Below, piece by piece: positions 1 to 64,000 of a stretch of DNA of 64,000 nt. Under the pieces are notes generated by a model. The model was not told where the DNA came from and did no database searches. It saw only the letters and a list, made by a program, of their open reading frames with translations. The stretch's first letter is position 1. The number at the start of each line of letters is the position of its first letter. The stretch covers positions 1,563,118 through 1,627,117 of the forward strand of contig NZ_LMOP01000008.1 of assembly GCF_001423585.1 (NCBI RefSeq), written 5' to 3'. The stretch is from Xanthomonas sp. Leaf148. Lineage in GTDB: Bacteria > Pseudomonadota > Gammaproteobacteria > Xanthomonadales > Xanthomonadaceae. A program made the position numbers and the translations under genes.

Positions 1-1226
1 GCGGCGCGATGCCGGTCAGCGAAGGCGAGGTGTTCGGCCCGCGCTGGCGCGAGATCATTGGCTCGGTGCGTCCGCGTGCCACGCCGTGGTGGCATGCCGA
101 GCGTGCGCATCTGTTGACGCTGTCCAAGGCCGGCACGCCGCGCTATGCGTATCACCTGCCCACCGTGCGTGCGCGTGCGCATGCACTGGCGCAGATTTCG
201 GCGGTGGATCAACGCTATTACGCGATCAAGGCCAATGCGCATCCGGCCATTTTGATCGCGTTGGAACAGGCCGGTTTCGGGCTGGAATGCGTGTCGCATG
301 GCGAATTGCGCCGTGTGTTTCAGACACTGCCGGAGCTGTCGCCGCGCCGCGTGCTGTTCACCCCGAGCTTTGCGCCCAAGGCCGAATACGAGGCCGCATT
401 TGCATTGGGCGTGACCGTCACCGTGGACAACGTCGAAGCGTTGCGCAACTGGCCGGAGGTATTCCGCGGCCGCAATGTCTGGCTGCGGATCGACCTGGGG
501 CATGGCGATGGCCATCACGAGAAGGTCAACACCGGCGGCAAGGCGTCCAAGTTCGGCCTGTCGTCCACGCGTGTGGACGAGTTCGTTGAAGTCGCGCGCA
601 CGCTGGAAGTCACCATCACCGGTGTGCATGCGCACCTGGGCAGTGGCGTGGAGACCGGCGAGCACTGGCGCATGATGTACGACGAACTGGCCGGCTTCGC
701 GCGCCGCATCGGCACGGTGGAAACCATCGATATCGGCGGCGGTCTGCCGATTCCGTACAGCGCCGAAGACGAGCCGTTCGATCTGGACGTATGGGCCAAG
801 GGGCTGGCCGAGGTCAAGGCGGTGCATCCGGGCTACCGCCTGGCGATCGAGCCGGGTCGTTATCTGGTGGCCGAAGCCGGCGTGTTGCTGGCCAGCGTCA
901 CCCAGGTGATCGAAAAGGATGGCGTGCAGCGCGTAGGGCTGGATGCGGGCATGAACACCTTGATCCGCCCGGCGCTGTACGACGCCTGGCACGACATCGA
1001 AAACCTCAGCCGGCTCGATGCCGTTGCCGATGGCGGTTTCGATATCGTCGGCCCGATCTGCGAGTCGTCGGACGTGTTCGGCAAGCGCCGCCGTCTGCCG
1101 TCTGCCACCGCGTCCGGCGATGTAGTGCTGGTGGCCGATGCCGGTGCGTACGGCTATTCGATGGCCAGCACCTACAACCAGCGTGAGCTGCCGCGCGAAG
1201 AGGTGATCGATGCGCCCGCTGGCTGA
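1..1226 (+). CDS. lysA: Diaminopimelate decarboxylase domain, 5' truncated by window edge (probably bifunctional aspartokinase/DAP decarboxylase)
   Basis: Catalyses the last step of lysine synthesis, meso-diaminopimelate to L-lysine plus CO2, in the cytoplasm with PLP. The reading frame is open at the left edge, so the gene begins outside the window. Seen from the first in-window Met (base 9): the PLP-lysine motif YAIKANAHP (K about 74), the HAHLGSG and IGGGLPIPY loops, EPGRYLVAEAG, and GPICESSDVFG carrying the active-site Cys. The visible part begins with what looks like a linker, which fits the fused aspartokinase/DAP decarboxylase known in Xanthomonas; the kinase half is not visible, so the fusion is inferred. 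Its 3' end overlaps the next gene by 17 bases. Confidence 0.9.
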   Translation, partial: GAMPVSEGEVFGPRWREIIGSVRPRATPWWHAERAHLLTLSKAGTPRYAYHLPTVRARAHALAQISAVDQRYYAIKANAHPAILIALEQAGFGLECVSHGELRRVFQTLPELSPRRVLFTPSFAPKAEYEAAFALGVTVTVDNVEALRNWPEVFRGRNVWLRIDLGHGDGHHEKVNTGGKASKFGLSSTRVDEFVEVARTLEVTITGVHAHLGSGVETGEHWRMMYDELAGFARRIGTVETIDIGGGLPIPYSAEDEPFDLDVWAKGLAEVKAVHPGYRLAIEPGRYLVAEAGVLLASVTQVIEKDGVQRVGLDAGMNTLIRPALYDAWHDIENLSRLDAVADGGFDIVGPICESSDVFGKRRRLPSATASGDVVLVADAGAYGYSMASTYNQRELPREEVIDAPAG

Positions 1227-1674
1227 GTTCGTTTTGCTCAGCACCGTGGCCGGTGGCGTGGCGATGGTGTTTTCCACCGCCATCGACATGGCCGGCCAGC
1301 GGGTGCAGTGGACCGATAGCCTGAAGTGGGTGCTGCCGGCGCTGGTCGCGGCGGGCGTTGGCGCATGGAGCGCGGCGCTCTGGCAGCGTCGCCGCGACAG
1401 GCGAGCGACCGCGTCCGCGCAGCATGCCGGTGGCATGGCATTGCGCACGGTGGTGTTGAGCGCGCTCAGCTATCTGCCGGCGTTGCTGCTGTATCTGCTG
1501 GTGGCATTGGCGGTCACTGGCGATGCGCGGGTCATTGGCTCGCAAGTGCTGCTGCTGTTGTTCGTCATCGGCTGCCTGCCGCTGCTGTGGGCTGCGGTGC
1601 CGTTTTCCATGATTGAATATGCCCTGTGCCGACGCTATCTGCGTCGGCAACGGGTTCTTGCAGGTAGTCCATGA
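1210..1674 (+). CDS. Small integral membrane protein of unknown function in the lysA-murL-murD2 operon
   Basis: A 154-residue protein with about four hydrophobic helices (near residues 5-24, 38-56, 79-103 and 110-132) and Arg-rich loops (QRRRDRRA; CRRYLRRQR). I do not recognise a family. It overlaps lysA by 17 bases, and its stop overlaps the murL start in an ATGA, so it is probably translated as part of one transcript. Its place between lysA and the murL/murD2 pair hints at a cell-envelope role, but that is context only. Confidence 0.75.
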   Translation: MRPLAEFVLLSTVAGGVAMVFSTAIDMAGQRVQWTDSLKWVLPALVAAGVGAWSAALWQRRRDRRATASAQHAGGMALRTVVLSALSYLPALLLYLLVALAVTGDARVIGSQVLLLLFVIGCLPLLWAAVPFSMIEYALCRRYLRRQRVLAGSP

Positions 1675-3026
1675 GCGCTTTCGACAAACACCAGATCTCC
1701 ACCTTCCGTTTTGTGCGCTGCGCACTCGACGCGCAGACCGGCGTGGCGACGCTGGTGTATGCCTTCGACCAGGGTCCGGAACTGGTGGAAACCGTTGCCG
1801 TTCCCGGCGCGCCGTTCGTGCTGGATGGCGCGCGTGCTGCTGCCGTGCAACAGGCCTTGCAGCTGCTGCATCTCATTGCGGGCGTGAGTTACTACAAGGC
1901 CGCGGTGCCGCCGACCATCGCCATCGACAGTTACAGCATCGATGCCGACACCGCCGCGCTGGTGGAAAGCGTGTATCTGCACGGCCTGGGCGAATTCGCC
2001 TACCGCAATGGCTTGAACCTGCACGGCAAGATCAACTTTCCGGTGGCTGCGCCGGCAACTGCGCAAGCGCCTGCGTTGGGCCTGCGCGAGCATGCATTGG
2101 TCGCCATCGGTGGCGGCAAGGATTCGCTGGTCAGCATCGAAGCATTACGGCACGCCGGTATCGCGCAGACAGTCAGCTGGATCGGCGGCTCGCAACTGAT
2201 CCGCGCCTGTGCCGAGCGCACCGGCCTGCCGGTGCTCAATATCGGCCGCGTGCTGGCGCCGGAGTTGTTCGAGCTCAACCGCCAGGGCGCGTGGAACGGC
2301 CATATCCCGGTGACGGCAGTGAACTCGGCCATCCTGGTGTTGTCGGCGCTGCTGACCGGCGTGGACCAAGTGGTGTTCTCCAACGAACGCTCGGCCAGCT
2401 ACGGCAGCCAGATTCCCGGCACCGGCGAGGTCAATCACCAGTGGTCCAAGGGCTGGGCATTCGAGCAGGCCTTCGGCGCGTATGTGCAGCGGCATGTGGC
2501 GGCCGATCTGCGTTACTACTCGCTGCTGCGGCCGCTGTCGGAGCTGGCGGTGGCGCGGCAGTTCGCCAAGACCGATCACTACGACGCGCATTTTTCCAGC
2601 TGCAATCGTAACTTCCACATCATGGGCGAGCGCCCGGTGCACCGCTGGTGCGGCGTGTGCCCCAAATGCCATTTCGTGTTCCTGGCGCTGGCACCGTTCA
2701 TGCCCAAGACGCGTCTGGTCAGGATCTTCGGGCGCAATCTGCTCGACGATGCCAGCCAGGCCGGCGGCTACGATGCTCTGCTGGAATTTCAGGACCACAA
2801 GCCATTCGAATGCGTGGGCGAAGGCCGCGAATCGCGTGCGGCGATGGCGCTGCTGGCAACGCGCGCGGAGTGGAAGGAAGACGCGCTGGTGAAGCGTTTC
2901 ATCCGCGAGATCCAGCCGCAGCTGGATGCGCAGGACCTGCAACTGGAATCGCTGATGGCCATCGATGGCGAGCACCGCATTCCCTCGGCGCTGTGGGAGC
3001 GCGTGCGTGCGAATTTCGCAGCTTGA
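1671..3026 (+). CDS. murL: UDP-MurNAc-L-Ala-L-Glu epimerase MurL
   Basis: In Xanthomonas, MurL epimerises the terminal L-Glu of UDP-MurNAc-L-Ala-L-Glu to D-Glu in an ATP-dependent reaction, replacing the usual MurI route of D-Glu supply. This 451-residue protein has a PP-loop-like motif [10 protein letters not shown] at residues 145-154, and a C-terminal cysteine-rich motif [11 protein letters not shown]. The identification rests on the full-length resemblance and on the MurD-type ligase directly downstream, the arrangement described for Xanthomonas MurD2-MurL. The start ATG sits in an ATGA overlap with the preceding gene. The downstream ligase starts inside its 3' end. Confidence 0.88.
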
Positions 3027-4416
3027 GGGCAGGGCGGTTGCGTTGTGGGGGTGGGGGCGCGAGGGACGCGCTGCCTATCGCGCGCTGCGCAGTGCCTTAC
3101 CCACGCAACCGCTGACGGTCTTTTGCAACGCCGAAGAAGCGCGTGAGCTGGATGCATTGGCCGATGCGGCGTTGCAGGTGGAAACCGACGCCAGCGCGCA
3201 GGCGCTGGGCCGCTTCGAGGTTGTGGTGAAGTCGCCGGGCATCAGTCCGTATCGCGCCGAAGCACTGACGGCCGCTGCTGCGCACGGCACGCAGTTCATC
3301 GGTGGCACCGCGTTGTGGTTTGCCGAACACGCGCAGGCCGACGGTGATGTGACCGGCACCATCTGCGTGACCGGCACAAAGGGCAAGAGCACCACCACCG
3401 CATTGCTGGCGCACCTGTTGCGCAGTGCCGGGCATCGCACCGCCCTGGTCGGCAATATCGGCCAACCGTTGCTGGAAGTGCTGGCACCGCAACCGCCGCC
3501 GGCGTACTGGGCGATCGAGTTGTCCAGCTACCAGACCGGCGAGGTCGGACGCAGCGGCGCGCGACCGCAACTGGCCGTGGTCTTGAACCTGTTTCCCGAA
3601 CATCTGGATTGGCATGGCGATGAGGCGCGCTATGTGCGCGACAAGCTGTCGCTGGTGACCGAAGGGCGGCCGCGGATCGCCTTGCTCAACGCCGCCGATC
3701 CGCTGTTGCGCGGGTTGCAGCTGCCGGACAGCGAAGTGCGCTGGTTCAATCATGCCGATGGCTGGCATCTGCGCGGCGGTGTGGTGTATCGCGGCGAGCA
3801 GGCCATCTTCGATACCGCCAACGTGCCGCTGCCTGGCGAACACAATCGCCGCAATCTGTGCGCGGTGCTGGCCGCAATCGAAGCGTTGGGCCTGGATGCC
3901 GCAGCGCTGGCACCGGCGGCGCTAAGCTTTCGTCCGTTGCCCAATCGTCTGCAGTTGCTTGGCAGCGTGGACGGCATCAGCTATGTCAACGACTCGATCA
4001 GCACGACACCGCATGCATCGTTGGCCGCGTTGGCCTGCTTTGCGCAGCGACGCGTCGCCTTGCTGGTCGGCGGGCATGACCGCGGGCTGGATTGGCAGGA
4101 GTTTGCCGCGCAGATGGCGCAGCAGGCGCCGCTGGAAATCGTCACCATGGGCGCCAACGGCCCGCGTATCCATGCGCTGCTGGAACCACTGGCCGTCACC
4201 GGCCGTTTTGGGCTGCACGCCGCCACCGATCTGGAACACGCCATACAACTGGCACGCAATGCGCTGGGTGCGCAGGGCGGTGTGGTGCTGCTGTCGCCGG
4301 GCGCGCCCAGCTTCGGTGCCTACCGCGATTACGTTGCACGCGGCCGGCATTTCGCGCAATTGGCCGGATTCGACCCGGCGGCAATCAGTGCCATCCCCGG
4401 GCTGGGCGTGCAGTAA
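3007..4416 (+). CDS. murD2: UDP-MurNAc-L-Ala--L-glutamate ligase MurD2
   Basis: Mur-ligase family enzyme that would add L-Glu (rather than D-Glu) to UDP-MurNAc-L-Ala; MurL then inverts the new residue. Seen: N-terminal Rossmann-like start (ALWGWGREG), P-loop GTKGKSTT at about residues 123-130, the central ELSSYQT segment, LFPEHLDWH, and a C-terminal domain with [12 protein letters not shown] chose GTG at 3007, because it gives the natural N-terminus RISQLEG and has GGGAG at 2995-2999, seven bases upstream. The ATG at 2965 would add 14 unlikely residues. The gene overlaps murL by 20 bases. Confidence 0.88.
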
Positions 4417-4621
4417 GGCTTCTGGCTGTCACGCCATCGCGCGCGCGATCGCCTCAACGCAGTAGCAGGGCCACGAGAGCGTGCGGACACGCGATCGCCT
4501 CGGCGGCGGACGGAGTCCACATTGTTAGGCGGTCCATCCGCTGGTGACTGTCTTCCGTGCGCCGCGACCAATCCTGCACGCCGCCTAGGCCTACACTCGC
4601 GCAAATCCCGGGAGCAAGCGC

Positions 4622-5422
4622 ATGCACAAGCAATGGTCGTGGAGCGGTGTGGGTCTGGTCGGCGTGTTGGCGTCGTTGGCATTTCCGGCGATGGCCGCGA
4701 TGCAAGCCAAGCCGCTGGAATGGAAGGTCGGCAAGGACACCTATAGCGGTGTGCTGGTCTACGACGATGCCGGCGATGCCAAGCGCCCCGGCCTGGTGAT
4801 GGTGCCGAACTGGCGCGGCGTCAACGACTCGGCGGTGGCCAAGGCCAAGCAACTGGCTGGCGACGATTACGTGGTGCTGGTGGCCGATGTGTACGGCAAG
4901 GGCAAGCGTCCGGCCAACGACAGCGAGGCCGGGCAGTTCGCCGGCGCGTTGAAGAAGGACCCGCCGACGCTGCGCGCACGTGCGCTGAAAGCGGTCGACG
5001 TGCTCAAGGCGCAGGCCGGCAATGCGCCGCTGGATGCCACGCGCATCGGCGCGGTGGGCTTCTGCTTCGGCGGGACCACAGTGCTGGAACTGGTGCGTGC
5101 CGGTGCGCAGCTGGCCGGCGTGGTCAGCCTGCACGGCGGCATCGCCACGCCTAGCCCGGCCGCTGCCGGCTCAGCCAAAACCCCGCTGCTAGTGCTCAAC
5201 GGCGCCGACGACAAGAGCGTGACCAAGGCGGACATCGCCGCGTTCGAAACCGAGATGAATGCGGCGGGCGCCGACTGGCAGTTCGTCAACTTCAGCGGCG
5301 CGGTGCATTGCTTTGCCGAAGCCGATGCCAACAGCCCGCCCGGTTGCCTGTACAACCCGCGCGCGGCCAAGCGTGCGTACCGCATGCTGGGCGACTTCTT
5401 CGATGAGCGGTTTGCGCGATAG
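4622..5422 (+). CDS. Secreted dienelactone hydrolase family protein
   Basis: Alpha/beta hydrolase of the dienelactone hydrolase family, 266 residues. An N-terminal signal peptide ends near AMAAMQA (about residue 26), so it should act in the periplasm. The nucleophile elbow is GFCFGG with Cys148; Asp196 or 197 (NGADDK) and His229 (GAVHCF) complete a Cys-Asp-His triad typical of this family. The substrate is unknown; many such proteins act on lactones or esters. The gene stands alone, with GGGAGC about seven bases before the ATG. Confidence 0.85.
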   Translation: MHKQWSWSGVGLVGVLASLAFPAMAAMQAKPLEWKVGKDTYSGVLVYDDAGDAKRPGLVMVPNWRGVNDSAVAKAKQLAGDDYVVLVADVYGKGKRPANDSEAGQFAGALKKDPPTLRARALKAVDVLKAQAGNAPLDATRIGAVGFCFGGTTVLELVRAGAQLAGVVSLHGGIATPSPAAAGSAKTPLLVLNGADDKSVTKADIAAFETEMNAAGADWQFVNFSGAVHCFAEADANSPPGCLYNPRAAKRAYRMLGDFFDERFAR

Positions 5423-5424
5423 CC

Positions 5425-5446
5425 GGAATTGGGGATTGGGGATTTG
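5425..5446 (+). repeat. Short G-rich intergenic repeat (GGGATT type), copy 1
   Basis: The sequence right after the hydrolase stop contains GGAATTGGGGATTGGGGATT. The same GGGATT-type motif occurs inverted at 5571-5600 and again at 59143-59177. Repeats of this type are common between Xanthomonas genes. Confidence 0.6.
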
Positions 5447-5535
5447 CAAAGCGCGGTCCCGTTCTTCAACGAATCCACCCACTGACGTTTGTGCTCAGTG
5501 ATATCCGCCGCTCAATCGTTCGGCGATCGCATGCC

Positions 5536-5577
5536 GGGATGCGTAAAAGCGCGAGCAACGCTGCTTTTGCGCATCCC
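5536..5577. terminator. Hairpin between convergent genes
   Basis: Left arm GGGATGCGTAAAAGC at 5536-5550 pairs with 5563-5577 over 15 positions (14 Watson-Crick and one G-T), with a 12-base loop. It lies between the ends of two convergent genes. There is no T-run on either side, so a role as bidirectional transcript end is likely but not certain. The right arm runs into the inverted GGGATT repeat at 5571-5600. Confidence 0.5.
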
Positions 5578-5600
5578 CAACCCCAAATTCCCACTCCCGT
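5571..5600 (-). repeat. Short GGGATT-type repeat, inverted copy
   Basis: ATCCCCAACCCCAAATTCCC on the plus strand is the complement of the motif at 5425-5446. It lies next to the hairpin arm, between the two convergent genes. Confidence 0.5.
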
Positions 5601-5622
5601 CCGGAGCGCTCAGCGCTTCGGA

Positions 5623-6621
5623 TCAGTGCGTGCGTTCGACCGCGTAACGGGCCAGGCCGCGTAGCGCGGCCACCGCCGGGCTGGCGGGCAGGGTGTCCAG
5701 CGCCTGTTCGGCAGCGGTGGCATATTCGGCGGCGCGCTGACGGCTGTAGTCCAGTCCGCCGGTGGCGTGGATGGCGGCCAGCACTTCCGGCATTGCAGCG
5801 GCATCGCCTTGTTCGACGATCTGCCGTAGACGTTGCTGCGTGGCCGCGTCCGAATGCGCCATCGCATGGATCAACGGCAGCGTGGCCTTGCCTTCTGCCA
5901 GGTCGTCGCCCAGGTTCTTGCCCAGGTCGCTGGCGTCTGCGGCGTAATCGAGCACGTCGTCGGCGATTTGGAACGCAAAACCCAGCTGCATGCCGTAGTC
6001 ATACAGGTGCTGCTGCACATCGGCATCTGCGCCCGAGGCCAGCGCACCCAGACGGGTGCCGGCGGCGAACAGCACCGCGGTCTTGCGCTCGATCACGCGC
6101 AGGTAGGCGGCCTCGTCGGTGTCGGGGTTATGCACGTGCAAGAGCTGCAGCACTTCGCCTTCTGCGATGCGGTTGGTGGTGTCGGCCAGGATCTGCATGA
6201 CTTCCATGCGGTCCAGCTCGACCATCAACTGGAAGCTGCGCGAATACAGGAAGTCGCCCACCAGCACGCTGGGTGCATTGCCCCACAACGCGTTGGCGGT
6301 GCTGCGACCGCGGCGCAGATCCGACTCGTCCACCACGTCGTCGTGCAGCAAGGTGGAGGTGTGGATGAATTCGATGATCGCCGCCAGCTGGTGGTGCTCC
6401 GGGCCGGAGCCGCCGGCGGCATGACCGGCCAGCATCACCAGCATCGGGCGCAGGCGTTTGCCGCCGGCGGAGATGATGTGATCGGCAATCTGATTGATCA
6501 GCACGACGTCCGAGGCCAGGCGGCGACGGATCAGCGCATCCACCGCGGCCATGTCGGGCGCGGCGAGGGACTGGATCTGGGGCAGGCCCAGGACGGTGGG
6601 GAGGTCTTCGGCGATGGTCAT
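5623..6621 (-). CDS. ispB: Octaprenyl (polyprenyl) diphosphate synthase
   Basis: Trans-isoprenyl diphosphate synthase that makes the long side chain of ubiquinone from FPP and IPP. The two aspartate-rich motifs are intact: DDVVD at residues 94-98 and DDVLD at 221-225. GGKRLRPML near residues 53-61 is the IPP-binding segment, and [11 protein letters not shown] follows the first motif. Length 332 residues is usual. The start is set at [10 protein letters not shown]; an upstream extension is possible but is low-complexity and unlike the family. The gene is divergent from ssb. Confidence 0.93.
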
Positions 6622-6823
6622 GCGCAGGCGTTCGTGATGTACGCCGATTATAGGTGCCCGGGCCGGATCCGTCCCGCCGGGCGCAACCGGCGCCTTCACA
6701 TTCGCGGTAGCGTGCGGCCGGGATTGGGGCCGCAAAGGCCCGCGCGGGCTGGATTTCCGACCCCGGGCAGGGCGCTTGCCCGGCAGCCGTGCGCGGCAAC
6801 CCGCCAGGACCGCCGACGGGCAG

Positions 6824-6843
6824 GTGCGGTAACATTGCCGCAC
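6824..6843. promoter_or_regulatory. Imperfect palindrome between ispB and ssb
   Basis: GTGCGGTAACATTGCCGCAC is a 20-base palindrome with eight of ten pairs matched, in the divergent ispB-ssb intergenic region, 54 bases before the ssb ATG. It could be an operator. No known regulator consensus was recognised. Confidence 0.35.
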
Positions 6844-6897
6844 AGACATTCATCGCTGCGCGCCCCCGGGCGCCAGCGCATCATCTCGGAAGCACCT

Positions 6898-7452
6898 ATG
6901 GCCCGCGGCATCAACAAAGTCATCCTCGTCGGCAACCTCGGCAACGATCCCGACACCAAGTACACCCAGGCCGGCATGGCGATCACCCGCGTAAGCCTGG
7001 CGACCACCAGCATGCGCAAGGATCGCGAAGGCAATAACCAGGAGCGCACCGAGTGGCATCGCGTGGTGTTCTTTGGAAAGCTGGGCGAAATTGCCGGTGA
7101 GTACCTGCGCAAGGGCTCGCAGGTGTATGTCGAAGGCGAACTGCGCTACGACAAGTACACCGGTCAGGACGGCGTGGAAAAGTACAGCACCGACATCGTC
7201 GCCAACGAAATGCAGATGCTTGGCGGCCGTGGTGAAGGTGGCGGTGGCGGCGGTGGCATGGGCGGCGATCGCCCGCAGCGCACACAGGCCCCGCGTCAGC
7301 AGCAGGGCGGTGGTGGCGGTGGACAAGGTGGCGGCTACGGTGGTGGCGATGGCGGCGGCGGGCAGGACTATGCCCCGCGTCGCCAGCAGCCGGCCCAGAA
7401 GCAGTCGGCGCCGCCGATGGACGATTTTGCGGACGACGATATTCCGTTCTAG
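6898..7452 (+). CDS. ssb: Single-stranded DNA-binding protein
   Basis: Binds single-stranded DNA in replication, repair and recombination. The N-terminal OB fold (about residues 1-110) begins [18 protein letters not shown], with [18 protein letters not shown] typical of bacterial SSB. A Gly/Gln-rich flexible linker follows (about 112-165), then the acidic tip [11 protein letters not shown], which recruits partner proteins. Length is 184 residues. A clear intrinsic terminator follows at 7481. Confidence 0.97.
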
Positions 7453-7480
7453 AGGATACCTTTTTAGATATGTAAACAGA

Positions 7481-7513
7481 GGCTTTTGGCGTGTTTGCCA
7501 AAGGCCTTTTTTT
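7481..7513 (+). terminator. Rho-independent terminator of ssb
   Basis: Arms GGCTTTTGGC (7481-7490) and GCCAAAGGCC (7497-7506) pair over ten positions with one wobble, with a six-base loop and a run of seven T after it. It starts 28 bases after the ssb stop. Confidence 0.9.
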
Positions 7514-8044
7514 GTTGTTAACGATTTCCAACAAGGTCCGACGACTCGTCTTTGACACGCACAGGATTTTCTAGACAGTTCATTGCCACGGAAAATGGCT
7601 GATTCGGAGGTTCCATGCGCCGCCCGAACTGTTCCAGGTGCAGCTGACCTCGTCACCGCTGCGGTAGTCCCCTGGTAGTAGTTGCTGATCCTCATGGCGC
7701 CCCGGGTGGTTTCTTGGGGAATCGCACCGAAAACTCCAGCAGGTCGGCTCAATTTTCGCTTCGTGGGCGAGGCAGGGTCCGCTGAGATAGGCGTGATGAC
7801 CGAAGGCGAAACGCGGCGCTAAAGCGATAGTAGGCGTTAACAAGTTGCCCGCTTGCGCGCGGCGTTGTTGACACAAAAACTCCGGTCGGCATCGACTGGA
7901 TGGACTGGGATCGTCTAGCAGTCCACCTCCTGCGACGCACGACATTCCATCACCGTCATGCACCGCTGGCGCGACAGGCGTTTTGCTCTGCAGCATGGGT
8001 TTCGTGCACTGCGTCTTGCAAAAAAGCGATTGCCTACTTTATGG
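7514..8044. other. Long gene-poor stretch between ssb and the sugar-catabolic operon
   Basis: About 530 bases without a convincing gene. Minus-strand frames here (for example one ending at 7580, last residues NLRISHFPWQ) have no clear ribosome site and no family I recognise; they may be remnants. The right end must hold the promoter of the operon that starts at 8108. Confidence 0.4.
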
Positions 8045-8060
8045 TGCAATCGATTGAATC
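8045..8060. promoter_or_regulatory. Probable LacI-family operator, left copy
   Basis: TGCAATCGATTGAATC contains the perfect ten-base palindrome CAATCGATTG with a central CG, the hallmark of LacI-family operators. The identical 16 bases occur at 16967-16982, between the second operon and the lacI-type gene. This copy ends 47 bases before the first ATG of the plus-strand operon. After each copy comes a similar CCT(T)AGCAT. Confidence 0.8.
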
Positions 8061-8107
8061 GCGGCGAATCCTTAGCATTTGATACCGGTTGGGAGGCCGG
8101 AAAACGG

Positions 8108-9010
8108 ATGTCTATCCAATCGAGCGGGCCGGCGCCGGCCCCGGGGTTCACGCGTCGGGATGCGCTGCGTGCTGCTGTCGCCGGGAGCATTGGCCTCGGC
8201 GTTGCGGGCATGTTGCCTGCGGCTGCCGCTGTCGCTGCAGAGCCGCGCAAGAGCAACCTGAAGCATTCCGTGGCCCGCTGGACGTTTCCGCAGCAGTCCA
8301 TCGCCCAGCTTTGCCAGACGGTGAAGGGCATCGGGTTCGCCGCCATCGATCTGGTCGGTCCGGCAGATTGGCCTGCGCTGAAGGCCAATGGTGTGTACAG
8401 CTCGATGTGCAACGGGGCGGAGATGGGCCTGGACAAGGGCTTCGCCGGCAGCCAGTTCCACGACCAGCTGGTCGAGCGCTACACGCGGCACATCGATCTG
8501 GTGGCCGATGCCGGCTATCGCAACCTCATCTGTTTTTCCGGCAACCGCAACGGTATGGACCCCAAGGAAGGCATGGTCCACGCCGAAGCCGGACTCAAGC
8601 GCATCCTCGGACATGCCGAGAAGCGCGGCGTCGTGCTGGTGATGGAACTGCTGAACTCCAAGGTCGATCATCCCGACTATCTGTGCGACAACTCGGCATG
8701 GGGCGTCGAGCTGTGCCGGCGCATCGGCTCGGATCATTTCGGCCTTCTGTACGACATCTACCACATGCAAATCATGGAGGGCGACATTATCGCCACCATC
8801 GGCAAGCATCACGCTTTCTTCAAGCATTACCACACCGCGGGCGTGCCTGGCCGGCACGAGATCGGAGACGATCAGGAACTCCACTATCCCGCCATCTGTC
8901 GCGCGATCCGCGATACCGGTTTCGACGGCTATCTGGCGCAGGAATTCATTCCTACGGCGCCTGATCCCGTTGGCTCGCTGCGCGAGGCAATCCGCCTCTG
9001 CGACGTCTGA
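8108..9010 (+). CDS. Tat-exported TIM-barrel sugar isomerase/epimerase (hydroxypyruvate isomerase-like)
   Basis: A 300-residue AP-endonuclease-2/xylose-isomerase-like TIM barrel resembling hydroxypyruvate isomerases. The N-terminus has a twin-arginine signal (TRRDALRAAVAG, with a hydrophobic stretch to about residue 43), so the folded protein is exported. Likely metal ligands are seen in order: VVLVMELLNSK, LLYDIYHMQI, HYHTAGVPGRHEIG and LAQEFIP. It is first in an operon with a GMC dehydrogenase, the dehydrogenase small subunit and a DUF1080 protein. In that setting I infer that it acts on an oxidised glycoside or sugar in the periplasm; the reaction is not known. The start is the ATG just before the Tat motif. 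Confidence 0.82.
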   Translation: MSIQSSGPAPAPGFTRRDALRAAVAGSIGLGVAGMLPAAAAVAAEPRKSNLKHSVARWTFPQQSIAQLCQTVKGIGFAAIDLVGPADWPALKANGVYSSMCNGAEMGLDKGFAGSQFHDQLVERYTRHIDLVADAGYRNLICFSGNRNGMDPKEGMVHAEAGLKRILGHAEKRGVVLVMELLNSKVDHPDYLCDNSAWGVELCRRIGSDHFGLLYDIYHMQIMEGDIIATIGKHHAFFKHYHTAGVPGRHEIGDDQELHYPAICRAIRDTGFDGYLAQEFIPTAPDPVGSLREAIRLCDV

Positions 9011-9040
9011 AACGCTATCCACCCAGGTGAAGTAGAACCC

Positions 9041-10726
9041 ATGGCAGACAATCACTACGACGCCATCGTCGTTGGCTCGGGAATCAGTGGCGGTTGGGCG
9101 GCGAAGGAGCTGACCGAGAAAGGCCTCAAGGTCCTGATGCTGGAACGCGGACGCAACATCGAGCACGTCAAGGACTATGTCAACGCGATGAAGGAAGTGT
9201 GGGATTTCCCGCACTACAACCGGCCGACCCAGGCGATGAAGGCCGACTATCCGGTGTTGAAGCGCGACTACGGCTTGGTCGAAAACCTGCAGGGCATGTG
9301 GGCAAACGAACAGGAATCGCCCTACACCGAACTCAAGCGATTCGACTGGTACCGCGCCTATCACGTGGGTGGTCGCTCGCTGCTGTGGGGACGGCAGAGC
9401 TATCGCCTGTCGGACCTGGATTTCCAGGCGAATCTCAAGGACGGCATCGCCACCGATTGGCCGATCCGCTACGCCGACCTTGCGCCCTGGTACGACTACG
9501 TGGAGAAGTTCGCCGGCATCGCCGGCACGCGCGAGGGCCTGGACGTGTTGCCCGATGGTGAGTTCCTGCCGCCGATCCCGTTGAACATCGTCGAAAAGGA
9601 CGTGGCCGCGCGGATCAAGAAGGCCTTCGGTGGGACCAGGCACCTGATTCACTCGCGCACCGCGAACATCACCCAGCCCATGGTCGAGCAGGGCCGCGTC
9701 AACTGTCAGTACCGCAACAAGTGCATCCTGGGCTGTCCCTTCGGCGCCTACTTCTCGACCCAGTCGGCGACGCTGCCGGCGGCCATGAAGACCGGCAACC
9801 TGACGTTGCGGCCCTTCTCGATCGTCAAGGAAGTGCTCTACGACAAGGACCGCAAGCGTGCGCGGGGCGTGGAGATCATCGATGCCGAGAGCGGACAGAC
9901 CTATCAGTACACGGCCAAGGTCATTTTCCTCAACGCGTCCTCCTTCAACTCGAGCTGGCTGCTGATGAGCTCGGCCACCGATGTCTGGGAAGGCGGGCTG
10001 GGTTCTTCGTCCGGCGAGCTGGGGCACAACGTGATGGACCATCATTTCGGCGCGGGCGCCTCCGGCCGGATCGAGGGCTTTGAGGACAAGTACTACTTCG
10101 GCCGTCGTCCCTGCGGTTTCTACATTCCGCGTTTCCGTAACGTCGCCGCGGACAGACGTGGCTACCTGCGTGGGTTCGGCTATCAGGGCAGCGCTAGCCG
10201 CACCGGGTGGTCGCGCGAGATCGCCGAACTGAACATCGGCGCTGACCTGAAGGACGCGCTGACCCTGCCGGGCAAATGGCGCATCGGCATGACCGGATTC
10301 GGCGAAATGCTGCCTCACCACGACAATGCGATTCGCCTGGACCCGCAGCGCAAGGACAAATGGGGATTGCCGGTGCTGGCGATGGATGTGTCCCTGCGCG
10401 CGAACGAAAAGGCCATGCGCAAGGACATGGCCGCGGATGCCGCGGAGATGCTGGAGGCCGCCGGCGTCAAGGACGTGCAGATGCACGATGACGACTACGC
10501 CCCGGGCAAGGGCATCCATGAGATGGGCACTGCCCGCATGGGCCGCGACCGCAGCAACTCGGTGCTGAACCAGCACAACCAGGTCTGGGACGCGCCGAAC
10601 GTCTACGTGACCGATGGCGCCTGCATGACGTCCAGCGCCTGCGTGAATCCCTCGCTGACCTACATGGCGCTGACGGCGCGGGCGGCCGATCACGCCGTGC
10701 GCGAGCTGAAAGCGGGGAACCTGTGA
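9041..10726 (+). CDS. GMC-family FAD oxidoreductase, probable glycoside/sugar 3-dehydrogenase large subunit
   Basis: Glucose-methanol-choline family flavoprotein, 561 residues. The FAD-binding GSGISGG is at residues 12-18. The C-terminal active-site region has IHEMGTARMG (His493) and NPSLTYMALTARA (Asn536). No signal peptide is present; it probably leaves the cell folded, in complex with the Tat-signalled small subunit encoded next, as known for related gluconate and glucoside dehydrogenases. The stop overlaps the next start in a TGATG. With the DUF1080 protein and cytochrome c nearby, oxidation of a glycoside at C3 is the best guess; other sugar alcohol substrates are possible. Confidence 0.85.
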   Translation: MADNHYDAIVVGSGISGGWAAKELTEKGLKVLMLERGRNIEHVKDYVNAMKEVWDFPHYNRPTQAMKADYPVLKRDYGLVENLQGMWANEQESPYTELKRFDWYRAYHVGGRSLLWGRQSYRLSDLDFQANLKDGIATDWPIRYADLAPWYDYVEKFAGIAGTREGLDVLPDGEFLPPIPLNIVEKDVAARIKKAFGGTRHLIHSRTANITQPMVEQGRVNCQYRNKCILGCPFGAYFSTQSATLPAAMKTGNLTLRPFSIVKEVLYDKDRKRARGVEIIDAESGQTYQYTAKVIFLNASSFNSSWLLMSSATDVWEGGLGSSSGELGHNVMDHHFGAGASGRIEGFEDKYYFGRRPCGFYIPRFRNVAADRRGYLRGFGYQGSASRTGWSREIAELNIGADLKDALTLPGKWRIGMTGFGEMLPHHDNAIRLDPQRKDKWGLPVLAMDVSLRANEKAMRKDMAADAAEMLEAAGVKDVQMHDDDYAPGKGIHEMGTARMGRDRSNSVLNQHNQVWDAPNVYVTDGACMTSSACVNPSLTYMALTARAADHAVRELKAGNL

Positions 10727-11301
10727 TGGAACGTCGCGAACTGCTGAAGATGATCGTCGCCGCCACGGGCGCGGCCATGGTCGGCCTGCCTGCGCTCGTG
10801 CATGGGCAGGCGCCGGCCGCGGGGGCGAAGACGCTCTTCTCCGCCGCCGAGGTCGGCACGCTGGACGAGATCGCCGAGACCATCCTGCCGCGGACCGCAA
10901 CGCCGGGGGCGAAGGACGCCGGCGCTGGCCCGTTCATGGCGCAATTCGTTAGCGACTGCTATGCCGCCCGGGAGCAGGCGACATTCCGCGCCGGGCTGGT
11001 CGAGATCGATAAACGCGCCGGCGGCCGATTCGTGTCGCTGACGCCGCAGGCGCGCACCGAGCTGCTGCGTGCCCTGGATGCAGAAGCCAGGAAACATGTC
11101 GTCGAAACGACCGATACCGGCACCGCCGAAATGGCGGGAGCGATCCCGCATTACTTCACCATGATCAAGCAGCTAGCCATTTTCAGCTTCTTCACCTCGA
11201 AGGTCGCGGCGACCGAAGTGCTGCGCTACGTCGCCGTGCCGGGTCGCTACGACGGCGACATGGCCTATACCCCCGGTACGCCCGCTTGGGCGATCAACTG
11301 A
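10726..11301 (+). CDS. Gluconate 2-dehydrogenase subunit 3 family protein (Tat-signalled small subunit)
   Basis: Small partner of GMC dehydrogenases, 191 residues. The N-terminus MERRELLKMIVAATGAAM is a twin-arginine signal that would carry the cofactor-loaded large subunit across the membrane. The body carries LFSAAEVGTLDEIAETILPR and ends with EVLRYVAVPGRYDGD, as usual in this family. The ATG at 10726 shares one base with the stop of the large subunit; a GTG at 10723 is an alternative start. The same TGATG coupling links it to the next gene. Confidence 0.85.
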   Translation: MERRELLKMIVAATGAAMVGLPALVHGQAPAAGAKTLFSAAEVGTLDEIAETILPRTATPGAKDAGAGPFMAQFVSDCYAAREQATFRAGLVEIDKRAGGRFVSLTPQARTELLRALDAEARKHVVETTDTGTAEMAGAIPHYFTMIKQLAIFSFFTSKVAATEVLRYVAVPGRYDGDMAYTPGTPAWAIN

Positions 11302-12089
11302 TGGACCGCAAGGATGTGCCGATGCGCCACTTCCCCGGGAACACGATGACCAGGCCCCTGCTGATGGTGGCCTGCCTGCTGGCCGCAGCGCCTGCGTTAG
11401 CGCAGACCAGCGGCGACCCGTCGCGCGATCCGGCCAAGACCGAGGCGTGGACGCCCGTACCCGCGATCGTGACCACGCGCCCTGGCGGTGCGCCCTCCGA
11501 TGCGATCGTGCTGTTCGATGGCAAAGATCTCTCCGCTTGGGAGTCGGAGCAGGGCGGTCGGGTACCGTGGAGCGTTGCCGACGGCGCGCTGACCGTGGTC
11601 CCGGGGAGCAAGGGCATCCGGACCAAGCAGCGCTTTTGCGACATCCAGCTGCATGTCGAGTGGCGCACGCCCACCGCGACCCGAGGTTTCGAAGGCCAGC
11701 AGCGGGGGAACAGCGGCATCTTCCTGCAGGAACTGTATGAGCTGCAGGTGCTCGACAGCGACAACAACCCGACCTATGCCAACGGCCAGGCCGGCGCGAT
11801 CTACAAGCAGGCCATTCCGCTGGTAAACGCGTCGCGTGCGCCGGGCGAGTGGCAGGCCTACGACATCATTTGGAAGGCGCCCCGCTTCTCGCCGGGGGGC
11901 GGGCTCACCTCACCCGCCCGCATCACCGTCCTCCATAACGGCGTGCTGGTGCAGAACGACACCGTCCTGTCGGGCAAGACCGAGTACATCGGCGCCCCGT
12001 CGTACTCGCCCCACGCGTGCGCGCCGATCTTCCTGCAGGAGCACGATTCCAAGGTTAGCTACCGCAATATCTGGGTGCGCGAGCTGTAA
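11301..12089 (+). CDS. DUF1080 / 3-keto-disaccharide hydrolase family protein, secreted
   Basis: PF06439-type protein with a concanavalin-like beta-sandwich. Seen after the signal peptide: DAIVLFDGKDLSAWES, RGNSGIFLQELYELQVLDS, WQAYDIIWKAP and ISVL-like strand ITVLHNGVLVQNDT, all hallmarks of the family. The family name reflects hydrolysis of 3-keto-disaccharides and related 3-keto-glycosides. A Sec signal (MTRPLLMVACLLAAAPALAQ) places it in the periplasm. I used the ATG at 11301, which overlaps the previous stop in TGATG; in-frame ATGs at 11322 and 11346 would give a more standard signal peptide, so the true start is uncertain. Confidence 0.82.
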   Translation: MDRKDVPMRHFPGNTMTRPLLMVACLLAAAPALAQTSGDPSRDPAKTEAWTPVPAIVTTRPGGAPSDAIVLFDGKDLSAWESEQGGRVPWSVADGALTVVPGSKGIRTKQRFCDIQLHVEWRTPTATRGFEGQQRGNSGIFLQELYELQVLDSDNNPTYANGQAGAIYKQAIPLVNASRAPGEWQAYDIIWKAPRFSPGGGLTSPARITVLHNGVLVQNDTVLSGKTEYIGAPSYSPHACAPIFLQEHDSKVSYRNIWVREL

Positions 12090-12116
12090 CGCCCGCGCGC
12101 AGTTGGCACCGGTCGC

Positions 12117-12262
12117 TGAGAGCGGCTAACAATACATAGCAAGCAGTCGTCAGATGGGCGTGGGCGGCGCGGAGCAACCGCAGCGTACGAGTGGTACATG
12201 CCGCATCGAGCACAGGCCGCGCCCGCCTCGCGGCTGCGCAGTCGTTTTGTGAGTTGCTCTTA
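12117..12262 (+). repeat. 146-bp inverted-repeat element, copy B (MITE-like)
   Basis: Member of a four-copy family in this window (see also 26125, 45574 and 63438). The left end GAGAGCGGCTAAC and the complement of the right end TAAGAGCAACTCAC form imperfect terminal inverted repeats. The body contains AAGCAGTCGTCAGATGGGCG and TACGAGTGGTACATGC. It fills the gap between two convergent operons, and its last three bases are the stop codon of the cytochrome c gene on the minus strand. Confidence 0.8.
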
Positions 12263-12556
12263 TTGCGCCAGGAAGCTGGCGATATCGTCGACTTCCTGTT
12301 GCGACAGCTGCGAAAAGGGTGGCATCAATCCGCCGCCCTTGCTGATTTTTTCCTTGATCTGCGCGGGCGGCAGCCGCTTGCCCACGTCGGTAAGCGCGGG
12401 GAACGTAGGCGGGACGCCCGCGCGATTGGCCCCATGGCAGGCCGTGCAGTGCGTTGCGTAGAGCTGCGCGCCGGCCGTCGGGTCGTCCTTGCACCACGCC
12501 GTGGTCGCAAGCGTCGCCCCCAGCAGAGCCACGGCGATTGTCAGGATCGTTTTCAA
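12260..12556 (-). CDS. Small periplasmic class I cytochrome c
   Basis: A 98-residue c-type cytochrome with a Sec signal peptide (about residues 1-22), one haem-binding CTACH at residues 37-41 and a likely distal Met78 (GGGLMPPF). It is the probable electron acceptor of the GMC dehydrogenase encoded on the facing operon, passing electrons to the respiratory chain. The start codon is TTG at 12554-12556, supported by AAGGAG seven bases upstream. It is last in a five-gene operon. Its TAA stop is the terminus of the repeat element at 12117-12262. Confidence 0.88.
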   Translation of the reverse strand: MKTILTIAVALLGATLATTAWCKDDPTAGAQLYATHCTACHGANRAGVPPTFPALTDVGKRLPPAQIKEKISKGGGLMPPFSQLSQQEVDDIASFLAQ

Positions 12557-12574
12557 GCGAGGCTCCTTAGCGCG

Positions 12575-13429
12575 CTAGCGATGCGCGCCGGCGGGCAGGT
12601 GTTCACGCAGGTAGTCAGCACCGGTCTGGATAACCGTGGCCGGATCGCGCGGACGGTCGTGCTCGATGATGTACCAGCGCACGCCGGCACCCGCTGCGGC
12701 AGGCAGGATCGCATTCCAGTCCAGCACGCCCTGGCCGACGGAGGCGAAGCCGCCCTCGTCCTCGGCCTGGCCTTTCGGGGCATTGTCCTTGGCATGTACC
12801 GCGAACATGCGGCCCTTGAACTTGCCTAGCATCACCGCCGGGTCGTAGCCTGCGCGCGCAACCCAGGCCAGGTCCAACTCGGTCTCGAGATCGGGGCCCG
12901 CCGCTGCGAACAGCAGTTCCAGACCGGTCTTGCCATTGAAGTCGACCAGTTCGAAGTCGTGGTTGTGGTAGGCCAGGTGCATGCCCTTGGCACGTAGCCG
13001 CTTCGCGATTTGGCCTAGTTCCTTGCCCAATGCGGTCCAGCCTGCGGCATCGGTCGGCCGATCCTTCTCTTCCAGGTAAGGCACCACCAGTGTCGTGTTG
13101 CCGATCGACCGGTTGAAGGCCACCACGGCGTCCAGGTTCTTGCGCAGTTCGGCCAGTTGCACGTGCGACGAGATCGCCTTGATCGAATACTTGTCGAGCA
13201 GCTGCTTGAGTTGCGCAGCGCTGACGTTGTGCATGCCGACCGTTTCCACCGCGCCCACGCCTGCGTCATGGACGATCTTCAGCTGTTGGTCGAGCGAGCC
13301 GGCGTTGCGCAGCGTGTACATCTGCACTGCGATGGGTTTTTGCGGGCCGGTGGCGTCGCGCGCGAAGGCGGGCAGGGTGACGAAGAGCAGCAGTGCGAGG
13401 GTCGCGGTCCTGCATATGGCTGTACGCAT
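12575..13429 (-). CDS. Sec-exported TIM-barrel sugar isomerase/epimerase-like protein
   Basis: A 284-residue AP-endonuclease-2-like TIM barrel with a cleavable Sec signal ending near PAFARDATG. Likely metal ligands: AYHNHDFE, LETELDLAWV, VHAKDN and the C-terminal YIIEHD. It is the second periplasmic protein of this fold in the cluster (the first is Tat-exported, at 8108). A role in cleaving, isomerising or epimerising a 3-keto sugar is inferred from context; related TIM barrels include 3-keto-glycoside lyases. A good ribosome site (GGGAGGA) precedes the ATG. It lies 18 bases before the cytochrome c gene. Confidence 0.82.
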   Translation of the reverse strand: MRTAICRTATLALLLFVTLPAFARDATGPQKPIAVQMYTLRNAGSLDQQLKIVHDAGVGAVETVGMHNVSAAQLKQLLDKYSIKAISSHVQLAELRKNLDAVVAFNRSIGNTTLVVPYLEEKDRPTDAAGWTALGKELGQIAKRLRAKGMHLAYHNHDFELVDFNGKTGLELLFAAAGPDLETELDLAWVARAGYDPAVMLGKFKGRMFAVHAKDNAPKGQAEDEGGFASVGQGVLDWNAILPAAAGAGVRWYIIEHDRPRDPATVIQTGADYLREHLPAGAHR

Positions 13430-13448
13430 GAAGAAGTCCTCCCGGGAT

Positions 13449-14573
13449 TCAATCGATGGCCGTCCAGGCGCGCGTCCTGGCCGATGTGATGACGCGATCG
13501 ACGATCAACGCCGAGCGCACTCCGTCTTCGAAGGTAGGCAGGCCTTCCGGCCGCTCCCCTTCGATGGCGCGATAGGTGTCGGCGACAAACGCCTCGAAGC
13601 AATTGCCATAGCCTTGCGCATGCCCGGCCGGCAACGTCGACAGCCGGCGTTGTTCGGCACCGCCGGCACCCGGACCGCGTACGAAGATTTCCTCGCGCTG
13701 GTCGGGCAGGCCGATCCACAGCCGTTCGGCGTCCTCCTGGTCGAACGCCACGCTGGCCCTGGCGCCATCGATCTCGAACCAGAGACGATTGCGGCGTCCG
13801 GCCGAGACCTGGCTGACCGTCAATGACGCCAGCGTGCCCGCGCCGGTTCTGAACATCGCTGCGGCCACGTCCTCGCTCGCGACCGCCTGCACCGCGCCGC
13901 CCGCCGTCGGCGTGCTGAAGCTCTGCCCGGTGAGGGCGCCGCGCTCGGCGATGACGGTCGCGAAGGCAGCGCTGACCTCGACGAAACGCTCGCCGCCGAC
14001 CCATTCCACCAGGTCGCACCAGTGCGAGCCGATGTCGGCGAACACGCGCGATGCGCCGCCCAGCGCAGGGTCCACGCGCCAGTTGTTGCTGGCAGGGTCC
14101 AACAGCCAGTCCTGCAGATAGCTGCCATGGATCAGGCGTAGCGGCCCCAGCTCGCCCTGCGCGATGCGTGCGCGCGCCTCGCGGATCACCGGGTGATAGC
14201 GGTAGACGAAGGGGACCGTGGCAACCAGCCCGGTCGAGGCAGCCAGTGCCGCCAATGCTTGGGCGTCTTGCAACGTGGTGGCCAGGGGTTTTTCGCAGAT
14301 CACGTGCTTGCCGGCTTGCAGCGCCGCCTGCGCCATGGCGCGGTGCAGATGGTTGGGTGTGCAGACGTGCACCACCTGCACCTGCGGATCGGCGACCACG
14401 TCCTCGATGTCGCGATAGGCGCGCGGCACACCCCATGACTGCGCCACGTCGCGTGCGCGTTGCGGGGAAGAGGCGGCGATGCCGCGGACCTCGGCACCGG
14501 CCAGCAGCGCCGCGCGACGATGCACGGCGCCGATCATGCCGGTGCCGACGATGGCGATTCCAAGCTTGCTCAT
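13449..14573 (-). CDS. Gfo/Idh/MocA family oxidoreductase
   Basis: NAD(P)-dependent sugar dehydrogenase/reductase family, 374 residues, cytoplasmic. The Rossmann motif GTGMIG is at residues 10-15, and the catalytic EKP at 94-96 (VICEKPLATT). A substrate-domain His in IGSHWCDLVEW is also present. In a 3-keto-glycoside pathway this enzyme would reduce the imported 3-keto sugar back to the parent sugar; that assignment is inferred. The gene lies between the permease (14586) and the exported TIM barrel (13429), all in one direction with short gaps. Confidence 0.88.
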   Translation of the reverse strand: MSKLGIAIVGTGMIGAVHRRAALLAGAEVRGIAASSPQRARDVAQSWGVPRAYRDIEDVVADPQVQVVHVCTPNHLHRAMAQAALQAGKHVICEKPLATTLQDAQALAALAASTGLVATVPFVYRYHPVIREARARIAQGELGPLRLIHGSYLQDWLLDPASNNWRVDPALGGASRVFADIGSHWCDLVEWVGGERFVEVSAAFATVIAERGALTGQSFSTPTAGGAVQAVASEDVAAAMFRTGAGTLASLTVSQVSAGRRNRLWFEIDGARASVAFDQEDAERLWIGLPDQREEIFVRGPGAGGAEQRRLSTLPAGHAQGYGNCFEAFVADTYRAIEGERPEGLPTFEDGVRSALIVDRVITSARTRAWTAID

Positions 14574-14585
14574 CGGGTGGGGTTC

Positions 14586-15803
14586 TCAGGGCGTGGAGGG
14601 CGTGGCCGCGACGACAGGCCGGTCGCGGAAGAGCAACAGGAAGGCGATCAACACGACCAACGCCACGCCTGCCGGGAACAGCCAGATCTGCTGCCAGTCC
14701 GGGCCCGCCGCCGTGGTGTAGTGCTCCACGACCGCGCCGGACAGGAACGTGCCGATCAACATGCCCACGCCGTACGTTGCCAGGGTGATGAACCCTTGCG
14801 CGCTGCTGCGCGCGGCGGGGCCGGCATGCGCATCGGTGTAGATCTGGCCGGTGACGAAGAAGAAGTCGTAGCAGATGCCGTGCAGCAGGATGCCGATCAC
14901 CAGCAAGGAAAAACCGCCGCCCGCATCGCCAAAGGCGAACATCACGTAGCGCAGCACCCACGCCGCCATGCCCAGCGCCAGCATCGTCTTGACCCCCAAC
15001 CGCACGAACAGGAACGGCATGGCCAGCATCAACAGCACTTCGGACACCTGACCCAGTGATTGCAGTCCGGCCGCGCCGCGCACGCCCAGATCGTTGAGGT
15101 ACGGGTTGGTGAAGTTGTAGTAGAACGCCAGCGGGATGCAGATGGCGATGGATGCCAGGAAGAACACCAAATAGGAGCGCGACTTCAGAAGCCGCAGCGA
15201 GTCCAGTCCCAGCATCTGTCCCAGCCCGGCGTCGCGCTGTTGCGCCAGCGGCGGCGTGTGCGGCAGGGTGAAGGCATACAGGCCCAGGGCCAGCGATGCC
15301 ATCGCCGCCATCCGGAAGGTCAGTTCGAGCCGGTGCGCCTGTTCCCAGCCCAGCCAGCCGATCATCACGCCCGCCACGATCCAGCCGACGCTGCCGGCTA
15401 CCCGCACTGGCGGGAACTGTTTTTCAGGCGATTGCATGTGCCGCATCGCCACGCTGTTGGCCAGTGCCAGCGTCGGCATGAACAGCAGCATGTACCCCAT
15501 GACGCAGGCGGAGAACATGCCGAAGCTCGTCGCCGTGGACGCCAGCCACATGAGCGCCGCACCTGCCAGGTGCAGCACCGCAAGGATGCGCTGCGCCGCG
15601 AAGTAGCGATCTGCGACCAAGCCGACCAGGAAGGGCGCCAAGATGGCGCCGATGGACTGGCTGAGAAACGCCGTCGCCACCTGGCTCGCGCTGGCCTTGA
15701 GGGGGCCCTGCACCAGGTACGTGCCCAGGGTCACGAACCATGCTCCCCAGATGAAGAACTGCAGAAACATCATCGCGCCCAAGCGCGACATGGTGTGCCT
15801 CAT
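14586..15803 (-). CDS. MFS permease, nucleoside:H+ symporter family
   Basis: About twelve membrane helices over 405 residues. The sequence resembles NupG/XapB-type transporters (LGAMMFLQFFIWGAWFVTLG at the start; LLHGICYDFFFVTGQIY in the second half). Many members of this family sit in sugar-degradation clusters and carry sugars or glycosides rather than nucleosides. Here it probably imports the product of periplasmic oxidation and cleavage. The start is supported by GGGAGGG before the ATG. A 71-bp inverted-repeat element separates it from the upstream gene. Confidence 0.87.
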   Translation of the reverse strand: MRHTMSRLGAMMFLQFFIWGAWFVTLGTYLVQGPLKASASQVATAFLSQSIGAILAPFLVGLVADRYFAAQRILAVLHLAGAALMWLASTATSFGMFSACVMGYMLLFMPTLALANSVAMRHMQSPEKQFPPVRVAGSVGWIVAGVMIGWLGWEQAHRLELTFRMAAMASLALGLYAFTLPHTPPLAQQRDAGLGQMLGLDSLRLLKSRSYLVFFLASIAICIPLAFYYNFTNPYLNDLGVRGAAGLQSLGQVSEVLLMLAMPFLFVRLGVKTMLALGMAAWVLRYVMFAFGDAGGGFSLLVIGILLHGICYDFFFVTGQIYTDAHAGPAARSSAQGFITLATYGVGMLIGTFLSGAVVEHYTTAAGPDWQQIWLFPAGVALVVLIAFLLLFRDRPVVAATPSTP

Positions 15804-15830
15804 GGCTTGCCCTCCCAGGCGGTATTGGCT

Positions 15831-15901
15831 TAGAGCGTGTTATGTACTTTGAGGTGAGTGCGAAGCGTCCTGTGGCGCGTCGAGACGCATAACACGCTCT
15901 A
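15831..15901. repeat. 71-bp element with perfect 14-bp terminal inverted repeats
   Basis: TAGAGCGTGTTATG at 15831-15844 is exactly complementary to 15888-15901. The right end supplies the TAG stop of the TIM-barrel gene that ends at 15899. The end resembles those of the 146-bp family (TAAGAGC), so it may be a related miniature element. It could also form a hairpin inside the operon transcript. Confidence 0.75.
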
Positions 15902-16951
15902 TGTCCCCAGCATGCGGCGCAGCGATTCCTGATCGGCGCCGCTGTCGGCAAAGTCGTCGAACGCGCGTTCGGTCACGCGGATGATGTGGTCGCGGATAAA
16001 CGCAGCACCCTCGCGTGCGCCGTCTTCCGGATGCTTCAGGCAACACTCCCACTCCAGCACCGCCCAGCCCGGGAAATCGTATTGCGCGAACTTCGAGAAG
16101 ATCGCCTTGAAGTCGATCTGGCCGTCGCCGAGCGAACGGAACCGCCCCGGGCGATCGATCCAGTCCTGGTAGCCGCCGTACACGCCGCTGTGCGCACTGG
16201 CGCGATACTCCGCGTCTTTGACATGGAAGATGCCGATGCGGGCGTGATACCGGTCGATGAAGCCCAGGTAGTCCATCTGCTGCAGCAGCAAGTGGCTGGG
16301 GTCGTACAGGATCTTGGCGCGTGGGTGGTGGTCCACGACATCGAGGAAGCGCTCGAAGGTCGCGCCGTCGTGCAGGTCCTCGCCCGGGTGGATCTCGAAG
16401 CACAGGTCCACGCCGCAGGCGTCGAAGGCATCCAGAATGGGGCGCCAGCGGCGGCCGAGTTCGGCGAAGGCTTCTTCCACCAGCCCGGGCGGCCGCTGCG
16501 GCCAGGGGTATAAGTAGGGCCAGGCCAGCGCGCCGGAGAACGTGGCATGCGCAGTCAGCCCCAGGCGCTGGCTGGCCTTGGCCGCCAACAGCAATTGTTC
16601 AACCGCCCAGGCCTGGCGGGCGGCGGGGTTGCCGCGTTTGTCTGACGGTGCGAATCCGTCGAACAGCTGGTCGTAGGCGGGGTGCACGGCGACCAGCTGC
16701 CCCTGCAAGTGGGTCGACAACTCGGTGACCTGCAGCCCGTGCCCGGCCAGCATGCCGGCGACGTCGTCGCAGTACGCCTGGCTCTGTGCGGCCTGGGCCA
16801 GATCGAACAGGTGCGGCGCGCTGGTCGGCACTTGTACGCCAGAATACCCCAGGCCCGCAGCCCAACCGGCCAGTGTGTCCAAGCGATTGAAGGGAGGTGT
16901 GTCGGCGATGAACTGTGCCAGGAATAGCGCCGGACCCTTGAGCGTCTTCAA
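15899..16951 (-). CDS. Cytoplasmic TIM-barrel sugar isomerase/epimerase
   Basis: A 350-residue AP-endonuclease-2/xylose-isomerase-like barrel without a signal peptide. Likely metal-binding residues lie in CFEIHPGEDLHDG, ILYDPSHLLLQ, FHVKDAEY and VLEWEC. It is first in the minus-strand operon and is presumably the cytoplasmic partner of the two exported barrels. The start is TTG at 16949-16951 after GAGGGCG; it lies only 15 bases from the operator at 16967, so a bound repressor would directly block this operon. The stop codon is part of the inverted-repeat element at 15831-15901. Confidence 0.83.
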   Translation of the reverse strand: MKTLKGPALFLAQFIADTPPFNRLDTLAGWAAGLGYSGVQVPTSAPHLFDLAQAAQSQAYCDDVAGMLAGHGLQVTELSTHLQGQLVAVHPAYDQLFDGFAPSDKRGNPAARQAWAVEQLLLAAKASQRLGLTAHATFSGALAWPYLYPWPQRPPGLVEEAFAELGRRWRPILDAFDACGVDLCFEIHPGEDLHDGATFERFLDVVDHHPRAKILYDPSHLLLQQMDYLGFIDRYHARIGIFHVKDAEYRASAHSGVYGGYQDWIDRPGRFRSLGDGQIDFKAIFSKFAQYDFPGWAVLEWECCLKHPEDGAREGAAFIRDHIIRVTERAFDDFADSGADQESLRRMLGT

Positions 16952-16966
16952 CGTAATTCGCCCTCA

Positions 16967-16982
16967 TGCAATCGATTGAATC
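16967..16982. promoter_or_regulatory. Probable LacI-family operator, right copy
   Basis: TGCAATCGATTGAATC, identical to 8045-8060, with the perfect CAATCGATTG core at 16969-16978. It lies in the 95-base divergent region between the minus-strand operon and the regulator gene at 17047, so it could control both. Confidence 0.82.
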
Positions 16983-17046
16983 ATCCTAGCATGGGCCTTC
17001 CGCAAGACCCGTTGTGCACTGCACAGCAGAAAGAAGAATCAAGGTC

Positions 17047-18057
17047 ATGGCTACAACCATCTACGACATCGCAAAGCACGTTGGCGTCACCGCCGGCACG
17101 GTGTCGCGGGCGCTTTCCCGGCCGGAAAAAGTCCTGCCCGCCACGCGCACGCGTATCGAGCAGGCCGCCGCGGCGCTGGGCTATGTCCCGAACACAGTGG
17201 CCAGGACGCTCAAGACCCAGCGCAGCGGCAAGCTCCTGGTCACCGTCCCGGACATCGCCAATCCATTCTTCGCCCAGATCCTGCAGGGCGCGGAGGACGC
17301 GGCGCAGGCCGTCGGCTACGCCGTCCTGCTGGGTGATACCCAGCACCAGCCCGATCGCGAGGAGCGCTACGCGCAGATGCTTCTCCGTAACGAGGCAGAC
17401 GGCCTGATCGTGCTGGGGCACGGCCTCCCGCCGACGGCGCGTGAGATCGTCAAGCAGCTAGGCGCCGCCGCGCCGGTGGTCAACGGATGCGAGTTCGACC
17501 CGGCGCTTGGCATCCCCAGCGTCCACATCGACAACGCGGCCGCCGCGCGCGCCATGATGGAACACCTGTATGGACTGGGGCACGAGCGGGTCGCCGTGGT
17601 GGGCGGCCCGCCCGACAATCCGCTGCACCAGCAACGCCTGGAAGGGGTCCGGGCCTCCGGCAAGGCACGCGGCCGTCTGCGCAAACTGACCGTCGTGCCG
17701 GGCGACTTCTCCGTAGAATCCGGCCATGCGGCTGCGATGGCGCTATTGGCCCGTGTGCCCGCGCCGACCGCGATCTTCTGCTTCAGCGATCAAATGGCGC
17801 TGGGCGCCCTGGCCGCTTGCCGGGACCTGGGTATCCGCGTGCCGGATGACCTGTCCATTGTCGGCTTCGACGACCTGGCGTCGTCGAGTTACCTCACGCC
17901 GCCATTGACGACCATCCGGCAACCCATGCGAGAGATCGGTGTCCGCGCGGTCAACCTGCTGCTCGCCATCATCGAAAGGGTGGACGTGCCGCTGCAGCAG
18001 ACGCTGGATTTCAGCTTGATGCTGCGCGGATCCACGGGTGCGCCGAGGGCGAGGTGA
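17047..18057 (+). CDS. LacI-family transcriptional regulator of the sugar-catabolic cluster
   Basis: A 336-residue repressor. The N-terminal helix-turn-helix is TIYDIAKHVGVTAGTVSRAL (residues 4-23), with the hinge helix near NTVARTLKTQ. The periplasmic-binding-protein-like effector domain follows, with VTVPDIANPFFAQILQG, GFDDLASSSYLTPPLTTIRQ and other hallmarks. The duplicated CAATCGATTG operator at both operon starts is its probable target, and a 3-keto sugar or the parent sugar its probable inducer (inferred). The ATG at 17047 is preferred over GTG at 17014, since it begins the conserved MATTIYDIAKH. Confidence 0.9.
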   Translation: MATTIYDIAKHVGVTAGTVSRALSRPEKVLPATRTRIEQAAAALGYVPNTVARTLKTQRSGKLLVTVPDIANPFFAQILQGAEDAAQAVGYAVLLGDTQHQPDREERYAQMLLRNEADGLIVLGHGLPPTAREIVKQLGAAAPVVNGCEFDPALGIPSVHIDNAAAARAMMEHLYGLGHERVAVVGGPPDNPLHQQRLEGVRASGKARGRLRKLTVVPGDFSVESGHAAAMALLARVPAPTAIFCFSDQMALGALAACRDLGIRVPDDLSIVGFDDLASSSYLTPPLTTIRQPMREIGVRAVNLLLAIIERVDVPLQQTLDFSLMLRGSTGAPRAR

Positions 18058-18113
18058 CGGCAGGGTCAGTCAGTGGAGTGAGGCCGGGCAACGCGGCAGA
18101 GCCGTAATCTGGA

Positions 18114-19619
18114 TCAGGCCGACGTACGATCCCGCCCGCTCTGCTTGGCGCGATACAGCGCCGAATCGGCGTCATGCACGATGGCGTCGGGGGTCAACGG
18201 TGCTTCGCCGGGTTCGAAGGTGGCGGCGCCGACGCTAACGGTGACGTGCGCGCTGGTGGGGCTCGGCAGATGCATCAGGCCGAGTTCGGCCACCGCGCTG
18301 CGCACGGCATCGGCCTGGCGCAGCGCACCGGCGGCATCGGTATGCGGCAGGATCATGCCGAACTCTTCGCCGCCATACCGCGCCGCCACGTCGCTGCTGC
18401 GCCGCGAGCAGCCGGCGATGGCGCCGGCAATCAGGCGCAGGCAGGCGTCGCCATTCACATGGCCATAGGTGTCGTTATAGAGCTTGAAGTGATCGACATC
18501 GATCATCAGCACCGATAACGGCGCTTGCAGGCGTACCGCATCCTGCAAGGCCTGCGACAACCGATAATCGAACGCGCGTCGGTTGGCGACGCCGGTCAAT
18601 GCATCCACCCAGGCCTCGGAACTGAGTTTGGCTTCGTTGCGATGCATGCGGCGCAGCTGCAGGTCCAGCCAGATGCCCACGCCCAGCAGCAGGGCGCAGC
18701 CAAGCGTGGCGATCACGATGCGCTGGTCCGCGGCATGCCGCCAATTGGCCAGCGCATCGTCCACCGACACGCCGGTCAGCACGCTCAGCGGATACGGCCG
18801 TGCCGGGGCGAAGCTGGAGATGCGCTCCACGCCATCGATCGGCGAGCGATAGGTCGCCGTGCCATGTCGGCGCGCGCGCATGTTGACGTAGATCGAGGTG
18901 CCGGCAATCGAGCTGCCGATCACGCCCTGCTTGTCGGGCCGGCGTAACAGCACGATGCCATCGTCGTTGATCATGCCGATGGTGCCGTGCGGGCCGACGT
19001 CGAAGGTGCTGTAGTGCTGCTGGAAATACTTCAGCTGCAGCGTCACCAGCACCACCCCGGCAAAGTCGCCGTCCGGGCCGTTGAGCCGGCGGCTCAGTGT
19101 CAGCACCCAGCTGCCATCGGAGCGGCTTTTGACCGGTGCGCCGACCAGCGACAACGCATCGCGATGGTCGCGGTGATACTTGAAGTAGGCGCGGTCGGCG
19201 TTGTTATGCGTCTTGGGGGTGCTATCCAGCGACGAGCTGACCCAGCTGCCATCTGCCGCGTAGATGAAGATGCCATGCAGGCGGTCCGAACGCCTTGCCT
19301 CGCGCACCAGGAATTCGTGCATTGCTGCGCGCGCGCTGGTATTGCCCTGGTCGTGCTCGACGCGCGCGACCAGGCCGGACAGCACTGCGTCGGCGATCGA
19401 CATGGTGTCGCTGGCATGCTGCGCCAGCGAGTTAGCAAGGTTCAACGACTGCGCTTCGGCACCGCGCAGCGCGGATGCACGTTCTTCATGGATGGACCAG
19501 TACTCCGAACCGAGCAGTAGCATGCACGCCATGGTCAGCACGAAGTGCAACGCAATGCGTTGTGCACGTTGCCGCCGCCGCTTGGTGGGTGATGTCACTG
19601 TGGCTACCTGTCCAGACAC
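18114..19619 (-). CDS. Membrane diguanylate cyclase (dCache-like sensor + GGDEF)
   Basis: Makes the second messenger c-di-GMP. Layout over 501 residues: cytoplasmic basic N-terminus, helix about 22-40, a periplasmic PDC/dCache-like sensor (about 45-295), helix about 300-322, then the GGDEF domain. The active site is GGEEF at 416-420, and the inhibitory site RSSD at 407-410 is spaced five residues from it, so product inhibition is likely. The signal is unknown; related sensor domains bind small organic molecules. The start is a GTG without a strong ribosome site, so the first residues are uncertain. It is convergent with the lacI-type gene. Confidence 0.9.
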   Translation of the reverse strand: MSGQVATVTSPTKRRRQRAQRIALHFVLTMACMLLLGSEYWSIHEERASALRGAEAQSLNLANSLAQHASDTMSIADAVLSGLVARVEHDQGNTSARAAMHEFLVREARRSDRLHGIFIYAADGSWVSSSLDSTPKTHNNADRAYFKYHRDHRDALSLVGAPVKSRSDGSWVLTLSRRLNGPDGDFAGVVLVTLQLKYFQQHYSTFDVGPHGTIGMINDDGIVLLRRPDKQGVIGSSIAGTSIYVNMRARRHGTATYRSPIDGVERISSFAPARPYPLSVLTGVSVDDALANWRHAADQRIVIATLGCALLLGVGIWLDLQLRRMHRNEAKLSSEAWVDALTGVANRRAFDYRLSQALQDAVRLQAPLSVLMIDVDHFKLYNDTYGHVNGDACLRLIAGAIAGCSRRSSDVAARYGGEEFGMILPHTDAAGALRQADAVRSAVAELGLMHLPSPTSAHVTVSVGAATFEPGEAPLTPDAIVHDADSALYRAKQSGRDRTSA

Positions 19620-19908
19620 CTGAGCGATGCAACCGGTGTGCCAGCCTACGCGTCGCTGCGGTCGCTACCGCGTGCAAACGCGGTTGCGCAATGCGATTTT
19701 GTGATTTGCAGCGCATTGGAGCGCGGCAAACCGGTACGCGGCAATGCGGCGCAGCACGCAGATCCCGTTGCGGGTCCTGGTATCGCGCCATCGGCAGCGA
19801 GTCACCGACAGGCAACATGCTGCAGCCTTTTCAAGCCAGCTCGACTGCATTCGCATCACGGTACGCGTGCTATCCCTGGGCTCGAATCATCATCTGAGGA
19901 GTTCCCCC

Positions 19909-20916
19909 ATGCGCGCCATTCGTCTCTCGCATCCCGCCGGTCTGAACGCACTGCAGTCGGTCGAATTGCCCGATCCGGGCCAGCCTGCACGCGGGCAGAT
20001 CCGTGTGCGTCTGCATGCGAGCTCGCTCAATTTCCATGACCTGGGCGTTGTGCTCGGTCAGATGCCGACGGCCGATGGACGCATCCCGATGTCCGACGGT
20101 GCCGGCGTGATCGAAGCGATCGGCCCGGAGGTCGACGAGTTCGCCGTCGGCGACCACGTGGTGTCCACCTTTTTCCCGCAGTGGTTGGATGGCGAGCCGC
20201 TGCACGCCGGTTTTGCGACCACGCCAGGCGATGGCGTCGATGGGTATGCACGTACCGCGGTTGTGGCCGCTGCGCAGGCATTTACCCATGCGCCGGTCGG
20301 TTACAGCCACGCCGAGGCGGCCACCTTGACCACCGCTGGCGTTACCGCCTGGCGGGCGCTGGTTGTCAACGGCGGCCTGAAAGCGGGCGATACCGTGCTG
20401 GTGCTGGGCACCGGCGGGGTATCGATCTTTGCGTTGCAGTTCGCCAAGGCGATGGGCGCGAGCGTGATCGCCACATCCTCGTCCGACGAGAAGCTGGAAA
20501 AGGTCCGCACGCTCGGTGCCGATCACGTCATCAACTATCGGCAGCACGCCGAGTGGTCGCGGCAGGTGCTGGAGATCACCGACGGACGCGGGGTGGATCA
20601 TGTGGTCGAGGTCGGTGGACCCGGCACGCTGGCGCAATCGATCCGTTCCGCGCGGGTGGGCGGGCACATCGCCTTGATCGGCGTGTTGACCGGTGCGGCT
20701 GGCCCGGTGCCGACCGCCGAGATGATGGGGCGTCAGCAGCGTCTGCAAGGGTTGGTGGTCGGCAGTCGCCGGCATCAGCAAGCGCTGGTGCGCGCACTGG
20801 ACGGGCTGCCGCTGCGCCCGGTCATCGACCGCAGCTATGCGTTGAATGAGATCGGCGAGGCGTTTGCCTTGCAGAAGGCCGGCGGGCATCTGGGCAAGAT
20901 CGTGCTGGAGTTTTAA
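19909..20916 (+). CDS. Zinc-independent MDR alcohol dehydrogenase / quinone oxidoreductase-like
   Basis: NAD(P)H-dependent medium-chain dehydrogenase/reductase, 335 residues. An N-terminal GroES-like domain (MRAIRLSHPAGLNALQSVEL) is followed by a Rossmann domain with VLGTGGVSIFALQFAKAMGA. The cysteine cluster of the structural zinc site is absent, which places it near quinone oxidoreductases or crotonyl-CoA-reductase-like MDRs. GAGGAG lies eight bases before the ATG. The substrate is unknown and no functional partner is obvious next to it. Confidence 0.85.
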   Translation: MRAIRLSHPAGLNALQSVELPDPGQPARGQIRVRLHASSLNFHDLGVVLGQMPTADGRIPMSDGAGVIEAIGPEVDEFAVGDHVVSTFFPQWLDGEPLHAGFATTPGDGVDGYARTAVVAAAQAFTHAPVGYSHAEAATLTTAGVTAWRALVVNGGLKAGDTVLVLGTGGVSIFALQFAKAMGASVIATSSSDEKLEKVRTLGADHVINYRQHAEWSRQVLEITDGRGVDHVVEVGGPGTLAQSIRSARVGGHIALIGVLTGAAGPVPTAEMMGRQQRLQGLVVGSRRHQQALVRALDGLPLRPVIDRSYALNEIGEAFALQKAGGHLGKIVLEF

Positions 20917-20928
20917 GAATGGATTCCT

Positions 20929-20960
20929 GCGCGCTGGCTGCAACGCCGACGCCAGCGCGC
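20929..20960 (+). terminator. Hairpin after the MDR gene
   Basis: GCGCGCTGGC (20929-20938) pairs perfectly with GCCAGCGCGC (20951-20960) around a 12-base loop, 13 bases after the stop. Only a short T-run follows further down (CACGTTTTC), so it may be a weak terminator. Nothing else was recognised between here and 21320. Confidence 0.5.
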
Positions 20961-21320
20961 CCAGGCAAGCACGTTTTCATGCGTTGCAGCATCAGCACCC
21001 GCAACGCATCTGCTGATGCCGAACACGGTTTCATAACGGTGGGGTGGTGGTGCGCGTCGCGGTCGGCATGTGATCACGCGCGCAGCGGATGATGCAGAAA
21101 TCCGTTGTATCGCTGCGGCGCGCTCCAATCACGCCGCACAGTGATGAGCACGTTTCATAGACGCATGCCAGCTCCAACGCCAATGCACGGGCAGGCGACA
21201 ACTAGAATCGGGTAACGACCGATTGCATCGCTCCCAAGTGCCGCACTCACGCGCTTGTGACCGACGGCCCTGCACATTGATAAAGAACTGTATTAGCCAG
21301 CATTGTTGGAGATGCCAGCC

Positions 21321-21962
21321 ATGAGAAACATCAAGATGACCCGTCGCGAAGTACTGATCGCTGGCACGGCATCGGCAGCCGGTGTTGCCGCAACCCAATC
21401 GATGGCTGCCACTGCCGTGTCGCAACGTCAGGCAGTGGAGCCTGCCAACGCGTCCAGCCAGGTTGCCTTTGAAGTCAATGGCAAGCCGGTGACGCTGACA
21501 CTGGATAACCGCACCACCTTGCTGGACGCATTGCGCGAGCACCTGCAGTTGACCGGCACCAAAAAGGGCTGCGATCACGGCCAGTGCGGCGCGTGTACGG
21601 TCATCGTCGACGGGCAGCGCATGAATTCCTGCCTGTCGCTGGCGGTGATGCATCAGGGCGCAAAGGTCACCACCATCGAGGGCCTGGGCACACCGGACAA
21701 ACTGCATCCGATGCAGGCGGCCTTCGTCAAACACGATGGCTATCAGTGCGGCTATTGCACGCCGGGGCAGATCTGTTCGGCAGTGGCCGTGCTGGATGAA
21801 GTCAAACGCGGCATTCCCAGCCATGTGACCGAGGACCTGACGGCCAAGACCCGGCTCACCACGCCCGAACTGCAGGAGCGCATGAGCGGCAATATCTGCC
21901 GCTGCGGTGCGTATTCCAACATCGTCGAAGCGATCAACGAAGTTGCCGGAGAACGCGCATGA
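21321..21962 (+). CDS. paoA: Periplasmic aldehyde oxidoreductase, iron-sulfur subunit
   Basis: Small 2Fe-2S subunit of a xanthine-oxidase-family aldehyde oxidoreductase. A Tat signal ([19 protein letters not shown]) exports the complex. The plant-type cluster is [21 protein letters not shown], and the second cluster domain has [10 protein letters not shown] and [12 protein letters not shown]. Together with PaoB and PaoC it oxidises aldehydes, often aromatic, for detoxification. GGAGA at 21308-21312 supports the ATG at 21321. It overlaps the next gene by four bases (ATGA). Confidence 0.92.
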
Positions 21963-22909
21963 AGGCTTTCAGTTACGAGCGCGCTACCTCGGCGGCAGAT
22001 GCCGCGGCCAAAGCCGCGCGCCAGCCGGGCGCCAAGTTCATCGCCGGCGGCACCAATCTGCTCGATCTGATGAAGTTGCAGATCGAAACGCCATCGCATC
22101 TGATCGACGTCAATGGCTTAAGCCTGGACACCATCGACGCAACGCCGGACGGCGGTTTGCGCATCGGCGCGCTGGTGCGCAATACCGATCTTGCGGCAGA
22201 TACGCGTGTTCGTCGCGATTACGCGGTGCTGTCGCGCGCGCTGCTGGCAGGTGCGTCCGGCCAGCTGCGCAATCGCGCGACCACGGCGGGCAATCTGCTG
22301 CAGCGCACGCGTTGCCCGTATTTTTACGACACCAATCAGCCGTGCAACAAGCGCCTGCCTGGTAGTGGCTGCGCGGCGATCGGCGGCTTCAACCGTCAGC
22401 TGGCCATCATTGGCACCAGCGAAGCCTGCATCGCCACCCATCCCAGCGATATGGCCATCGCCATGCGTGTGCTCGATGCCACGGTGGAAACGGTGCGCCC
22501 GGATGGACAGACGCGCGCGCTGCCGTTGGCCGACTTCTATCGCGCGCCAGGTACGACGCCGCATATGGAGACCGCGCTGGAACGTGGCGAGCTGATCACC
22601 GCCGTCACCTTGCCCAAGCCGCTTGGCGGAACGCATGTCTATCGCAAGGTGCGCGACCGTGCGTCTTACGCTTTTGCCTTGGTCTCGGTTGCCGCTGTCG
22701 TGCAGCGCGACGGCGCCGCGCGCATCGGCGTCGGTGGCGTGGCGCACAAGCCGTGGCGCAGCGAAGCTGCCGAAGCGCAGTCGCGCCAGGGTGCACGCGC
22801 CATCGCTTCTGTGCTGCTGGACGGCGCACAGCCCACCGAACACAACGCATTCAAAGTGCCGCTGGTGGAACGCACGTTGACCGCGATCCTGGCCGACGCG
22901 AGGGCCTGA
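21959..22909 (+). CDS. paoB: Aldehyde oxidoreductase, FAD-binding subunit
   Basis: A 316-residue PCMH-type FAD subunit that also carries an extra Fe-S cluster. Seen: [18 protein letters not shown] (FAD pyrophosphate loop), [20 protein letters not shown], and the cysteine-bearing loop [20 protein letters not shown], typical of PaoB-like proteins. It passes electrons from the molybdenum centre of PaoC onward. It has no signal of its own and would be exported in the folded complex by the PaoA Tat signal. Confidence 0.92.
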
Positions 22910-22910
22910 T

Positions 22911-25118
22911 ATGAAATTCGACACTCCTGCCGGTACCAATCCCATCGATCAAGGCAAGGTCGTCGGCAAGCCCGTCGATCGCATCGACGGGCCGCTCAAG
23001 ACCACCGGCCAAGCGCCGTATGCCTACGAACATCACGATCTGCCAGGCCGCGCTGCCTACGGCCACGTCGTGGGGGCGGGGATCGCCAAGGGCACGATCC
23101 GTAGCATCGACCTGAGCGCGGCGCGCAACGCGCCCGGTGTGCTCGGTATCGTCTCTGCGCAGAACGCCGGCAAGCTGCACAAGGGCAAGCTCAATACCGC
23201 CAAATTGCTGGGCGGCCCGGAGATCCAGCACTACCACCAGGCGATTGCGGTGGTGGTTGCAGAGACCTTCGAGCAGGCACGCGCAGCGGGTCAGTTGATC
23301 AAGGTCGAATACGGCCGCCAGGTCGGCGTATACGATCTGAAAAAAGCGCGCGATGGCGCCAAGGTCACCAAGGAAGGCGGCGCACCCAATAGCGCCGTCG
23401 GCGACTTCGATGGCGCCTTCGCTGCAGCGCCGGTGCAGCTGGATGCCGAATACACCACACCCGATCACTCGCACGCCATGATGGAGCCGCACGCGTCCAC
23501 TGCGATGTGGGACGGCGACAAGCTCAGCGTGTGGACATCCAACCAAATGATCAACTGGGGCGCGCGCGACCTTGCGGTGACGTTGGGCATCCCGCGCGAA
23601 AACGTGCGGATCATGTCGCCGTACGTCGGTGGCGGTTTTGGCAGCAAGCTGTTTTTGCGTGCCGATGCGGTGCTGGCCGCGCTGGCTGCGCGCGAAGTCA
23701 AACGGCCGGTCAAGGTGATGCTGCCGCGCCCGCTGATCGCCAACAACACCACTCATCGTCCGGCCACCGTGCAGCGCATCCGCATCGGTGCCGAGCGCGA
23801 TGGCAAGATCACCGCGATCGCACACGAAAGCTGGTCGGGCGATCTCGCCGGCGGTGCGCCGGAAATCGCTGCCTCGCAAACGCAATTGTTGTATGCCGGG
23901 GCCAACCGCCTGATCGCAACGCGCCTGGCGGTGATGGATCTTCCCGAGGGCAACGCCATGCGTGCGCCCGGCGAGGCGCCGGGGTTGATGGCGCTGGAAG
24001 TGGCGATGGACGAAATGGCCGAGAAGCTGGAGATGGACCCGGTCAAATTCCGCATCGTCAATGACACCCAGGTGGACCCGGAAAATCCGCAGCGGCCGTT
24101 TTCGCAGCGGCAGCTGGTCAAGTGTCTGGAAGATGGGGCAAAGCAGTTTGGTTGGTCCAAGCGCAAGCGCACGCCTGGCAGTACCCGCGATGGACGTTGG
24201 CTGGTCGGCATGGGCGTGGCCGCTGCATTCCGCAACGCCATCGCCATGACTTCCGGGGCGCGCATGCGCCTGGAGCAAGGCGGCCGCGTGGTGGTGGAAA
24301 CCGACATGACCGACATCGGTACCGGCTCTTACACCATCATTGCGCAGACCGCTGCCGAGATGCTCGGTGTGCCGTTGAACTGGGTCGACGTGCGGCTGGG
24401 CGATTCGAGCTTCCCCGCATCGTCCGGTTCCGGTGGACAGTGGGGCGCCAACAGTTCCACCGCCGGCGTGTACGCGGCAGCGGTCAAGCTGCGCGAAGCG
24501 ATCGCCGGTCGACTAGGGCTGGACCCGGCCAAGGCCGAGTTTGCCGACGGTCACGTGCGTGCCGGCGGCAAGCGCATCCCACTCGGCGATGCCGCAGCGA
24601 ACGGCGCCTTGGTGGTGGAGGACAAGATCGAATTCGGTGACCTGTCCAAAACCCATCAGTTGTCGACCTTCGGTGCGCACTTTGTCGAAGTGGGCGTGGA
24701 TGTCACCACGGCCGAGGTGCGCATCCGCCGCATGCTCGCGGTCTGCGCGGCCGGACGCATCCTCAATCCCAAATCGGCACGCAGCCAGGTGATCGGCGGC
24801 ATGACCATGGGCGCGGGCGCGGCATTGATGGAAGAGCTGGCGGTGGACAAGCGCTTCGGCTTCTTCGTCAATCACGACCTGGCCGGTTACGAAGTGCCGG
24901 TGCATGCGGACATCCCGCACCAGGAAGTGATATTCCTGGAAGAAAGCGACCCGATGTCCTCGCCGATGAAGGCCAAGGGCGTGGGCGAGTTGGGGATTTG
25001 CGGCGTGGCGGCGGCGATTGCCAACGCGGTCTACAACGCCACCGGTGTGCGCGTGCGCGATTACCCGGTGACATTGGAAAAATTGCTGCCGCACCTGCCC
25101 GAGCAGCTGCGCGCGTGA
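22911..25118 (+). CDS. paoC: Aldehyde oxidoreductase, molybdopterin-binding catalytic subunit
   Basis: Large subunit, 735 residues, holding the molybdenum cofactor (the cytosine dinucleotide form in the E. coli homologue). Seen: the N-terminal DRIDGPLKTTGQAPYAYE, PYVGGGFGSKLFL (cofactor binding), GSSGSGGQWGANSS-like stretch SGSGGQWGANSSTAGVY, and the catalytic Glu in KGVGELGICGVAAAIANA near the C-terminus. It starts one base after the paoB stop. The complex probably oxidises a range of aldehydes in the periplasm. Confidence 0.93.
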   Translation: MKFDTPAGTNPIDQGKVVGKPVDRIDGPLKTTGQAPYAYEHHDLPGRAAYGHVVGAGIAKGTIRSIDLSAARNAPGVLGIVSAQNAGKLHKGKLNTAKLLGGPEIQHYHQAIAVVVAETFEQARAAGQLIKVEYGRQVGVYDLKKARDGAKVTKEGGAPNSAVGDFDGAFAAAPVQLDAEYTTPDHSHAMMEPHASTAMWDGDKLSVWTSNQMINWGARDLAVTLGIPRENVRIMSPYVGGGFGSKLFLRADAVLAALAAREVKRPVKVMLPRPLIANNTTHRPATVQRIRIGAERDGKITAIAHESWSGDLAGGAPEIAASQTQLLYAGANRLIATRLAVMDLPEGNAMRAPGEAPGLMALEVAMDEMAEKLEMDPVKFRIVNDTQVDPENPQRPFSQRQLVKCLEDGAKQFGWSKRKRTPGSTRDGRWLVGMGVAAAFRNAIAMTSGARMRLEQGGRVVVETDMTDIGTGSYTIIAQTAAEMLGVPLNWVDVRLGDSSFPASSGSGGQWGANSSTAGVYAAAVKLREAIAGRLGLDPAKAEFADGHVRAGGKRIPLGDAAANGALVVEDKIEFGDLSKTHQLSTFGAHFVEVGVDVTTAEVRIRRMLAVCAAGRILNPKSARSQVIGGMTMGAGAALMEELAVDKRFGFFVNHDLAGYEVPVHADIPHQEVIFLEESDPMSSPMKAKGVGELGICGVAAAIANAVYNATGVRVRDYPVTLEKLLPHLPEQLRA

Positions 25119-26128
25119 GCGCGGTCGTCGCTCCGGCCACGCATGCAGCGCCGGCCGAGCCGGCGTGGCCGGCATGGCCGAGCTACGCATTGCATGACGA
25201 TCTGCTGCCGGTGCTGACGGCGTGGCACCGCGCCGGTCAGCGGGTTGCGATTGCGACATTGATGGAGGTGCAGGGCTCCTCGCCGCGCCCCCTGGGCAGC
25301 GAAATGGCGATCGGGGCAGATGGCCGGGTTGCCGGTTATGTGTCCGGCGGCTGCGTCGAAGCGGCCGTGGCGCATGAAGCCATGGCCACGTTGCGCGACG
25401 GGCAGCCGCGGTGGCTGGACTACGGCGAGGGTAGCGAGGTGCTGGACATCCAGCTCAGCTGCGGCGGTCGCATCGGTGTGCTGGTCTGGCCGGTGCCGGA
25501 TCTGTCCGAATATCTGGCGCGCTCGCGCAATGCGCGCCACCACCGCCGCGCGTTTCATGTGGCGCTGGATCACAGTACCGGAAGCGTGCGCTACCTATCG
25601 ACTGTGCATGACGCCCGTCCAGGCGAATTTCTGCGCGTCCATCGCCCGCCACTGCGGCTGGTCCTGGTCGGCGCGGACCCGGCATTGCTGGTGCTGCTGG
25701 CGTTGGCAAATCAAATGGGCATCGAGACGCGCGTGCTGCGCCCGCACGGCCCCAGCGAGCCGCCGCCCGGTCTTGCGCCGGAACACTACGATCGCCGTGC
25801 GCTACGCGATGCGTTGCACGATGTGCAGCTGGATGCCGGCACTGCCTTGTACAGCCTGGCGCACGACAGCGAGGTCGATTTGCAGGTCGCGTGCCGCGGC
25901 CTGGCATCCGATGCGGCATGTATCGGCATCCTGGGCAGCCGGAACAAGCGCGACACCCGTCTGCAGGCATTGCGCGCGCTGGGGCATGACGATGCCGCGC
26001 TTGCGCGTCTGCGCTTGCCTGCGGGTTGGCGGATGGGTCGCTCATCGCCGCACACCATCGCACTGGGCATCATCGCCGAAGCGACGCAGGCTGTAGCGGA
26101 TCTGCAGATCGTTGCGGCTACGGCTTAG
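25115..26128 (+). CDS. paoD: XdhC/CoxI-family molybdenum cofactor insertion chaperone
   Basis: Chaperone that binds and sulfurates the molybdenum cofactor for insertion into PaoC. Seen: the XdhC-CoxI domain (VAIATLMEVQGSSPRPLGSE, GYVSGGCVEAAVAHEA) and the C-terminal XdhC Rossmann domain (CIGILGSRNKRDTRLQAL). The GTG start at 25115 overlaps the paoC TGA (GTGA), which argues for coupling; 337 residues result. Its TAG stop lies at the end of the repeat element at 26125-26270. Confidence 0.9.
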   Translation: MSAVVAPATHAAPAEPAWPAWPSYALHDDLLPVLTAWHRAGQRVAIATLMEVQGSSPRPLGSEMAIGADGRVAGYVSGGCVEAAVAHEAMATLRDGQPRWLDYGEGSEVLDIQLSCGGRIGVLVWPVPDLSEYLARSRNARHHRRAFHVALDHSTGSVRYLSTVHDARPGEFLRVHRPPLRLVLVGADPALLVLLALANQMGIETRVLRPHGPSEPPPGLAPEHYDRRALRDALHDVQLDAGTALYSLAHDSEVDLQVACRGLASDAACIGILGSRNKRDTRLQALRALGHDDAALARLRLPAGWRMGRSSPHTIALGIIAEATQAVADLQIVAATA

Positions 26129-26270
26129 AGCAGCTTACAAAACCACTGTGCAGCCGCTAGCGGGCGCCGCCGGTGCTCGGAATCCGCATGTACCACTTGT
26201 ACACTCCGGTTTCTTCGCGCCGTCCGCACCCACCTGACGACTGCTCGCTCTGTTTTTTTAGCCGCTCTTA
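26125..26270 (-). repeat. 146-bp inverted-repeat element, copy A
   Basis: Reads on the minus strand from TAAGAGCGGC (26261-26270) through AGCGAGCAGTCGTCAGGTGG to a right end GTAAGCTGCTCTAA. It has the same length as copy B (12117-12262) and aligns to it almost throughout. The right end overlaps the TAG of paoD. Confidence 0.8.
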
Positions 26271-26767
26271 GGCCGTTGTGGGTCTGCTGTCTGGTTTGTT
26301 GCGTCGCGCTTTGTGCGCCTTTGGTTTTCGCCAGCAGTTGTGCTTCGTGCAAGCGATGCTTCTGGAAAAAGCCATGCGCGTGCGCGCGATTCATAGGAAT
26401 CTGCACTACGCATAGCGCATCGGTCATTTCGACAACGTCGATAAAATCCCGGTGATGCATCTGTCGCGCGTTGCTGCTTGCGACGCATGAACGCATGGCG
26501 CGTGCGCTTCACGCAGTCGATGCGTCGTGCAGTCACTCCGCACGCACAACGCGGCCTCTACGCTGAGGCGGTCTCCATTACGCACGACGTCGCCATGTCT
26601 CCTGATCTCTTCTCTGATGACGCCGTGTTTTGCGACATGTCCATTGTGGAATCGCCTCGTATTGGTGGCTTTTTGCACGCAATGCTTAGCGACGCACGCA
26701 GGTTGCATCCTGCGCGCAGTCACGGTGGTGCATGCGGCAGTTGTCACGCGCTGACCAGGCCTTGCAT
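26271..26767. other. Gene-free stretch before the MocA-type gene
   Basis: About 500 bases with no convincing gene. A minus-strand frame (start near 26460, MHHRDFIDVVEMTDAL) lacks a ribosome site and runs into repeat element A, so it was not accepted. Confidence 0.4.
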
Positions 26768-27376
26768 ATGAGCAGCGACCACGCCGCACTGGTGTTGGCA
26801 GCAGGTGCGGGGAGCCGGCTCGGCCGCTCAAAACAATTGCTGATGCGCGATGGCGAACCGTTGCTGCGTCGCGCTGCACGTATCGCATTGCAAACCGCAC
26901 CACGCCGCTGCGTCGTCGTGCTGGGCGCCGATGCCGACAGGCTGGCCGCTGTGCTGCAGGGACTGGACGTGGAAGTGCTGCGGCACGCCGACTGGTCTGC
27001 TGGAATGGGCTCCAGCCTGGCAGCGCTGCGCCGGCATGTGCAGGACGATGCGACGTTGCGACGCAGCCTGATTCTGGGGTGCGACCAACCGGCACTGGAG
27101 GCGCCGCACTTGCGTGCCTTGCTGGACGAAGCCGACCGTGCCGCGTCGGGGTGCGCCACCAGCGGCTACGCCGGCGTGCGCGGTATTCCCGCGGTGGTAA
27201 CGCACACTGCCTGGGCGGACGTTGCGCTGCAGGGCGATAACGGCTTGCGCGCGCTGTTCGCCAGCCTGGATGTCCAAACGCTGGGCTGCGTCAGCGCACC
27301 GGCGCTGGCGCTGGATGTGGATACGCCTGCCGATCTGGCGGCAGCGCAACAACGCGGGTGGGTGGACCAAGATTGA
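26768..27376 (+). CDS. mocA: MocA-type molybdenum cofactor cytidylyltransferase
   Basis: NTP-transferase of about 202 residues with the signature LAAGAGSRLGRSKQLL at the N-terminus and LGCDQPAL in the centre. In E. coli MocA converts molybdopterin cofactor to the cytosine dinucleotide form needed by PaoC-type enzymes. Its place downstream of paoABCD supports that role, although about 640 bases separate them and it probably has its own promoter. The ATG at 26768 begins the conserved domain; one at 26732 would add 12 residues. Confidence 0.82.
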   Translation: MSSDHAALVLAAGAGSRLGRSKQLLMRDGEPLLRRAARIALQTAPRRCVVVLGADADRLAAVLQGLDVEVLRHADWSAGMGSSLAALRRHVQDDATLRRSLILGCDQPALEAPHLRALLDEADRAASGCATSGYAGVRGIPAVVTHTAWADVALQGDNGLRALFASLDVQTLGCVSAPALALDVDTPADLAAAQQRGWVDQD

Positions 27377-27439
27377 GACGCGATGACGGGTATCGGCCAG
27401 CGATCCCCGACACCCTATTAGGCAAATCGCCGACGCCGA

Positions 27440-27535
27440 TCAGGACCAGAGCACCAAGGCTTCCCTGACGACCAGAACGTAGCCCACCACCATCGCGGTC
27501 TTGACCGGAAACTGGAACTTTCTGAGCAGATACAT
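27440..27535 (-). CDS. 31-residue single-helix membrane peptide (possible remnant of a larger sensor)
   Basis: MYLLRKFQFPVKTAMVVGYV begins a 31-residue ORF with a basic N-terminus and one hydrophobic helix. The ATG at 27533-27535 has a strong ribosome site, GGGGAGGG, about five bases upstream. Two perfect palindromes lie 77-148 bases upstream (27612-27683). The start resembles the N-termini of membrane sensors such as some chemoreceptors, so it could be a truncated gene, but a genuine small membrane protein is equally possible. Confidence 0.45.
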   Translation of the reverse strand: MYLLRKFQFPVKTAMVVGYVLVVREALVLWS

Positions 27536-27611
27536 GCCAACCCTCCCCAAGGTCTCGTCCGAGCGCGCCGTGATCCCCTGCAAGCCGTCTGCGCTCTTGT
27601 GACGGCCGCTT

Positions 27612-27683
27612 GTGAAGATTTCTTCACCCTTGCAGCCGAATGTAGCGCTCGACGTGAACTGTGTCACGTAAGAATTTTCTTAC
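27612..27683. promoter_or_regulatory. Pair of 16-base palindromes (operator candidates)
   Basis: GTGAAGATTTCTTCAC (27612-27627) and GTAAGAATTTTCTTAC (27668-27683) are both seven-base perfect inverted repeats around TT. They share the pattern GTRARRATTTYYTYAC, with centres 56 bases apart. They lie upstream of the 31-residue ORF on the minus strand and, further off, of the plus-strand gene at 27898. Confidence 0.6.
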
Positions 27684-27897
27684 TCGGATGCCAGTGTCCG
27701 CCCGACAGTCGGGAAATGCGTAAAACCGCATGCTGGCTATGCCAAACGCGGGGCCACCGGCCACTCTCCCGCGGCCCCTTGAGTAAGGGCCTGTTGGCTT
27801 ACGGATCGGCATGGCTTGCCGCAATCTCTCGCGTGATGCGCCTGTTCGGCGCACTCGCACCTGTGCTTGACCGCTGTACCCACCGGCCGGAGGCCAC

Positions 27898-28113
27898 ATG
27901 GACCAGTCCCGCTACGTCGTACGCATTCATCCCGAACAAGGCGGCTGGTGGGTGACCCGTCCGGAATGGTCGCCGCTGCGCTACCTGCGCGAGCAGGGCG
28001 CCCTGGAAAATGCCGAACTCATGGCCAAACTGCACTGCCTGACCACTGGCCAGCCCAGCGGCGTGGTGCTGGATACCGCCGACGGCGAACGCGTGGTGCG
28101 GCGCTACGGCTGA
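27898..28113 (+). CDS. Small cytoplasmic protein, DUF2188-like
   Basis: A 71-residue protein beginning MDQSRYVVRIHPEQGGWWVT and ending VVLDTADGERVVRRYG. The short strand-turn-strand pattern with a GGWWV core and a helix resembles DUF2188 proteins, but the match is by eye. GGAGG five bases before the ATG supports the start. Function is unknown. Confidence 0.6.
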   Translation: MDQSRYVVRIHPEQGGWWVTRPEWSPLRYLREQGALENAELMAKLHCLTTGQPSGVVLDTADGERVVRRYG

Positions 28114-28459
28114 GGGTTGGTCTTGCGTCCAGCGTCGATTGCCGGGGCCAGGCCGGCAGGGCTGCCTGATCGGTGTGGATGGAGCCGCATGCTGACGACG
28201 CTGTGCTGAGTTCAAGTGGCTGCCGTCTTGCGGCCTGAGGCAGGAGCGTCGTGCTCAACCGAGCGTGCAATATCGCCAGGTCGTCCCTGCCTAGCCAGGC
28301 ACCGCGGTAGCGCATGGACCGTGCTCGATCACCTCACACGGCCGTTGTCGGATGCGTCGGTGGGGTTTGCGCCACCAACGCGGTCGGCTAGATTCGTTGT
28401 TATCGGCCGCTCCTGGTTCGATCCGCGTTGGCGGCCCTCTGTCCGGATGACCGCCTGCG
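28114..28459. other. Gene-free stretch before the DUF819 gene
   Basis: About 346 bases with no recognisable gene, repeat or terminator. It presumably holds the promoter of the DUF819 gene. Confidence 0.4.
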
Positions 28460-29710
28460 GTGAATGCGCCTGCGTCTGCACTGATTCAAAACGATATCGT
28501 CGTCTTCGGCCTGATTGCCGCCACCCTGGGTGCGGTGTTCTGGACTTCATCGCGCGAGCAAGGCCCGTGGCGGCGCTTCTATGCCGTGGTACCGGCCTTG
28601 TTGCTGTGCTATCTGCTGCCCGGCATCTACAACACCGTCGGGTTGATCGATGGTGCCAACACGCGCTTGTACAACCCCATCGCCCGCGACGTGCTGTTGC
28701 CGGCCGCATTGATCCTGCTCACCCTGAGCATCGATCTGCGCGCGATCCTTGGGCTGGGGCCCAAACTGGTCGCCATGTATCTGGGCGCCTCGGCGAGCAT
28801 CATGCTGGGCGCTGTGGTCGCCTTCTGGGTCATGCGATGGCTGCACCCGGCCACCGTCGCGGGCGACACCTGGGCAGGCATGGCGGCATTGGCCGGCAGC
28901 TGGATCGGCGGCGGCGCCAACATGCTGGCGATGCGCGAAGTGTTCAATGTCGATGCGACCACGTTCGGGCAGTTTGCGGTGGTCGATGTGGGCGTCGGCT
29001 ACGTGTGGATGGCGGCGCTGATCTTCCTGGCCGGACGCGCGCGCAAGATCGATGAGCGCAGCGGTGCAGACACCCGTGCGCTGGACGCCTTGCAGGAGCG
29101 CATGGCGCGCTTCCAGGCCGAACATGCGCGCATCCCCAGCCTGGCCGACCTGATGGTGATCGTGGCAGTGGCATTCGGCGGCATCGGCCTTGCCCATGCG
29201 CTCGCAAGCCCGTTGGCGGCCTGGTGCAAGGCGCACCTGAGCTGGGCCGGCCAGTTCAGTCTGGATGCGCCGTTCGTGTGGGTGGTGGTGCTGGCGACCA
29301 GCCTGGGATTGCTGCTGAGCTTCACCCGTGCACGGACCCTGGAAGGCGCGGGCGCGTCCAAGATCGGCTCGCTGCTGCTGTATTTCCTGATTGCCTGCAT
29401 TGGCATGCAGATGGACCTGCTGGCGCTGCTGGATCGGCCATGGCTGTTCCTGCTCGGGCTGATCTGGATCGCCGTGCACATCGGCTTGCTGTGGGCGCTG
29501 GGCCGCTGGTTGCGGGTGCCGTTCTTCTATTTTGCGATCGGCTCGCAGTCCAACATCGGCGGCCCGGCGTCCGCGCCGGTCGTCGCTGCGGCGTTCCACC
29601 CGGCGTTGGCCCCGGTGGGCGTGTTGCTGGGCACGATGGGCTACGCCACCGGCACCTATCTGGCGTATCTGGTCGGCATCACCTTGCGGGCGATGGCCGG
29701 CGCAGGCTAG
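28460..29710 (+). CDS. DUF819 family integral membrane protein (YjcL-like)
   Basis: A 416-residue protein with about ten to twelve hydrophobic helices. Family-like segments are GMAALAGSWIGGGANMLAMR, FFYFAIGSQSNIGGPASAPV and GTMGYATGTYLAYLVG; the two Gly-rich repeats look like halves of an inverted-repeat transporter. The substrate of DUF819 proteins is not established. The start is a GTG at 28460. A perfect 12-base hairpin follows the stop. Confidence 0.85.
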   Translation: MNAPASALIQNDIVVFGLIAATLGAVFWTSSREQGPWRRFYAVVPALLLCYLLPGIYNTVGLIDGANTRLYNPIARDVLLPAALILLTLSIDLRAILGLGPKLVAMYLGASASIMLGAVVAFWVMRWLHPATVAGDTWAGMAALAGSWIGGGANMLAMREVFNVDATTFGQFAVVDVGVGYVWMAALIFLAGRARKIDERSGADTRALDALQERMARFQAEHARIPSLADLMVIVAVAFGGIGLAHALASPLAAWCKAHLSWAGQFSLDAPFVWVVVLATSLGLLLSFTRARTLEGAGASKIGSLLLYFLIACIGMQMDLLALLDRPWLFLLGLIWIAVHIGLLWALGRWLRVPFFYFAIGSQSNIGGPASAPVVAAAFHPALAPVGVLLGTMGYATGTYLAYLVGITLRAMAGAG

Positions 29711-29736
29711 TGCCGCGTTGTGCCGTGGCGGCCAGA

Positions 29737-29770
29737 GTCATGGAGCTGCTGCTTGGAACAGCTCCATGAC
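29737..29770 (+). terminator. Perfect 12-bp hairpin after the DUF819 gene
   Basis: GTCATGGAGCTG (29737-29748) pairs with CAGCTCCATGAC (29759-29770) around a ten-base loop, 26 bases after the stop. No T-run follows, so it may be a 3'-end stabiliser rather than a classical terminator. The effector gene converges from the other side. Confidence 0.5.
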
Positions 29771-29877
29771 CTCTCCGGTCGGTTTACTGCAACAACGAGA
29801 TTGTCACTTGCGCGACCCTCCCGCACCGCACGCGTCTGCCTGACGAAGACGGCGTGCGGCACGGTTTGCCGCGTGCG

Positions 29878-31074
29878 TTATTGCTGGATCGCGCGGCGCT
29901 GCTCTTCCTGCTGCTGGGCAGGCTGATGGGTGTGCTGCTGGTTCTGCTGCTGCAGCTGACTGACATTGCCTTGCGCTGGCTCATTGGCAGCGGACGCGGT
30001 CTGCACATGGCTGCGCAGATGCGCTGGGTCGTCCATGCGGCCTTGCACCGCAATCAGGCTGTCGCCATCGCGGTTAGGGACCAAGTAATCGATCCGCTGC
30101 AGGCCGTCGTTGCCTGCACGCACGGCCACGCTGGCGGCGGTGTTGATAAACGCGGTGTCATCGTGCAACCCCAGCCGCTCGCGTTGGCCGTCCAGTTGCA
30201 CCACAGCGTCGTTGAACAACTGGCTGCCCGGCTGCAGCGCCGCGCCGCGTGCCTGATCGGGCGATTGCATGTCCTGTGCCTTGATCACCGAGTCCATTCC
30301 GTGCAGGTCCAGACGATGCTTCAGCATCATGCCGGGCACCAGGCGTTGCCCGAACGACAGCGGATCCGGCTCCGGCAATTCGATCTGATGACCTGCCGCA
30401 TTGGGCATGGTCCACTTCAGCGGAATGCTGTCTTCCTGCAAGTGGGTGAGGATCTCGTTCTTGACGTGGTAGCCGCGAATCAGCTCCTCGCTGGCGTACT
30501 GCTTGGCTGCCGACGCATCCAGGCCCTGGCGTTCGAGGGTACGGTCGTTGACGCCGGCGGCGTTGTACGTCACTGCGGGAATGTCGTTGATCATTGCCGA
30601 CGCCGACGCCAGACCACCGCCCAACGAGTGACCGGAGATCACCACCTGGTCGCCGAACGCCTGCTTGGCCTGGCTGCCGAGCTGGATGGCCGATGCATAT
30701 TGCGCATCGTCGAAGCCCAAGCCCTGGCCGATGTTGTGCTTCCAGTCCTTGCCTTCGTCGGTGCCGCAAAAACCGAGCACCACCTGGCCTTGATCGTTGC
30801 GATAAAACGCGGCATCGAAGCCGCTTTTGGCGTCGTGCAATAGTGCCGGATCGATACCGGCCTGCTGCAGCGCGCTGTCGTCCATGCGCGACCAGCCGTT
30901 GGCCAGCGGCGCGAAGGTTTCAGCGCCACCTTCGCGGCGTTGATTGGCAGTGGCGTAGAGATCTTGCAGCAGCTCTGGAAACTGCCGGTCCTGTGGTTGC
31001 GGTTGTTGTCCGCGCATCGACTCTGCGAACGGAGTGGATGCAGCAGTGGATGAAGTGGATTCTGACGGGGGCAT
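29878..31074 (-). CDS. Lipase-domain antibacterial effector with C-terminal XVIPCD (type IV secretion substrate candidate)
   Basis: A 398-residue protein without a signal peptide. The N-terminal half is a class-3-lipase-like hydrolase with the nucleophile elbow GHSLGG at 148-153 (Ser150) and an upstream LGFCGTDEGKDW strand. From about residue 285 it matches the pattern of the Xanthomonas VirD4-interacting domain (FNDAVVQLDGQR, AASVAVRAGNDGLQRIDYLV, IAVQG, DPAHLRSHV), ending in a Gln-rich tail. XVIPCD proteins are delivered by the bacteria-killing type IV system into rival cells; a phospholipase toxin is inferred. No secretion genes lie in this window. AAGGAG precedes the ATG. The upstream lipoprotein gene probably gives immunity. 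Confidence 0.8.
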   Translation of the reverse strand: MPPSESTSSTAASTPFAESMRGQQPQPQDRQFPELLQDLYATANQRREGGAETFAPLANGWSRMDDSALQQAGIDPALLHDAKSGFDAAFYRNDQGQVVLGFCGTDEGKDWKHNIGQGLGFDDAQYASAIQLGSQAKQAFGDQVVISGHSLGGGLASASAMINDIPAVTYNAAGVNDRTLERQGLDASAAKQYASEELIRGYHVKNEILTHLQEDSIPLKWTMPNAAGHQIELPEPDPLSFGQRLVPGMMLKHRLDLHGMDSVIKAQDMQSPDQARGAALQPGSQLFNDAVVQLDGQRERLGLHDDTAFINTAASVAVRAGNDGLQRIDYLVPNRDGDSLIAVQGRMDDPAHLRSHVQTASAANEPAQGNVSQLQQQNQQHTHQPAQQQEEQRRAIQQ

Positions 31075-31110
31075 GCGCGGCTCCTTGCGTGCGTCGTATG
31101 GAAAGCGCGC

Positions 31111-31875
31111 TTAGCGGCTGCTTTCCACGGGAATGTTGTGGGCGCTCAACCACGCGCGCACATCCGATCTGACCTGTTGTCCGGTGGCATTGAGCAGCCG
31201 ATCCGGCGTGGTGAAGAAATACGCCTGGAAGGTTTTCTGCTGTGCATTGCGCACCGTGGGGTCTACACCGGCCTTGAGCAATTGCAGCACTGCAGGACTA
31301 GCGGCGCCGCTCTGTGCGGCCAGATGCAGCAGGCTGTTACCGGTGTGGTCGACACGCTTCACGTCGGCGCCTGCATCGAGCAACAGGCCGATCTGCGCAT
31401 CGCGCTTGCTCTGTACGGCGCGAAACAATGGAGTCCAGCCGGCACGCGCGCTGACCACATCGATCGGCGCCTTGTGCTGCAGCAGAATCTTCAGATACTC
31501 CGGGTCCTGCGCCATGGCGGCCATGTGCACGACCGTTTCCTGGTCCATGCCCGGCACCGATGGGTCCGCGCCTGCGTCGAGCAGGGCGTCCAATGCGCGT
31601 GGTTGTTCGTTCCAGATCGCCCATTCCAGCAAGGTCACGTTCTGATCGCCATGTGCGGCCAGATCGACGGTGGGGGCGAGTGTTTTGATCCGCGCAACGT
31701 CGCCGTGCGCGATGGCGTTGGCGATGTCGGTCAGACCGGGGTCGCGGAAAGCGACGGTGTGGTCCTGCAGCGTAGCTGACATGGTGGTTTGCTCCTTGGC
31801 ACCCGGCGAGGCGGTGCATGAGACCGCGAAAAACGAGGTCGCAAGAACGAGCAGGGTGGGGAATCGCGTCTGCAT
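31111..31875 (-). CDS. Ankyrin-repeat lipoprotein, candidate immunity protein
   Basis: A 254-residue lipoprotein: a signal with lipobox AVSC (Cys20) predicts a periplasmic, membrane-anchored protein. Four or so ankyrin repeats follow (VTLLEWAIWNEQPRALDALL, ETVVHMAAMAQDPEYLKILL, WTPLFRAVQSKRDAQIGLLL, NSLLHLAAQSG). It lies 36 bases upstream of the lipase effector on the same strand. Periplasmic lipoproteins are the usual immunity partners of such effectors, so protection against its own toxin is inferred. The ATG at 31875 has AAGGAG upstream. Confidence 0.82.
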   Translation of the reverse strand: MQTRFPTLLVLATSFFAVSCTASPGAKEQTTMSATLQDHTVAFRDPGLTDIANAIAHGDVARIKTLAPTVDLAAHGDQNVTLLEWAIWNEQPRALDALLDAGADPSVPGMDQETVVHMAAMAQDPEYLKILLQHKAPIDVVSARAGWTPLFRAVQSKRDAQIGLLLDAGADVKRVDHTGNSLLHLAAQSGAASPAVLQLLKAGVDPTVRNAQQKTFQAYFFTTPDRLLNATGQQVRSDVRAWLSAHNIPVESSR

Positions 31876-32137
31876 CGAAATCTCCTTCTCCTGATCGCAT
31901 TCCTGGTGGCGCTGCGGCAAGTCCGGCCGCAGCGGGGCCGATCCTACCAGCTGTAAAAATCGCAAGCGGTAAGATTTCGTGACATGGCGCGGAGGATGGT
32001 TGGGCGGTCGGGTCTGCTTGATGACGGCCGGTTTGATGTAAACGTACGGGCGTATTCGTCACCTGCAGGTGCAGTGCGCCACAGCCGACGGTCACGACAC
32101 GGCCGGCATAATGGCGCTTTGCGAGCAGATGGGTGCA

Positions 32138-32815
32138 ATGGCGTACGAGCTACTGATCAGTGACTGCGATGGGGTTCTTGTCGACAGCGAGATACTGGCC
32201 GACCGGGTGATGCGCGAGGCGCTGGCGGCGTTCGTGCCGGCCGAACCGTTGGAACATCTACTGGAAACCACCTTCGGGCAGACCACACGCGAGGTGTTGC
32301 GGCGGGTGGAAGAGCACTTTGCGCTGCAGTTGCCCGAGACCTTGCTGGCGCAGATTCAGGCACACAGCGAGGCCTTGATCAGCGCCGAGGTGCAACCGAT
32401 TCCCGGCGTGCGCGAGGCGCTGGAGCAGATTTCGCTGCCGCTGGCAGTGGCCTCCAACAGCCGCCGCCACAACGTGATCGCATCGGTGGAGCGGGCCGGG
32501 CTCACGGCGCGTGCGGCAGGGCGAGTCTTCAGTGCCGACATGGTGGAGCGACCCAAGCCGGCACCGGATGTGTATCTGCTGGCCGCCCGCACGGCCGGTG
32601 TGGCGCCGGAGCGGTGCCTGGTGATCGAAGACAGCCCCACCGGCGCGACCGCTGCGCTGGCGGCAGGCATGCAGGTGCTGGGCTTTACCGGTGCCAGCCA
32701 TATTCCGCAGGGGCACGGCGACACCTTGCGACGGATCGGCGTGCTGGAGGTGTTCGACAATATGCGCGATTTGCCCGCGTTGTTCGCGCGGCTCGCGCAA
32801 GAGCGCGCTGGTTGA
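32138..32815 (+). CDS. HAD-superfamily phosphatase (beta-phosphoglucomutase/GPH-like)
   Basis: HAD hydrolase of 225 residues. Motif I is ISDCDGVLVDSE (nucleophile Asp), motif II ASNSRRHN, and motifs III-IV RPKPAPDVYLLAA and VIEDSPTGATAALAAGM. A helical cap subtype 1 lies between I and II, as in phosphoglycolate phosphatase and YieH-like sugar phosphatases. The substrate cannot be read from sequence. Several in-frame ATGs exist (32111, 32129, 32138); the last begins closest to motif I. Confidence 0.85.
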   Translation: MAYELLISDCDGVLVDSEILADRVMREALAAFVPAEPLEHLLETTFGQTTREVLRRVEEHFALQLPETLLAQIQAHSEALISAEVQPIPGVREALEQISLPLAVASNSRRHNVIASVERAGLTARAAGRVFSADMVERPKPAPDVYLLAARTAGVAPERCLVIEDSPTGATAALAAGMQVLGFTGASHIPQGHGDTLRRIGVLEVFDNMRDLPALFARLAQERAG

Positions 32816-32891
32816 GGATGTCGAGTCGCAGCATCGTTTGGCTGCGGTCAAATGCTTGGATCGAAAGCCTAGTTGGTCGAGCGTGCGATGC

Positions 32892-33240
32892 CCTCACCGC
32901 TTGCGGGACACGTCGTCAACCCGTCCCTGGGGGCTCGGTGGCGGCATCCATGCCGCCACACGGTCCCGCAATCGGTGAGGACACCGCACCAGAACGTTGG
33001 TCGGTCGCTAGGTGAAAAGCGGGCCATCTCGCTGGTTGCATTGGCTTGCTGCTGCGGGTCGCAACTCCATTGAGAGTTAGCGAATTAGAAGCACCTCATG
33101 CATTGCTTGCATCTTGCACATCGACCATCTCGACTGGTCCTTGCCCGCTCACCGTCGCGGGACCTTACGCGGCATGGATGCCGCGTAAGAGCTTACAAGG
33201 ACGTACTTGCAGCGTGTCCCGCGACGGTGAGCGGGCAAGG
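32892..33240. repeat. Composite structured repeat, copy 1 (two nested hairpins)
   Basis: Hairpin 1: arms 32892-32909 and 32963-32980 (17 of 18 paired), with an inner perfect ten-bp stem at 32938-32959. Hairpin 2: arms 33139-33163 and 33216-33240 are a perfect 25-bp inverted repeat, with an inner perfect 11-bp stem at 33165-33188 (GCGGCATGGATGCCGC core). The same two hairpins, in the same order, recur at 58767-59105. The region lies between the ends of two convergent genes. Confidence 0.88.
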
Positions 33241-33250
33241 GGCCTGGAGC

Positions 33251-33450
33251 GATACTGCAGATCAAGCGTTCTGCTTTATGGACTGTCCTGCAAGAGCAGT
33301 CGAGCAGTCGCCTTTTTGTGATATCGCAGATCAGCCGTCCTGTCTTGAGGCGTGCCCCGACAGTGGGCGAGAGTCGCCCTGTAGCGACGTCGCAGATCAG
33401 CCGCTCCGCCCTCGGCAGTTTCACGATGTTTGGCGGAAGAAGGCCTGCAG
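33251..33450. repeat. Imperfect tandem repeat, about 66-69 bp unit
   Basis: The motif GAT/C-A/G-C/T-YGCAGATCA recurs at 33251, 33320 and 33386, with related sequence between (for example GAGCAGTCGCC and GAGAGTCGCC at matching places). The first two units are 69 and 66 bases long, and the third is partial. No gene is supported here. Confidence 0.55.
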
Positions 33451-33526
33451 TAACGCGCAAGCCCCGAACGCAACAGGGCGCGATTCGCATCGCGCCCTGT
33501 TGCATTTGCATCGGTCGATCAACCGA

Positions 33527-33751
33527 TCAGCAGCAGCGAAACCCGCTCTTGCCGCCGTAGCGTGCGTCCTGCCGCTCGCGGAAGAACGCGGGGTAATCCA
33601 TCACCGGTTTGTCGGGGTGTTTTTCCAGCATGTGCCGCACGTAGTTGTCGTAGTCGGGAATGCCGCAGCACAGGCGCGCGGTTTGGATGAGCCGCCGCCA
33701 GATGCGGCGATGCACCTGATATTGGCTGGCAAGAACGAGTTGGGTGCCCAT
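33527..33751 (-). CDS. ybdD: YbdD/YjiX family small protein
   Basis: A 74-residue cytoplasmic protein: [27 protein letters not shown] and the C-terminal [12 protein letters not shown] are typical of the YbdD/YjiX (DUF466) family. In E. coli such proteins are encoded directly after cstA-type transporters and are needed for full transport. Its ATG overlaps the cstA stop by one base (TAATG). Confidence 0.9.
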
Positions 33752-35823
33752 TACAGATCCGCCATCTGATGTGGCTGCAAGGCCACGTACGGGGTTTCGC
33801 GGTCGCTGCGCTGCGGGTTGCGGCGCGCAATCACGATCGTCTTGACCGCATAGATCAGGATCGAGCCGACCACGAACAGAAACAGCACGGTCAGCCCGGT
33901 GTTGACGTAGGCATTGGTGACGATCTGCTGCATCTGCGGCACGGTCTTGGCCGGTGCGGTGATGGTGTTGCTGGCGATGGCGGCCTGGTACTTGTGCGCC
34001 TGTGCCAGGAAACCCTGCGCCGGGTTGCTGTCGAAGATCTTGATCAGCCCGGCGTAGGTCGTGCACAGCAACAACCACAGCGCCGGCACGATGGTGACCC
34101 ACGCATAGCGGTCGCGCTTCATCTTGAACAGCACCACGGTGCCGAGCATCAACGCGATACCCGCCAGCATCTGGTTGGAGATGCCGAACAACGGCCACAG
34201 CGTCTGGATGCCGCCGAACGGATCGATCACGCCGGTGTAGAGCAGATAGCCCCACAGCGCCACGCAGCCAGCGGTGGCGATGATGTTGGCGGTCCACGAT
34301 TCGGTTTTCTTCAGCGCCGGGATGAAGTTGCCCAGCAGGTCCTGCAGCATGAAGCGGCCCGCGCGCGTGCCGGCATCCACCGCGGTCAGGATGAACAAGG
34401 CTTCGAACAGGATGGCGAAGTGGTACCAGAACGCCATGGTGTCTTCGCCCGGCAATAGCTGGTGCAGGATCTGCGCGATGCCCACCGCCAAGGTGGGCGC
34501 ACCGCCGGCGCGGGCCAGGATGCTGTGCTCGCCGATGTCCCTGGCGGTGGCTTCCAGCACCTCCGGGGTGATCGCAAAGCCCCATTCGGAGACCTTGGCC
34601 GCAACCGCAATGGTGTCGGTACCGACCAGCGAGGCGGGGCTGTTCATGGCGAAGTAGATGCCGGGCTCGATGATTGAGGCCGCCACCAGCGCCATCACTG
34701 CCACGAACGATTCCATCAGCATGCCGCCGTAGCCGATGTAGCGCATGTGGCCTTCGTTGGCGAGCAGCTTGGGCGTGGTGCCGGAGGCGATCAACGCATG
34801 AAAGCCGGACACCGCACCGCAGGCGATGGTGATGAACAGGAACGGGAAGATGCCGCCTTTCCAGACCGGGCCGTCGCCGGTGGAGGCGAACTGTGTCAGG
34901 GCCGGCATCTTGAGATCGGGCATGACCACCAGGATGCCGATGGCCAGCGCCAGGATCGTGCCGATCTTGAGGAAGGTGGACAGGTAATCGCGCGGTGCCA
35001 GTAGCAGCCACACCGGCAGCACCGAGGCGACGAAACCGTAGCCGATCAGCATCCAGGTGATCTGCTTGGCGGTGAAGGTGAAGGCCGGCCCCCAGGTCGG
35101 GTCGGCGGCGACCTTGCCGCCCAGCCAGATTGCGCCCAGCAACAGGATCAGCCCGACCACCGAAATCTCGCCGATCTTGCCGACGCGGATGTAGCGCATG
35201 TACACGCCCATCATCAGCGCGATCGGCATGGTGGCGATCACCGTGAACATGCCCCACGGGCTTTCCGCCAGCGCCTTGACCACCACCATCGCCAGCACCG
35301 CCAGGATGATGATCATGATCAGGAAGGCGCCGAACAGCGCGATGGTGCCGGGCACCTGGCCCATCTCTTCGCGCACCAGATCGCCCAGCGAGCGGCCGTT
35401 GCGGCGACTGGACAAAAACAGCACCACAAAGTCCTGCACCGCGCCGGCAAACACCACGCCGACCACCAGCCACAGCAGGCCGGGCAGGTAGCCCATCTGC
35501 GCGGCGAGCACCGGGCCGACCAGTGGCCCGGCGCCGGCAATCGCGGCAAAGTGGTGGCCGAACAGCACATGCTTGTTGGTGGGCACGTAGTCCAGGCCGT
35601 CGTTGTTGCTCACCGCCGGGGTGGCGCGGGTGATGTCCAGCTGCATCACCTTGTCGGCGATGAACAAGCTATAGAACCGGTAGGCGATCAGATAGATCGA
35701 CACCGCCGCCACCACGATCCATAGCGCATTGATGTGCTCGCCACGCCGCAGCGCCACGGTACCCAGACAGAACGCGGCCAGCAGCGCGAGCGCGCCCCAG
35801 GCCAGCTTCGAGAACCCTTTCAT
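33751..35823 (-). CDS. cstA: CstA-family carbon starvation transporter (peptide/pyruvate permease)
   Basis: Inner-membrane transporter of 690 residues with about sixteen helices. Seen: [20 protein letters not shown] and [19 protein letters not shown] near the N-terminus, and [14 protein letters not shown] in the centre, all highly conserved in CstA/BtsT. Family members import peptides or pyruvate. The start at [15 protein letters not shown] has AAGGGG upstream. It is followed, with overlap, by ybdD. Confidence 0.93.
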
Positions 35824-36056
35824 GCATGCCCCTTCAGCAACGATTCGCCCAAGGGTCCCCCCGTGCCCGGCTGCGGTCAATGGCAGCGTTCTGTAGCGGG
35901 GTAAAACTTTGGTCGTAGAGTGTCCGGGCACACGGTGCGCTAGCGCCCGCCGCACGGGGCCGATGTTTGGAACGATCGGTTGCAACCGTCGTGGTTGGGC
36001 GCTGCAGCACGCGCACCCATCATTGGCGCACCGACACGCTGCACAGGGACAACGCA

Positions 36057-36914
36057 ATGAGCACCACCACCACGACCGCGGCGCATGTGCTGCGCACCAT
36101 CCGCGGCATGCCGACCTCCGACGGCGCCGGCGTCAAGCTGACCCGTGTCATCGGTACCCAGCAGCTGCCGGATCTGGACCCGTTTCTGATGCTCGACGAG
36201 TTCGGCACCGAAAAGGCCGAGGACTACATCGGCGGTTTTCCGAGCCACCCGCATCGCGGCTTCGAGACGGTGACCTACATGCTCGACGGGCGCATGCGCC
36301 ACAAGGACAACCACGGCAACGAAGGCCTGCTGACACCGGGCAGCGTGCAGTGGATGACCGCCGGCCGCGGCCTGATCCATTCGGAAATGCCGGAGCAGGA
36401 ATCCGGGCGCATGCGCGGCTTTCAGCTATGGGTGAACCTGCCTGCGCGCGACAAGATGACCGAGCCCAAGTACCAGGAATACGCGCCCGACCATATCCCG
36501 GTGGCGCAGCCTGCGCCCGGCGTGACGGTCAAGGTGATTGCCGGCGCCGTGGGCGAGGTGATCGGCCCGATCGTGCAACCTGCGACCAGCCCGGTGTATC
36601 TGGATATCGCCCTGGCACCGGATACGGCGTGGGATTACCTGCTGCCCGGCGGACACAACGCGTTTGCGTATGCGTTTGAAGGCGACGTTGCAGTGGGCGA
36701 AGGCGATGCTTCGCGCACGCTGCCTGCGCAGGAACTGGCAGTGCTGGGCGGTGGCGAGCGGTTGACGCTGCGCGCTGGTGGGCAGGGCGCGCAGCTGATT
36801 CTGGTGGCCGGCCGCCCGCTCAACGAACCGGTGATGCGGCATGGCCCGTTCGTGATGAACACCAAGCAGGAATTGATGCAGGCGTTCGTCGATTTTCAGG
36901 AAGGACGGTTCTAA
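36057..36914 (+). CDS. Pirin family protein (first of two)
   Basis: Bicupin of 285 residues. The metal-binding motifs HPHRGFETVTY and GLIHSEMP (His-x-His and His-x-Glu) are intact in the N-terminal cupin; the C-terminal cupin has GDVAVGEGD and VAGRPLNEPV. Bacterial pirins include quercetinases and redox sensors; which applies here is unclear. It is divergent from cstA and 33 bases upstream of an OsmC gene. Confidence 0.9.
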   Translation: MSTTTTTAAHVLRTIRGMPTSDGAGVKLTRVIGTQQLPDLDPFLMLDEFGTEKAEDYIGGFPSHPHRGFETVTYMLDGRMRHKDNHGNEGLLTPGSVQWMTAGRGLIHSEMPEQESGRMRGFQLWVNLPARDKMTEPKYQEYAPDHIPVAQPAPGVTVKVIAGAVGEVIGPIVQPATSPVYLDIALAPDTAWDYLLPGGHNAFAYAFEGDVAVGEGDASRTLPAQELAVLGGGERLTLRAGGQGAQLILVAGRPLNEPVMRHGPFVMNTKQELMQAFVDFQEGRF

Positions 36915-36947
36915 CCGTGTCCACCTCATACAGCGCAGGAGAGTGTC

Positions 36948-37373
36948 ATGAGTGACCGCCCCGTCCATGTCAGTACCGAAGCGGTGCCGTACACCGTCAC
37001 CATTCACGACGGGCAGCACCGCTGGGTGGGCGATACCCAGCCGGCAAACGGCGGCACCGATGCCGGGCCGGATCCGGAGTCGCAAGTGCTCGGGGCGTTG
37101 GGCGCGTGCACCGCCATCACGGTGTCGATGGTGGCGGCACGCAAACAGTGGCCGTTGACGGCGGTGCACGTGCATCTGCATTACACCCAACGTGGTGCAG
37201 CAGGCACCGACATCAGCCGTGAGATCGTGCTCGAAGGCGCACTGGATGACGCGCAACGCGCGCGCTTGATGGAAGTGGCCGATAAATGCCCGATCCATCG
37301 GCTCTTGACTGGCGAGGTGCGTATTTCCAGTCGCTTGCAGGCGGCGGAAGCTGCCGGCAACCCCGCGGCCTGA
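36948..37373 (+). CDS. OsmC/Ohr family peroxiredoxin-like protein
   Basis: A 141-residue OsmC-family protein likely to reduce organic hydroperoxides. The two reactive cysteines are placed as expected, in LGACTAITVSMVA and DKCPIHRLL. Its length suits the YhfA/OsmC branch rather than Ohr. GGAGAG precedes the ATG. Co-transcription with the pirin gene is likely, since only 33 bases separate them. Confidence 0.88.
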   Translation: MSDRPVHVSTEAVPYTVTIHDGQHRWVGDTQPANGGTDAGPDPESQVLGALGACTAITVSMVAARKQWPLTAVHVHLHYTQRGAAGTDISREIVLEGALDDAQRARLMEVADKCPIHRLLTGEVRISSRLQAAEAAGNPAA

Positions 37374-37516
37374 GTGTGTCGAGCGTCACCGCATCTCGTC
37401 TGGATGCGGTGACTCGCGGCCATTAGTCAGGCCACCAGCACGGCAGGCGCTAAACTGCCGCGCAGCTACTGCGCGATGCACGCGCGGCATCACGCCACGC
37501 AGCGACCCGCGTTGCC

Positions 37517-37978
37517 TCAGCGCTGCAACGCAAGACTGGCCGGCTGCAGGTCCATCGCCTGCACCAGCGATTGCATCGAGGCGAGTTCTTCGGTGCTGGC
37601 ACCGTCGATCCAGAGTTGTGCGTAGCGCTTCTTGCCCAGTTCCACCACGGTGACGCGGCGCGATTCCATGCCCGGAATCTCGCGGCCGCCCAGATCGAGC
37701 TTGTACCAGTAGAAGTCTTCCTGCTGGAGCTGGCCTTTTTCGGCACGGCGGTCGCGGGCCAGGGTCATTGCCGGGTCGCGGGTGGTGAGCATCACGCCAA
37801 CCACCTGGCGGCCGTCGGCGGTGACCGCCTTGCAGACCAAATAGTCGGCACCGGCCAGCTCGTTCCACTGCAGTCCCGACGCGGGCGGCAAGGGCGGGCA
37901 GACCGGCGAGGTTTGGGCGTGGGCGGTTGCGGCGGCCAACAGCAATGACAGGCCGAACAGGCAGGATGCGGACTTCAT
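37517..37978 (-). CDS. Secreted protein of unknown function
   Basis: A 153-residue protein with a Sec signal cleaved after AHA (about residue 21). Two cysteines (SPVCPPLP and DYLVCKAV) may pair in the periplasm. Seen also: FYWYKLDLGGREIPGMESRR and the C-terminal helix MQSLVQAMDLQP. I do not recognise a family. It is convergent with the OsmC gene. Confidence 0.7.
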   Translation of the reverse strand: MKSASCLFGLSLLLAAATAHAQTSPVCPPLPPASGLQWNELAGADYLVCKAVTADGRQVVGVMLTTRDPAMTLARDRRAEKGQLQQEDFYWYKLDLGGREIPGMESRRVTVVELGKKRYAQLWIDGASTEELASMQSLVQAMDLQPASLALQR

Positions 37979-38228
37979 TCAAGTGTTCCCCGGCGATGGA
38001 TGACAATGCGGGGCGACGTCGTCTTTTCGTGCCGCTGCACCGTCTCAAGCTCCCCGCTCGAGCGTGCCGTCCACGCGACGTGCTCCGACTACGGAGATAT
38101 CACTATCACAGTTTTGTGGGCGTTCTCAAGATGGGTCGCATCCCTGGCTGGCATCGCTTGTGTAGCGGGGCACCTCCGTTGCGAGACCTGGTGCGGTTGT
38201 GTTCGCCACACCAAATTCGCGCATGGTT

Positions 38229-39119
38229 TCAGGGGTAATTGACCGGGTTGGGTGCCGGCGTTTCGGGCAGCGGAATGAATTCCTTGTCGTCGCCGGGAAT
38301 GTTGCCGAAGCGCCCGGCCTGCCAGTCGTCCTTGGCCTGTTCGATGCGCTCCTTGGAGCTGGACACGAAGTTCCACCACAGATGACGCGGGCCATCCAGC
38401 GGCTCACCGCCGAGCAGCATGGCTTTGAGCGGGGTCTTGGCGCGCAGGCGCCCACGCGCGCCGGGCGAGGGCACGATCAGGTGGCGCGCCGGCACGTCGG
38501 CACCATCCAGTTGCGCCTCGCCTTCCAGGATGTACAACGCGCGTTCGGCGTGCCCGGTGTCCAGGTCGATTTCGGCATCCGGGGCCAGATCCAGCGCCAC
38601 ATTGAGGGTGCCGCTGAACACCTGCACCGGCGATTCTTCGCCATAGGCGCGGCCAGCGATCACCCGCAGCCACACGCCATCGCGGCGCTGCTGCGGCAGG
38701 CTGGCGGCGGCATGGTGGTGGAAGGCCGGTGCGGTTTCTTCGGCCGAGCGCGGCAGCGCGATCCAGGTCTGCATGCCATGCAGCGCGTGTTCGCGCGCGC
38801 GCTCGGGGCCGGGCGTGCGTTCGGAGTGGGCGATACCGCGGCCGGCGGTCATCCAGTTGACGTCGCCGGGGCGGATCACCTGATCCGAGCCGAGCGTGTC
38901 GCGGTGGCCGATCTCGCCCGCCCACAGGAAGGTCACGGTGGCCAGGCCGATATGCGGATGCGGGCGCACGTCGATGCCATGGTCCGGCTCCAGCACCGCC
39001 GGGCCCATATGGTCGACGAACACGAACGGGCCCACGCTGCGCGCCTGCAAGGTGGGCACGGCGCGACGCACTTGCAGCCCGCCGATGTCGTGGACGCGTG
39101 GGGCGATCAGAGTTGTCAT
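38229..39119 (-). CDS. Pirin family protein (second of two)
   Basis: Bicupin of 296 residues. The metal ligands appear in RPHPHIGLATVTFLWAG and GRGIAHSERTP; the C-terminal cupin has ALYILEGEAQLDG and LLGGEPLDGPRHLWWNFVSS, close to the YhhW/quercetinase branch. Only about a third of the residues agree with the pirin at 36057, so they are old paralogues. The ATG at 39119 starts MTTLIAPRVHDIGG. Confidence 0.9.
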   Translation of the reverse strand: MTTLIAPRVHDIGGLQVRRAVPTLQARSVGPFVFVDHMGPAVLEPDHGIDVRPHPHIGLATVTFLWAGEIGHRDTLGSDQVIRPGDVNWMTAGRGIAHSERTPGPERAREHALHGMQTWIALPRSAEETAPAFHHHAAASLPQQRRDGVWLRVIAGRAYGEESPVQVFSGTLNVALDLAPDAEIDLDTGHAERALYILEGEAQLDGADVPARHLIVPSPGARGRLRAKTPLKAMLLGGEPLDGPRHLWWNFVSSSKERIEQAKDDWQAGRFGNIPGDDKEFIPLPETPAPNPVNYP

Positions 39120-39270
39120 GGCGGTGGCTCGTGACGATGGGAGCCAAAGCTTCGCATGCACGCGGCAGCCTCGCAGTGCCGTCGATCAAGACGGAATGTT
39201 CTGCGTGCGCCGCCGCGATAGTGCAGCGGTGGCGAGATCGACTGCACGGCGCTGGCGCGCTGGATCGGTG

Positions 39271-39978
39271 TTACAGCAGGCTGGCCTGTACAGGCAGATC
39301 GATCTCGCCACGCCGCGATGCCAGCCGATCGGCCAGGCGCGTGGGTTCGGGCAGGCGATAGCCGCGCAGCGTGCGCAGGGTCCAGTCGAGCGCGCCTTGC
39401 ATCGAGACGCGATGCCCGGGCGAGACGATCAACGGATTGCAGCGCGGCTTGCTGCGCAATGCCCAGCCGATCTGCAGGCCGCCGAGCAGGATGCGGCTAT
39501 GCGCGCCGCGCTCCGGGCCGGGGTCGACAAAGCTGCCGGCCAGCCGCTGCTTGGCCACGCCGATGCTCGGCAAGCCGGTCACCACGCCGAAGTGCGCGGC
39601 AATGCCGAGCTTGCGCGGATGCGCGATGCCCTGGCCATCGACGAACACCAGATCCGGCGTGCGAGACAGCAGTGCCAGCGCCTGCAGCAATGCCGGCAAT
39701 TCGCGGAAGCTGAGCAGGCCAGGCACATACGGCATCGAGGTAGGCACGCGCGCCACATGCGTTTCCAACGGAAGCAAGGTCTGCGCATCCAGCAGCACGG
39801 CTGCGGCACGCGTGGTCTGCCCATCGTCTTCAAAGCCGACATCGAAGCCGGCCAGCAGCTGCGGCGGTGCGACGACCTCGTCCTGCAACACCACGCGGTG
39901 TGCCAGTTGCTGCTGCAACTGTCGCGCCTGTGCGGCGCTGCCGTCCCAATCGGCGAATACGGGAGCGATGTTCGACAT
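39271..39978 (-). CDS. nfi: Endonuclease V
   Basis: Cuts DNA one phosphodiester 3' of deoxyinosine, starting repair of deaminated adenine. Of 235 residues, the catalytic carboxylates lie in [25 protein letters not shown] and [19 protein letters not shown], the last being a family signature; [10 protein letters not shown] follows. It is divergent from gpmA, with about 100 bases between. Confidence 0.93.
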
Positions 39979-40081
39979 GGTCGCAGCATCGCGCGCCGCA
40001 CGTGGGCGGGTCGTGCACGCCAGCGATGCGCTGGCTGCCGCTACAATCGCAGGTTGATCGGCCCCCAATCGGAGAACCGTA

Positions 40082-40831
40082 GTGACCCGCAAACTCGTAC
40101 TGCTGCGCCATGGCCAGAGCCAATGGAACCTGGACAACCGTTTCACCGGCTGGGTGGATGTGGAACTCACCGAGCAGGGCCGCCAGGAAGCCACGACGGC
40201 CGGCAAGCTGATGAAGGACGAAGGGCTGCAGTTCGATGTCGCCCACACCTCGGTGCTCAAGCGCGCCATCCACACGCTGCAGGGCGCGTTGAAGGAGCTC
40301 GATCAGGACTGGCTGCCGGTGTCCAAGAGCTGGCGCCTCAACGAGCGCCATTACGGCGGCCTGCAGGGGCTGGACAAGGCCGAAACCGCGGCCAAGCACG
40401 GCGAAGAGCAGGTCAAGATCTGGCGCCGCTCGTATGACATCCCGCCGCCGGCGATGGACGTCAACGATCCGGGGCACCCGTGCCACGACCGTCGCTATGC
40501 CACGCTGGATCGCAATGCATTGCCGGGTACCGAGTCGCTGGCGACCACGCTGGTGCGCGTGTTGCCGTACTGGCACGACGCGATCGCGCCGCAGTTGAAG
40601 GCCGGGCAGACCGTACTGGTGACCGCGCACGGCAACTCGCTGCGCGCGCTGTACAAATACCTCAACGCTGTCTCCAACGAGCAGATCCTGGAGCTCAACA
40701 TCCCCACCGGCATTCCGTTGCTGTTCGAGCTGGACGACGAGCTGCAGGTGCAGAGTTTCCGTTACCTGGGCGACCCGGAGGCGGCCAAGCGCGCTGCCGA
40801 AGCGGTGGCCAATCAGGGCAAGGCGAAGTAG
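40082..40831 (+). CDS. gpmA: 2,3-bisphosphoglycerate-dependent phosphoglycerate mutase
   Basis: Interconverts 3- and 2-phosphoglycerate in glycolysis. The phosphohistidine motif is [12 protein letters not shown] at residues 5-16; [15 protein letters not shown] and [15 protein letters not shown] carry further active-site residues. Length 249 is standard. The start is GTG at 40082, with GGAGA seven bases upstream. A 7-bp hairpin (CCGCGCA at 40846-40852 with 40857-40863) follows the stop. Confidence 0.96.
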
Positions 40832-40968
40832 ACCTGTTCCTAATGCCGCGCACGCATGCGCGGTGTGGAGTGTCCACAGCGCGGCTAGCGCGCTGCGGTG
40901 ATTCGATCCGGTACGCCGGGTGCTGCGTGGATCAGCGCCCGGCGTATCACGTATGCAGGGACGACAGG

Positions 40969-41286
40969 ATGTCTGCCAGACGTAAGCACCAGCAAATGAG
41001 CGCCACCTACTGCCGCGCCTATCTGGTCACGGTGGGGATATTGCTGGCAGGCGCCAGCGCCGCATTCGGGACGTTGGCCGCTGGTAGCGTCTCCAGCAAC
41101 GCCTTGTTGGTGGCGCTGCTGATCTGTGTGATTGGTGTGGTGTTGCTGGCGTTCGGGTTGTTCGGGCCATCGCCGCAGATGGAGGCGTGGGCCGATGCGG
41201 CATCCGGGCATGAGGTAGCGCTGGTACTCATGCTGTTGGCGTATCCGGTGTACCTATTGATGGCGCCGTTCTACGCGCGGCGTTGA
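40969..41286 (+). CDS. Small two-helix membrane protein of unknown function
   Basis: A 105-residue protein with hydrophobic helices near residues 16-37 and 42-65, and a third weaker one at the C-terminus (VALVLMLLAYPVYLLMAPF). Family unknown. The ribosome site is weak, and an ATG at 40996 (MSATYCRAY) is an alternative start. It lies about 140 bases after gpmA. Confidence 0.6.
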   Translation: MSARRKHQQMSATYCRAYLVTVGILLAGASAAFGTLAAGSVSSNALLVALLICVIGVVLLAFGLFGPSPQMEAWADAASGHEVALVLMLLAYPVYLLMAPFYARR

Positions 41287-41520
41287 CTGCATGCGATGGT
41301 GCTTGATGCTTGAAGCAGCGTGTTGCGGCGTCGGTGACGGACGCGCACGCAGTGTGTGGTTGCAATGACTTTCGATAAAGCGCGGCAGCGGACGTTAGGG
41401 CGTTGCGGTGCCGCTGCAGTGATCTGGTGCGGCCGGTTACGGAGTCACTGACGATGATGCGAGCGCTGTTTGATGCGCCTCCTTTCGCCAGCGAATCCTG
41501 GCGGGCTGCCGACTTTTTTC

Positions 41521-41538
41521 GACCGCGCATGCGCGGTC
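41521..41538. promoter_or_regulatory. Perfect 18-base palindrome before the M13 peptidase gene
   Basis: GACCGCGCATGCGCGGTC, a perfect palindrome preceded by TTTTTTC, ends 17 bases before the ATG at 41556. It may be an operator or may sequester the 5' untranslated region. Confidence 0.4.
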
Positions 41539-41555
41539 ATGCCTTGGAGAATTGA

Positions 41556-43658
41556 ATGAAGTTGAGCAAGTTCGCACCGCTGTCGCTTGCGGTGGCCATT
41601 GCGGTCACGCTGTCGGCCTGTGGTGCCTCCGAGGACACCGCCAAGGCAGCGCCGGAGGCCAACCGGACCGCGCCGGCGCGTGTGGATGTCTCCAAACTCG
41701 ACGCGCCGATCGTCGCGTTCGGCATCAACGATCTGGATCCGGCCATCAACGCGTGCCAGGACCTCAACGGGTTCGTCAACGCGAAGTGGCTCAAGGCCAA
41801 TCCGGTGCCGTCCGATCGCAGCAGCTGGGGCAGCTTCGAAGTGCTCGCCGAGCGCTCGTTGACCATCCAGCACGCGCTGGTGGAGCAGTTGGCGCGCGGC
41901 AATCTGTCGGCTGGCTCGGTGGATGCCAAGATCGCCGACCTGTGGCGGACTGGCTCGGACGAGGCCGCCATCGATAAGGCCGGCATCACGCCGTTGCAGC
42001 CGCAATTGAAGGCTATCGATGCGCTGACCGATGCGCCTGCCATCGCGGCGTGGCTGCGCGACAGCTACGCGCAGGGCCAGGGCTTCATGTTCTCGTTCGG
42101 TGCCAATGCCGACTACAAGAATTCCGAACAGATGATCGCCTATGCAGGACAGGGTGGTCTGGGCCTGCCCGAGAAGGGCTATTACACCGATCCGGCGCAG
42201 GCCAAGATCCGCGAGCAGTACGTGGCCTACATCGCGCGCGTGCTGGAGCTATCCGGCATTCCCGCCGCGCAGGCGGCCACGCAGGCCAAGGCGGTGATGG
42301 CATTCGAGACCCGGCTGGCCGCCGCCTCGCTGTCGCGCATCGAGTTGCGCGACCCGGCCAAGCGCTACAACCCGGTCGACGTGGCCGGTGCCAACGCAGT
42401 GACGCCGCACTTCGATTGGCAGGCGTTCTTCAAGGCGCTCAAGGTACCAGCCGGCACCTTCTCACTGAGCCAGCCGGGCTACTTCGCCGAGCTCGATGCG
42501 ATGTTTGCAGACACACCGGTGGAGACCTGGAAGGCGTACCTGCGTTTCCACAGCATCGACGAGGCGGCGCCGTATCTGGCCAAGCCGTTCGAGCAGGCCA
42601 ACTTCGATTTCTATTCGAAAACGCTGCGTGGCCAGCAGGACATGCTGCCACGCTGGAAGCGCACCTTGAATGCGGTCAACGAAGCGATGGGCGAGGCGCT
42701 GGGCCAGCTGTATGTGCAGTCCGCATTCCCCGCCGAATCCAAGGAGCAGATGCAGCAGCTGGTGCAGAACCTGTCGGCCGCCTTGAAGGCACGGCTGGAA
42801 AAGCTGGACTGGATGAGCGCGGACACCAAGCAACGCGCGCTGGAAAAATGGGCCAGCTTCACGCCCAAGATCGGCTATCCGGATCAATGGCGCGATTGGT
42901 CGGGCCTGGAGACGCGCGGCGATGGATTCCTGGCCAACATGCAGGCTGCGCAGGCATTCAACTATCGCTACATGCTGGACAAGATCGGCAAGCCGGTCGA
43001 CAAGCGCGAGTGGCATATGACCCCGCAGACGGTCAACGCGTACTACAACGCCACCCGCAACGAGATCGTGTTCCCGGCGGCGATCCTGCAGCCGCCGTTC
43101 TTCGATCCCAAGGCCGACCCGGCGCTCAATTACGGCGGCATCGGCGCGGTGATCGGCCACGAGATGATGCATGGCTACGACGACTCGGGCAGCCAGTTCG
43201 ATGCCAAGGGCAACTTCGACACCTGGTGGACCGACGCGGACCGCAAGCTGTTTACCCAGCGCACCGATCAGTTGGTGGCGCAGTTCGATGGCTATGAAGC
43301 GATCCCCGGTGAGCACGTCAAAGGCAAGCTGACGCTTGGTGAAAATATCGGCGACCTGGGCGGCCTGACCGTCGCCTACGATGCCTTGCAGATGGCGCTG
43401 AAGGCGCAGCCGGAGGCCAACAAGGACGTCGATGGCCATACCCAGGATCAGCGCTTTTTCATGAACTGGGCAACGGTGTGGCGTCGCAACTTCACCGATG
43501 GCGAACTGCGTGTGCGCTTGAACACCGACCCGCATGCGCCGGCGAATTTCCGTGCCAATGGCGCGCCGTCGAACATGCCGGCGTTTGCGCAGGCGTTCAA
43601 GTGCAAGCCCGGCGATGCGATGGTGCGTGCGGACAAGGATCGCGTGGCGATCTGGTAA
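41556..43658 (+). CDS. M13-family zinc metallopeptidase (PepO/neprilysin-like) lipoprotein
   Basis: A 700-residue peptidase with lipobox LSAC (Cys22), so anchored in the periplasm or outer membrane. The zinc site is HEMMH at residues 535-539, with the third ligand in ENIGD at 596-600; NAYYNATRNEIVFPA upstream binds substrate. The gluzincin domain occupies the C-terminal third, as in neprilysins, which degrade small peptides. GGAG lies about eight bases before the ATG. Confidence 0.94.
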   Translation: MKLSKFAPLSLAVAIAVTLSACGASEDTAKAAPEANRTAPARVDVSKLDAPIVAFGINDLDPAINACQDLNGFVNAKWLKANPVPSDRSSWGSFEVLAERSLTIQHALVEQLARGNLSAGSVDAKIADLWRTGSDEAAIDKAGITPLQPQLKAIDALTDAPAIAAWLRDSYAQGQGFMFSFGANADYKNSEQMIAYAGQGGLGLPEKGYYTDPAQAKIREQYVAYIARVLELSGIPAAQAATQAKAVMAFETRLAAASLSRIELRDPAKRYNPVDVAGANAVTPHFDWQAFFKALKVPAGTFSLSQPGYFAELDAMFADTPVETWKAYLRFHSIDEAAPYLAKPFEQANFDFYSKTLRGQQDMLPRWKRTLNAVNEAMGEALGQLYVQSAFPAESKEQMQQLVQNLSAALKARLEKLDWMSADTKQRALEKWASFTPKIGYPDQWRDWSGLETRGDGFLANMQAAQAFNYRYMLDKIGKPVDKREWHMTPQTVNAYYNATRNEIVFPAAILQPPFFDPKADPALNYGGIGAVIGHEMMHGYDDSGSQFDAKGNFDTWWTDADRKLFTQRTDQLVAQFDGYEAIPGEHVKGKLTLGENIGDLGGLTVAYDALQMALKAQPEANKDVDGHTQDQRFFMNWATVWRRNFTDGELRVRLNTDPHAPANFRANGAPSNMPAFAQAFKCKPGDAMVRADKDRVAIW

Positions 43659-43962
43659 GCGCAGGTGTTTGAACGATTGCGCCCGCCTGTGTGTGCGCAA
43701 TCGTTTCCTGATCGCGGCAGTGATCAAGCGGTCGCTTGTTTGCCGTGCCGACATCAACCGTCAAGGTGGGCCACAGAATATGTCGGCGGAATCGGTGCTT
43801 GCTCGTCGGCGCAGAGGTGGCCTGGCAGCAGTCGCAGCGATGGCCTCCAACGCAAAACCGCTTGTTTTGCAGGGTTGTTGAGCTCGCTTGCGTGTCAGCC
43901 TCTGCACACGCAGCTCGCTGTGCAGCATCTACACTGCGGCGCTGGCAATTCCGGGCCCGGCA
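43659..43962. other. Gene-free stretch between the M13 peptidase and the PLD-like gene
   Basis: About 304 bases with only short unsupported frames. No repeat or terminator was recognised. Confidence 0.4.
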
Positions 43963-45525
43963 GTGACCAAGCGTAACGTCTTTAAATGGACCGGCATCGG
44001 CATGCTGGTGTTTGTGCTGGGCAGCGCGCTGTCGTTGTACGGCTATGGCCGTTTTGCCGATCGCCAACGCGGCCCGGTGAGTCACGCGTTACCGGCGACC
44101 GCCGTGGCGACACCGATCGACCGGGTGGTTGCGCCGTTGCAGCACGCGCATGCCGACCAGACCGGAATGGTGATCCTGTCCGACAACATCGATGCATTTG
44201 CGGTGCGTGCGCTCACCGCGCGTGCGGCCGGGCGCAGCCTGGACCTGCAGTACTACATCTGGCATGCCGATTTCACCGGCAATCTGTTGCACAACGAGCT
44301 GCTGCGCGCGGCCGACCGCGGTGTACGCGTGCGGTTGCTGCTGGACGACATGAATATCCATGGCAGCGATTCGGTATTGGCGGCGCTCGACAGCCACCCG
44401 ATGATCGAGATCCGCCTGTTCAATCCCACCCGCGCGCGCGAAGGCACGCTGATGCGCGGCGTAGAGATGGTGCTGCGCATGTTCAGCATCAACCGACGCA
44501 TGCACAACAAGGCCTGGATTGCCGATGGACGCATTGCGGTGGTGGGTGGGCGCAATGTGGGCGACGAATATTTCGATGCCGCGCGCGATACCAATTTCAT
44601 GGACATGGACGCGGCCGTGATGGGGCCGACGGTGCAGCAGGCCGAACGCAACTTCGATGCGTACTGGAACAGCCCGAACGCCTTGCCGCTGGCCGCGCTG
44701 GTGACCGCAACGCCGCAGGCACTGGAAGCGCTGCGTGGCAGCCTGGATGCCGGTATGGCGTCTGCACGCGCGCATCCGTATGTGGAGCGCTTGCGCCGGT
44801 CGCCCAGCGTGCAGGCCTTGATGCAGGGCGACCGCCCGGTGCATTGGCTTGCCCATGCGCGCATCGTGTCCGACCCGCCGGAAAAAGCCGATGGCGCCCA
44901 GCCGCAAGCGGACTGGATGACGCCGGTGTTGATCGGCGAAATGGCGCATGCGCAGCGCGAGTTGAAGGTGATCTCGCCATACTTCGTGCCGGGCGATGAG
45001 GGCATGCGCTGGATCGGCGATCTGCGTCGGCACCAGGTGCGCGTGAACATCCTGACCAATTCGCTGGCGGCAAACGATGTGGTGGCCGTGCACAGCGGTT
45101 ATGCCGATTACCGCGTGCCGCTGCTGCAGCAGGGCGTGCGCCTGCATGAGCTCAAGCCGATGGGTAAGCCGGACGGGAGTCTGTTCGGGTCCAGCGGCGC
45201 CAGCCTGCACACCAAGGCGTTTGTAGTGGACGACACCAGTGGTTTCATCGGCTCGTTCAACCTCGACCCGCGCTCGATGAATCTCAATACCGAGATGGGC
45301 TTGCTGTTCGAAGATCGCACCGTCACCGCGGAGCTCGAGCGCCTGTACAACCACAAGGTCAGTGCGCCGGTGAGTTACCGGGTCACCCTGGAACAGGACG
45401 CGCTGCGCTGGCACGACGATGCCGCGCAGCCGCCGCGCATCTGGACACGCGAGCCGGAGGCCAGTGTCTGGCGCCGGAGTGCGGCGAAGGTGCTTGGGTG
45501 GCTGCCGTTGGATTCGCAGCTTTAA
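43963..45525 (+). CDS. Phospholipase D / cardiolipin synthase-like protein
   Basis: A 520-residue membrane-tethered PLD-superfamily enzyme. One N-terminal helix (about residues 10-32) is followed by two catalytic HxKxxxxD motifs: HNKAWIADG at 181 and HTKAFVVDD at 416, each followed by the usual GGRNVGDEY and GSFNLDPRS. SLDLQYYIWHADFTG opens the first domain. It resembles ClsC/YmdC-type cardiolipin synthases, but the true reaction is unproved. The GTG start at 43963 is preferred because it gives a basic N-terminus before the helix; ATG at 44002 is an alternative. Confidence 0.87.
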   Translation: MTKRNVFKWTGIGMLVFVLGSALSLYGYGRFADRQRGPVSHALPATAVATPIDRVVAPLQHAHADQTGMVILSDNIDAFAVRALTARAAGRSLDLQYYIWHADFTGNLLHNELLRAADRGVRVRLLLDDMNIHGSDSVLAALDSHPMIEIRLFNPTRAREGTLMRGVEMVLRMFSINRRMHNKAWIADGRIAVVGGRNVGDEYFDAARDTNFMDMDAAVMGPTVQQAERNFDAYWNSPNALPLAALVTATPQALEALRGSLDAGMASARAHPYVERLRRSPSVQALMQGDRPVHWLAHARIVSDPPEKADGAQPQADWMTPVLIGEMAHAQRELKVISPYFVPGDEGMRWIGDLRRHQVRVNILTNSLAANDVVAVHSGYADYRVPLLQQGVRLHELKPMGKPDGSLFGSSGASLHTKAFVVDDTSGFIGSFNLDPRSMNLNTEMGLLFEDRTVTAELERLYNHKVSAPVSYRVTLEQDALRWHDDAAQPPRIWTREPEASVWRRSAAKVLGWLPLDSQL

Positions 45526-45573
45526 GACTTGCCGGCGCATGCGCGAGTAGCGCATGTCGAACGCTTACGGTGA

Positions 45574-45720
45574 CGTGTTGCGGCTGACAAACGATTCCGC
45601 TCACCGGCAGGCAGGCGCGCCCGGCGCTCGCTACGGCATGTACCGCTCGTACATGCCGGTCATGAGCGCGCTTTCCACACCCAGCTAACGATGGCTCGCT
45701 ACGTGGTGTTGCCGCTCTTA
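45574..45720 (-). repeat. 146-bp-type inverted-repeat element, copy C
   Basis: Reads on the minus strand from TAAGAGCGGCAACACC at 45720 through AGCGAGCCATCGTTAGCTGG and TACGAGCGGTACATGCCG to the diverged right end near 45574. Its first three bases are the stop codon of the ORF at 45718-46038. Confidence 0.7.
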
Positions 45721-46038
45721 ATGCAGGCGGTGACGGAGAGTGTTGTATTCCACGCTCGCCTGCGCATCACCAACGGCGCGATGCGCATCGGGCGGCGCGA
45801 GCAAGGCTGCACGCGCCTGTGCCCAGTCGGGGCGAAGCTCTGCTTGTGGGCAGTGCATGGCCGGCACTTGTTGCAGATGTGGCTGGTCGCAGTGCGCGTC
45901 CTCGATGCCATAGGCAGCGGGTGCTACCAATCCAGCACAGCGGATGTTGGCGCCTGCTTCGATCACGGGGTCGACAATGACCGAGTCCACACTGACCGGA
46001 TCGATAAACGGACCGTCGTTGAGATCGCGCGTCGTCAT
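45718..46038 (-). CDS. Small protein of unknown function
   Basis: A 106-residue frame beginning MTTRDLNDGPFIDPVSVDSV, with Cys-His-containing segments (RCAGLVAP, DAHCDQPHLQ, AMHCPQAEL). A strong ribosome site (GGAGGTG, five bases before the ATG) supports it. The family is unknown. The TAA stop is the end of repeat element C, so the original gene may have been longer. It lies downstream of the chemosensory operon on the same strand. The 286 bases between it and cheB hold nothing recognisable. Confidence 0.5.
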   Translation of the reverse strand: MTTRDLNDGPFIDPVSVDSVIVDPVIEAGANIRCAGLVAPAAYGIEDAHCDQPHLQQVPAMHCPQAELRPDWAQARAALLAPPDAHRAVGDAQASVEYNTLRHRLH

Positions 46039-46324
46039 GTTGCACCTCCGGTCCCGGGACGGGGATACCGCCGCCTCGGGTGACCCGCGCAATGCTGGGC
46101 CTTCAATCAAGTTAGCGGCAGCGACGGCGGATCTTTAGGTTGCCTTGCACGCCAATACAGCGGCGGTGTGGCCTGTGGCTGGAAGACAGGGCCTGCGTGG
46201 CGGACACCGGGATACCGCGTTTGCCGCAGTCTCCGTACGCCGCTAGGTGGCGCTTGCGCAGGTTCGTCTGCCACGTCGATGCCCACGGGCTGCAGGCGGT
46301 GCCGGTGGGCTTGCGGGGTCGCGC

Positions 46325-47452
46325 CTACTGCAGCTGCGTCACGATCTCCCGCGCCATCGCGCCCAGCGGCAGGATGCGGTCCGCACCGCCGCGCTTGATC
46401 GCTTCCTTGGGCATGCCGAACACGATGCTGGTGTGTTCGTCCTGCGCCACCGTGCGTGCGCCGGCCTGGCGCATTTCCAGCAAGCCGGCGGCGCCGTCGT
46501 CGCCCATGCCGGTCATGATGATGCCGAGCGCATTGCTGCCGGCCGCACGCGCGGCGGAGCGGAACAACACATCCACCGACGGGCGGTGCCGGTTGACTGG
46601 CGGGCCTTCCAGTACTTCGACGAAATATTGCGCGCCACTGCGGCGCAATAGCAGATGTTTGCCGCCCGGTGCGATCAACGCGCGCCCCGGCATCACGCGA
46701 TCGTTGTTGGCGGCCTCTTTCACTGCGATCTGGCACAGACCATTGAGGCGTGCGGCGAAGGCGGCGGTGAATTTCTCCGGCATGTGCTGCACGATCACGA
46801 TGCCCGGGCACACGCGCGGCAGGGCCGTGAGCACTTCTTCCAGCGCCTGGGTGCCGCCGGTGGAGGTGCCGATGGCGACGATGCGCTCGGTGGTTTGCGA
46901 TAGCGCACGCCCGCTTTGCGCTGGCAAGATCACGTCGGCGGTGTGTTTGACCTCCGCTTCCAGCGGCACGGCAGTGACGCGTGCGGCCAGGCGCTTGACG
47001 TTGGCGCGTGCGGCGCTGCGCACGGTGGCGACCAGCTCGTCGGCCGAATCGGTGAGGAATTGCTTCAAGCCCAGACGCGGTTTGGTCACCACCGCCACCG
47101 CGCCGGCGGCCAGCGCATCCATGGTCACGCGCGCGCCTTTTTCGGTGAGCGTGGAGCAGATCACCACCGGAGTGGGGCGCTCGCTCATGATCTTGCGCAG
47201 GAAGGTGATGCCGTCCATGCGTGGCATTTCCACGTCCAGCACGATCACATCCGGCCACTGCTGGCGCATCTTTTCGATGGCCAGCAAGGGGTCTGCGGCA
47301 GTGGCGATCACCTCGATGCCGGGGGCGTCGTTAAGCACGCCTACCAGGACCTGGCGCACCACCGCCGAATCGTCGACCACCATGGCCTTGATGGTGTTGG
47401 GATTGGTGACGGGGCGATTGAACGCTGTGGACACGGTGGATCCTTGGTTCAT
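46325..47452 (-). CDS. cheB: Chemotaxis protein-glutamate methylesterase CheB
   Basis: Removes methyl groups from, and deamidates, chemoreceptor glutamates. The N-terminal receiver has [10 protein letters not shown] and [13 protein letters not shown] (phospho-acceptor Asp); the C-terminal esterase has the Ser-His-Asp triad in [21 protein letters not shown] and [12 protein letters not shown]. It has 375 residues. Its ATG overlaps the cheR stop by four bases (ATGA), so translation is coupled. Confidence 0.96.
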
Positions 47453-48255
47453 GCCTTGCGGAAAATCGAAGGTGCCACCTGGACCAGATCGATGTCCAGT
47501 TCGCTCAGGCTTTCGGAATGCCCAATGCAGAAATGCCCGCCCGATTTGAGGGTGGCAAGTACGCGCAAGATGACTTCGCGCTTGGTCTGCCCATTGAAAT
47601 AGATCATGACATTGCGCAGGAAGATCGCATCGAAGCTCCCCAATGCCGGCAGTGCAGTGTTGAGGTTGGCATGCACGAACTGCACACGGTCGCGCAGGCG
47701 GCGTTCTACCAAGAGGGTGCCGGCATACTCGCCCTGGCCGCGCAGGCAGTAGCGCTTGAGATACGGCTGCGGAATGCCGTCGATGCGTTGCAAGGCGTAA
47801 TGCCCGGTGCGCGCCTTGGCCAACACGCGCGTGCTGATGTCGGTGCCGACCACCTCGAACGGGCGGCCTTGCAGCGTATCGTCCAGCACCATCGCCATGC
47901 TGTAGGCCTCTTCGCCGCTGGAACTGGCTGCGCTCCAGCAGCGGAACGGCAGCCCGCCGCGGTGCTCGCCGGCTAGTTTGCGTAGCAGGTCGAAGTGCTT
48001 GGGCTCGCGAAAGAAATAGGTTTCGTTGGTGGTCAGCAGGTCGATCGCGGTCTGGATCTCCTCGCGGTCCTGGCGGCTTTCCAGCAACTGCAGATACTGC
48101 GTGTAGCTACTGAACTGATGTTCGCGCAGACGCTTGCCCAGGCGGCCGCACAACATGGCTTTTTTGCCCGACGAAATGCTGATGCCGGCAGCTTCAAAGA
48201 TAAAACGCTGGAAGCGCCCGAACTCTTGTTCGGTAATGGCGGTGGCGGTATTCAT
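47449..48255 (-). CDS. cheR: Chemotaxis protein methyltransferase CheR
   Basis: Methylates receptor glutamates using S-adenosylmethionine. The N-terminal helical domain has [20 protein letters not shown] and [19 protein letters not shown]; the SAM domain has [25 protein letters not shown] and [14 protein letters not shown] chose the ATG at 48255 (268 residues), four bases after the stop of the REC-EAL gene; one at 48276 would overlap that gene. Confidence 0.95.
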
Positions 48256-48259
48256 CGGC

Positions 48260-49543
48260 TCAGGCCACATCCGCATCGCTGGGAAGCGTGGTGTCGCTCA
48301 ATCGGGCGATGCGCACGGCATGTTCGCGCCACCAGTCCGACAGCATCGGCCCTGGCATCGGCGAGGCCATCAGATAGCCTTGCGCCAGGTCGCAGCCCAG
48401 CTCGCGCAGCAGGCGCCAGTCGTCCGGGGTTTCCACGCCTTCTGCCACGGCGGTCAGGTCCAGGCGATGGGCCAGTTCCAGCGTGGATTCGAGCACGGTG
48501 CGCTGGCTGCGGCTGCGATGCGCGGCCTGCACGAAGCTGCGGTCCAGCTTGAGTTCGGTGAACGGGATGCTGGCCAGGCGTTGCAGCGACGAGAAGCCGG
48601 TGCCGTAATCGTCGATGGACAACCCGAAGCCATGCAGGCGCAAACGCGCGAGCATGCTCAACGCATTGGCCGGTTCCACGATGGCGCTTTCGGTGAGTTC
48701 CAGCACCAGGTCCGCCGGACGCAGGCCGTTGTCGCTCAGCTTGGCGCACAGTTGTTCGAGAAAATCCTCTTCGCCGAGCAGCCGCGGCGACAGGTTCAAT
48801 GCCAGGGTCAACTGGAAGCCTTCGTTGCGCCAATCCACCAGTTGCGCAATCGCCTTGTCGATCACCTGTTGGGTCAGGGCGTGAATCAAACCTTCGCGCT
48901 CTGCCAGCGGAATGAAGCGGTCCGGCCCGATCATGTCGCCCTGCGGGCGGCGCCAGCGCGCCAGTGCTTCCACCCCGCGCAAGCGGCCGTCTTTCAGATC
49001 GAGTTTGGGTTGATACGCCACGCGGATTTCGCCGCGCCGCATCGCGCGATCCAGACGCGAGGCGGCAGCGCCGCCGCTGGACATCAACGGCGAAACTGCC
49101 GCTTGCACGAAGGTCGGCACACTGGCGCTGGATTCGGGCTCGCATTCCAGCACGGTGGCCAGGTCCTGCAGGTTCATCGGTTTTTCGATGCCGCCCAACA
49201 CACGCACGCCGGCGCTGCGGCTGAGCTGCATCACCGCATCGATCAGGGCACCGCCGCGTTGCGACACCACCACCACCGGCACGTTGTGCTGGCCACGCGC
49301 CAGCGCATCGAGCAGTTGCACACCGTCCATGCCCGGCATTTCCAGGTCGATCAACAACAGCGAGGGCGCGTTGGCGTGGACTAGCCAGGCCAACGCAGCG
49401 TGGCCATCGACGGCACCATCGACCGTGCTGGCGCCGAGCTGGCGGCACAAGGCCATGGCGTGTTCGCGTTGCACCACGCTGTCGTCGACCACCAGCACCG
49501 GGCCGGTGAGCGTGCAGTTGCAGGAGAGAAGGGCGGGGCGCAT
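48260..49543 (-). CDS. Response regulator with EAL c-di-GMP phosphodiesterase output
   Basis: A 427-residue REC-EAL protein. The receiver is complete: acidic pair Asp20-Asp21, phospho-acceptor Asp66 (LLLIDLEMPGMDG) and Lys121 (GIEKPMN). The EAL domain (about 165-410) keeps its catalytic and metal residues: VEALARWRRP (Glu192), ALNLSPR, LVLELTES, SIDDYGTGFSSL, LKLDRSFV and AEGVETPDDW. It should hydrolyse c-di-GMP when triggered by phosphorylation. Sitting between cheW and cheR, it is a likely phosphorylation target of the CheA encoded here. AAGGA precedes the ATG. Confidence 0.93.
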   Translation of the reverse strand: MRPALLSCNCTLTGPVLVVDDSVVQREHAMALCRQLGASTVDGAVDGHAALAWLVHANAPSLLLIDLEMPGMDGVQLLDALARGQHNVPVVVVSQRGGALIDAVMQLSRSAGVRVLGGIEKPMNLQDLATVLECEPESSASVPTFVQAAVSPLMSSGGAAASRLDRAMRRGEIRVAYQPKLDLKDGRLRGVEALARWRRPQGDMIGPDRFIPLAEREGLIHALTQQVIDKAIAQLVDWRNEGFQLTLALNLSPRLLGEEDFLEQLCAKLSDNGLRPADLVLELTESAIVEPANALSMLARLRLHGFGLSIDDYGTGFSSLQRLASIPFTELKLDRSFVQAAHRSRSQRTVLESTLELAHRLDLTAVAEGVETPDDWRLLRELGCDLAQGYLMASPMPGPMLSDWWREHAVRIARLSDTTLPSDADVA

Positions 49544-49568
49544 GGGAATCCTTGCTTGCATGCGGAAG

Positions 49569-50084
49569 TCAGGCCGCCAGCGGGGCGGCGGGGAGCTGGG
49601 CGAGCGCATCGCGGCCCAGCACGGCATCGGCATCGAGCAGGATCACGAAACGCTCACCGATCTTGCCCATGGCCTGGATGAAATCGCGTGCGATGCCGGC
49701 ACCGAAACTGGGCGGCTCGACGATATCGGCCGGTGCGATCTCCAGCACTTCGCTGACCGCATCCACCAGCAACCCGAGCACCAGGTGCGCATCGCCCTGC
49801 GCAATCTCCACGATCACGATGCAGCTGCGTTTGGTGATCGCGCTGGCGTCGCGGCCGAAGCGCTGCTGCAGATCCACCACCGGCACGACTGCGCCGCGCA
49901 GATTGATCACCCCGCGCAGTGCCGGCGGCATCATCGGTACGTCGGTGGGCGTGCGGTATTCGATGATCTCCTTGATCCCGAGGATGCCCAGGCCGAACAT
50001 GTCCCCGCCCAATAAAAAGGTCAGGTATTGCTGCGGTGCCGTCGGCGACGGTGCGGTGCTGCTGGCGGTGTTGTGCGCTTGCAT
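49569..50084 (-). CDS. cheW: Chemotaxis coupling protein CheW
   Basis: Links receptors to CheA. The 171-residue protein is a single CheW domain: QYLTFLLGGDMFGLGILGIK, GVINLRGAVVPVVDLQQRFG and LVLGLLVDAVSEVLEIAPAD. GAGGTG supports the ATG at 50084. It is 10 bases after the receptor gene. Confidence 0.96.
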   Translation of the reverse strand: MQAHNTASSTAPSPTAPQQYLTFLLGGDMFGLGILGIKEIIEYRTPTDVPMMPPALRGVINLRGAVVPVVDLQQRFGRDASAITKRSCIVIVEIAQGDAHLVLGLLVDAVSEVLEIAPADIVEPPSFGAGIARDFIQAMGKIGERFVILLDADAVLGRDALAQLPAAPLAA

Positions 50085-50094
50085 GGTGTGCACC

Positions 50095-52248
50095 TCAGAA
50101 GCTGGCGAACTGCGACTCGTCGATGGCATCGGCAGTTGCCGCCACCATGCCGATCTGACGCACGTTGGTCCGTCGTGCCGGTGCACTGAGCGCCGTGGAG
50201 TGGCTGGCCTGCACGACGCGTCGCGGGCCGCTCTTGCTGCCTGAGCCAGCGCTGCGGCCGCCCGTGCCCAGCCGGAAGAAGCCCATCAGCTGCTGTAGCT
50301 GCTCGGCCTGCGCACTCATTTCTTCGGAGGTGGCGGCCAGTTCTTCGGCATTGGCGGCGGCCGACTGCGTGGTCTGGTTCAACTGACCCACCGCGGTGTT
50401 GATCTGGCTGACGCCGGCGGTCTGTTCTTCGGAGGCTGCAGCGATTTCCTGCACCAGGTCGGAGGTGCGGCGGATCGACGGCACCATCTCACCCAAGACG
50501 CGGCCGGCGCTCTCGGCCAGCTCCACGCTGGAGCCGGCCACTTCGCCGATCTCGTGCGCGGCGATCTGGCTACGCTCGGCCAGCTTGCGCACTTCCGCAG
50601 CCACCACCGCAAAGCCCTTGCCATGCTCGCCGGCACGCGCCGCTTCGATGGCCGCGTTGAGCGCGAGCAGATTGGTTTGATAGGCGATGTCGTCGATGAT
50701 GCCGATCTTCTTGGCGATGTCCTTCATTGCCACCACGGTAGCGCGCACGGTGTCGCCACCGTCGGCCGCTTCGCTGGCGGCCTTGGCGGCCATGCTGTCG
50801 GTGACGCGGGCGTTCTCGGTGTTCTGCGCGATGGAAGCGGTCATCTGCTCCAGCGAGGCGCTGGTCTGTTCCACGCCGGCAGCCTGTTCGCTGGCAGCCT
50901 GGGCCAGGGCCTGCGCGGTGGCGCTGACTTCTTCCGATGCGCTGGCGAGGTTTTCGGCGTTGCGATTGACCTCATCGACGATCTCGGTGAGGCGGGTCAT
51001 GGTGGTGTTGACGTAGCGCTGCATGTCGGCGAATGCGCCGTCGTAACGGCCTTCCACGGTGTGGGTGAGGTCGCCATCGGCCATCGCGCCCATCACCTGG
51101 ATCACCTCGGAGATGCTGCGCAGGTTGCCGCGTGCACACTCGATGGTGTCGTTGATAAAGGCCTTTTTACCGGGTAGCCGCGCCAGCGGCGCATCGAAGT
51201 TGCCGCGGCCGAATTCGGCCACCACCCCCATCGCCAACTTCTTGACCGCGATATGTGCGCCAACCATCTCGTTGATGCCGGTGGCCATGCTGCGGAAGTC
51301 GCCATCGAAGCGGGTGCTGTCGATGACCACGTCGATATCGCCGGCTTCGTGTTCGGCCGACATGTGATTGATCTCGGCGATCAGTCCGGTGAGGTTGCCG
51401 CGCACCTGATCGATGGTGTCGTTGATGAAGCGCTTCTTGCCTGGCAGCAACGGCAGTTGTGCGGTGAAGTTGCCGCGGCCGAACTCGCCGACGCAGGCGA
51501 TGGCCTGCTTCTTGACGGCGATGTGGCCAGCCACCATCGCATTGATGCCTTCGGCCATGCGACGGAAGTCGCCGGTGAAGCGCTGCGTGTCGATCACCAC
51601 GTCGATATCGCCGGCATCGTGTTCCACCGACATGCGGTTGACCTCGGCGACCATGCCGGTGAGGTTGCCGCGGATCTGGTCCACCACCTCGTTGATGAAG
51701 GCTTTCTTGCCAGGCAGGCGTTCCAGCTCGGCGGCGAAATTGCCGCGGCCGAATTCGGCCACGCAGGCCATCGCCTGCTTTTTCACCGTGATATGGCTGG
51801 CGACCATGCGATTGATGCCATCGCCCATGGTGCGGAAGTCGCCGTCGAAGCGCGCCACATCGATGCGTGCGTCGATTTCGCCGGCATCGTGTTCGCGCGA
51901 GACGCGATTGATCTCGTCGTTGACGTGGCGGATGCCGCTTTGCACTTTACGCAAGCCGCGCAGCACGTCGCCGGCATGCTCGTCGCGTGTCTGCGGCAGG
52001 GCGACATCGAAGTTGCCACGCGAGAAGGCGTCCAGTGTGGTGGTGGCCAGGTCCAGCGCACCGCTGGCGATGCGGATCGCCCACATCAGCAGTGCACCGC
52101 TGATGAGTGCTGCAACGATGCTGGCGCCGAGCAGGGCTGCATGCGACAGCGTCAGCGCAAAGCCGGCGACGATCACGAGGACGGGCAGGGCCACCGCAAG
52201 TGCGGCGGTGAACCATAACTGGGTGGCGATCGGAAGACGGTGTGACAT
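50095..52248 (-). CDS. Methyl-accepting chemotaxis protein with triplicated 90-residue HAMP-like repeats
   Basis: A 717-residue receptor. Two adjacent N-terminal helices (about 12-34 and 36-58) leave almost no periplasmic loop. A HAMP region follows, then three consecutive 90-residue repeats (111-200, 201-290, 291-380) that share [27 protein letters not shown] and LPGKK-FIND. The signalling domain (about 400-650) has the hairpin tip [20 protein letters not shown] and methylation helices. There is no classic C-terminal pentapeptide; the end is ESQFASF. Signals are probably cytoplasmic or membrane-borne. Confidence 0.93.
51109..51918 (-). repeat. Three in-frame 270-bp repeats within the MCP gene
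   Basis: The period is exactly 90 codons: the His of EHDAG falls at residues 120, 210 and 300, and the Gly-Asn of GRGN at 169-170, 259-260 and 349-350. The units are clearly diverged, so the duplication is old, but similar enough to misassemble or recombine. Confidence 0.9.
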
Positions 52249-52314
52249 GGCGAGAGTTCCTGGGGTCAGGTAACAACGAACGAGGCGGGTTGTAAGGAGC
52301 GAAACTGCGAATGC

Positions 52315-54333
52315 TCAGGCCGCCAGCGCGTCCTGGTTGGGATGCAACTGCTGAATCAGGCTGGGCACATCCAGGATCAGCGCGACATCGCCGCTGCCCA
52401 GGATGCTGGAGCCACTGATGCCTTTGACCTGTGCGAACACCTTGGACAACGGCTTGATCACGGTCTGCCATTCGCCCAGCAAGGTGTCCACGACCAGGCC
52501 GAAGCGTTGTGCGCCCTGGCGGATCACCACGATGCTTTCGCGTGCCGGCGTCCTGCCGCCGAGGGCGAACAGTTCACGCAGGCGCACATACGGCAGCACG
52601 CTGCCGCGCAGGTCGATGTAGTCGCTGGCGTAGTCGGGCGTGAACTCCACGCATTCCTCCACCACATCCAGCGGCACCACGAACACGGATTTGCCCACGC
52701 CCACCTGGAAGCCGTTGATGATGGCCAGCGTCAGCGGCAGGCGCACCGAGATGGTGGTGCCCAGCCCTGCAGCGCTGTCGATCTCGACCGTGCCGCGCAG
52801 GGCGGTGATGTTGCGTTTGACCACATCCATGCCGACGCCGCGGCCGGACAGGTTGGTGACCTTTTCTGCGGTGGAAAAGCCCGGTTCGAAGATCATCGCG
52901 AACACTTCGCGGTCGCTGAGCTGGCGGCCGGGTTCGATCAGGCCGCGCTCGAGCGCCTTGGCCAGGATGCGGTCGCGGTTCAAGCCACCGCCGTCGTCGG
53001 TGATCTGGATGACGATGCTGCCGGAGTCGTGATACGCGTTGAGGCCCACGGTGCCGCGTGCGGGTTTGCCGTGTGCCACGCGCACGTCCGCCGGCTCGAT
53101 GCCATGGTCCATCGCGTTGCGCACCAGATGCGTCAGCGGGTCGCCGATCTTTTCCACCACCGACTTGTCCAGTTCGGTGTCTTCGCCGGCTACCACCAGC
53201 GCGATGTCCTTGCCGAGTTCGCGCGCCACATCGTGTACCACGCGCTGAAAGCGGCTGAAGGTGCCGCCGATCTTGACCATGCGTAGCTGCAAGGCGCTTT
53301 CGCGCACGTCTTCCACCAGGCCGGCCAGGATCGAGGCCGATTCGAGTAGTTGCGCATCGCCGGTACGCTGCGCGTTGGCGTTGGTGCTGCTGACGGCAAT
53401 GATGAGTTCGCCGACCAGATCGATCATGCGATCGAGCTTGTCGGCATCCACACGGATCGAGCGCGCATCGTTGTTGCGTCCGCCCGCGTCGGGCGCGGTG
53501 CGGGCCGGCGCCGATGCGGCGTTTGCAGCGTTGGGCACGGCGGCAAGTACGCTGACCGGCACGGCGACAGCCACCGGCTCGCTGATCAGCAGCATGGAGG
53601 TGTCGGCTGGTGCAGGCACTGCGGCGATATCCAGATCGCAATCGTCGCGGACGAATTCGAACACCTCTTCGATCGCGGCGCGGTCGGCATCGCTGCGCAG
53701 CAGGATCTGGAAACCAAGGTAATTGGCTTCCGGGTCGAGGTCTTCAAACCGTGGCAATTGGCTGTAGTCGGTGCCGATCGATTCCACCGAACCCAGGCCG
53801 CGCAGATTGCGGATCAGCTTGAGCGGCGAGTTACCGAAGCGCAGTGCGTCGGCGAAAAGTTTGAGCGAGATGCGCCAGTAACCGCTCTGTTTTTCAGGCG
53901 TGCTGTACTGGATGGCGGCAGCGGTGACGCCGCAGGCGCTGCTTTGCAGATAGGTCTGCAGCTGCGCCAATAACGGTTCGGCTTCGGCAGCCAGCGCATC
54001 CGCATCGGCATGACTGGGGTCGGCGGCAGTCTCCACCAATGCATGGATATGATCGCAGCACACCAGCAGCAGCCCGATCAGTTCCGAGCTCAACGTCAGC
54101 GCTTCATCGCGCACCAGATCGAGCACGCTTTCCACCACATGGGTGAAGCCGACCAGCTGCGGCAGATCGAATAATCCGCCCGAGCCCTTGATGGTGTGCG
54201 CGGCACGGAAGATCGCATTGACCGCATCCGGCGACGACTCGCCACGCTCGGCTTCGAGCAGATGCCGTTCCATGTCTTCGAGCAGGTCCCGGCTCTCGGC
54301 CAGAAAGGTCTGCATCAGCTGGTTCATGTCCAT
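52315..54333 (-). CDS. cheA: Chemotaxis histidine kinase CheA
   Basis: A 672-residue kinase. The HPt domain has the phospho-accepting His46 in AAHTIKGSGG. A P2-like domain (about 150-240: YWRISLKLFADALRFG, DPEANYLGFQILL) probably binds response regulators. The dimerisation domain follows (DKLDRMIDLVGELII), then the ATPase with HLVRNAMDHGIEP (N box), ITDDGGGLNRDRI (G1), FEPGFSTA and GRGVGMDVVK, and a C-terminal CheW-like domain. No CheY gene lies in the operon. Confidence 0.96.
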   Translation of the reverse strand: MDMNQLMQTFLAESRDLLEDMERHLLEAERGESSPDAVNAIFRAAHTIKGSGGLFDLPQLVGFTHVVESVLDLVRDEALTLSSELIGLLLVCCDHIHALVETAADPSHADADALAAEAEPLLAQLQTYLQSSACGVTAAAIQYSTPEKQSGYWRISLKLFADALRFGNSPLKLIRNLRGLGSVESIGTDYSQLPRFEDLDPEANYLGFQILLRSDADRAAIEEVFEFVRDDCDLDIAAVPAPADTSMLLISEPVAVAVPVSVLAAVPNAANAASAPARTAPDAGGRNNDARSIRVDADKLDRMIDLVGELIIAVSSTNANAQRTGDAQLLESASILAGLVEDVRESALQLRMVKIGGTFSRFQRVVHDVARELGKDIALVVAGEDTELDKSVVEKIGDPLTHLVRNAMDHGIEPADVRVAHGKPARGTVGLNAYHDSGSIVIQITDDGGGLNRDRILAKALERGLIEPGRQLSDREVFAMIFEPGFSTAEKVTNLSGRGVGMDVVKRNITALRGTVEIDSAAGLGTTISVRLPLTLAIINGFQVGVGKSVFVVPLDVVEECVEFTPDYASDYIDLRGSVLPYVRLRELFALGGRTPARESIVVIRQGAQRFGLVVDTLLGEWQTVIKPLSKVFAQVKGISGSSILGSGDVALILDVPSLIQQLHPNQDALAA

Positions 54334-54351
54334 GCGCGCGTCACCCGTCCG

Positions 54352-54681
54352 TTAGTGAATGTGTTCGCCGAGGCCGGCAACCGCATGCGGGTACAGCGCT
54401 TCGAGCAGGCCGAGCAGTTCGATCACATCGACCACCGCACGGCTGGAATCGGTCAGCGAAAACGGCCGTCCATCGGCCTGGATCGCCTGCTTGGTGGCCA
54501 GCAGCAATTGCAGGCCTGTGGTGTCGATTTCGCTCACTGCCGCCAGATCCAGATGCACTCCACCCGGATGCGCCAACGCCGGCTGCAACAGCGGCTTGAG
54601 TTCGGCGGCGCGACGAATCGTCATCTCGCCCTCAAGGGCAAGCGTCAACGGCGCGGGCAGATCGGGAGATGGAGTGTTCAT
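54352..54681 (-). CDS. STAS-domain protein (anti-sigma-factor-antagonist-like)
   Basis: A 109-residue single STAS domain: LTLALEGEMTIRRAAELKPLL and the switch segment SEIDTTGLQLLLATKQ with a phosphorylatable Thr. It is the first gene of the chemosensory operon and may regulate the array or an output protein by partner switching. No anti-sigma kinase is present nearby. GAGG lies before the ATG. Confidence 0.88.
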   Translation of the reverse strand: MNTPSPDLPAPLTLALEGEMTIRRAAELKPLLQPALAHPGGVHLDLAAVSEIDTTGLQLLLATKQAIQADGRPFSLTDSSRAVVDVIELLGLLEALYPHAVAGLGEHIH

Positions 54682-54791
54682 GGGTGCCTCAAGCGATGGC
54701 GCACGCTGGGTGCGATGACGCGGGGGGAAAGTCGCGGTGACATGGATCTGCGTGGCGTGCTCTGCACACAGGGTCATGCCGGTCTATGCAG

Positions 54792-54817
54792 GTATCGGCG
54801 CCTCGCTGGAATATTTA
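54792..54817 (-). promoter_or_regulatory. Probable sigma-28 (FliA) promoter of the chemosensory operon
   Basis: On the minus strand, TAAATATT (54810-54817), ten bases, then GCCGATAC (54792-54799) closely matches the sigma-28 consensus TAAAGTTT-N11-GCCGATAA. It lies 110 bases upstream of the first start codon. The spacer is one base shorter than the E. coli consensus. Confidence 0.7.
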
Positions 54818-55047
54818 GGCCAAATTCAGTCGAATGACGTAAATGTGAAATCTTCTAGCAGTTCTGAAATTAACTGCTCAGGTTTGTCGCAAGCAGGCTC
54901 ATAAGGCGTTTGTCCCGGACAGTCCCGGGACAACGCGCACGTGTTTCAAACACGGCGGAGCAGTGCGAATCGAGCAAGGGCAAGGGCTGCGAGCCCATTG
55001 CGTGTGACGCAGATTGGCGCGATATCGGAGACGTCTCGCGCACACGC

Positions 55048-55080
55048 CATGCACGCAGGTGATGCTCACCTGCGTGCATG
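55048..55080. terminator. Perfect 15-bp hairpin downstream of mfd
   Basis: CATGCACGCAGGTGA (55048-55062) pairs with TCACCTGCGTGCATG (55066-55080) around a three-base loop. It begins 53 bases after the mfd stop on the minus strand. No T-run follows. The rest of 54818-55132 holds nothing I recognise. Confidence 0.55.
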
Positions 55081-55132
55081 ACGTGGAGTGCTGTCGAGTC
55101 TGTTGCGACGCCGCTAAATGCGGCGTTGCGCT

Positions 55133-58100
55133 TCAGCCCGGTGTCAGTGCGGCCAGCAAACCACGTGCGGCGTTGAAGCGGTCTGCGCCTTCGGGCATCG
55201 GCAACTTGATGCGCAGTTTGTCAGGGCCATCCATGGTGTAGATCTTCGGCTGCTTCTGGATCATCTGGATGACGGTCATCGGGTCGATCGACGGCTTGGC
55301 TTCGAACACCAGACGCCCGCCGTTTTCGCCCAGATCCAGCTTGCGGATCCCCAACGCATTGGCCTGCAGCTTGAGCTCGGCAATCGCGAACAGGTGCTTG
55401 ACCGGATCCGGCAGCAAGCCGAAGCGGTCGATCATCTCCACCTGCAATTCGCGCAAGGCATCGGTGTCGCGTGCACTGGAAATGCGCTTGTACAGCGTCA
55501 GGCGCGTATGCACATCGGGCAGGTAATCCTCGGGAATCAGCGAGGCCACATGCAGCTCCACTTCGGCGCCGCGCGCTTCTTCGCCGGCATCCAGATCGGG
55601 CAGTTTGCCTTGGCGAATACTGCGCACCGCGCGCTCCAGCAGCTCGGTGTACAGGCTGAAACCGACCTCGGCCATCTGGCCGCTCTGGTCTTCGCCGAGC
55701 AATTCGCCGGCGCCGCGGATTTCAAGATCGTGCGTGGCCAGCGTAAAGCCTGCGCCCAGCTCGTCCATCGAGGCGATGGCTTCCAGGCGCTTTTCTGCAT
55801 CGGAGGTCATCGAGCGCCGGTCCGGCACCACCAGATACGCGTAAGCGCGGTGATGCGAACGGCCCACGCGGCCGCGCAGCTGATGCAACTGCGCAAGACC
55901 GAAGCGATCGGCGCGGTTGATGATGATGGTGTTGGCGTTGGGAATGTCGATGCCCGATTCGATGATCGTGGTCGACAGCAACACGTTGAAGCGTTGCTTC
56001 TGGAAATCCAGCATCACCCGTTCCAGCTCGCGCTCGGGCATCTGCCCGTGCGCGATGCCGATACGCGCTTCCGGCACCAGTTCGGACAGATCGCGTTGCA
56101 TGCGCACGATGCTTTCCACATCGTTGTGCAGGAAGTACAGCTGGCCGCCACGGCTGAGCTCGCGCTGGAATGCTTCGCGCAGCAGCGTGTTGTCCCAGGC
56201 GGTGATGAAGGTCTGCACCGCCAGCCGGTTGGGCGGTGGGGTGGCGATGATGGACAGATCGCGCAAGCCGGCCATGGCCATATTGAGCGTGCGCGGAATC
56301 GGCGTGGCGGTGAGCGTGAGCAGATGCACGTTGGCGCGCATCGCCTTGAGCGCTTCTTTTTGCCGCACACCGAACCGTTGTTCCTCGTCGACCACGACCA
56401 GGCCCAGATCCTTGAACTTCACATCCGGCTGCAACAAGCGGTGCGTGCCGATGATGACGTCGATATCGCCACTGGCGACCTTCTCCAGCTCGGCCTTGAT
56501 TTCCTTGGTGCTCTTGAAGCGCGACAGCACTTCCACCTTCATCGGGTAATCGGCAAAGCGGTCGCGGAAATTGCGGTAATGCTGTTCGGCCAACAGGGTG
56601 GTCGGCACCAGCACTGCGACCTGCTTGCCGGCACTGGCCGCAGCAAATGCCGCGCGCACCGCGACCTCGGTCTTGCCGAAACCGACATCGCCGCACACCA
56701 CGCGGTCCATCGGCTGGCTGCTGCCCAGATCGCGCAGCGTGGCGTCGATGGCGGCGAGCTGGTCGGTGGTCTCTTCGAACGGAAACCCGGCTGCAAACGG
56801 CTCGTACATCGCACGGTCCACCTGCAGCGCCAGGCCGGCGCGCGCGCGGCGGCGGGCCTGGATTTCCAGCAGTTCGGCAGCCACGTCGCGCACCTTCTCG
56901 GCGGCTCTGCGCTTGGCCTTGGTCCATTGCTCGCCGCCCAGCGAATGCAGCGGCGCGGTCTCGGCCGATGCACCGGAGTAACGGCTGATCAGATGCAACT
57001 GGGCCACCGGCACATACAGCCGGTCGCCCTTGGCGTATTCGATTTCCAGAAACTCGCCGGGCATGCCGCCGGCATCGAGCACGATCAGCCCGCGGTAGCG
57101 GCCCACACCGTGGTCTTCGTGCACGATGGGGGCGCCTTCGGACAGCTCGCCCAGGTCGCGAATGATCGCTTCCGGCTCACGCCCGACCCGGCGCGTGCGG
57201 CGCGGTTGGTTGGCCCGCTCGGGAAACAGCTGGCGCTCGGTCAGTACCGCAATCTGCGGGTCGTCCAGCGCAAAGCCGTCTTCCAGCGCTGCCACCGTGA
57301 TGCCGAAACGCAGCTTGGTCGCCGCCAGGAAGGCGGGCACATCGGCCACGACATCCGGCTTGAGCTGGGCGGCGGCCAGCACTTCCATCAAGGCTTCGCG
57401 GCGGCCTGCCGAATCGGCGGCGACCAGCACACGGCCCGGGTAGTGGCTCAGGAACGAGGCCAGTGCCTGGCCAGCCGGCGCGTCTTTTGCCGCAACCGGC
57501 AGCGGCGGCAACGGTTGGTCGCCGAGCGCGGCGGCCTCGTCGATGCGCGCATGGTCGCTGGCCCACACCTCGATACGCGCCAGCTTGTTGAGCCGCTCGC
57601 GCAGCGCATCCGGCGATTGATACAACTCCTCCGGCGGCAGCAGCGGGCGCTCCACATCGTGGCGGCGCTGTTCGTAGCGATTCTGCGCCTGCGCCCAGAA
57701 CGTATCGGCGGCGTTGGACACGCCAGTAGCGATCAACGGTAGCGCGCGCTTGTCCAGATAATCGAATAGCGTGGCGGTCTTGGCGAAGAACATCGGCAGG
57801 TAGTACTCGACCCCCGACGGCGCCAGGCCCGATTTGAGATCCTGGTACAAGGCGCTACGCCGGGTATCCACATCGAAGCGTTCGCGCAGGCAGGCCAGCA
57901 CGCGTTCGACGCTGGCATCGTCCATCGGGACTTCGCGGCCGGGCAACATCTTGACCGCGCCCACCTTGTCCAGCGAACGCTGCGATTCCGGGTCGAACAC
58001 GCGGATCGAATCGATGTCTTCATCCAGCAACTCCACGCGCAGCGGCGTGGTTTCGCCCATCGGAAACACGTCGAGCAACCCGCCGCGCACCGCAAAATCG

Positions 58101-58600
58101 CCTGGGTCCATCACCTGCGGCACGTTGCGGTAACCAGCGCTTTCCAGGCGGCGTTTTTCCGCATCCAGATCCAACCGCTGGCCGACCTTGAGATCGAAAC
58201 TGCCGCCGACGATGTAGCTCAGCGGTGCCAGCTGCTGCATCAGGGTCTGCACCGGCACGATCACCACGCCCTTGCTCAGGCCGGGCAGGCGATGCAGGGC
58301 AGCCAGGCGCTGGCTGATGATTTCCGGGTGCGGGCTGAACTGGTCGTAGGGCAGGGTTTCCCAATCGGGAAACGGCACCACCGGCAGCGTCGCGTGCTCA
58401 CCGAGCAAGGCGTGCAGATCGGCTTCGATCTGATGCGCGCTCTGGTTATCGCGGGCGATCACCAGCAGCGGGCCGGCATGCGCCTCGGCGGCGCGGGCGA
58501 TCGACCAGGCCAGTGCAGTCGGAGAAGACGGAGAGCGCCAGTAGGCGCGGAGCTGGCCAGACTTGGGCAGCGGCGGCGAGGGATAGGTAGGCTGCGGCAT
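55133..58600 (-). CDS. mfd: Transcription-repair coupling factor Mfd
   Basis: Displaces RNA polymerase stalled at DNA lesions and recruits UvrA. It has 1155 residues, as expected. Domains in order: UvrB-like damage module (VPFPDWETLPYDQFSPH), RNA-polymerase-interacting domain (around 480-560, VHEDHGVGRYRGL), RecG-like helicase with Walker A GDVGFGKTEVAVR (about 633-645) and DEEQRFG (about 735), the TRG-like segment, and a C-terminal UvrA-masking domain. Confidence 0.98.
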   Translation of the reverse strand: MPQPTYPSPPLPKSGQLRAYWRSPSSPTALAWSIARAAEAHAGPLLVIARDNQSAHQIEADLHALLGEHATLPVVPFPDWETLPYDQFSPHPEIISQRLAALHRLPGLSKGVVIVPVQTLMQQLAPLSYIVGGSFDLKVGQRLDLDAEKRRLESAGYRNVPQVMDPGDFAVRGGLLDVFPMGETTPLRVELLDEDIDSIRVFDPESQRSLDKVGAVKMLPGREVPMDDASVERVLACLRERFDVDTRRSALYQDLKSGLAPSGVEYYLPMFFAKTATLFDYLDKRALPLIATGVSNAADTFWAQAQNRYEQRRHDVERPLLPPEELYQSPDALRERLNKLARIEVWASDHARIDEAAALGDQPLPPLPVAAKDAPAGQALASFLSHYPGRVLVAADSAGRREALMEVLAAAQLKPDVVADVPAFLAATKLRFGITVAALEDGFALDDPQIAVLTERQLFPERANQPRRTRRVGREPEAIIRDLGELSEGAPIVHEDHGVGRYRGLIVLDAGGMPGEFLEIEYAKGDRLYVPVAQLHLISRYSGASAETAPLHSLGGEQWTKAKRRAAEKVRDVAAELLEIQARRRARAGLALQVDRAMYEPFAAGFPFEETTDQLAAIDATLRDLGSSQPMDRVVCGDVGFGKTEVAVRAAFAAASAGKQVAVLVPTTLLAEQHYRNFRDRFADYPMKVEVLSRFKSTKEIKAELEKVASGDIDVIIGTHRLLQPDVKFKDLGLVVVDEEQRFGVRQKEALKAMRANVHLLTLTATPIPRTLNMAMAGLRDLSIIATPPPNRLAVQTFITAWDNTLLREAFQRELSRGGQLYFLHNDVESIVRMQRDLSELVPEARIGIAHGQMPERELERVMLDFQKQRFNVLLSTTIIESGIDIPNANTIIINRADRFGLAQLHQLRGRVGRSHHRAYAYLVVPDRRSMTSDAEKRLEAIASMDELGAGFTLATHDLEIRGAGELLGEDQSGQMAEVGFSLYTELLERAVRSIRQGKLPDLDAGEEARGAEVELHVASLIPEDYLPDVHTRLTLYKRISSARDTDALRELQVEMIDRFGLLPDPVKHLFAIAELKLQANALGIRKLDLGENGGRLVFEAKPSIDPMTVIQMIQKQPKIYTMDGPDKLRIKLPMPEGADRFNAARGLLAALTPG

Positions 58601-58766
58601 CAGTCCGCGATTTTATCAGAGCGCCTGCAGTGCCCGGTCCATCTGGCGTGAAAGCTTGTGTTGGCTCGTGCGCGGAGAGCTTCGCCAAGTTCTGCTGGCT
58701 TGTTGCTGTCGTTCTGGTGACTGGCCGATTTTGGAGCAACCGTTGAGCAGGTCGAAGGCGCGGTGC

Positions 58767-59105
58767 CCTCACCGTTTGCGGGACACGCCGTGAATCCGTC
58801 CATGGAGGCTCGGTGGCGGCATCCATGCCGCTACACGGTCCCGCAATCGGTAAGGACACCGCGCCAGCACGTTGGTCGGCCGTCTGAGGAGGGGCATCAG
58901 ACCGCAGGCGGCTTTTTTGGTCCCAGTATTGGTTCGGTAGGCCGTCAATAGGACCGCTCACCGCCCCTGGCTTGAACCATGCACACCGACGATCTCGACT
59001 GGTCCTTGCCCGCCTGCCGGCGCGGGACCTTACGCGGCGTGGATGCCGCGTAAGGGCCTACAGGGACGTACTTGCGGCGTGTCCCGCGCTGGTAGGCGGG
59101 CAAGG
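58767..59105. repeat. Composite structured repeat, copy 2 (two nested hairpins)
   Basis: Hairpin 1: arms 58767-58784 and 58838-58855 (16 of 18 paired). Hairpin 2: arms 59004-59028 and 59081-59105 (23 Watson-Crick and two G-T pairs of 25), with the inner stem at 59030-59053. Same order as copy 1 at 32892-33240. It lies between mfd and the GNAT gene, upstream of mfd. Confidence 0.88.
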
Positions 59106-59142
59106 GCCCTGCAACCAGCAAGCACCGAAACGGCCTTTAGCG

Positions 59143-59177
59143 AATCCCCAATCCCGACTCCCCAATCCCAGCCCCTC
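59143..59177 (-). repeat. Short GGGATT-type repeat, copy 3
   Basis: ATCCCCAATCCCGACTCCCC and neighbours repeat the G-rich motif seen at 5425 and 5571, directly against the 3' end of the GNAT gene. Confidence 0.5.
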
Positions 59178-59718
59178 AGGCATCCAGCTCCAGCACCATT
59201 CGCACCAATTCCGGCGAATCCGGGTGCGCCTGCGGCTTGAAGCCCAGCGATTCGGCCAGCTGCAGCATCGGGACGTTGCTTTGCAGCACGTCGCCGAACA
59301 GGCAATCCAGATACTTGCGGCGCGCCCACTTCACCAGCTTGCGCATCAATTGCCGGCCCAGGCCCTGGCCGGCGACGAAGCTGCTGACCAGGATGGTGTA
59401 TTCGGCCTGGCGGGTGCCCGGCACCAATGCTGCGCGCGCCACCGCACCGACCAGGGCTTCGCCCGGGGGCAACTGCTCGGCGGCGACCAGCACGATCTCG
59501 GTCTTGGGGTTGGGATGGGTCAGGCGCTGCACCATCTCCGGGGTGATTTCGGCGGAGGAGCGTACGAAGCGCGCGCGGATTTCCTCCGGTCCCAGCAGGC
59601 TGAATGCCCCTTGCAGCGGCGGGCCGTCCTCGGGACGGATCGGGCGGAGCAACAGGGTGCGGCCATTGGGCAGGCTGAAGTTTTCATGCCAGGGAGGCAT
59701 GCGATTGCGAATGGCCAT
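59176..59718 (-). CDS. GNAT-family N-acetyltransferase
   Basis: A 180-residue acetyl-CoA-dependent acetyltransferase. The acetyl-CoA loop is VAGQGLGRQLMRKLVKWAR; the early segment LLLRPIRPEDGPPLQGAF and the C-terminal LAESLGFKPQ are typical. It resembles the GNAT half of Pat-type protein acetyltransferases, but the CoA-ligase-like half is absent, so the target is unknown. AAGGA lies before the ATG. Confidence 0.87.
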   Translation of the reverse strand: MAIRNRMPPWHENFSLPNGRTLLLRPIRPEDGPPLQGAFSLLGPEEIRARFVRSSAEITPEMVQRLTHPNPKTEIVLVAAEQLPPGEALVGAVARAALVPGTRQAEYTILVSSFVAGQGLGRQLMRKLVKWARRKYLDCLFGDVLQSNVPMLQLAESLGFKPQAHPDSPELVRMVLELDA

Positions 59719-60124
59719 GACCGGTGTTCCTTAAAGATCGGAAGATTCTGGCACCAGCCCGGCGCGCAACCATGAATGAATCCGGTGCGCCGCTGAGGGC
59801 CATCAAGGGGTGGCAGTGCTTCCCAGACAACTGTAACGAGCGGAGCCGTGAGCCGGTCGTGAGCTTGCCCGCACGCGATCACCCCCGCCGTTGCCGCCTG
59901 TTGGCGGGGCTGGATGGCGGCCTGCTGGATTGATAGCGACTGTTTGAGACCAGGCCCGGCGGTCGCGCCAAGGCCCTGCCTCATGCCAGTGCCAATGCCA
60001 GGCTGCTGCGGCCGTCAGCCAGCCAGCAGCCGATGCGCACTGACGCCGGTGCAAGGCACACCGTGCGACGTGTGCAATCGCCGCAACTGCGGCCAGGCGA
60101 ACGCTCCACAAGTTGCCGGGCGTA
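59719..60124. other. Gene-free stretch between the GNAT and rlmJ genes
   Basis: About 406 bases without a supported gene, repeat or clear terminator. It holds the promoter of the GNAT gene at its left and the 3' end of rlmJ at its right. Confidence 0.4.
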
Positions 60125-61033
60125 TCAGGCGTCCTGGCGCAGCCATTCCAGCCGCGTGGAAGCGCCAAGTTCGCCAAGATGCTTCTTGAGCACCGGTAAT
60201 GCCGGTGCCAGCACCTTGTCGAATTGCCAGGGCGCATTGACGATCAACAACCCGCTGCCGGTCAGGCGCAGCGGCGAGTCGTCCGGGCGCACCTGCAACT
60301 CGGCCACCAGCACCGACTTGGCCGGCAACGTGGCCGCTTTGCGCATGAACGGCTGCAGGCTGCGACGCAGCTTGATCGGGTACCACACCATGCAGATCGC
60401 CTGCGGCCAGCGCGCCAACGTCTCACGCACGCTATGGATGATCTGCTGGTATTCGGCGTCCTGCGACTCGTACGGCGGGTCGATCAGCACCAGCCCGCGG
60501 CCGATCTTGGTGTCGCCGGCGCGCGGCGGCAAAAATGCGCGGATGGCCGCATAGCCGTCGCCGGCATGCACGCGCACGCGGCTGTCCTTGGCGAACAGGG
60601 TCTTGAGCGCCTCCGCCTCGTCCGGCTGCAATTCGCAGAACGCCATGCGGTCCTGCTCGCGCAGGGCCTGCGCGGCCAGCAGCGGCGAGCCGGGGTAATG
60701 GTTGAGCTGGATGCCGGCGGTGGGGCGGGCCGGCTTCTGCCCGGGTACGGCGGGGCGGGCGACGGTCTGGTTGTCTGCCTGCACCGCACGCAGATAGCGC
60801 TCGACCACTTCCGGCAAGGTGGACTCGGCCATCAGCCGCATCACGCCGGCATCGGCCTCGTTGGTCTTGCGGCTTTCTTCGCCACCGAGCTGGTAGCGGC
60901 CGCGCCCGGCGTGGGTGTCGAGCACGAAGAACGGGGTGTCCTTGCGCTTGAGGGTGTCGATCAGCGCCAGCAAGGCGATGTGCTTGAGCACGTCGGCATG
61001 GTTGCCGGCATGGAAGGCGTGGCGATAGTTCAT
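60125..61033 (-). CDS. rlmJ: 23S rRNA (adenine(2030)-N6)-methyltransferase RlmJ
   Basis: Methylates A2030 of 23S rRNA with S-adenosylmethionine. Seen: MNYRHAFHAGNHADVLKHIA (family N-terminus), DTHAGRGRY (SAM-binding motif I) and the catalytic LVLIDPPYE. Length is 302 residues. The ATG at 61033 is set by the conserved N-terminus. Confidence 0.95.
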   Translation of the reverse strand: MNYRHAFHAGNHADVLKHIALLALIDTLKRKDTPFFVLDTHAGRGRYQLGGEESRKTNEADAGVMRLMAESTLPEVVERYLRAVQADNQTVARPAVPGQKPARPTAGIQLNHYPGSPLLAAQALREQDRMAFCELQPDEAEALKTLFAKDSRVRVHAGDGYAAIRAFLPPRAGDTKIGRGLVLIDPPYESQDAEYQQIIHSVRETLARWPQAICMVWYPIKLRRSLQPFMRKAATLPAKSVLVAELQVRPDDSPLRLTGSGLLIVNAPWQFDKVLAPALPVLKKHLGELGASTRLEWLRQDA

Positions 61034-61249
61034 CGGGGAAGTGTAGAGCGTGCGCGGCCCTTTGCGCTGCGCGCGGGTGCGCGGGGTGGCGGGATGCACT
61101 AGCGGTATGGGCTTGAGGGCGTGGCGCCGGGCGCGCGCAGCTACCCCGGCCATCTGTTGCCAACGTCTGTCGCCGACGCTTGCGTGCGTGCCACGGCCTG
61201 GCAGCGTGCGCGCTATGGGCCGCGCCGGCATGCGGCTATGCTGCGCGCC

Positions 61250-61942
61250 ATGTCCGACTCTCCCGCCCGCGTGCTCGTCGTCGAAGACGAAGCCGCCATC
61301 GCCGATACCGTGCTCTACGCGCTGCGTAGCGAAGGCTATGCGGCGGAACATTGCCTGCTGGGCCGCGACGCGCTGGCGCGGCTGCGTGCCGACCCGGCCG
61401 ATGTGGTGGTGCTGGACGTGGGCCTGCCGGACATCAACGGCTTCGAGGTGTGCCGCAGCCTGCGCAGTTTCAGCGAGGTGCCGGTGATCTTCCTGACCGC
61501 GCGCAACGACGAGATCGACCGCGTGCTCGGGCTGGAGCTGGGCGCCGACGATTACATGGCCAAGCCGTTCTCCCCGCGCGAGCTGGTGGCGCGGGTGCGC
61601 GCACGTCTGCGCCGCCGCAGCGTGGCAGCAGTGGCCGAACCGGGTTGGCAGCCGCATGGCGCGTTCGCGATCGACCGCGACGGCAGCCGCATCCGCTACG
61701 GCGATGCCTTGTTGCCGCTGACCCGTTACGAATACGCGTTGCTGGCTGCGTTGCTGCAACGCCCGGGTGCGATCCTGAGCCGTGCGCAGTTGATGGATCG
61801 CGGCTGGGATGCCAGCGCCGACAGCGCCGATCGCACCGTCGACACCCATATCAAGACGCTACGCGGCAAGCTGCGCCTGGCCGGCGTGCCGGCCGACCCG
61901 ATTCGCACCCATCGTGGCCTTGGCTACGCCCTGGAGCTGTAG
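61250..61942 (+). CDS. creB: OmpR-family response regulator CreB
   Basis: A 230-residue regulator: receiver with VLVVEDEAAIADT and VVVLDVGLPDINGFEV (phospho-acceptor Asp about 57), Lys in DDYMAKPFSPRELV, and a C-terminal winged helix (LPLTRYEYALLAALLQRPG, TVDTHIKTLRGKLR, RTHRGLGYALEL). It resembles CreB of the carbon-source and beta-lactam-response system. The kinase gene follows 49 bases later. An ATG at 61238 is an alternative start. Confidence 0.9.
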   Translation: MSDSPARVLVVEDEAAIADTVLYALRSEGYAAEHCLLGRDALARLRADPADVVVLDVGLPDINGFEVCRSLRSFSEVPVIFLTARNDEIDRVLGLELGADDYMAKPFSPRELVARVRARLRRRSVAAVAEPGWQPHGAFAIDRDGSRIRYGDALLPLTRYEYALLAALLQRPGAILSRAQLMDRGWDASADSADRTVDTHIKTLRGKLRLAGVPADPIRTHRGLGYALEL

Positions 61943-61991
61943 CCGATGGATGGGCGTGTGTGTGGTGCGTTGAACCGAGTGGGGTGCTGAC

Positions 61992-63440
61992 ATGCGGCTT
62001 GGTCTCAAGCTGTTTCTGGGCTTCTTCCTGATCGTGGGCCTGGCCGCGTTCTTCGTGATGCGGGTGTTCGTCAACGAGGTCAAACCCGGCGTGCGTCAAG
62101 CGATGGAATCCACGCTGGTGGATGCGGCCAACGTGCTTGCAGAAATGGCCAGCAGCGACCTGGCCGCCGGGCACATCGTCGACGGCCGCTTTGCGCGCAA
62201 CCTGGCGCAGGCGCAGCAGCGCGACCCCAAGGCCTGGGTGTGGCGCTTCCGCAAGAACAATGTGGATTACCGCGTCACCGTGACCGATGCGCGCGGGGTG
62301 GTGGTATTCGATTCGCTGGGCCGCGATGTGGGCCGCGACAACTCGCGTTGGAACGATGTCTACCGCACCTTGCGTGGCGAATACGGCGCGCGTTCCAGCC
62401 CGGAACTCGATGGCGACCCTAAAGCCACCGTCATGCATGTGTCCGCACCGATCTACGCGCCCGACCAACCTGGCAAGTTGATCGGCGTGCTCACCCTGGC
62501 CCAGCCCAATCGCAGTATCGACCCGTTTATCGAAGCCAGCCAACGCAACATCCTGCAGCGCGGGGCCTGGTTGATCGGTATTTCCGCGTTGATCGGCATC
62601 CTGATGACCTGGTGGCTGATGCGCGGCATCGGCCGGCTCAACCGCTATGCGCAGGCCGTGAGCGCCGGCATCCCGGTGCCGCCACCCAAACCGCGCGGCG
62701 ATGAAATCGGCGACCTCGGCCAGGCGTTGGAAACCATGCGCCGCAAGCTCGAAGGCAAGGCCTACGTCGAGCATTACGTGCAGTCGCTGACGCATGAAAT
62801 GAAAAGCCCGTTGGCGGCGATCCGTGGTGCATCGGAGTTGTTGACCGAGCCGTTGCCGGAAGCCGATCGCCAGCATTTTGTCGCCAGCATCCGCGCGCAG
62901 GAACAACGGCTCACCGAAACCATCGACAAGCTGCTCGCGCTGGCTGAGGTGGAACAACACGGTCGGCTGCAGACGCGCGCGCGCATCGCTGTGAGCAGCG
63001 TGCTGCAAGCGGCGTTGGAGGCGGTTGCGCCGCGTGCCGCCGCAGCGGGTGTGCAGCTGGAGAGTGCCGCGCCGCCCGATTCGAGCGGCGAGCAGCACGT
63101 ATCTGGCGATGGATTTTTGTTGCGTCAGGCGCTGATCAATCTGCTGGAAAATGCGATTGCATTTTCGCCGCAGGGCAGCAGTGTGCAGTTGCGTGCGCAC
63201 ATACATGCAGGGCACTGGCAGCTGTCGGTCGAAGACCGGGGCAGCGGGGTGCCGGACTACGCCATCGAACGCGTCTTCGAGCGCTTTTACTCGTTGGCGC
63301 GGCCGCAGACCGGGCAACGCAGCTCCGGCCTCGGCTTGCCGTTCGTGCGCGAGGTGGCGCGTTTGCACGATGGCGATGTGGCGCTGGGTAATCGCGAGGG
63401 TGGCGGTGCGATTGCGACCTTGCGGCTGCCGATCGGCTAA
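61992..63440 (+). CDS. creC: Two-component sensor histidine kinase CreC
   Basis: A 482-residue membrane kinase: helix about 5-25, periplasmic sensor about 30-190, helix about 195-215, HAMP, then the H box SLTHEMKSPLAAIRGASELL, N box LINLLENAIAFSP and G boxes (DRGSGVP, SSGLGLPFV). It is the partner of CreB; CreD, often next in such operons, is not seen. The TAA stop is also the left end of repeat element D. Confidence 0.92.
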   Translation: MRLGLKLFLGFFLIVGLAAFFVMRVFVNEVKPGVRQAMESTLVDAANVLAEMASSDLAAGHIVDGRFARNLAQAQQRDPKAWVWRFRKNNVDYRVTVTDARGVVVFDSLGRDVGRDNSRWNDVYRTLRGEYGARSSPELDGDPKATVMHVSAPIYAPDQPGKLIGVLTLAQPNRSIDPFIEASQRNILQRGAWLIGISALIGILMTWWLMRGIGRLNRYAQAVSAGIPVPPPKPRGDEIGDLGQALETMRRKLEGKAYVEHYVQSLTHEMKSPLAAIRGASELLTEPLPEADRQHFVASIRAQEQRLTETIDKLLALAEVEQHGRLQTRARIAVSSVLQAALEAVAPRAAAAGVQLESAAPPDSSGEQHVSGDGFLLRQALINLLENAIAFSPQGSSVQLRAHIHAGHWQLSVEDRGSGVPDYAIERVFERFYSLARPQTGQRSSGLGLPFVREVARLHDGDVALGNREGGGAIATLRLPIG

Positions 63441-63574
63441 GCGCGGCTGACACAACGTCGCGAGCAGTTGTCAGATGAGTGTGGACGGCGCGCTCAGATC
63501 CGGAGAGAGGGCCATGCCGCATCGGCCGCGCCCGTCTGGCGGTGACGCCGGCATGTTGTTGGCCGCTCTTGGTA
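63438..63574 (+). repeat. 146-bp-type inverted-repeat element, copy D
   Basis: Begins TAAGCGCGGCTGACACAACG, with its first three bases as the creC stop, continues CGCGAGCAGTTGTCAGATGA and a diverged centre, and ends near GTTGGCCGCTCTT. It aligns with copies A-C over most of its length. Confidence 0.7.
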
Positions 63575-63719
63575 TTGGGTGGAGCTTGTGCAGCAGTAGG
63601 ACGCCGAGAACGCACCATCGCTGCACGAAATGCGGCATGCGGCATGTGGAACACGGCATGCACCAGCGCGCATGCCGTATCCGTATCAGCCGCACATCGC
63701 AGTGCGCTTCCGCGGTGCG

Positions 63720-64000
63720 CTAGTGCACCACGTCGGCGGCGGTGACGTCCTTGGCCACCACCGACCAGGACAGCTTGCCAAAGCCTTTGTTGCCCCACTC
63801 GGTGCCCCAGCTGTTTTCGACGATCAGCCCTTCGCTGTCGTAACCCAGCGCGATCACCGCGTGCCCGCCCAGGATCGGGGTCTTGATGTCGTAGTCGACC
63901 TGATTCTTGGGTGTGAGGTCTTCAAAACCCTGCCGCACATAGAAGCCGATGGCGACCGGCGTGGACGAGGCCAGCGCCAGTTTGATCTGCTCGATCAGGG
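63720..64000 (-). CDS. Papain-like (C1 family) cysteine peptidase, C-terminal part, cut by window edge
   Basis: Open at the right edge of the window. The visible C-terminal 90 or so residues carry PVAIGFYVRQGFED, the catalytic His in LGGHAVIALGYDSEG and the catalytic Asn in IVENSWGTEWGNKGFGKLSW, all papain-family landmarks. The Cys nucleophile and any signal peptide lie outside the window. It is convergent with creC. Confidence 0.88.
   Translation of the reverse strand, partial: LIEQIKLALASSTPVAIGFYVRQGFEDLTPKNQVDYDIKTPILGGHAVIALGYDSEGLIVENSWGTEWGNKGFGKLSWSVVAKDVTAADVVH

What the first reader, a model, noticed from the sequence alone, without database searches (positions are those of the whole stretch)
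8045..18057. LacI-controlled island for periplasmic 3-keto-glycoside breakdown
Two convergent operons combine a GMC dehydrogenase, its Tat-signalled small subunit, a DUF1080 protein (PF06439, named for 3-keto-disaccharide hydrolysis), a cytochrome c, three TIM-barrel isomerase/lyase-like proteins, a Gfo/Idh/MocA oxidoreductase and an MFS permease. The parts fit one route: oxidise a glycoside at C3 in the periplasm with electrons to cytochrome c, cleave the keto-glycoside, import the 3-keto sugar, reduce it back. This is an alternative to classical glycosidases. Family assignments come from sequence; the order of steps and the substrate are inference.
Basis: partly seen in the sequence, partly recalled or inferred. 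Interest (0 to 1): 0.85.

Follow-up and report, generated by a model that had tools for sequence, protein, structure and literature searches.

The report
Xanthomonas locus for oxidative glycoside cleavage
A ten-gene Xanthomonas locus most likely breaks sugar bonds outside the inner membrane by oxidising, splitting, re-hydrating and re-reducing the sugar instead of hydrolysing it, a recently described route of which this is a new example.

Summary
Confirmed: ten intact genes at 8045-18057, two convergent operons plus a LacI gene, in a Xanthomonas genome. TIM2 (12575-13429) is an exported ortholog of the Mn-dependent 3-keto-O-glycoside beta-eliminase AtOGE (59% identity, active-site His kept). 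TIM3 (15899-16951) is the 2-hydroxy-3-keto-glucal hydratase (71% identity to PDB 8ro4). So cleavage is probably largely elimination, followed by import, hydration and reduction. The GMC enzyme keeps three 3Fe-4S cysteines. TIM1, a Tat-exported epimerase-like barrel that travels with DUF1080, has no assigned job. The palindrome CAATCGATTG lies at both operon promoters in 29 of 29 related clusters where both can be tested: one LacI regulon. The locus looks ancestral and patchily lost, not a mobile island. It belongs to the known 'glycoside utilisation' kind (Agrobacterium, Caulobacter). Unexpected: one congener, and some Pseudomonas and enterobacterial relatives, keep exported eliminase, hydratase and reductase while no close relative of the dehydrogenase was found in their genomes. 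They may feed on 3-keto-glycosides made by other microbes. Substrates remain unknown.

The parts
8045..8059 (+). LacI operator 1, TGCAATCGATTGAAT (core CAATCGATTG), centre about 56 bp before the TIM1 start codon
   Evidence: Exact 15-mer found only twice in the 5.2 Mb genome; core found upstream of TIM1 in 29 of 29 related clusters that hold TIM1
8108..9010 (+). TIM1: Tat-signalled PF01261 barrel, keto-sugar epimerase/isomerase-like; role unknown
   Evidence: PF01261 90 bits; twin Arg nearly invariant and E180/D216/H242/E279 invariant in 34 aligned sequences; AF2 model mean pLDDT 78, top Foldseek hit YcjR 3-keto-glucoside 4-epimerase 6wn6, level with 3ngf
9041..10726 (+). GMC: FAD dehydrogenase, putative glycoside 3-dehydrogenase large subunit
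   Evidence: GMC_oxred; C222/C228/C232 match the 3Fe-4S ligands C212/C218/C222 of BcGDH; 75-76% identity to the GMC of seven Agrobacterium/Rhizobium clusters
10723..11301 (+). SUB3: Tat-signalled hitchhiker subunit (Gluconate_2-dh3)
   Evidence: PF13618 102 bits; N-terminus MERRELLKM
11346..12089 (+). DUF1080 (PF06439) exported 3-keto-glycoside-cleaving protein
   Evidence: PF06439 151 bits; 255 bits to 4qhz; hydrophobic leader MTRPLLMVACLLAAAPALA
12260..12556 (-). CYTC: exported mono-haem cytochrome c (CTACH), putative electron acceptor
   Evidence: PF13442 60 bits; ORF
12575..13429 (-). TIM2: exported Mn-type 3-keto-O-glycoside beta-eliminase (OGE ortholog)
   Evidence: 329 bits, 148 of 250 identical to 8bvk AtOGE; H132, H134, H189 kept as H155, H157, H212; leader peptide
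13449..14573 (-). GFO: Gfo/Idh/MocA oxidoreductase, putative cytoplasmic 3-keto-glucose reductase
   Evidence: GFO_IDH_MocA 116 bits; nearest named models LGDH-like, far below their cut-offs; only 28-31% identity to the Gfo of Agrobacterium-type clusters
14586..15803 (-). MFS: PF03825 permease, putative importer of the keto-sugar product
   Evidence: PF03825 380 bits; found next to HYD in many relatives
15899..16951 (-). TIM3: 2-hydroxy-3-keto-glucal hydratase (HYD ortholog), no leader seen
   Evidence: 595 bits, 249 of 349 identical to 8ro4
16967..16981 (+). LacI operator 2, TGCAATCGATTGAAT, between TIM3 and lacI
   Evidence: core present at this place in 31 of 31 related clusters
17047..18057 (+). 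LacI-family regulator
   Evidence: LacI 56 bits and Peripla_BP_3 132 bits

Best explanation
A LacI-repressed glycoside utilisation locus. (1) In the periplasm the Tat-exported GMC/SUB3 pair oxidises the C3 hydroxyl of a glucoside or related glycoside; electrons go FAD to 3Fe-4S to the small cytochrome c. (2) The 3-keto-glycoside is split in the periplasm by the Mn-type eliminase TIM2 (beta-glycosides) and by DUF1080 (probably other linkages, such as alpha). The aglycone or second sugar is released, with 2-hydroxy-3-keto-glucal as the sugar product of elimination. (3) The keto-glucal, or its hydrate, is imported by the PF03825 permease. (4) Cytoplasmic TIM3 hydrates it to 3-keto-glucose. (5) GFO reduces that to glucose with NAD(P)H. 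(6) TIM1 is likely an exported epimerase or isomerase that reshapes a 3-keto sugar or glycoside, perhaps so that galactosides can enter the glucose route. LacI holds both operons through one palindrome until a pathway sugar binds. Shown here: gene content, orthology of TIM2 and TIM3 to characterised enzymes, kept catalytic residues, leaders (by hydropathy and Tat motif only), and the shared conserved operator. Inferred: substrate, order and direction of transport, GFO reaction, DUF1080 and TIM1 reactions, inducer.
For: TIM3 vs 8ro4, named 2-hydroxy-3-keto-glucal hydratase: full length, 71%. TIM2 vs 8bvk AtOGE: 59%, metal and catalytic His kept; AtOGE reaction and Mn need from PMC10628242 (passages). 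Seven Agrobacterium/Rhizobium clusters hold GMC 75-76%, HYD 71-72%, OGE 56-59% and SUB3 42-45% identical to the window. GMC 3Fe-4S cysteines. In Caulobacter a DUF1080 mutant has a strong defect on lactose, LacABC are required, and a nearby transporter, two epimerases and a reductase matter too (PMC9007349, passages). Operator core before TIM1 in 29 of 29 clusters with TIM1, at TIM3/LacI in 31 of 31, 1 other site in 609,779 bp.
Against: GFO is only 28-31% identical to the Gfo of the Agrobacterium-type clusters and lies far below every named model cut-off, so the reductase step rests on context. DUF1080 has also been reported as an endo-xanthanase (PMC9007349 passage) and proposed as a xanthan glycosidase (PMC5673643 passages). 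The MFS family is named for nucleosides. Two cleaving enzymes in one compartment look redundant. No sigma-70-type promoter was found by the scan (0, with 1.6 expected by chance). I have no expression or activity data for this organism.
Confidence: 0.8

Rival explanations
1. One reading: DUF1080 alone hydrolyses the 3-keto-glycoside, the barrels are isomerases, and free 3-keto sugar is imported and reduced.
For: PF06439 is strong and is named 3-keto-disaccharide hydrolase; Price et al. propose hydrolysis for Caulobacter (PMC9007349 passages).
Against: TIM2 and TIM3 are close orthologs of a measured eliminase and a hydratase, enzymes with no place in a hydrolase-only route. Seven Agrobacterium/Rhizobium clusters with GMC, OGE and HYD show no DUF1080 hit within 10 kb.
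Confidence: 0.1
2. The locus serves a polyol, anhydrosugar (levoglucosan-like) or inositol substrate rather than O-glycosides.
For: GFO is nearest to levoglucosan dehydrogenase and inositol dehydrogenase models and TIM2/TIM3 weakly match IolE; a levoglucosan operon of similar plan is described (PMC10628242 passage).
Against: The initial oxidation here is by a GMC with a Tat partner, and TIM2/TIM3 are far closer to OGE and HYD (329 and 595 bits) than to any inositol enzyme in the PDB list; GFO is far below those models' cut-offs.
Confidence: 0.07
3. A xanthan- or cell-envelope-related system in which DUF1080 acts as an endo-glycosidase on the organism's own polysaccharide, with the rest as cleanup.
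For: A DUF1080 protein, THTE_1561, is reported as endo-xanthanase, and Xanthomonas makes xanthan (general knowledge).
Against: Short single-domain exported DUF1080 (247 aa); most congeners searched lack the GMC (present in 10 of 35); similar clusters in Halomonas, Paracoccus, Stenotrophomonas.
Confidence: 0.03

Closest known systems
Agrobacterium tumefaciens GlycDH-AtOGE-AtHYD-Gfo operon (PMC10628242, passages read; Kastner et al. 2024 Angew. e202410681, title seen in reference lists only, content recalled)
   Same: Oxidation, elimination, hydration, reduction; GMC + Tat partner; OGE 59% to 8bvk and HYD 71% to 8ro4; GMC 75-76% to seven Agrobacterium/Rhizobium cluster genes
   Different: Window adds DUF1080, Tat-exported TIM1, cytochrome c and an MFS; Gfo is only about 30% alike. 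The words periplasm and signal peptide do not occur in the main text of that paper, whereas the OGE clade here looks exported
Caulobacter LacABC/DUF1080 lactose cluster (PMC9007349, passages read)
   Same: GMC dehydrogenase complex, DUF1080, transporter, two 'epimerases' and a reductase, linked to lactose and salicin use
   Different: I did not compare sequences with Caulobacter; regulation and exact gene set were not compared
Bacteroides BT2156-BT2160 type loci (NCBIfam BT_2158/BT_2159; otherwise recalled)
   Same: C3 oxidation and DUF1080 cleavage idea
   Different: Uses Gfo/Idh dehydrogenases; window GFO scores 41 bits against BT_2158_fam and 50 against BT_2159_fam, cut-offs 750 and 650
Burkholderia FAD glucose dehydrogenase complex (6a2u; PMC6719666 passages)
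   Same: GMC catalytic subunit with 3Fe-4S, Tat hitchhiker, cytochrome c acceptor
   Different: Low similarity (116 bits); oxidises the first hydroxyl of glucose; three-haem membrane cytochrome, here a 98-aa mono-haem protein; the disulfide Cys213 is aligned with Gln here

Membership tests
Non-hydrolytic glycoside utilisation locus (Agrobacterium type) | FAD glycoside 3-dehydrogenase with Tat partner | tested here: met
   Met by sequence: GMC 75-76% and SUB3 42-45% to seven Agrobacterium/Rhizobium cluster genes; Tat motif. Oxidation at C3 not tested
Non-hydrolytic glycoside utilisation locus (Agrobacterium type) | 3-keto-O-glycoside beta-eliminase (OGE) | tested here: met
   By sequence: 148/250 identical to 8bvk, H132/H134/H189 kept
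Non-hydrolytic glycoside utilisation locus (Agrobacterium type) | 2-hydroxy-3-keto-glucal hydratase (HYD) | tested here: met
   By sequence: 249/349 identical to 8ro4 over full length
Non-hydrolytic glycoside utilisation locus (Agrobacterium type) | 3-keto-glucose reductase of the Gfo family | tested here: inconclusive
   Gfo family clear, but 28-31% to Agrobacterium-type cluster Gfo, no named model passed
Non-hydrolytic glycoside utilisation locus (Agrobacterium type) | Catalytic activities and growth on glycosides | not testable with these tools
   Needs enzymes and mutants
PF06439 3-keto-disaccharide hydrolase | Score over gathering cut-off | tested here: met
   151 bits vs 26.8
Tat-hitchhiker 3Fe-4S FAD dehydrogenase complex (BcGDH type) | Three Cys ligands of the 3Fe-4S cluster | tested here: met
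   C222, C228, C232 align with C212, C218, C222
Tat-hitchhiker 3Fe-4S FAD dehydrogenase complex (BcGDH type) | Three-haem membrane cytochrome c subunit | tested here: not met
   The neighbouring cytochrome has one CxxCH and 98 aa; a cytochrome elsewhere in the genome was not sought
YcjR 3-keto-glucoside 4-epimerase (for TIM1) | Same fold and keto-sugar metal site | tested here: inconclusive

The most novel reading that the evidence does not exclude
3-Keto-glycosides are a shared food: a 'consumer-only' form of this locus (exported eliminase, importer, hydratase, reductase, LacI, but no dehydrogenase of this type) exists in at least two separate places on the tree, in one Xanthomonas evidently by clean loss of the dehydrogenase half, and in a Pseudomonas/enterobacterial clade, and lives on 3-keto-glycosides that neighbouring producers release. 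The full locus in the window would be a producer-consumer.
Probability: 0.35. Interest if true: 0.7.

Novelty: new member of a known kind. Interest (0 to 1): 0.45.

Why it matters
It assigns two proteins that profile libraries leave as generic TIM barrels to defined chemistry, and gives a ten-gene, one-regulator example in a genus of plant bacteria. It makes three open points testable: where in the cell the eliminase works, what the Tat-exported TIM1 does, and whether bacteria without a dehydrogenase of this type feed on 3-keto-glycosides from others. If the last holds, an oxidised sugar is a public good in plant-associated communities.

Tried and rejected
Rejected: 'the eliminase moved to the periplasm in Xanthomonas'. 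I first thought so because crystallised AtOGE starts at the barrel, but the Agrobacterium genes also carry a hydrophobic leader. By a crude hydropathy test (uncharged 10-residue stretch, mean at least 1.75, best of the printed start codons chosen) the best copy passes in 54 of 54 loci with OGE at 49% or more; of the 22 printed rows below 49%, 19 score under 1.6 and 3 (L162, L170, L173) above. Rows at 33% or less were not printed. The second copy in L144 (49%) fails. No SignalP was run.

Rejected: mobile island. In 8 of 9 carrier regions (L045-L053; not L046) ssb is beside the cluster. Of 20 regions taken from congeners without a close GMC (L174-L193), 11 have ssb and the GGDEF gene next to each other, 6 have another stretch of about 6 kb between them, 1 (L177) has the half cluster, 2 (L175, L191) end at a contig end.

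An apparent consumer-only case, L146, was dropped: its genome has a 72% GMC elsewhere. L127 (Neorhizobium MAG) shows no GMC match over 31% but is a MAG and its PF13618 content was not checked.

Led nowhere: promoter scan (0 sites, 1.6 expected); paper searches for Xanthomonas clusters (3 papers, by their listing none on such clusters) and for cross-feeding on 3-keto-glycosides (0 papers; 12 of 494 listed, none relevant by title); the operator-like site at contig C13 (no clear target). I considered YcjR-type C4 epimerisation for TIM1 and could not decide it by fold.
Full report
What is there. The window lies in a Xanthomonas genome: its genus-mates G013, G019 and G025 have contigs of the same lengths (50273, 287741, 196768) as records of X. 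codiaei, X. melonis and X. maliensis; the species of the window itself is not told. Between ssb (about 6983-7555, one search finds it in 35 of 35 genomes of the genus) and a dCache-GGDEF gene (18114-19619) sit ten intact genes. On the + strand: TIM1 (8108-9010), GMC (9041-10726), SUB3 (10723-11301, overlapping GMC by 4 bases), DUF1080 (11346-12089). On the - strand, from 16951 down: TIM3, MFS, GFO, TIM2, CYTC (end 12260). LacI is at 17047-18057. Some starts are choices of mine: TIM1 could start at 7958, DUF1080 at 11286, LacI at 17014.

Oxidation. The GMC protein has three cysteines at the places of the 3Fe-4S ligands C212, C218 and C222 of Burkholderia glucose dehydrogenase; the fourth, which bonds to the hitchhiker there, is not kept. 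SUB3 has a Tat motif. The 98-residue cytochrome has one CxxCH. An electron path FAD to 3Fe-4S to cytochrome c is therefore plausible; that this cytochrome is the partner is inference from position.

Regulation. TGCAATCGATTGAAT stands before TIM1 (8045-8059) and between TIM3 and lacI (16967-16981). No other exact copy was found in the 5.2 Mb genome; with up to 2 mismatches there are 13 rows, overlapping readings of the same sites included, and none for the reversed control. In the window 8 matches with up to 3 mismatches were found against 1.33 expected. In 31 related clusters of the same family (three duplicate loci, L094, L095 and L097, left out; L118, labelled [Pseudomonas] boreopolis, included) the core CAATCGATTG lies before TIM1 in 29 of 29 that hold TIM1, between TIM3 and lacI in 31 of 31, and once elsewhere in 609,779 bases. 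At the clusters outside the family that I scanned, the 15-mer was not found with up to 2 mismatches, save single 2-mismatch sites in L062 and L146, so the operator looks family-specific.

Relatives. One scan of named genomes with a TIM2 alignment gave 80 loci, the best of at least 579. Of these, 54 hold an OGE at 49% or more; 47 of the 54 have a GMC at 50% or more within the fetched flank, 40 have DUF1080 (45% or more) and 36 of those 40 also TIM1; none of the 14 without DUF1080 has TIM1. One of the four exceptions, L106, ends before TIM1. All these loci were found through TIM2, and relatedness inflates the counts, but TIM1 goes with DUF1080 rather than with OGE. The seven Agrobacterium/Rhizobium clusters show LacI, HYD, Gfo, OGE, GMC and SUB3 only. 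HYD is common: 86 of 398 Pseudomonadota genomes and 10 of 369 of the class at E up to 1e-100, the window's own counted. In 80 of the 86, an OGE of 42% or more is in only 6 and a GMC at E up to 1e-60 in 22, so HYD must often serve other partners.

History. In this genus a GMC of 96% or more is in 10 of 35 genomes and HYD in 11 of 35, the window's genome counted in both. The ssb-linked place is shared with a second genus (L053), and ssb is also near in four Stenotrophomonas loci (L098, L100, L102, L107). Eleven of 20 congener regions without a close GMC show ssb and GGDEF side by side. Ancestral presence with repeated loss fits better than a recent island.

Consumer-only loci. The congener with HYD but no close GMC is G009: ssb, TIM2, GFO, MFS, TIM3, lacI, GGDEF, with operon 1 and CYTC gone and the operator before TIM3 kept. 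Its five genes are intact, with Ka/Ks 0.06-0.35 against the window, the range of three full-cluster congeners (0.06-0.33), so there is no sign of decay, though the loss may be recent. Its only GMC relative is 29% alike, a type also present in congeners with the full cluster. Similar sets lie in Pseudomonas chlororaphis, P. floridensis, a gammaproteobacterium (L143, L150, L145) and two genomes of family f193 (L263, L264; enterobacteria-like, my guess), with OGE and HYD apart in two more (L265-L268) and OGE at a contig end in Erwinia rhapontici (L141). Searches of the nine genomes found either no GMC match (G687, G797, G744, L150), a 55-residue FAD-motif fragment (L143), or matches of 25-32% (G009, G840, L141, L145); the Neorhizobium MAG of L127 has matches up to 31%. 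In another suspect, L146, a 72% GMC was found. The hitchhiker family PF13618 is absent in 5 of the 9 (G687, G797, G744, L143, L150), present over cut-off in 3 (G840, L141, L145), and just below cut-off in G009. So other hitchhiker-type dehydrogenases cannot be excluded in four of the nine, and unrelated ones (PQQ type, for example) in any of them; completeness is not told for the genomes reached through loci. In a tree of 80 OGE-like proteins the Pseudomonas/f193/Erwinia eight form one clade (100/99) outside the 56-row clade (95/94) that holds every GMC-linked row but L172, while G009 falls among Xanthomonas: two separate places at least (long branches and uneven composition were reported, L265 among them).

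Known or new. Chemistry and core genes are known from Agrobacterium (PMC10628242, passages) and, with DUF1080, from Caulobacter lactose genetics (PMC9007349, passages). From recall, not read here: Kastner et al. 2024 describe the hydratase and an alpha-selective lyase of Bacteroides, which is my ground for giving DUF1080 the alpha role; Nasseri et al. 2024 (Nature) describe a broad 3-keto pathway; a glucoside 3-dehydrogenase from Stenotrophomonas maltophilia has been studied. I found no paper on Xanthomonas clusters or on feeding on foreign 3-keto-glycosides in the held library, which lacks most subscription journals. Hence: new member of a known kind, with a consumer-only variant worth testing.

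Noticed in passing
G009 (L177:2525-7934); L143, L145, L150, L263, L264: Versions of the locus without a close GMC dehydrogenase in the genome (exported OGE, MFS, HYD, GFO, LacI); see novel case.
   Followed up: partly
L179:2590-8201; also L178, L180, L181, L182, L187: In 6 of 20 congener regions a different stretch of about 6 kb sits at the same ssb-GGDEF place; in L179, the only one I scanned, it is a TonB-dependent receptor plus a PD40/amidohydrolase protein.
   Followed up: partly
L044 about 6466-6569 (G000:C8:847465-847568): Two further CAATCGATTG sites lie between a TonB-receptor-like and an MFS-like gene, near an amylosucrase-like gene and a LacI gene (32% to the window's); a sux-like sucrose locus by eye and recall, no family search run. 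The two regulators may share an operator.
   Followed up: no
L055:8421-10684 and L113: A second, distant DUF1080 (25-27%) and GMC (32-34%) pair lies between TIM2 and DUF1080 in two relatives.
   Followed up: no
window 29878-31074 (-): Protein with an X-Tfes XVIPCD domain (68 bits), by its name the mark of Xanthomonadales type IV secretion effectors.
   Followed up: no
window 21303-25118 (+): Three-gene molybdenum hydroxylase-like set: 2Fe-2S and MoCo subunits by Pfam, the middle gene not scanned; the first has a Tat-like start by eye. Near the cluster site in many congeners too.
   Followed up: no
window 18114-19619 (-): dCache-GGDEF diguanylate cyclase directly beside lacI; a sugar-sensing link is possible but untested.
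   Followed up: no
Agrobacterium/Rhizobium loci L119, L123, L126, L133-L135, L137: The eliminase genes also encode a hydrophobic leader, so the published AtOGE may work in the periplasm.
   Followed up: partly
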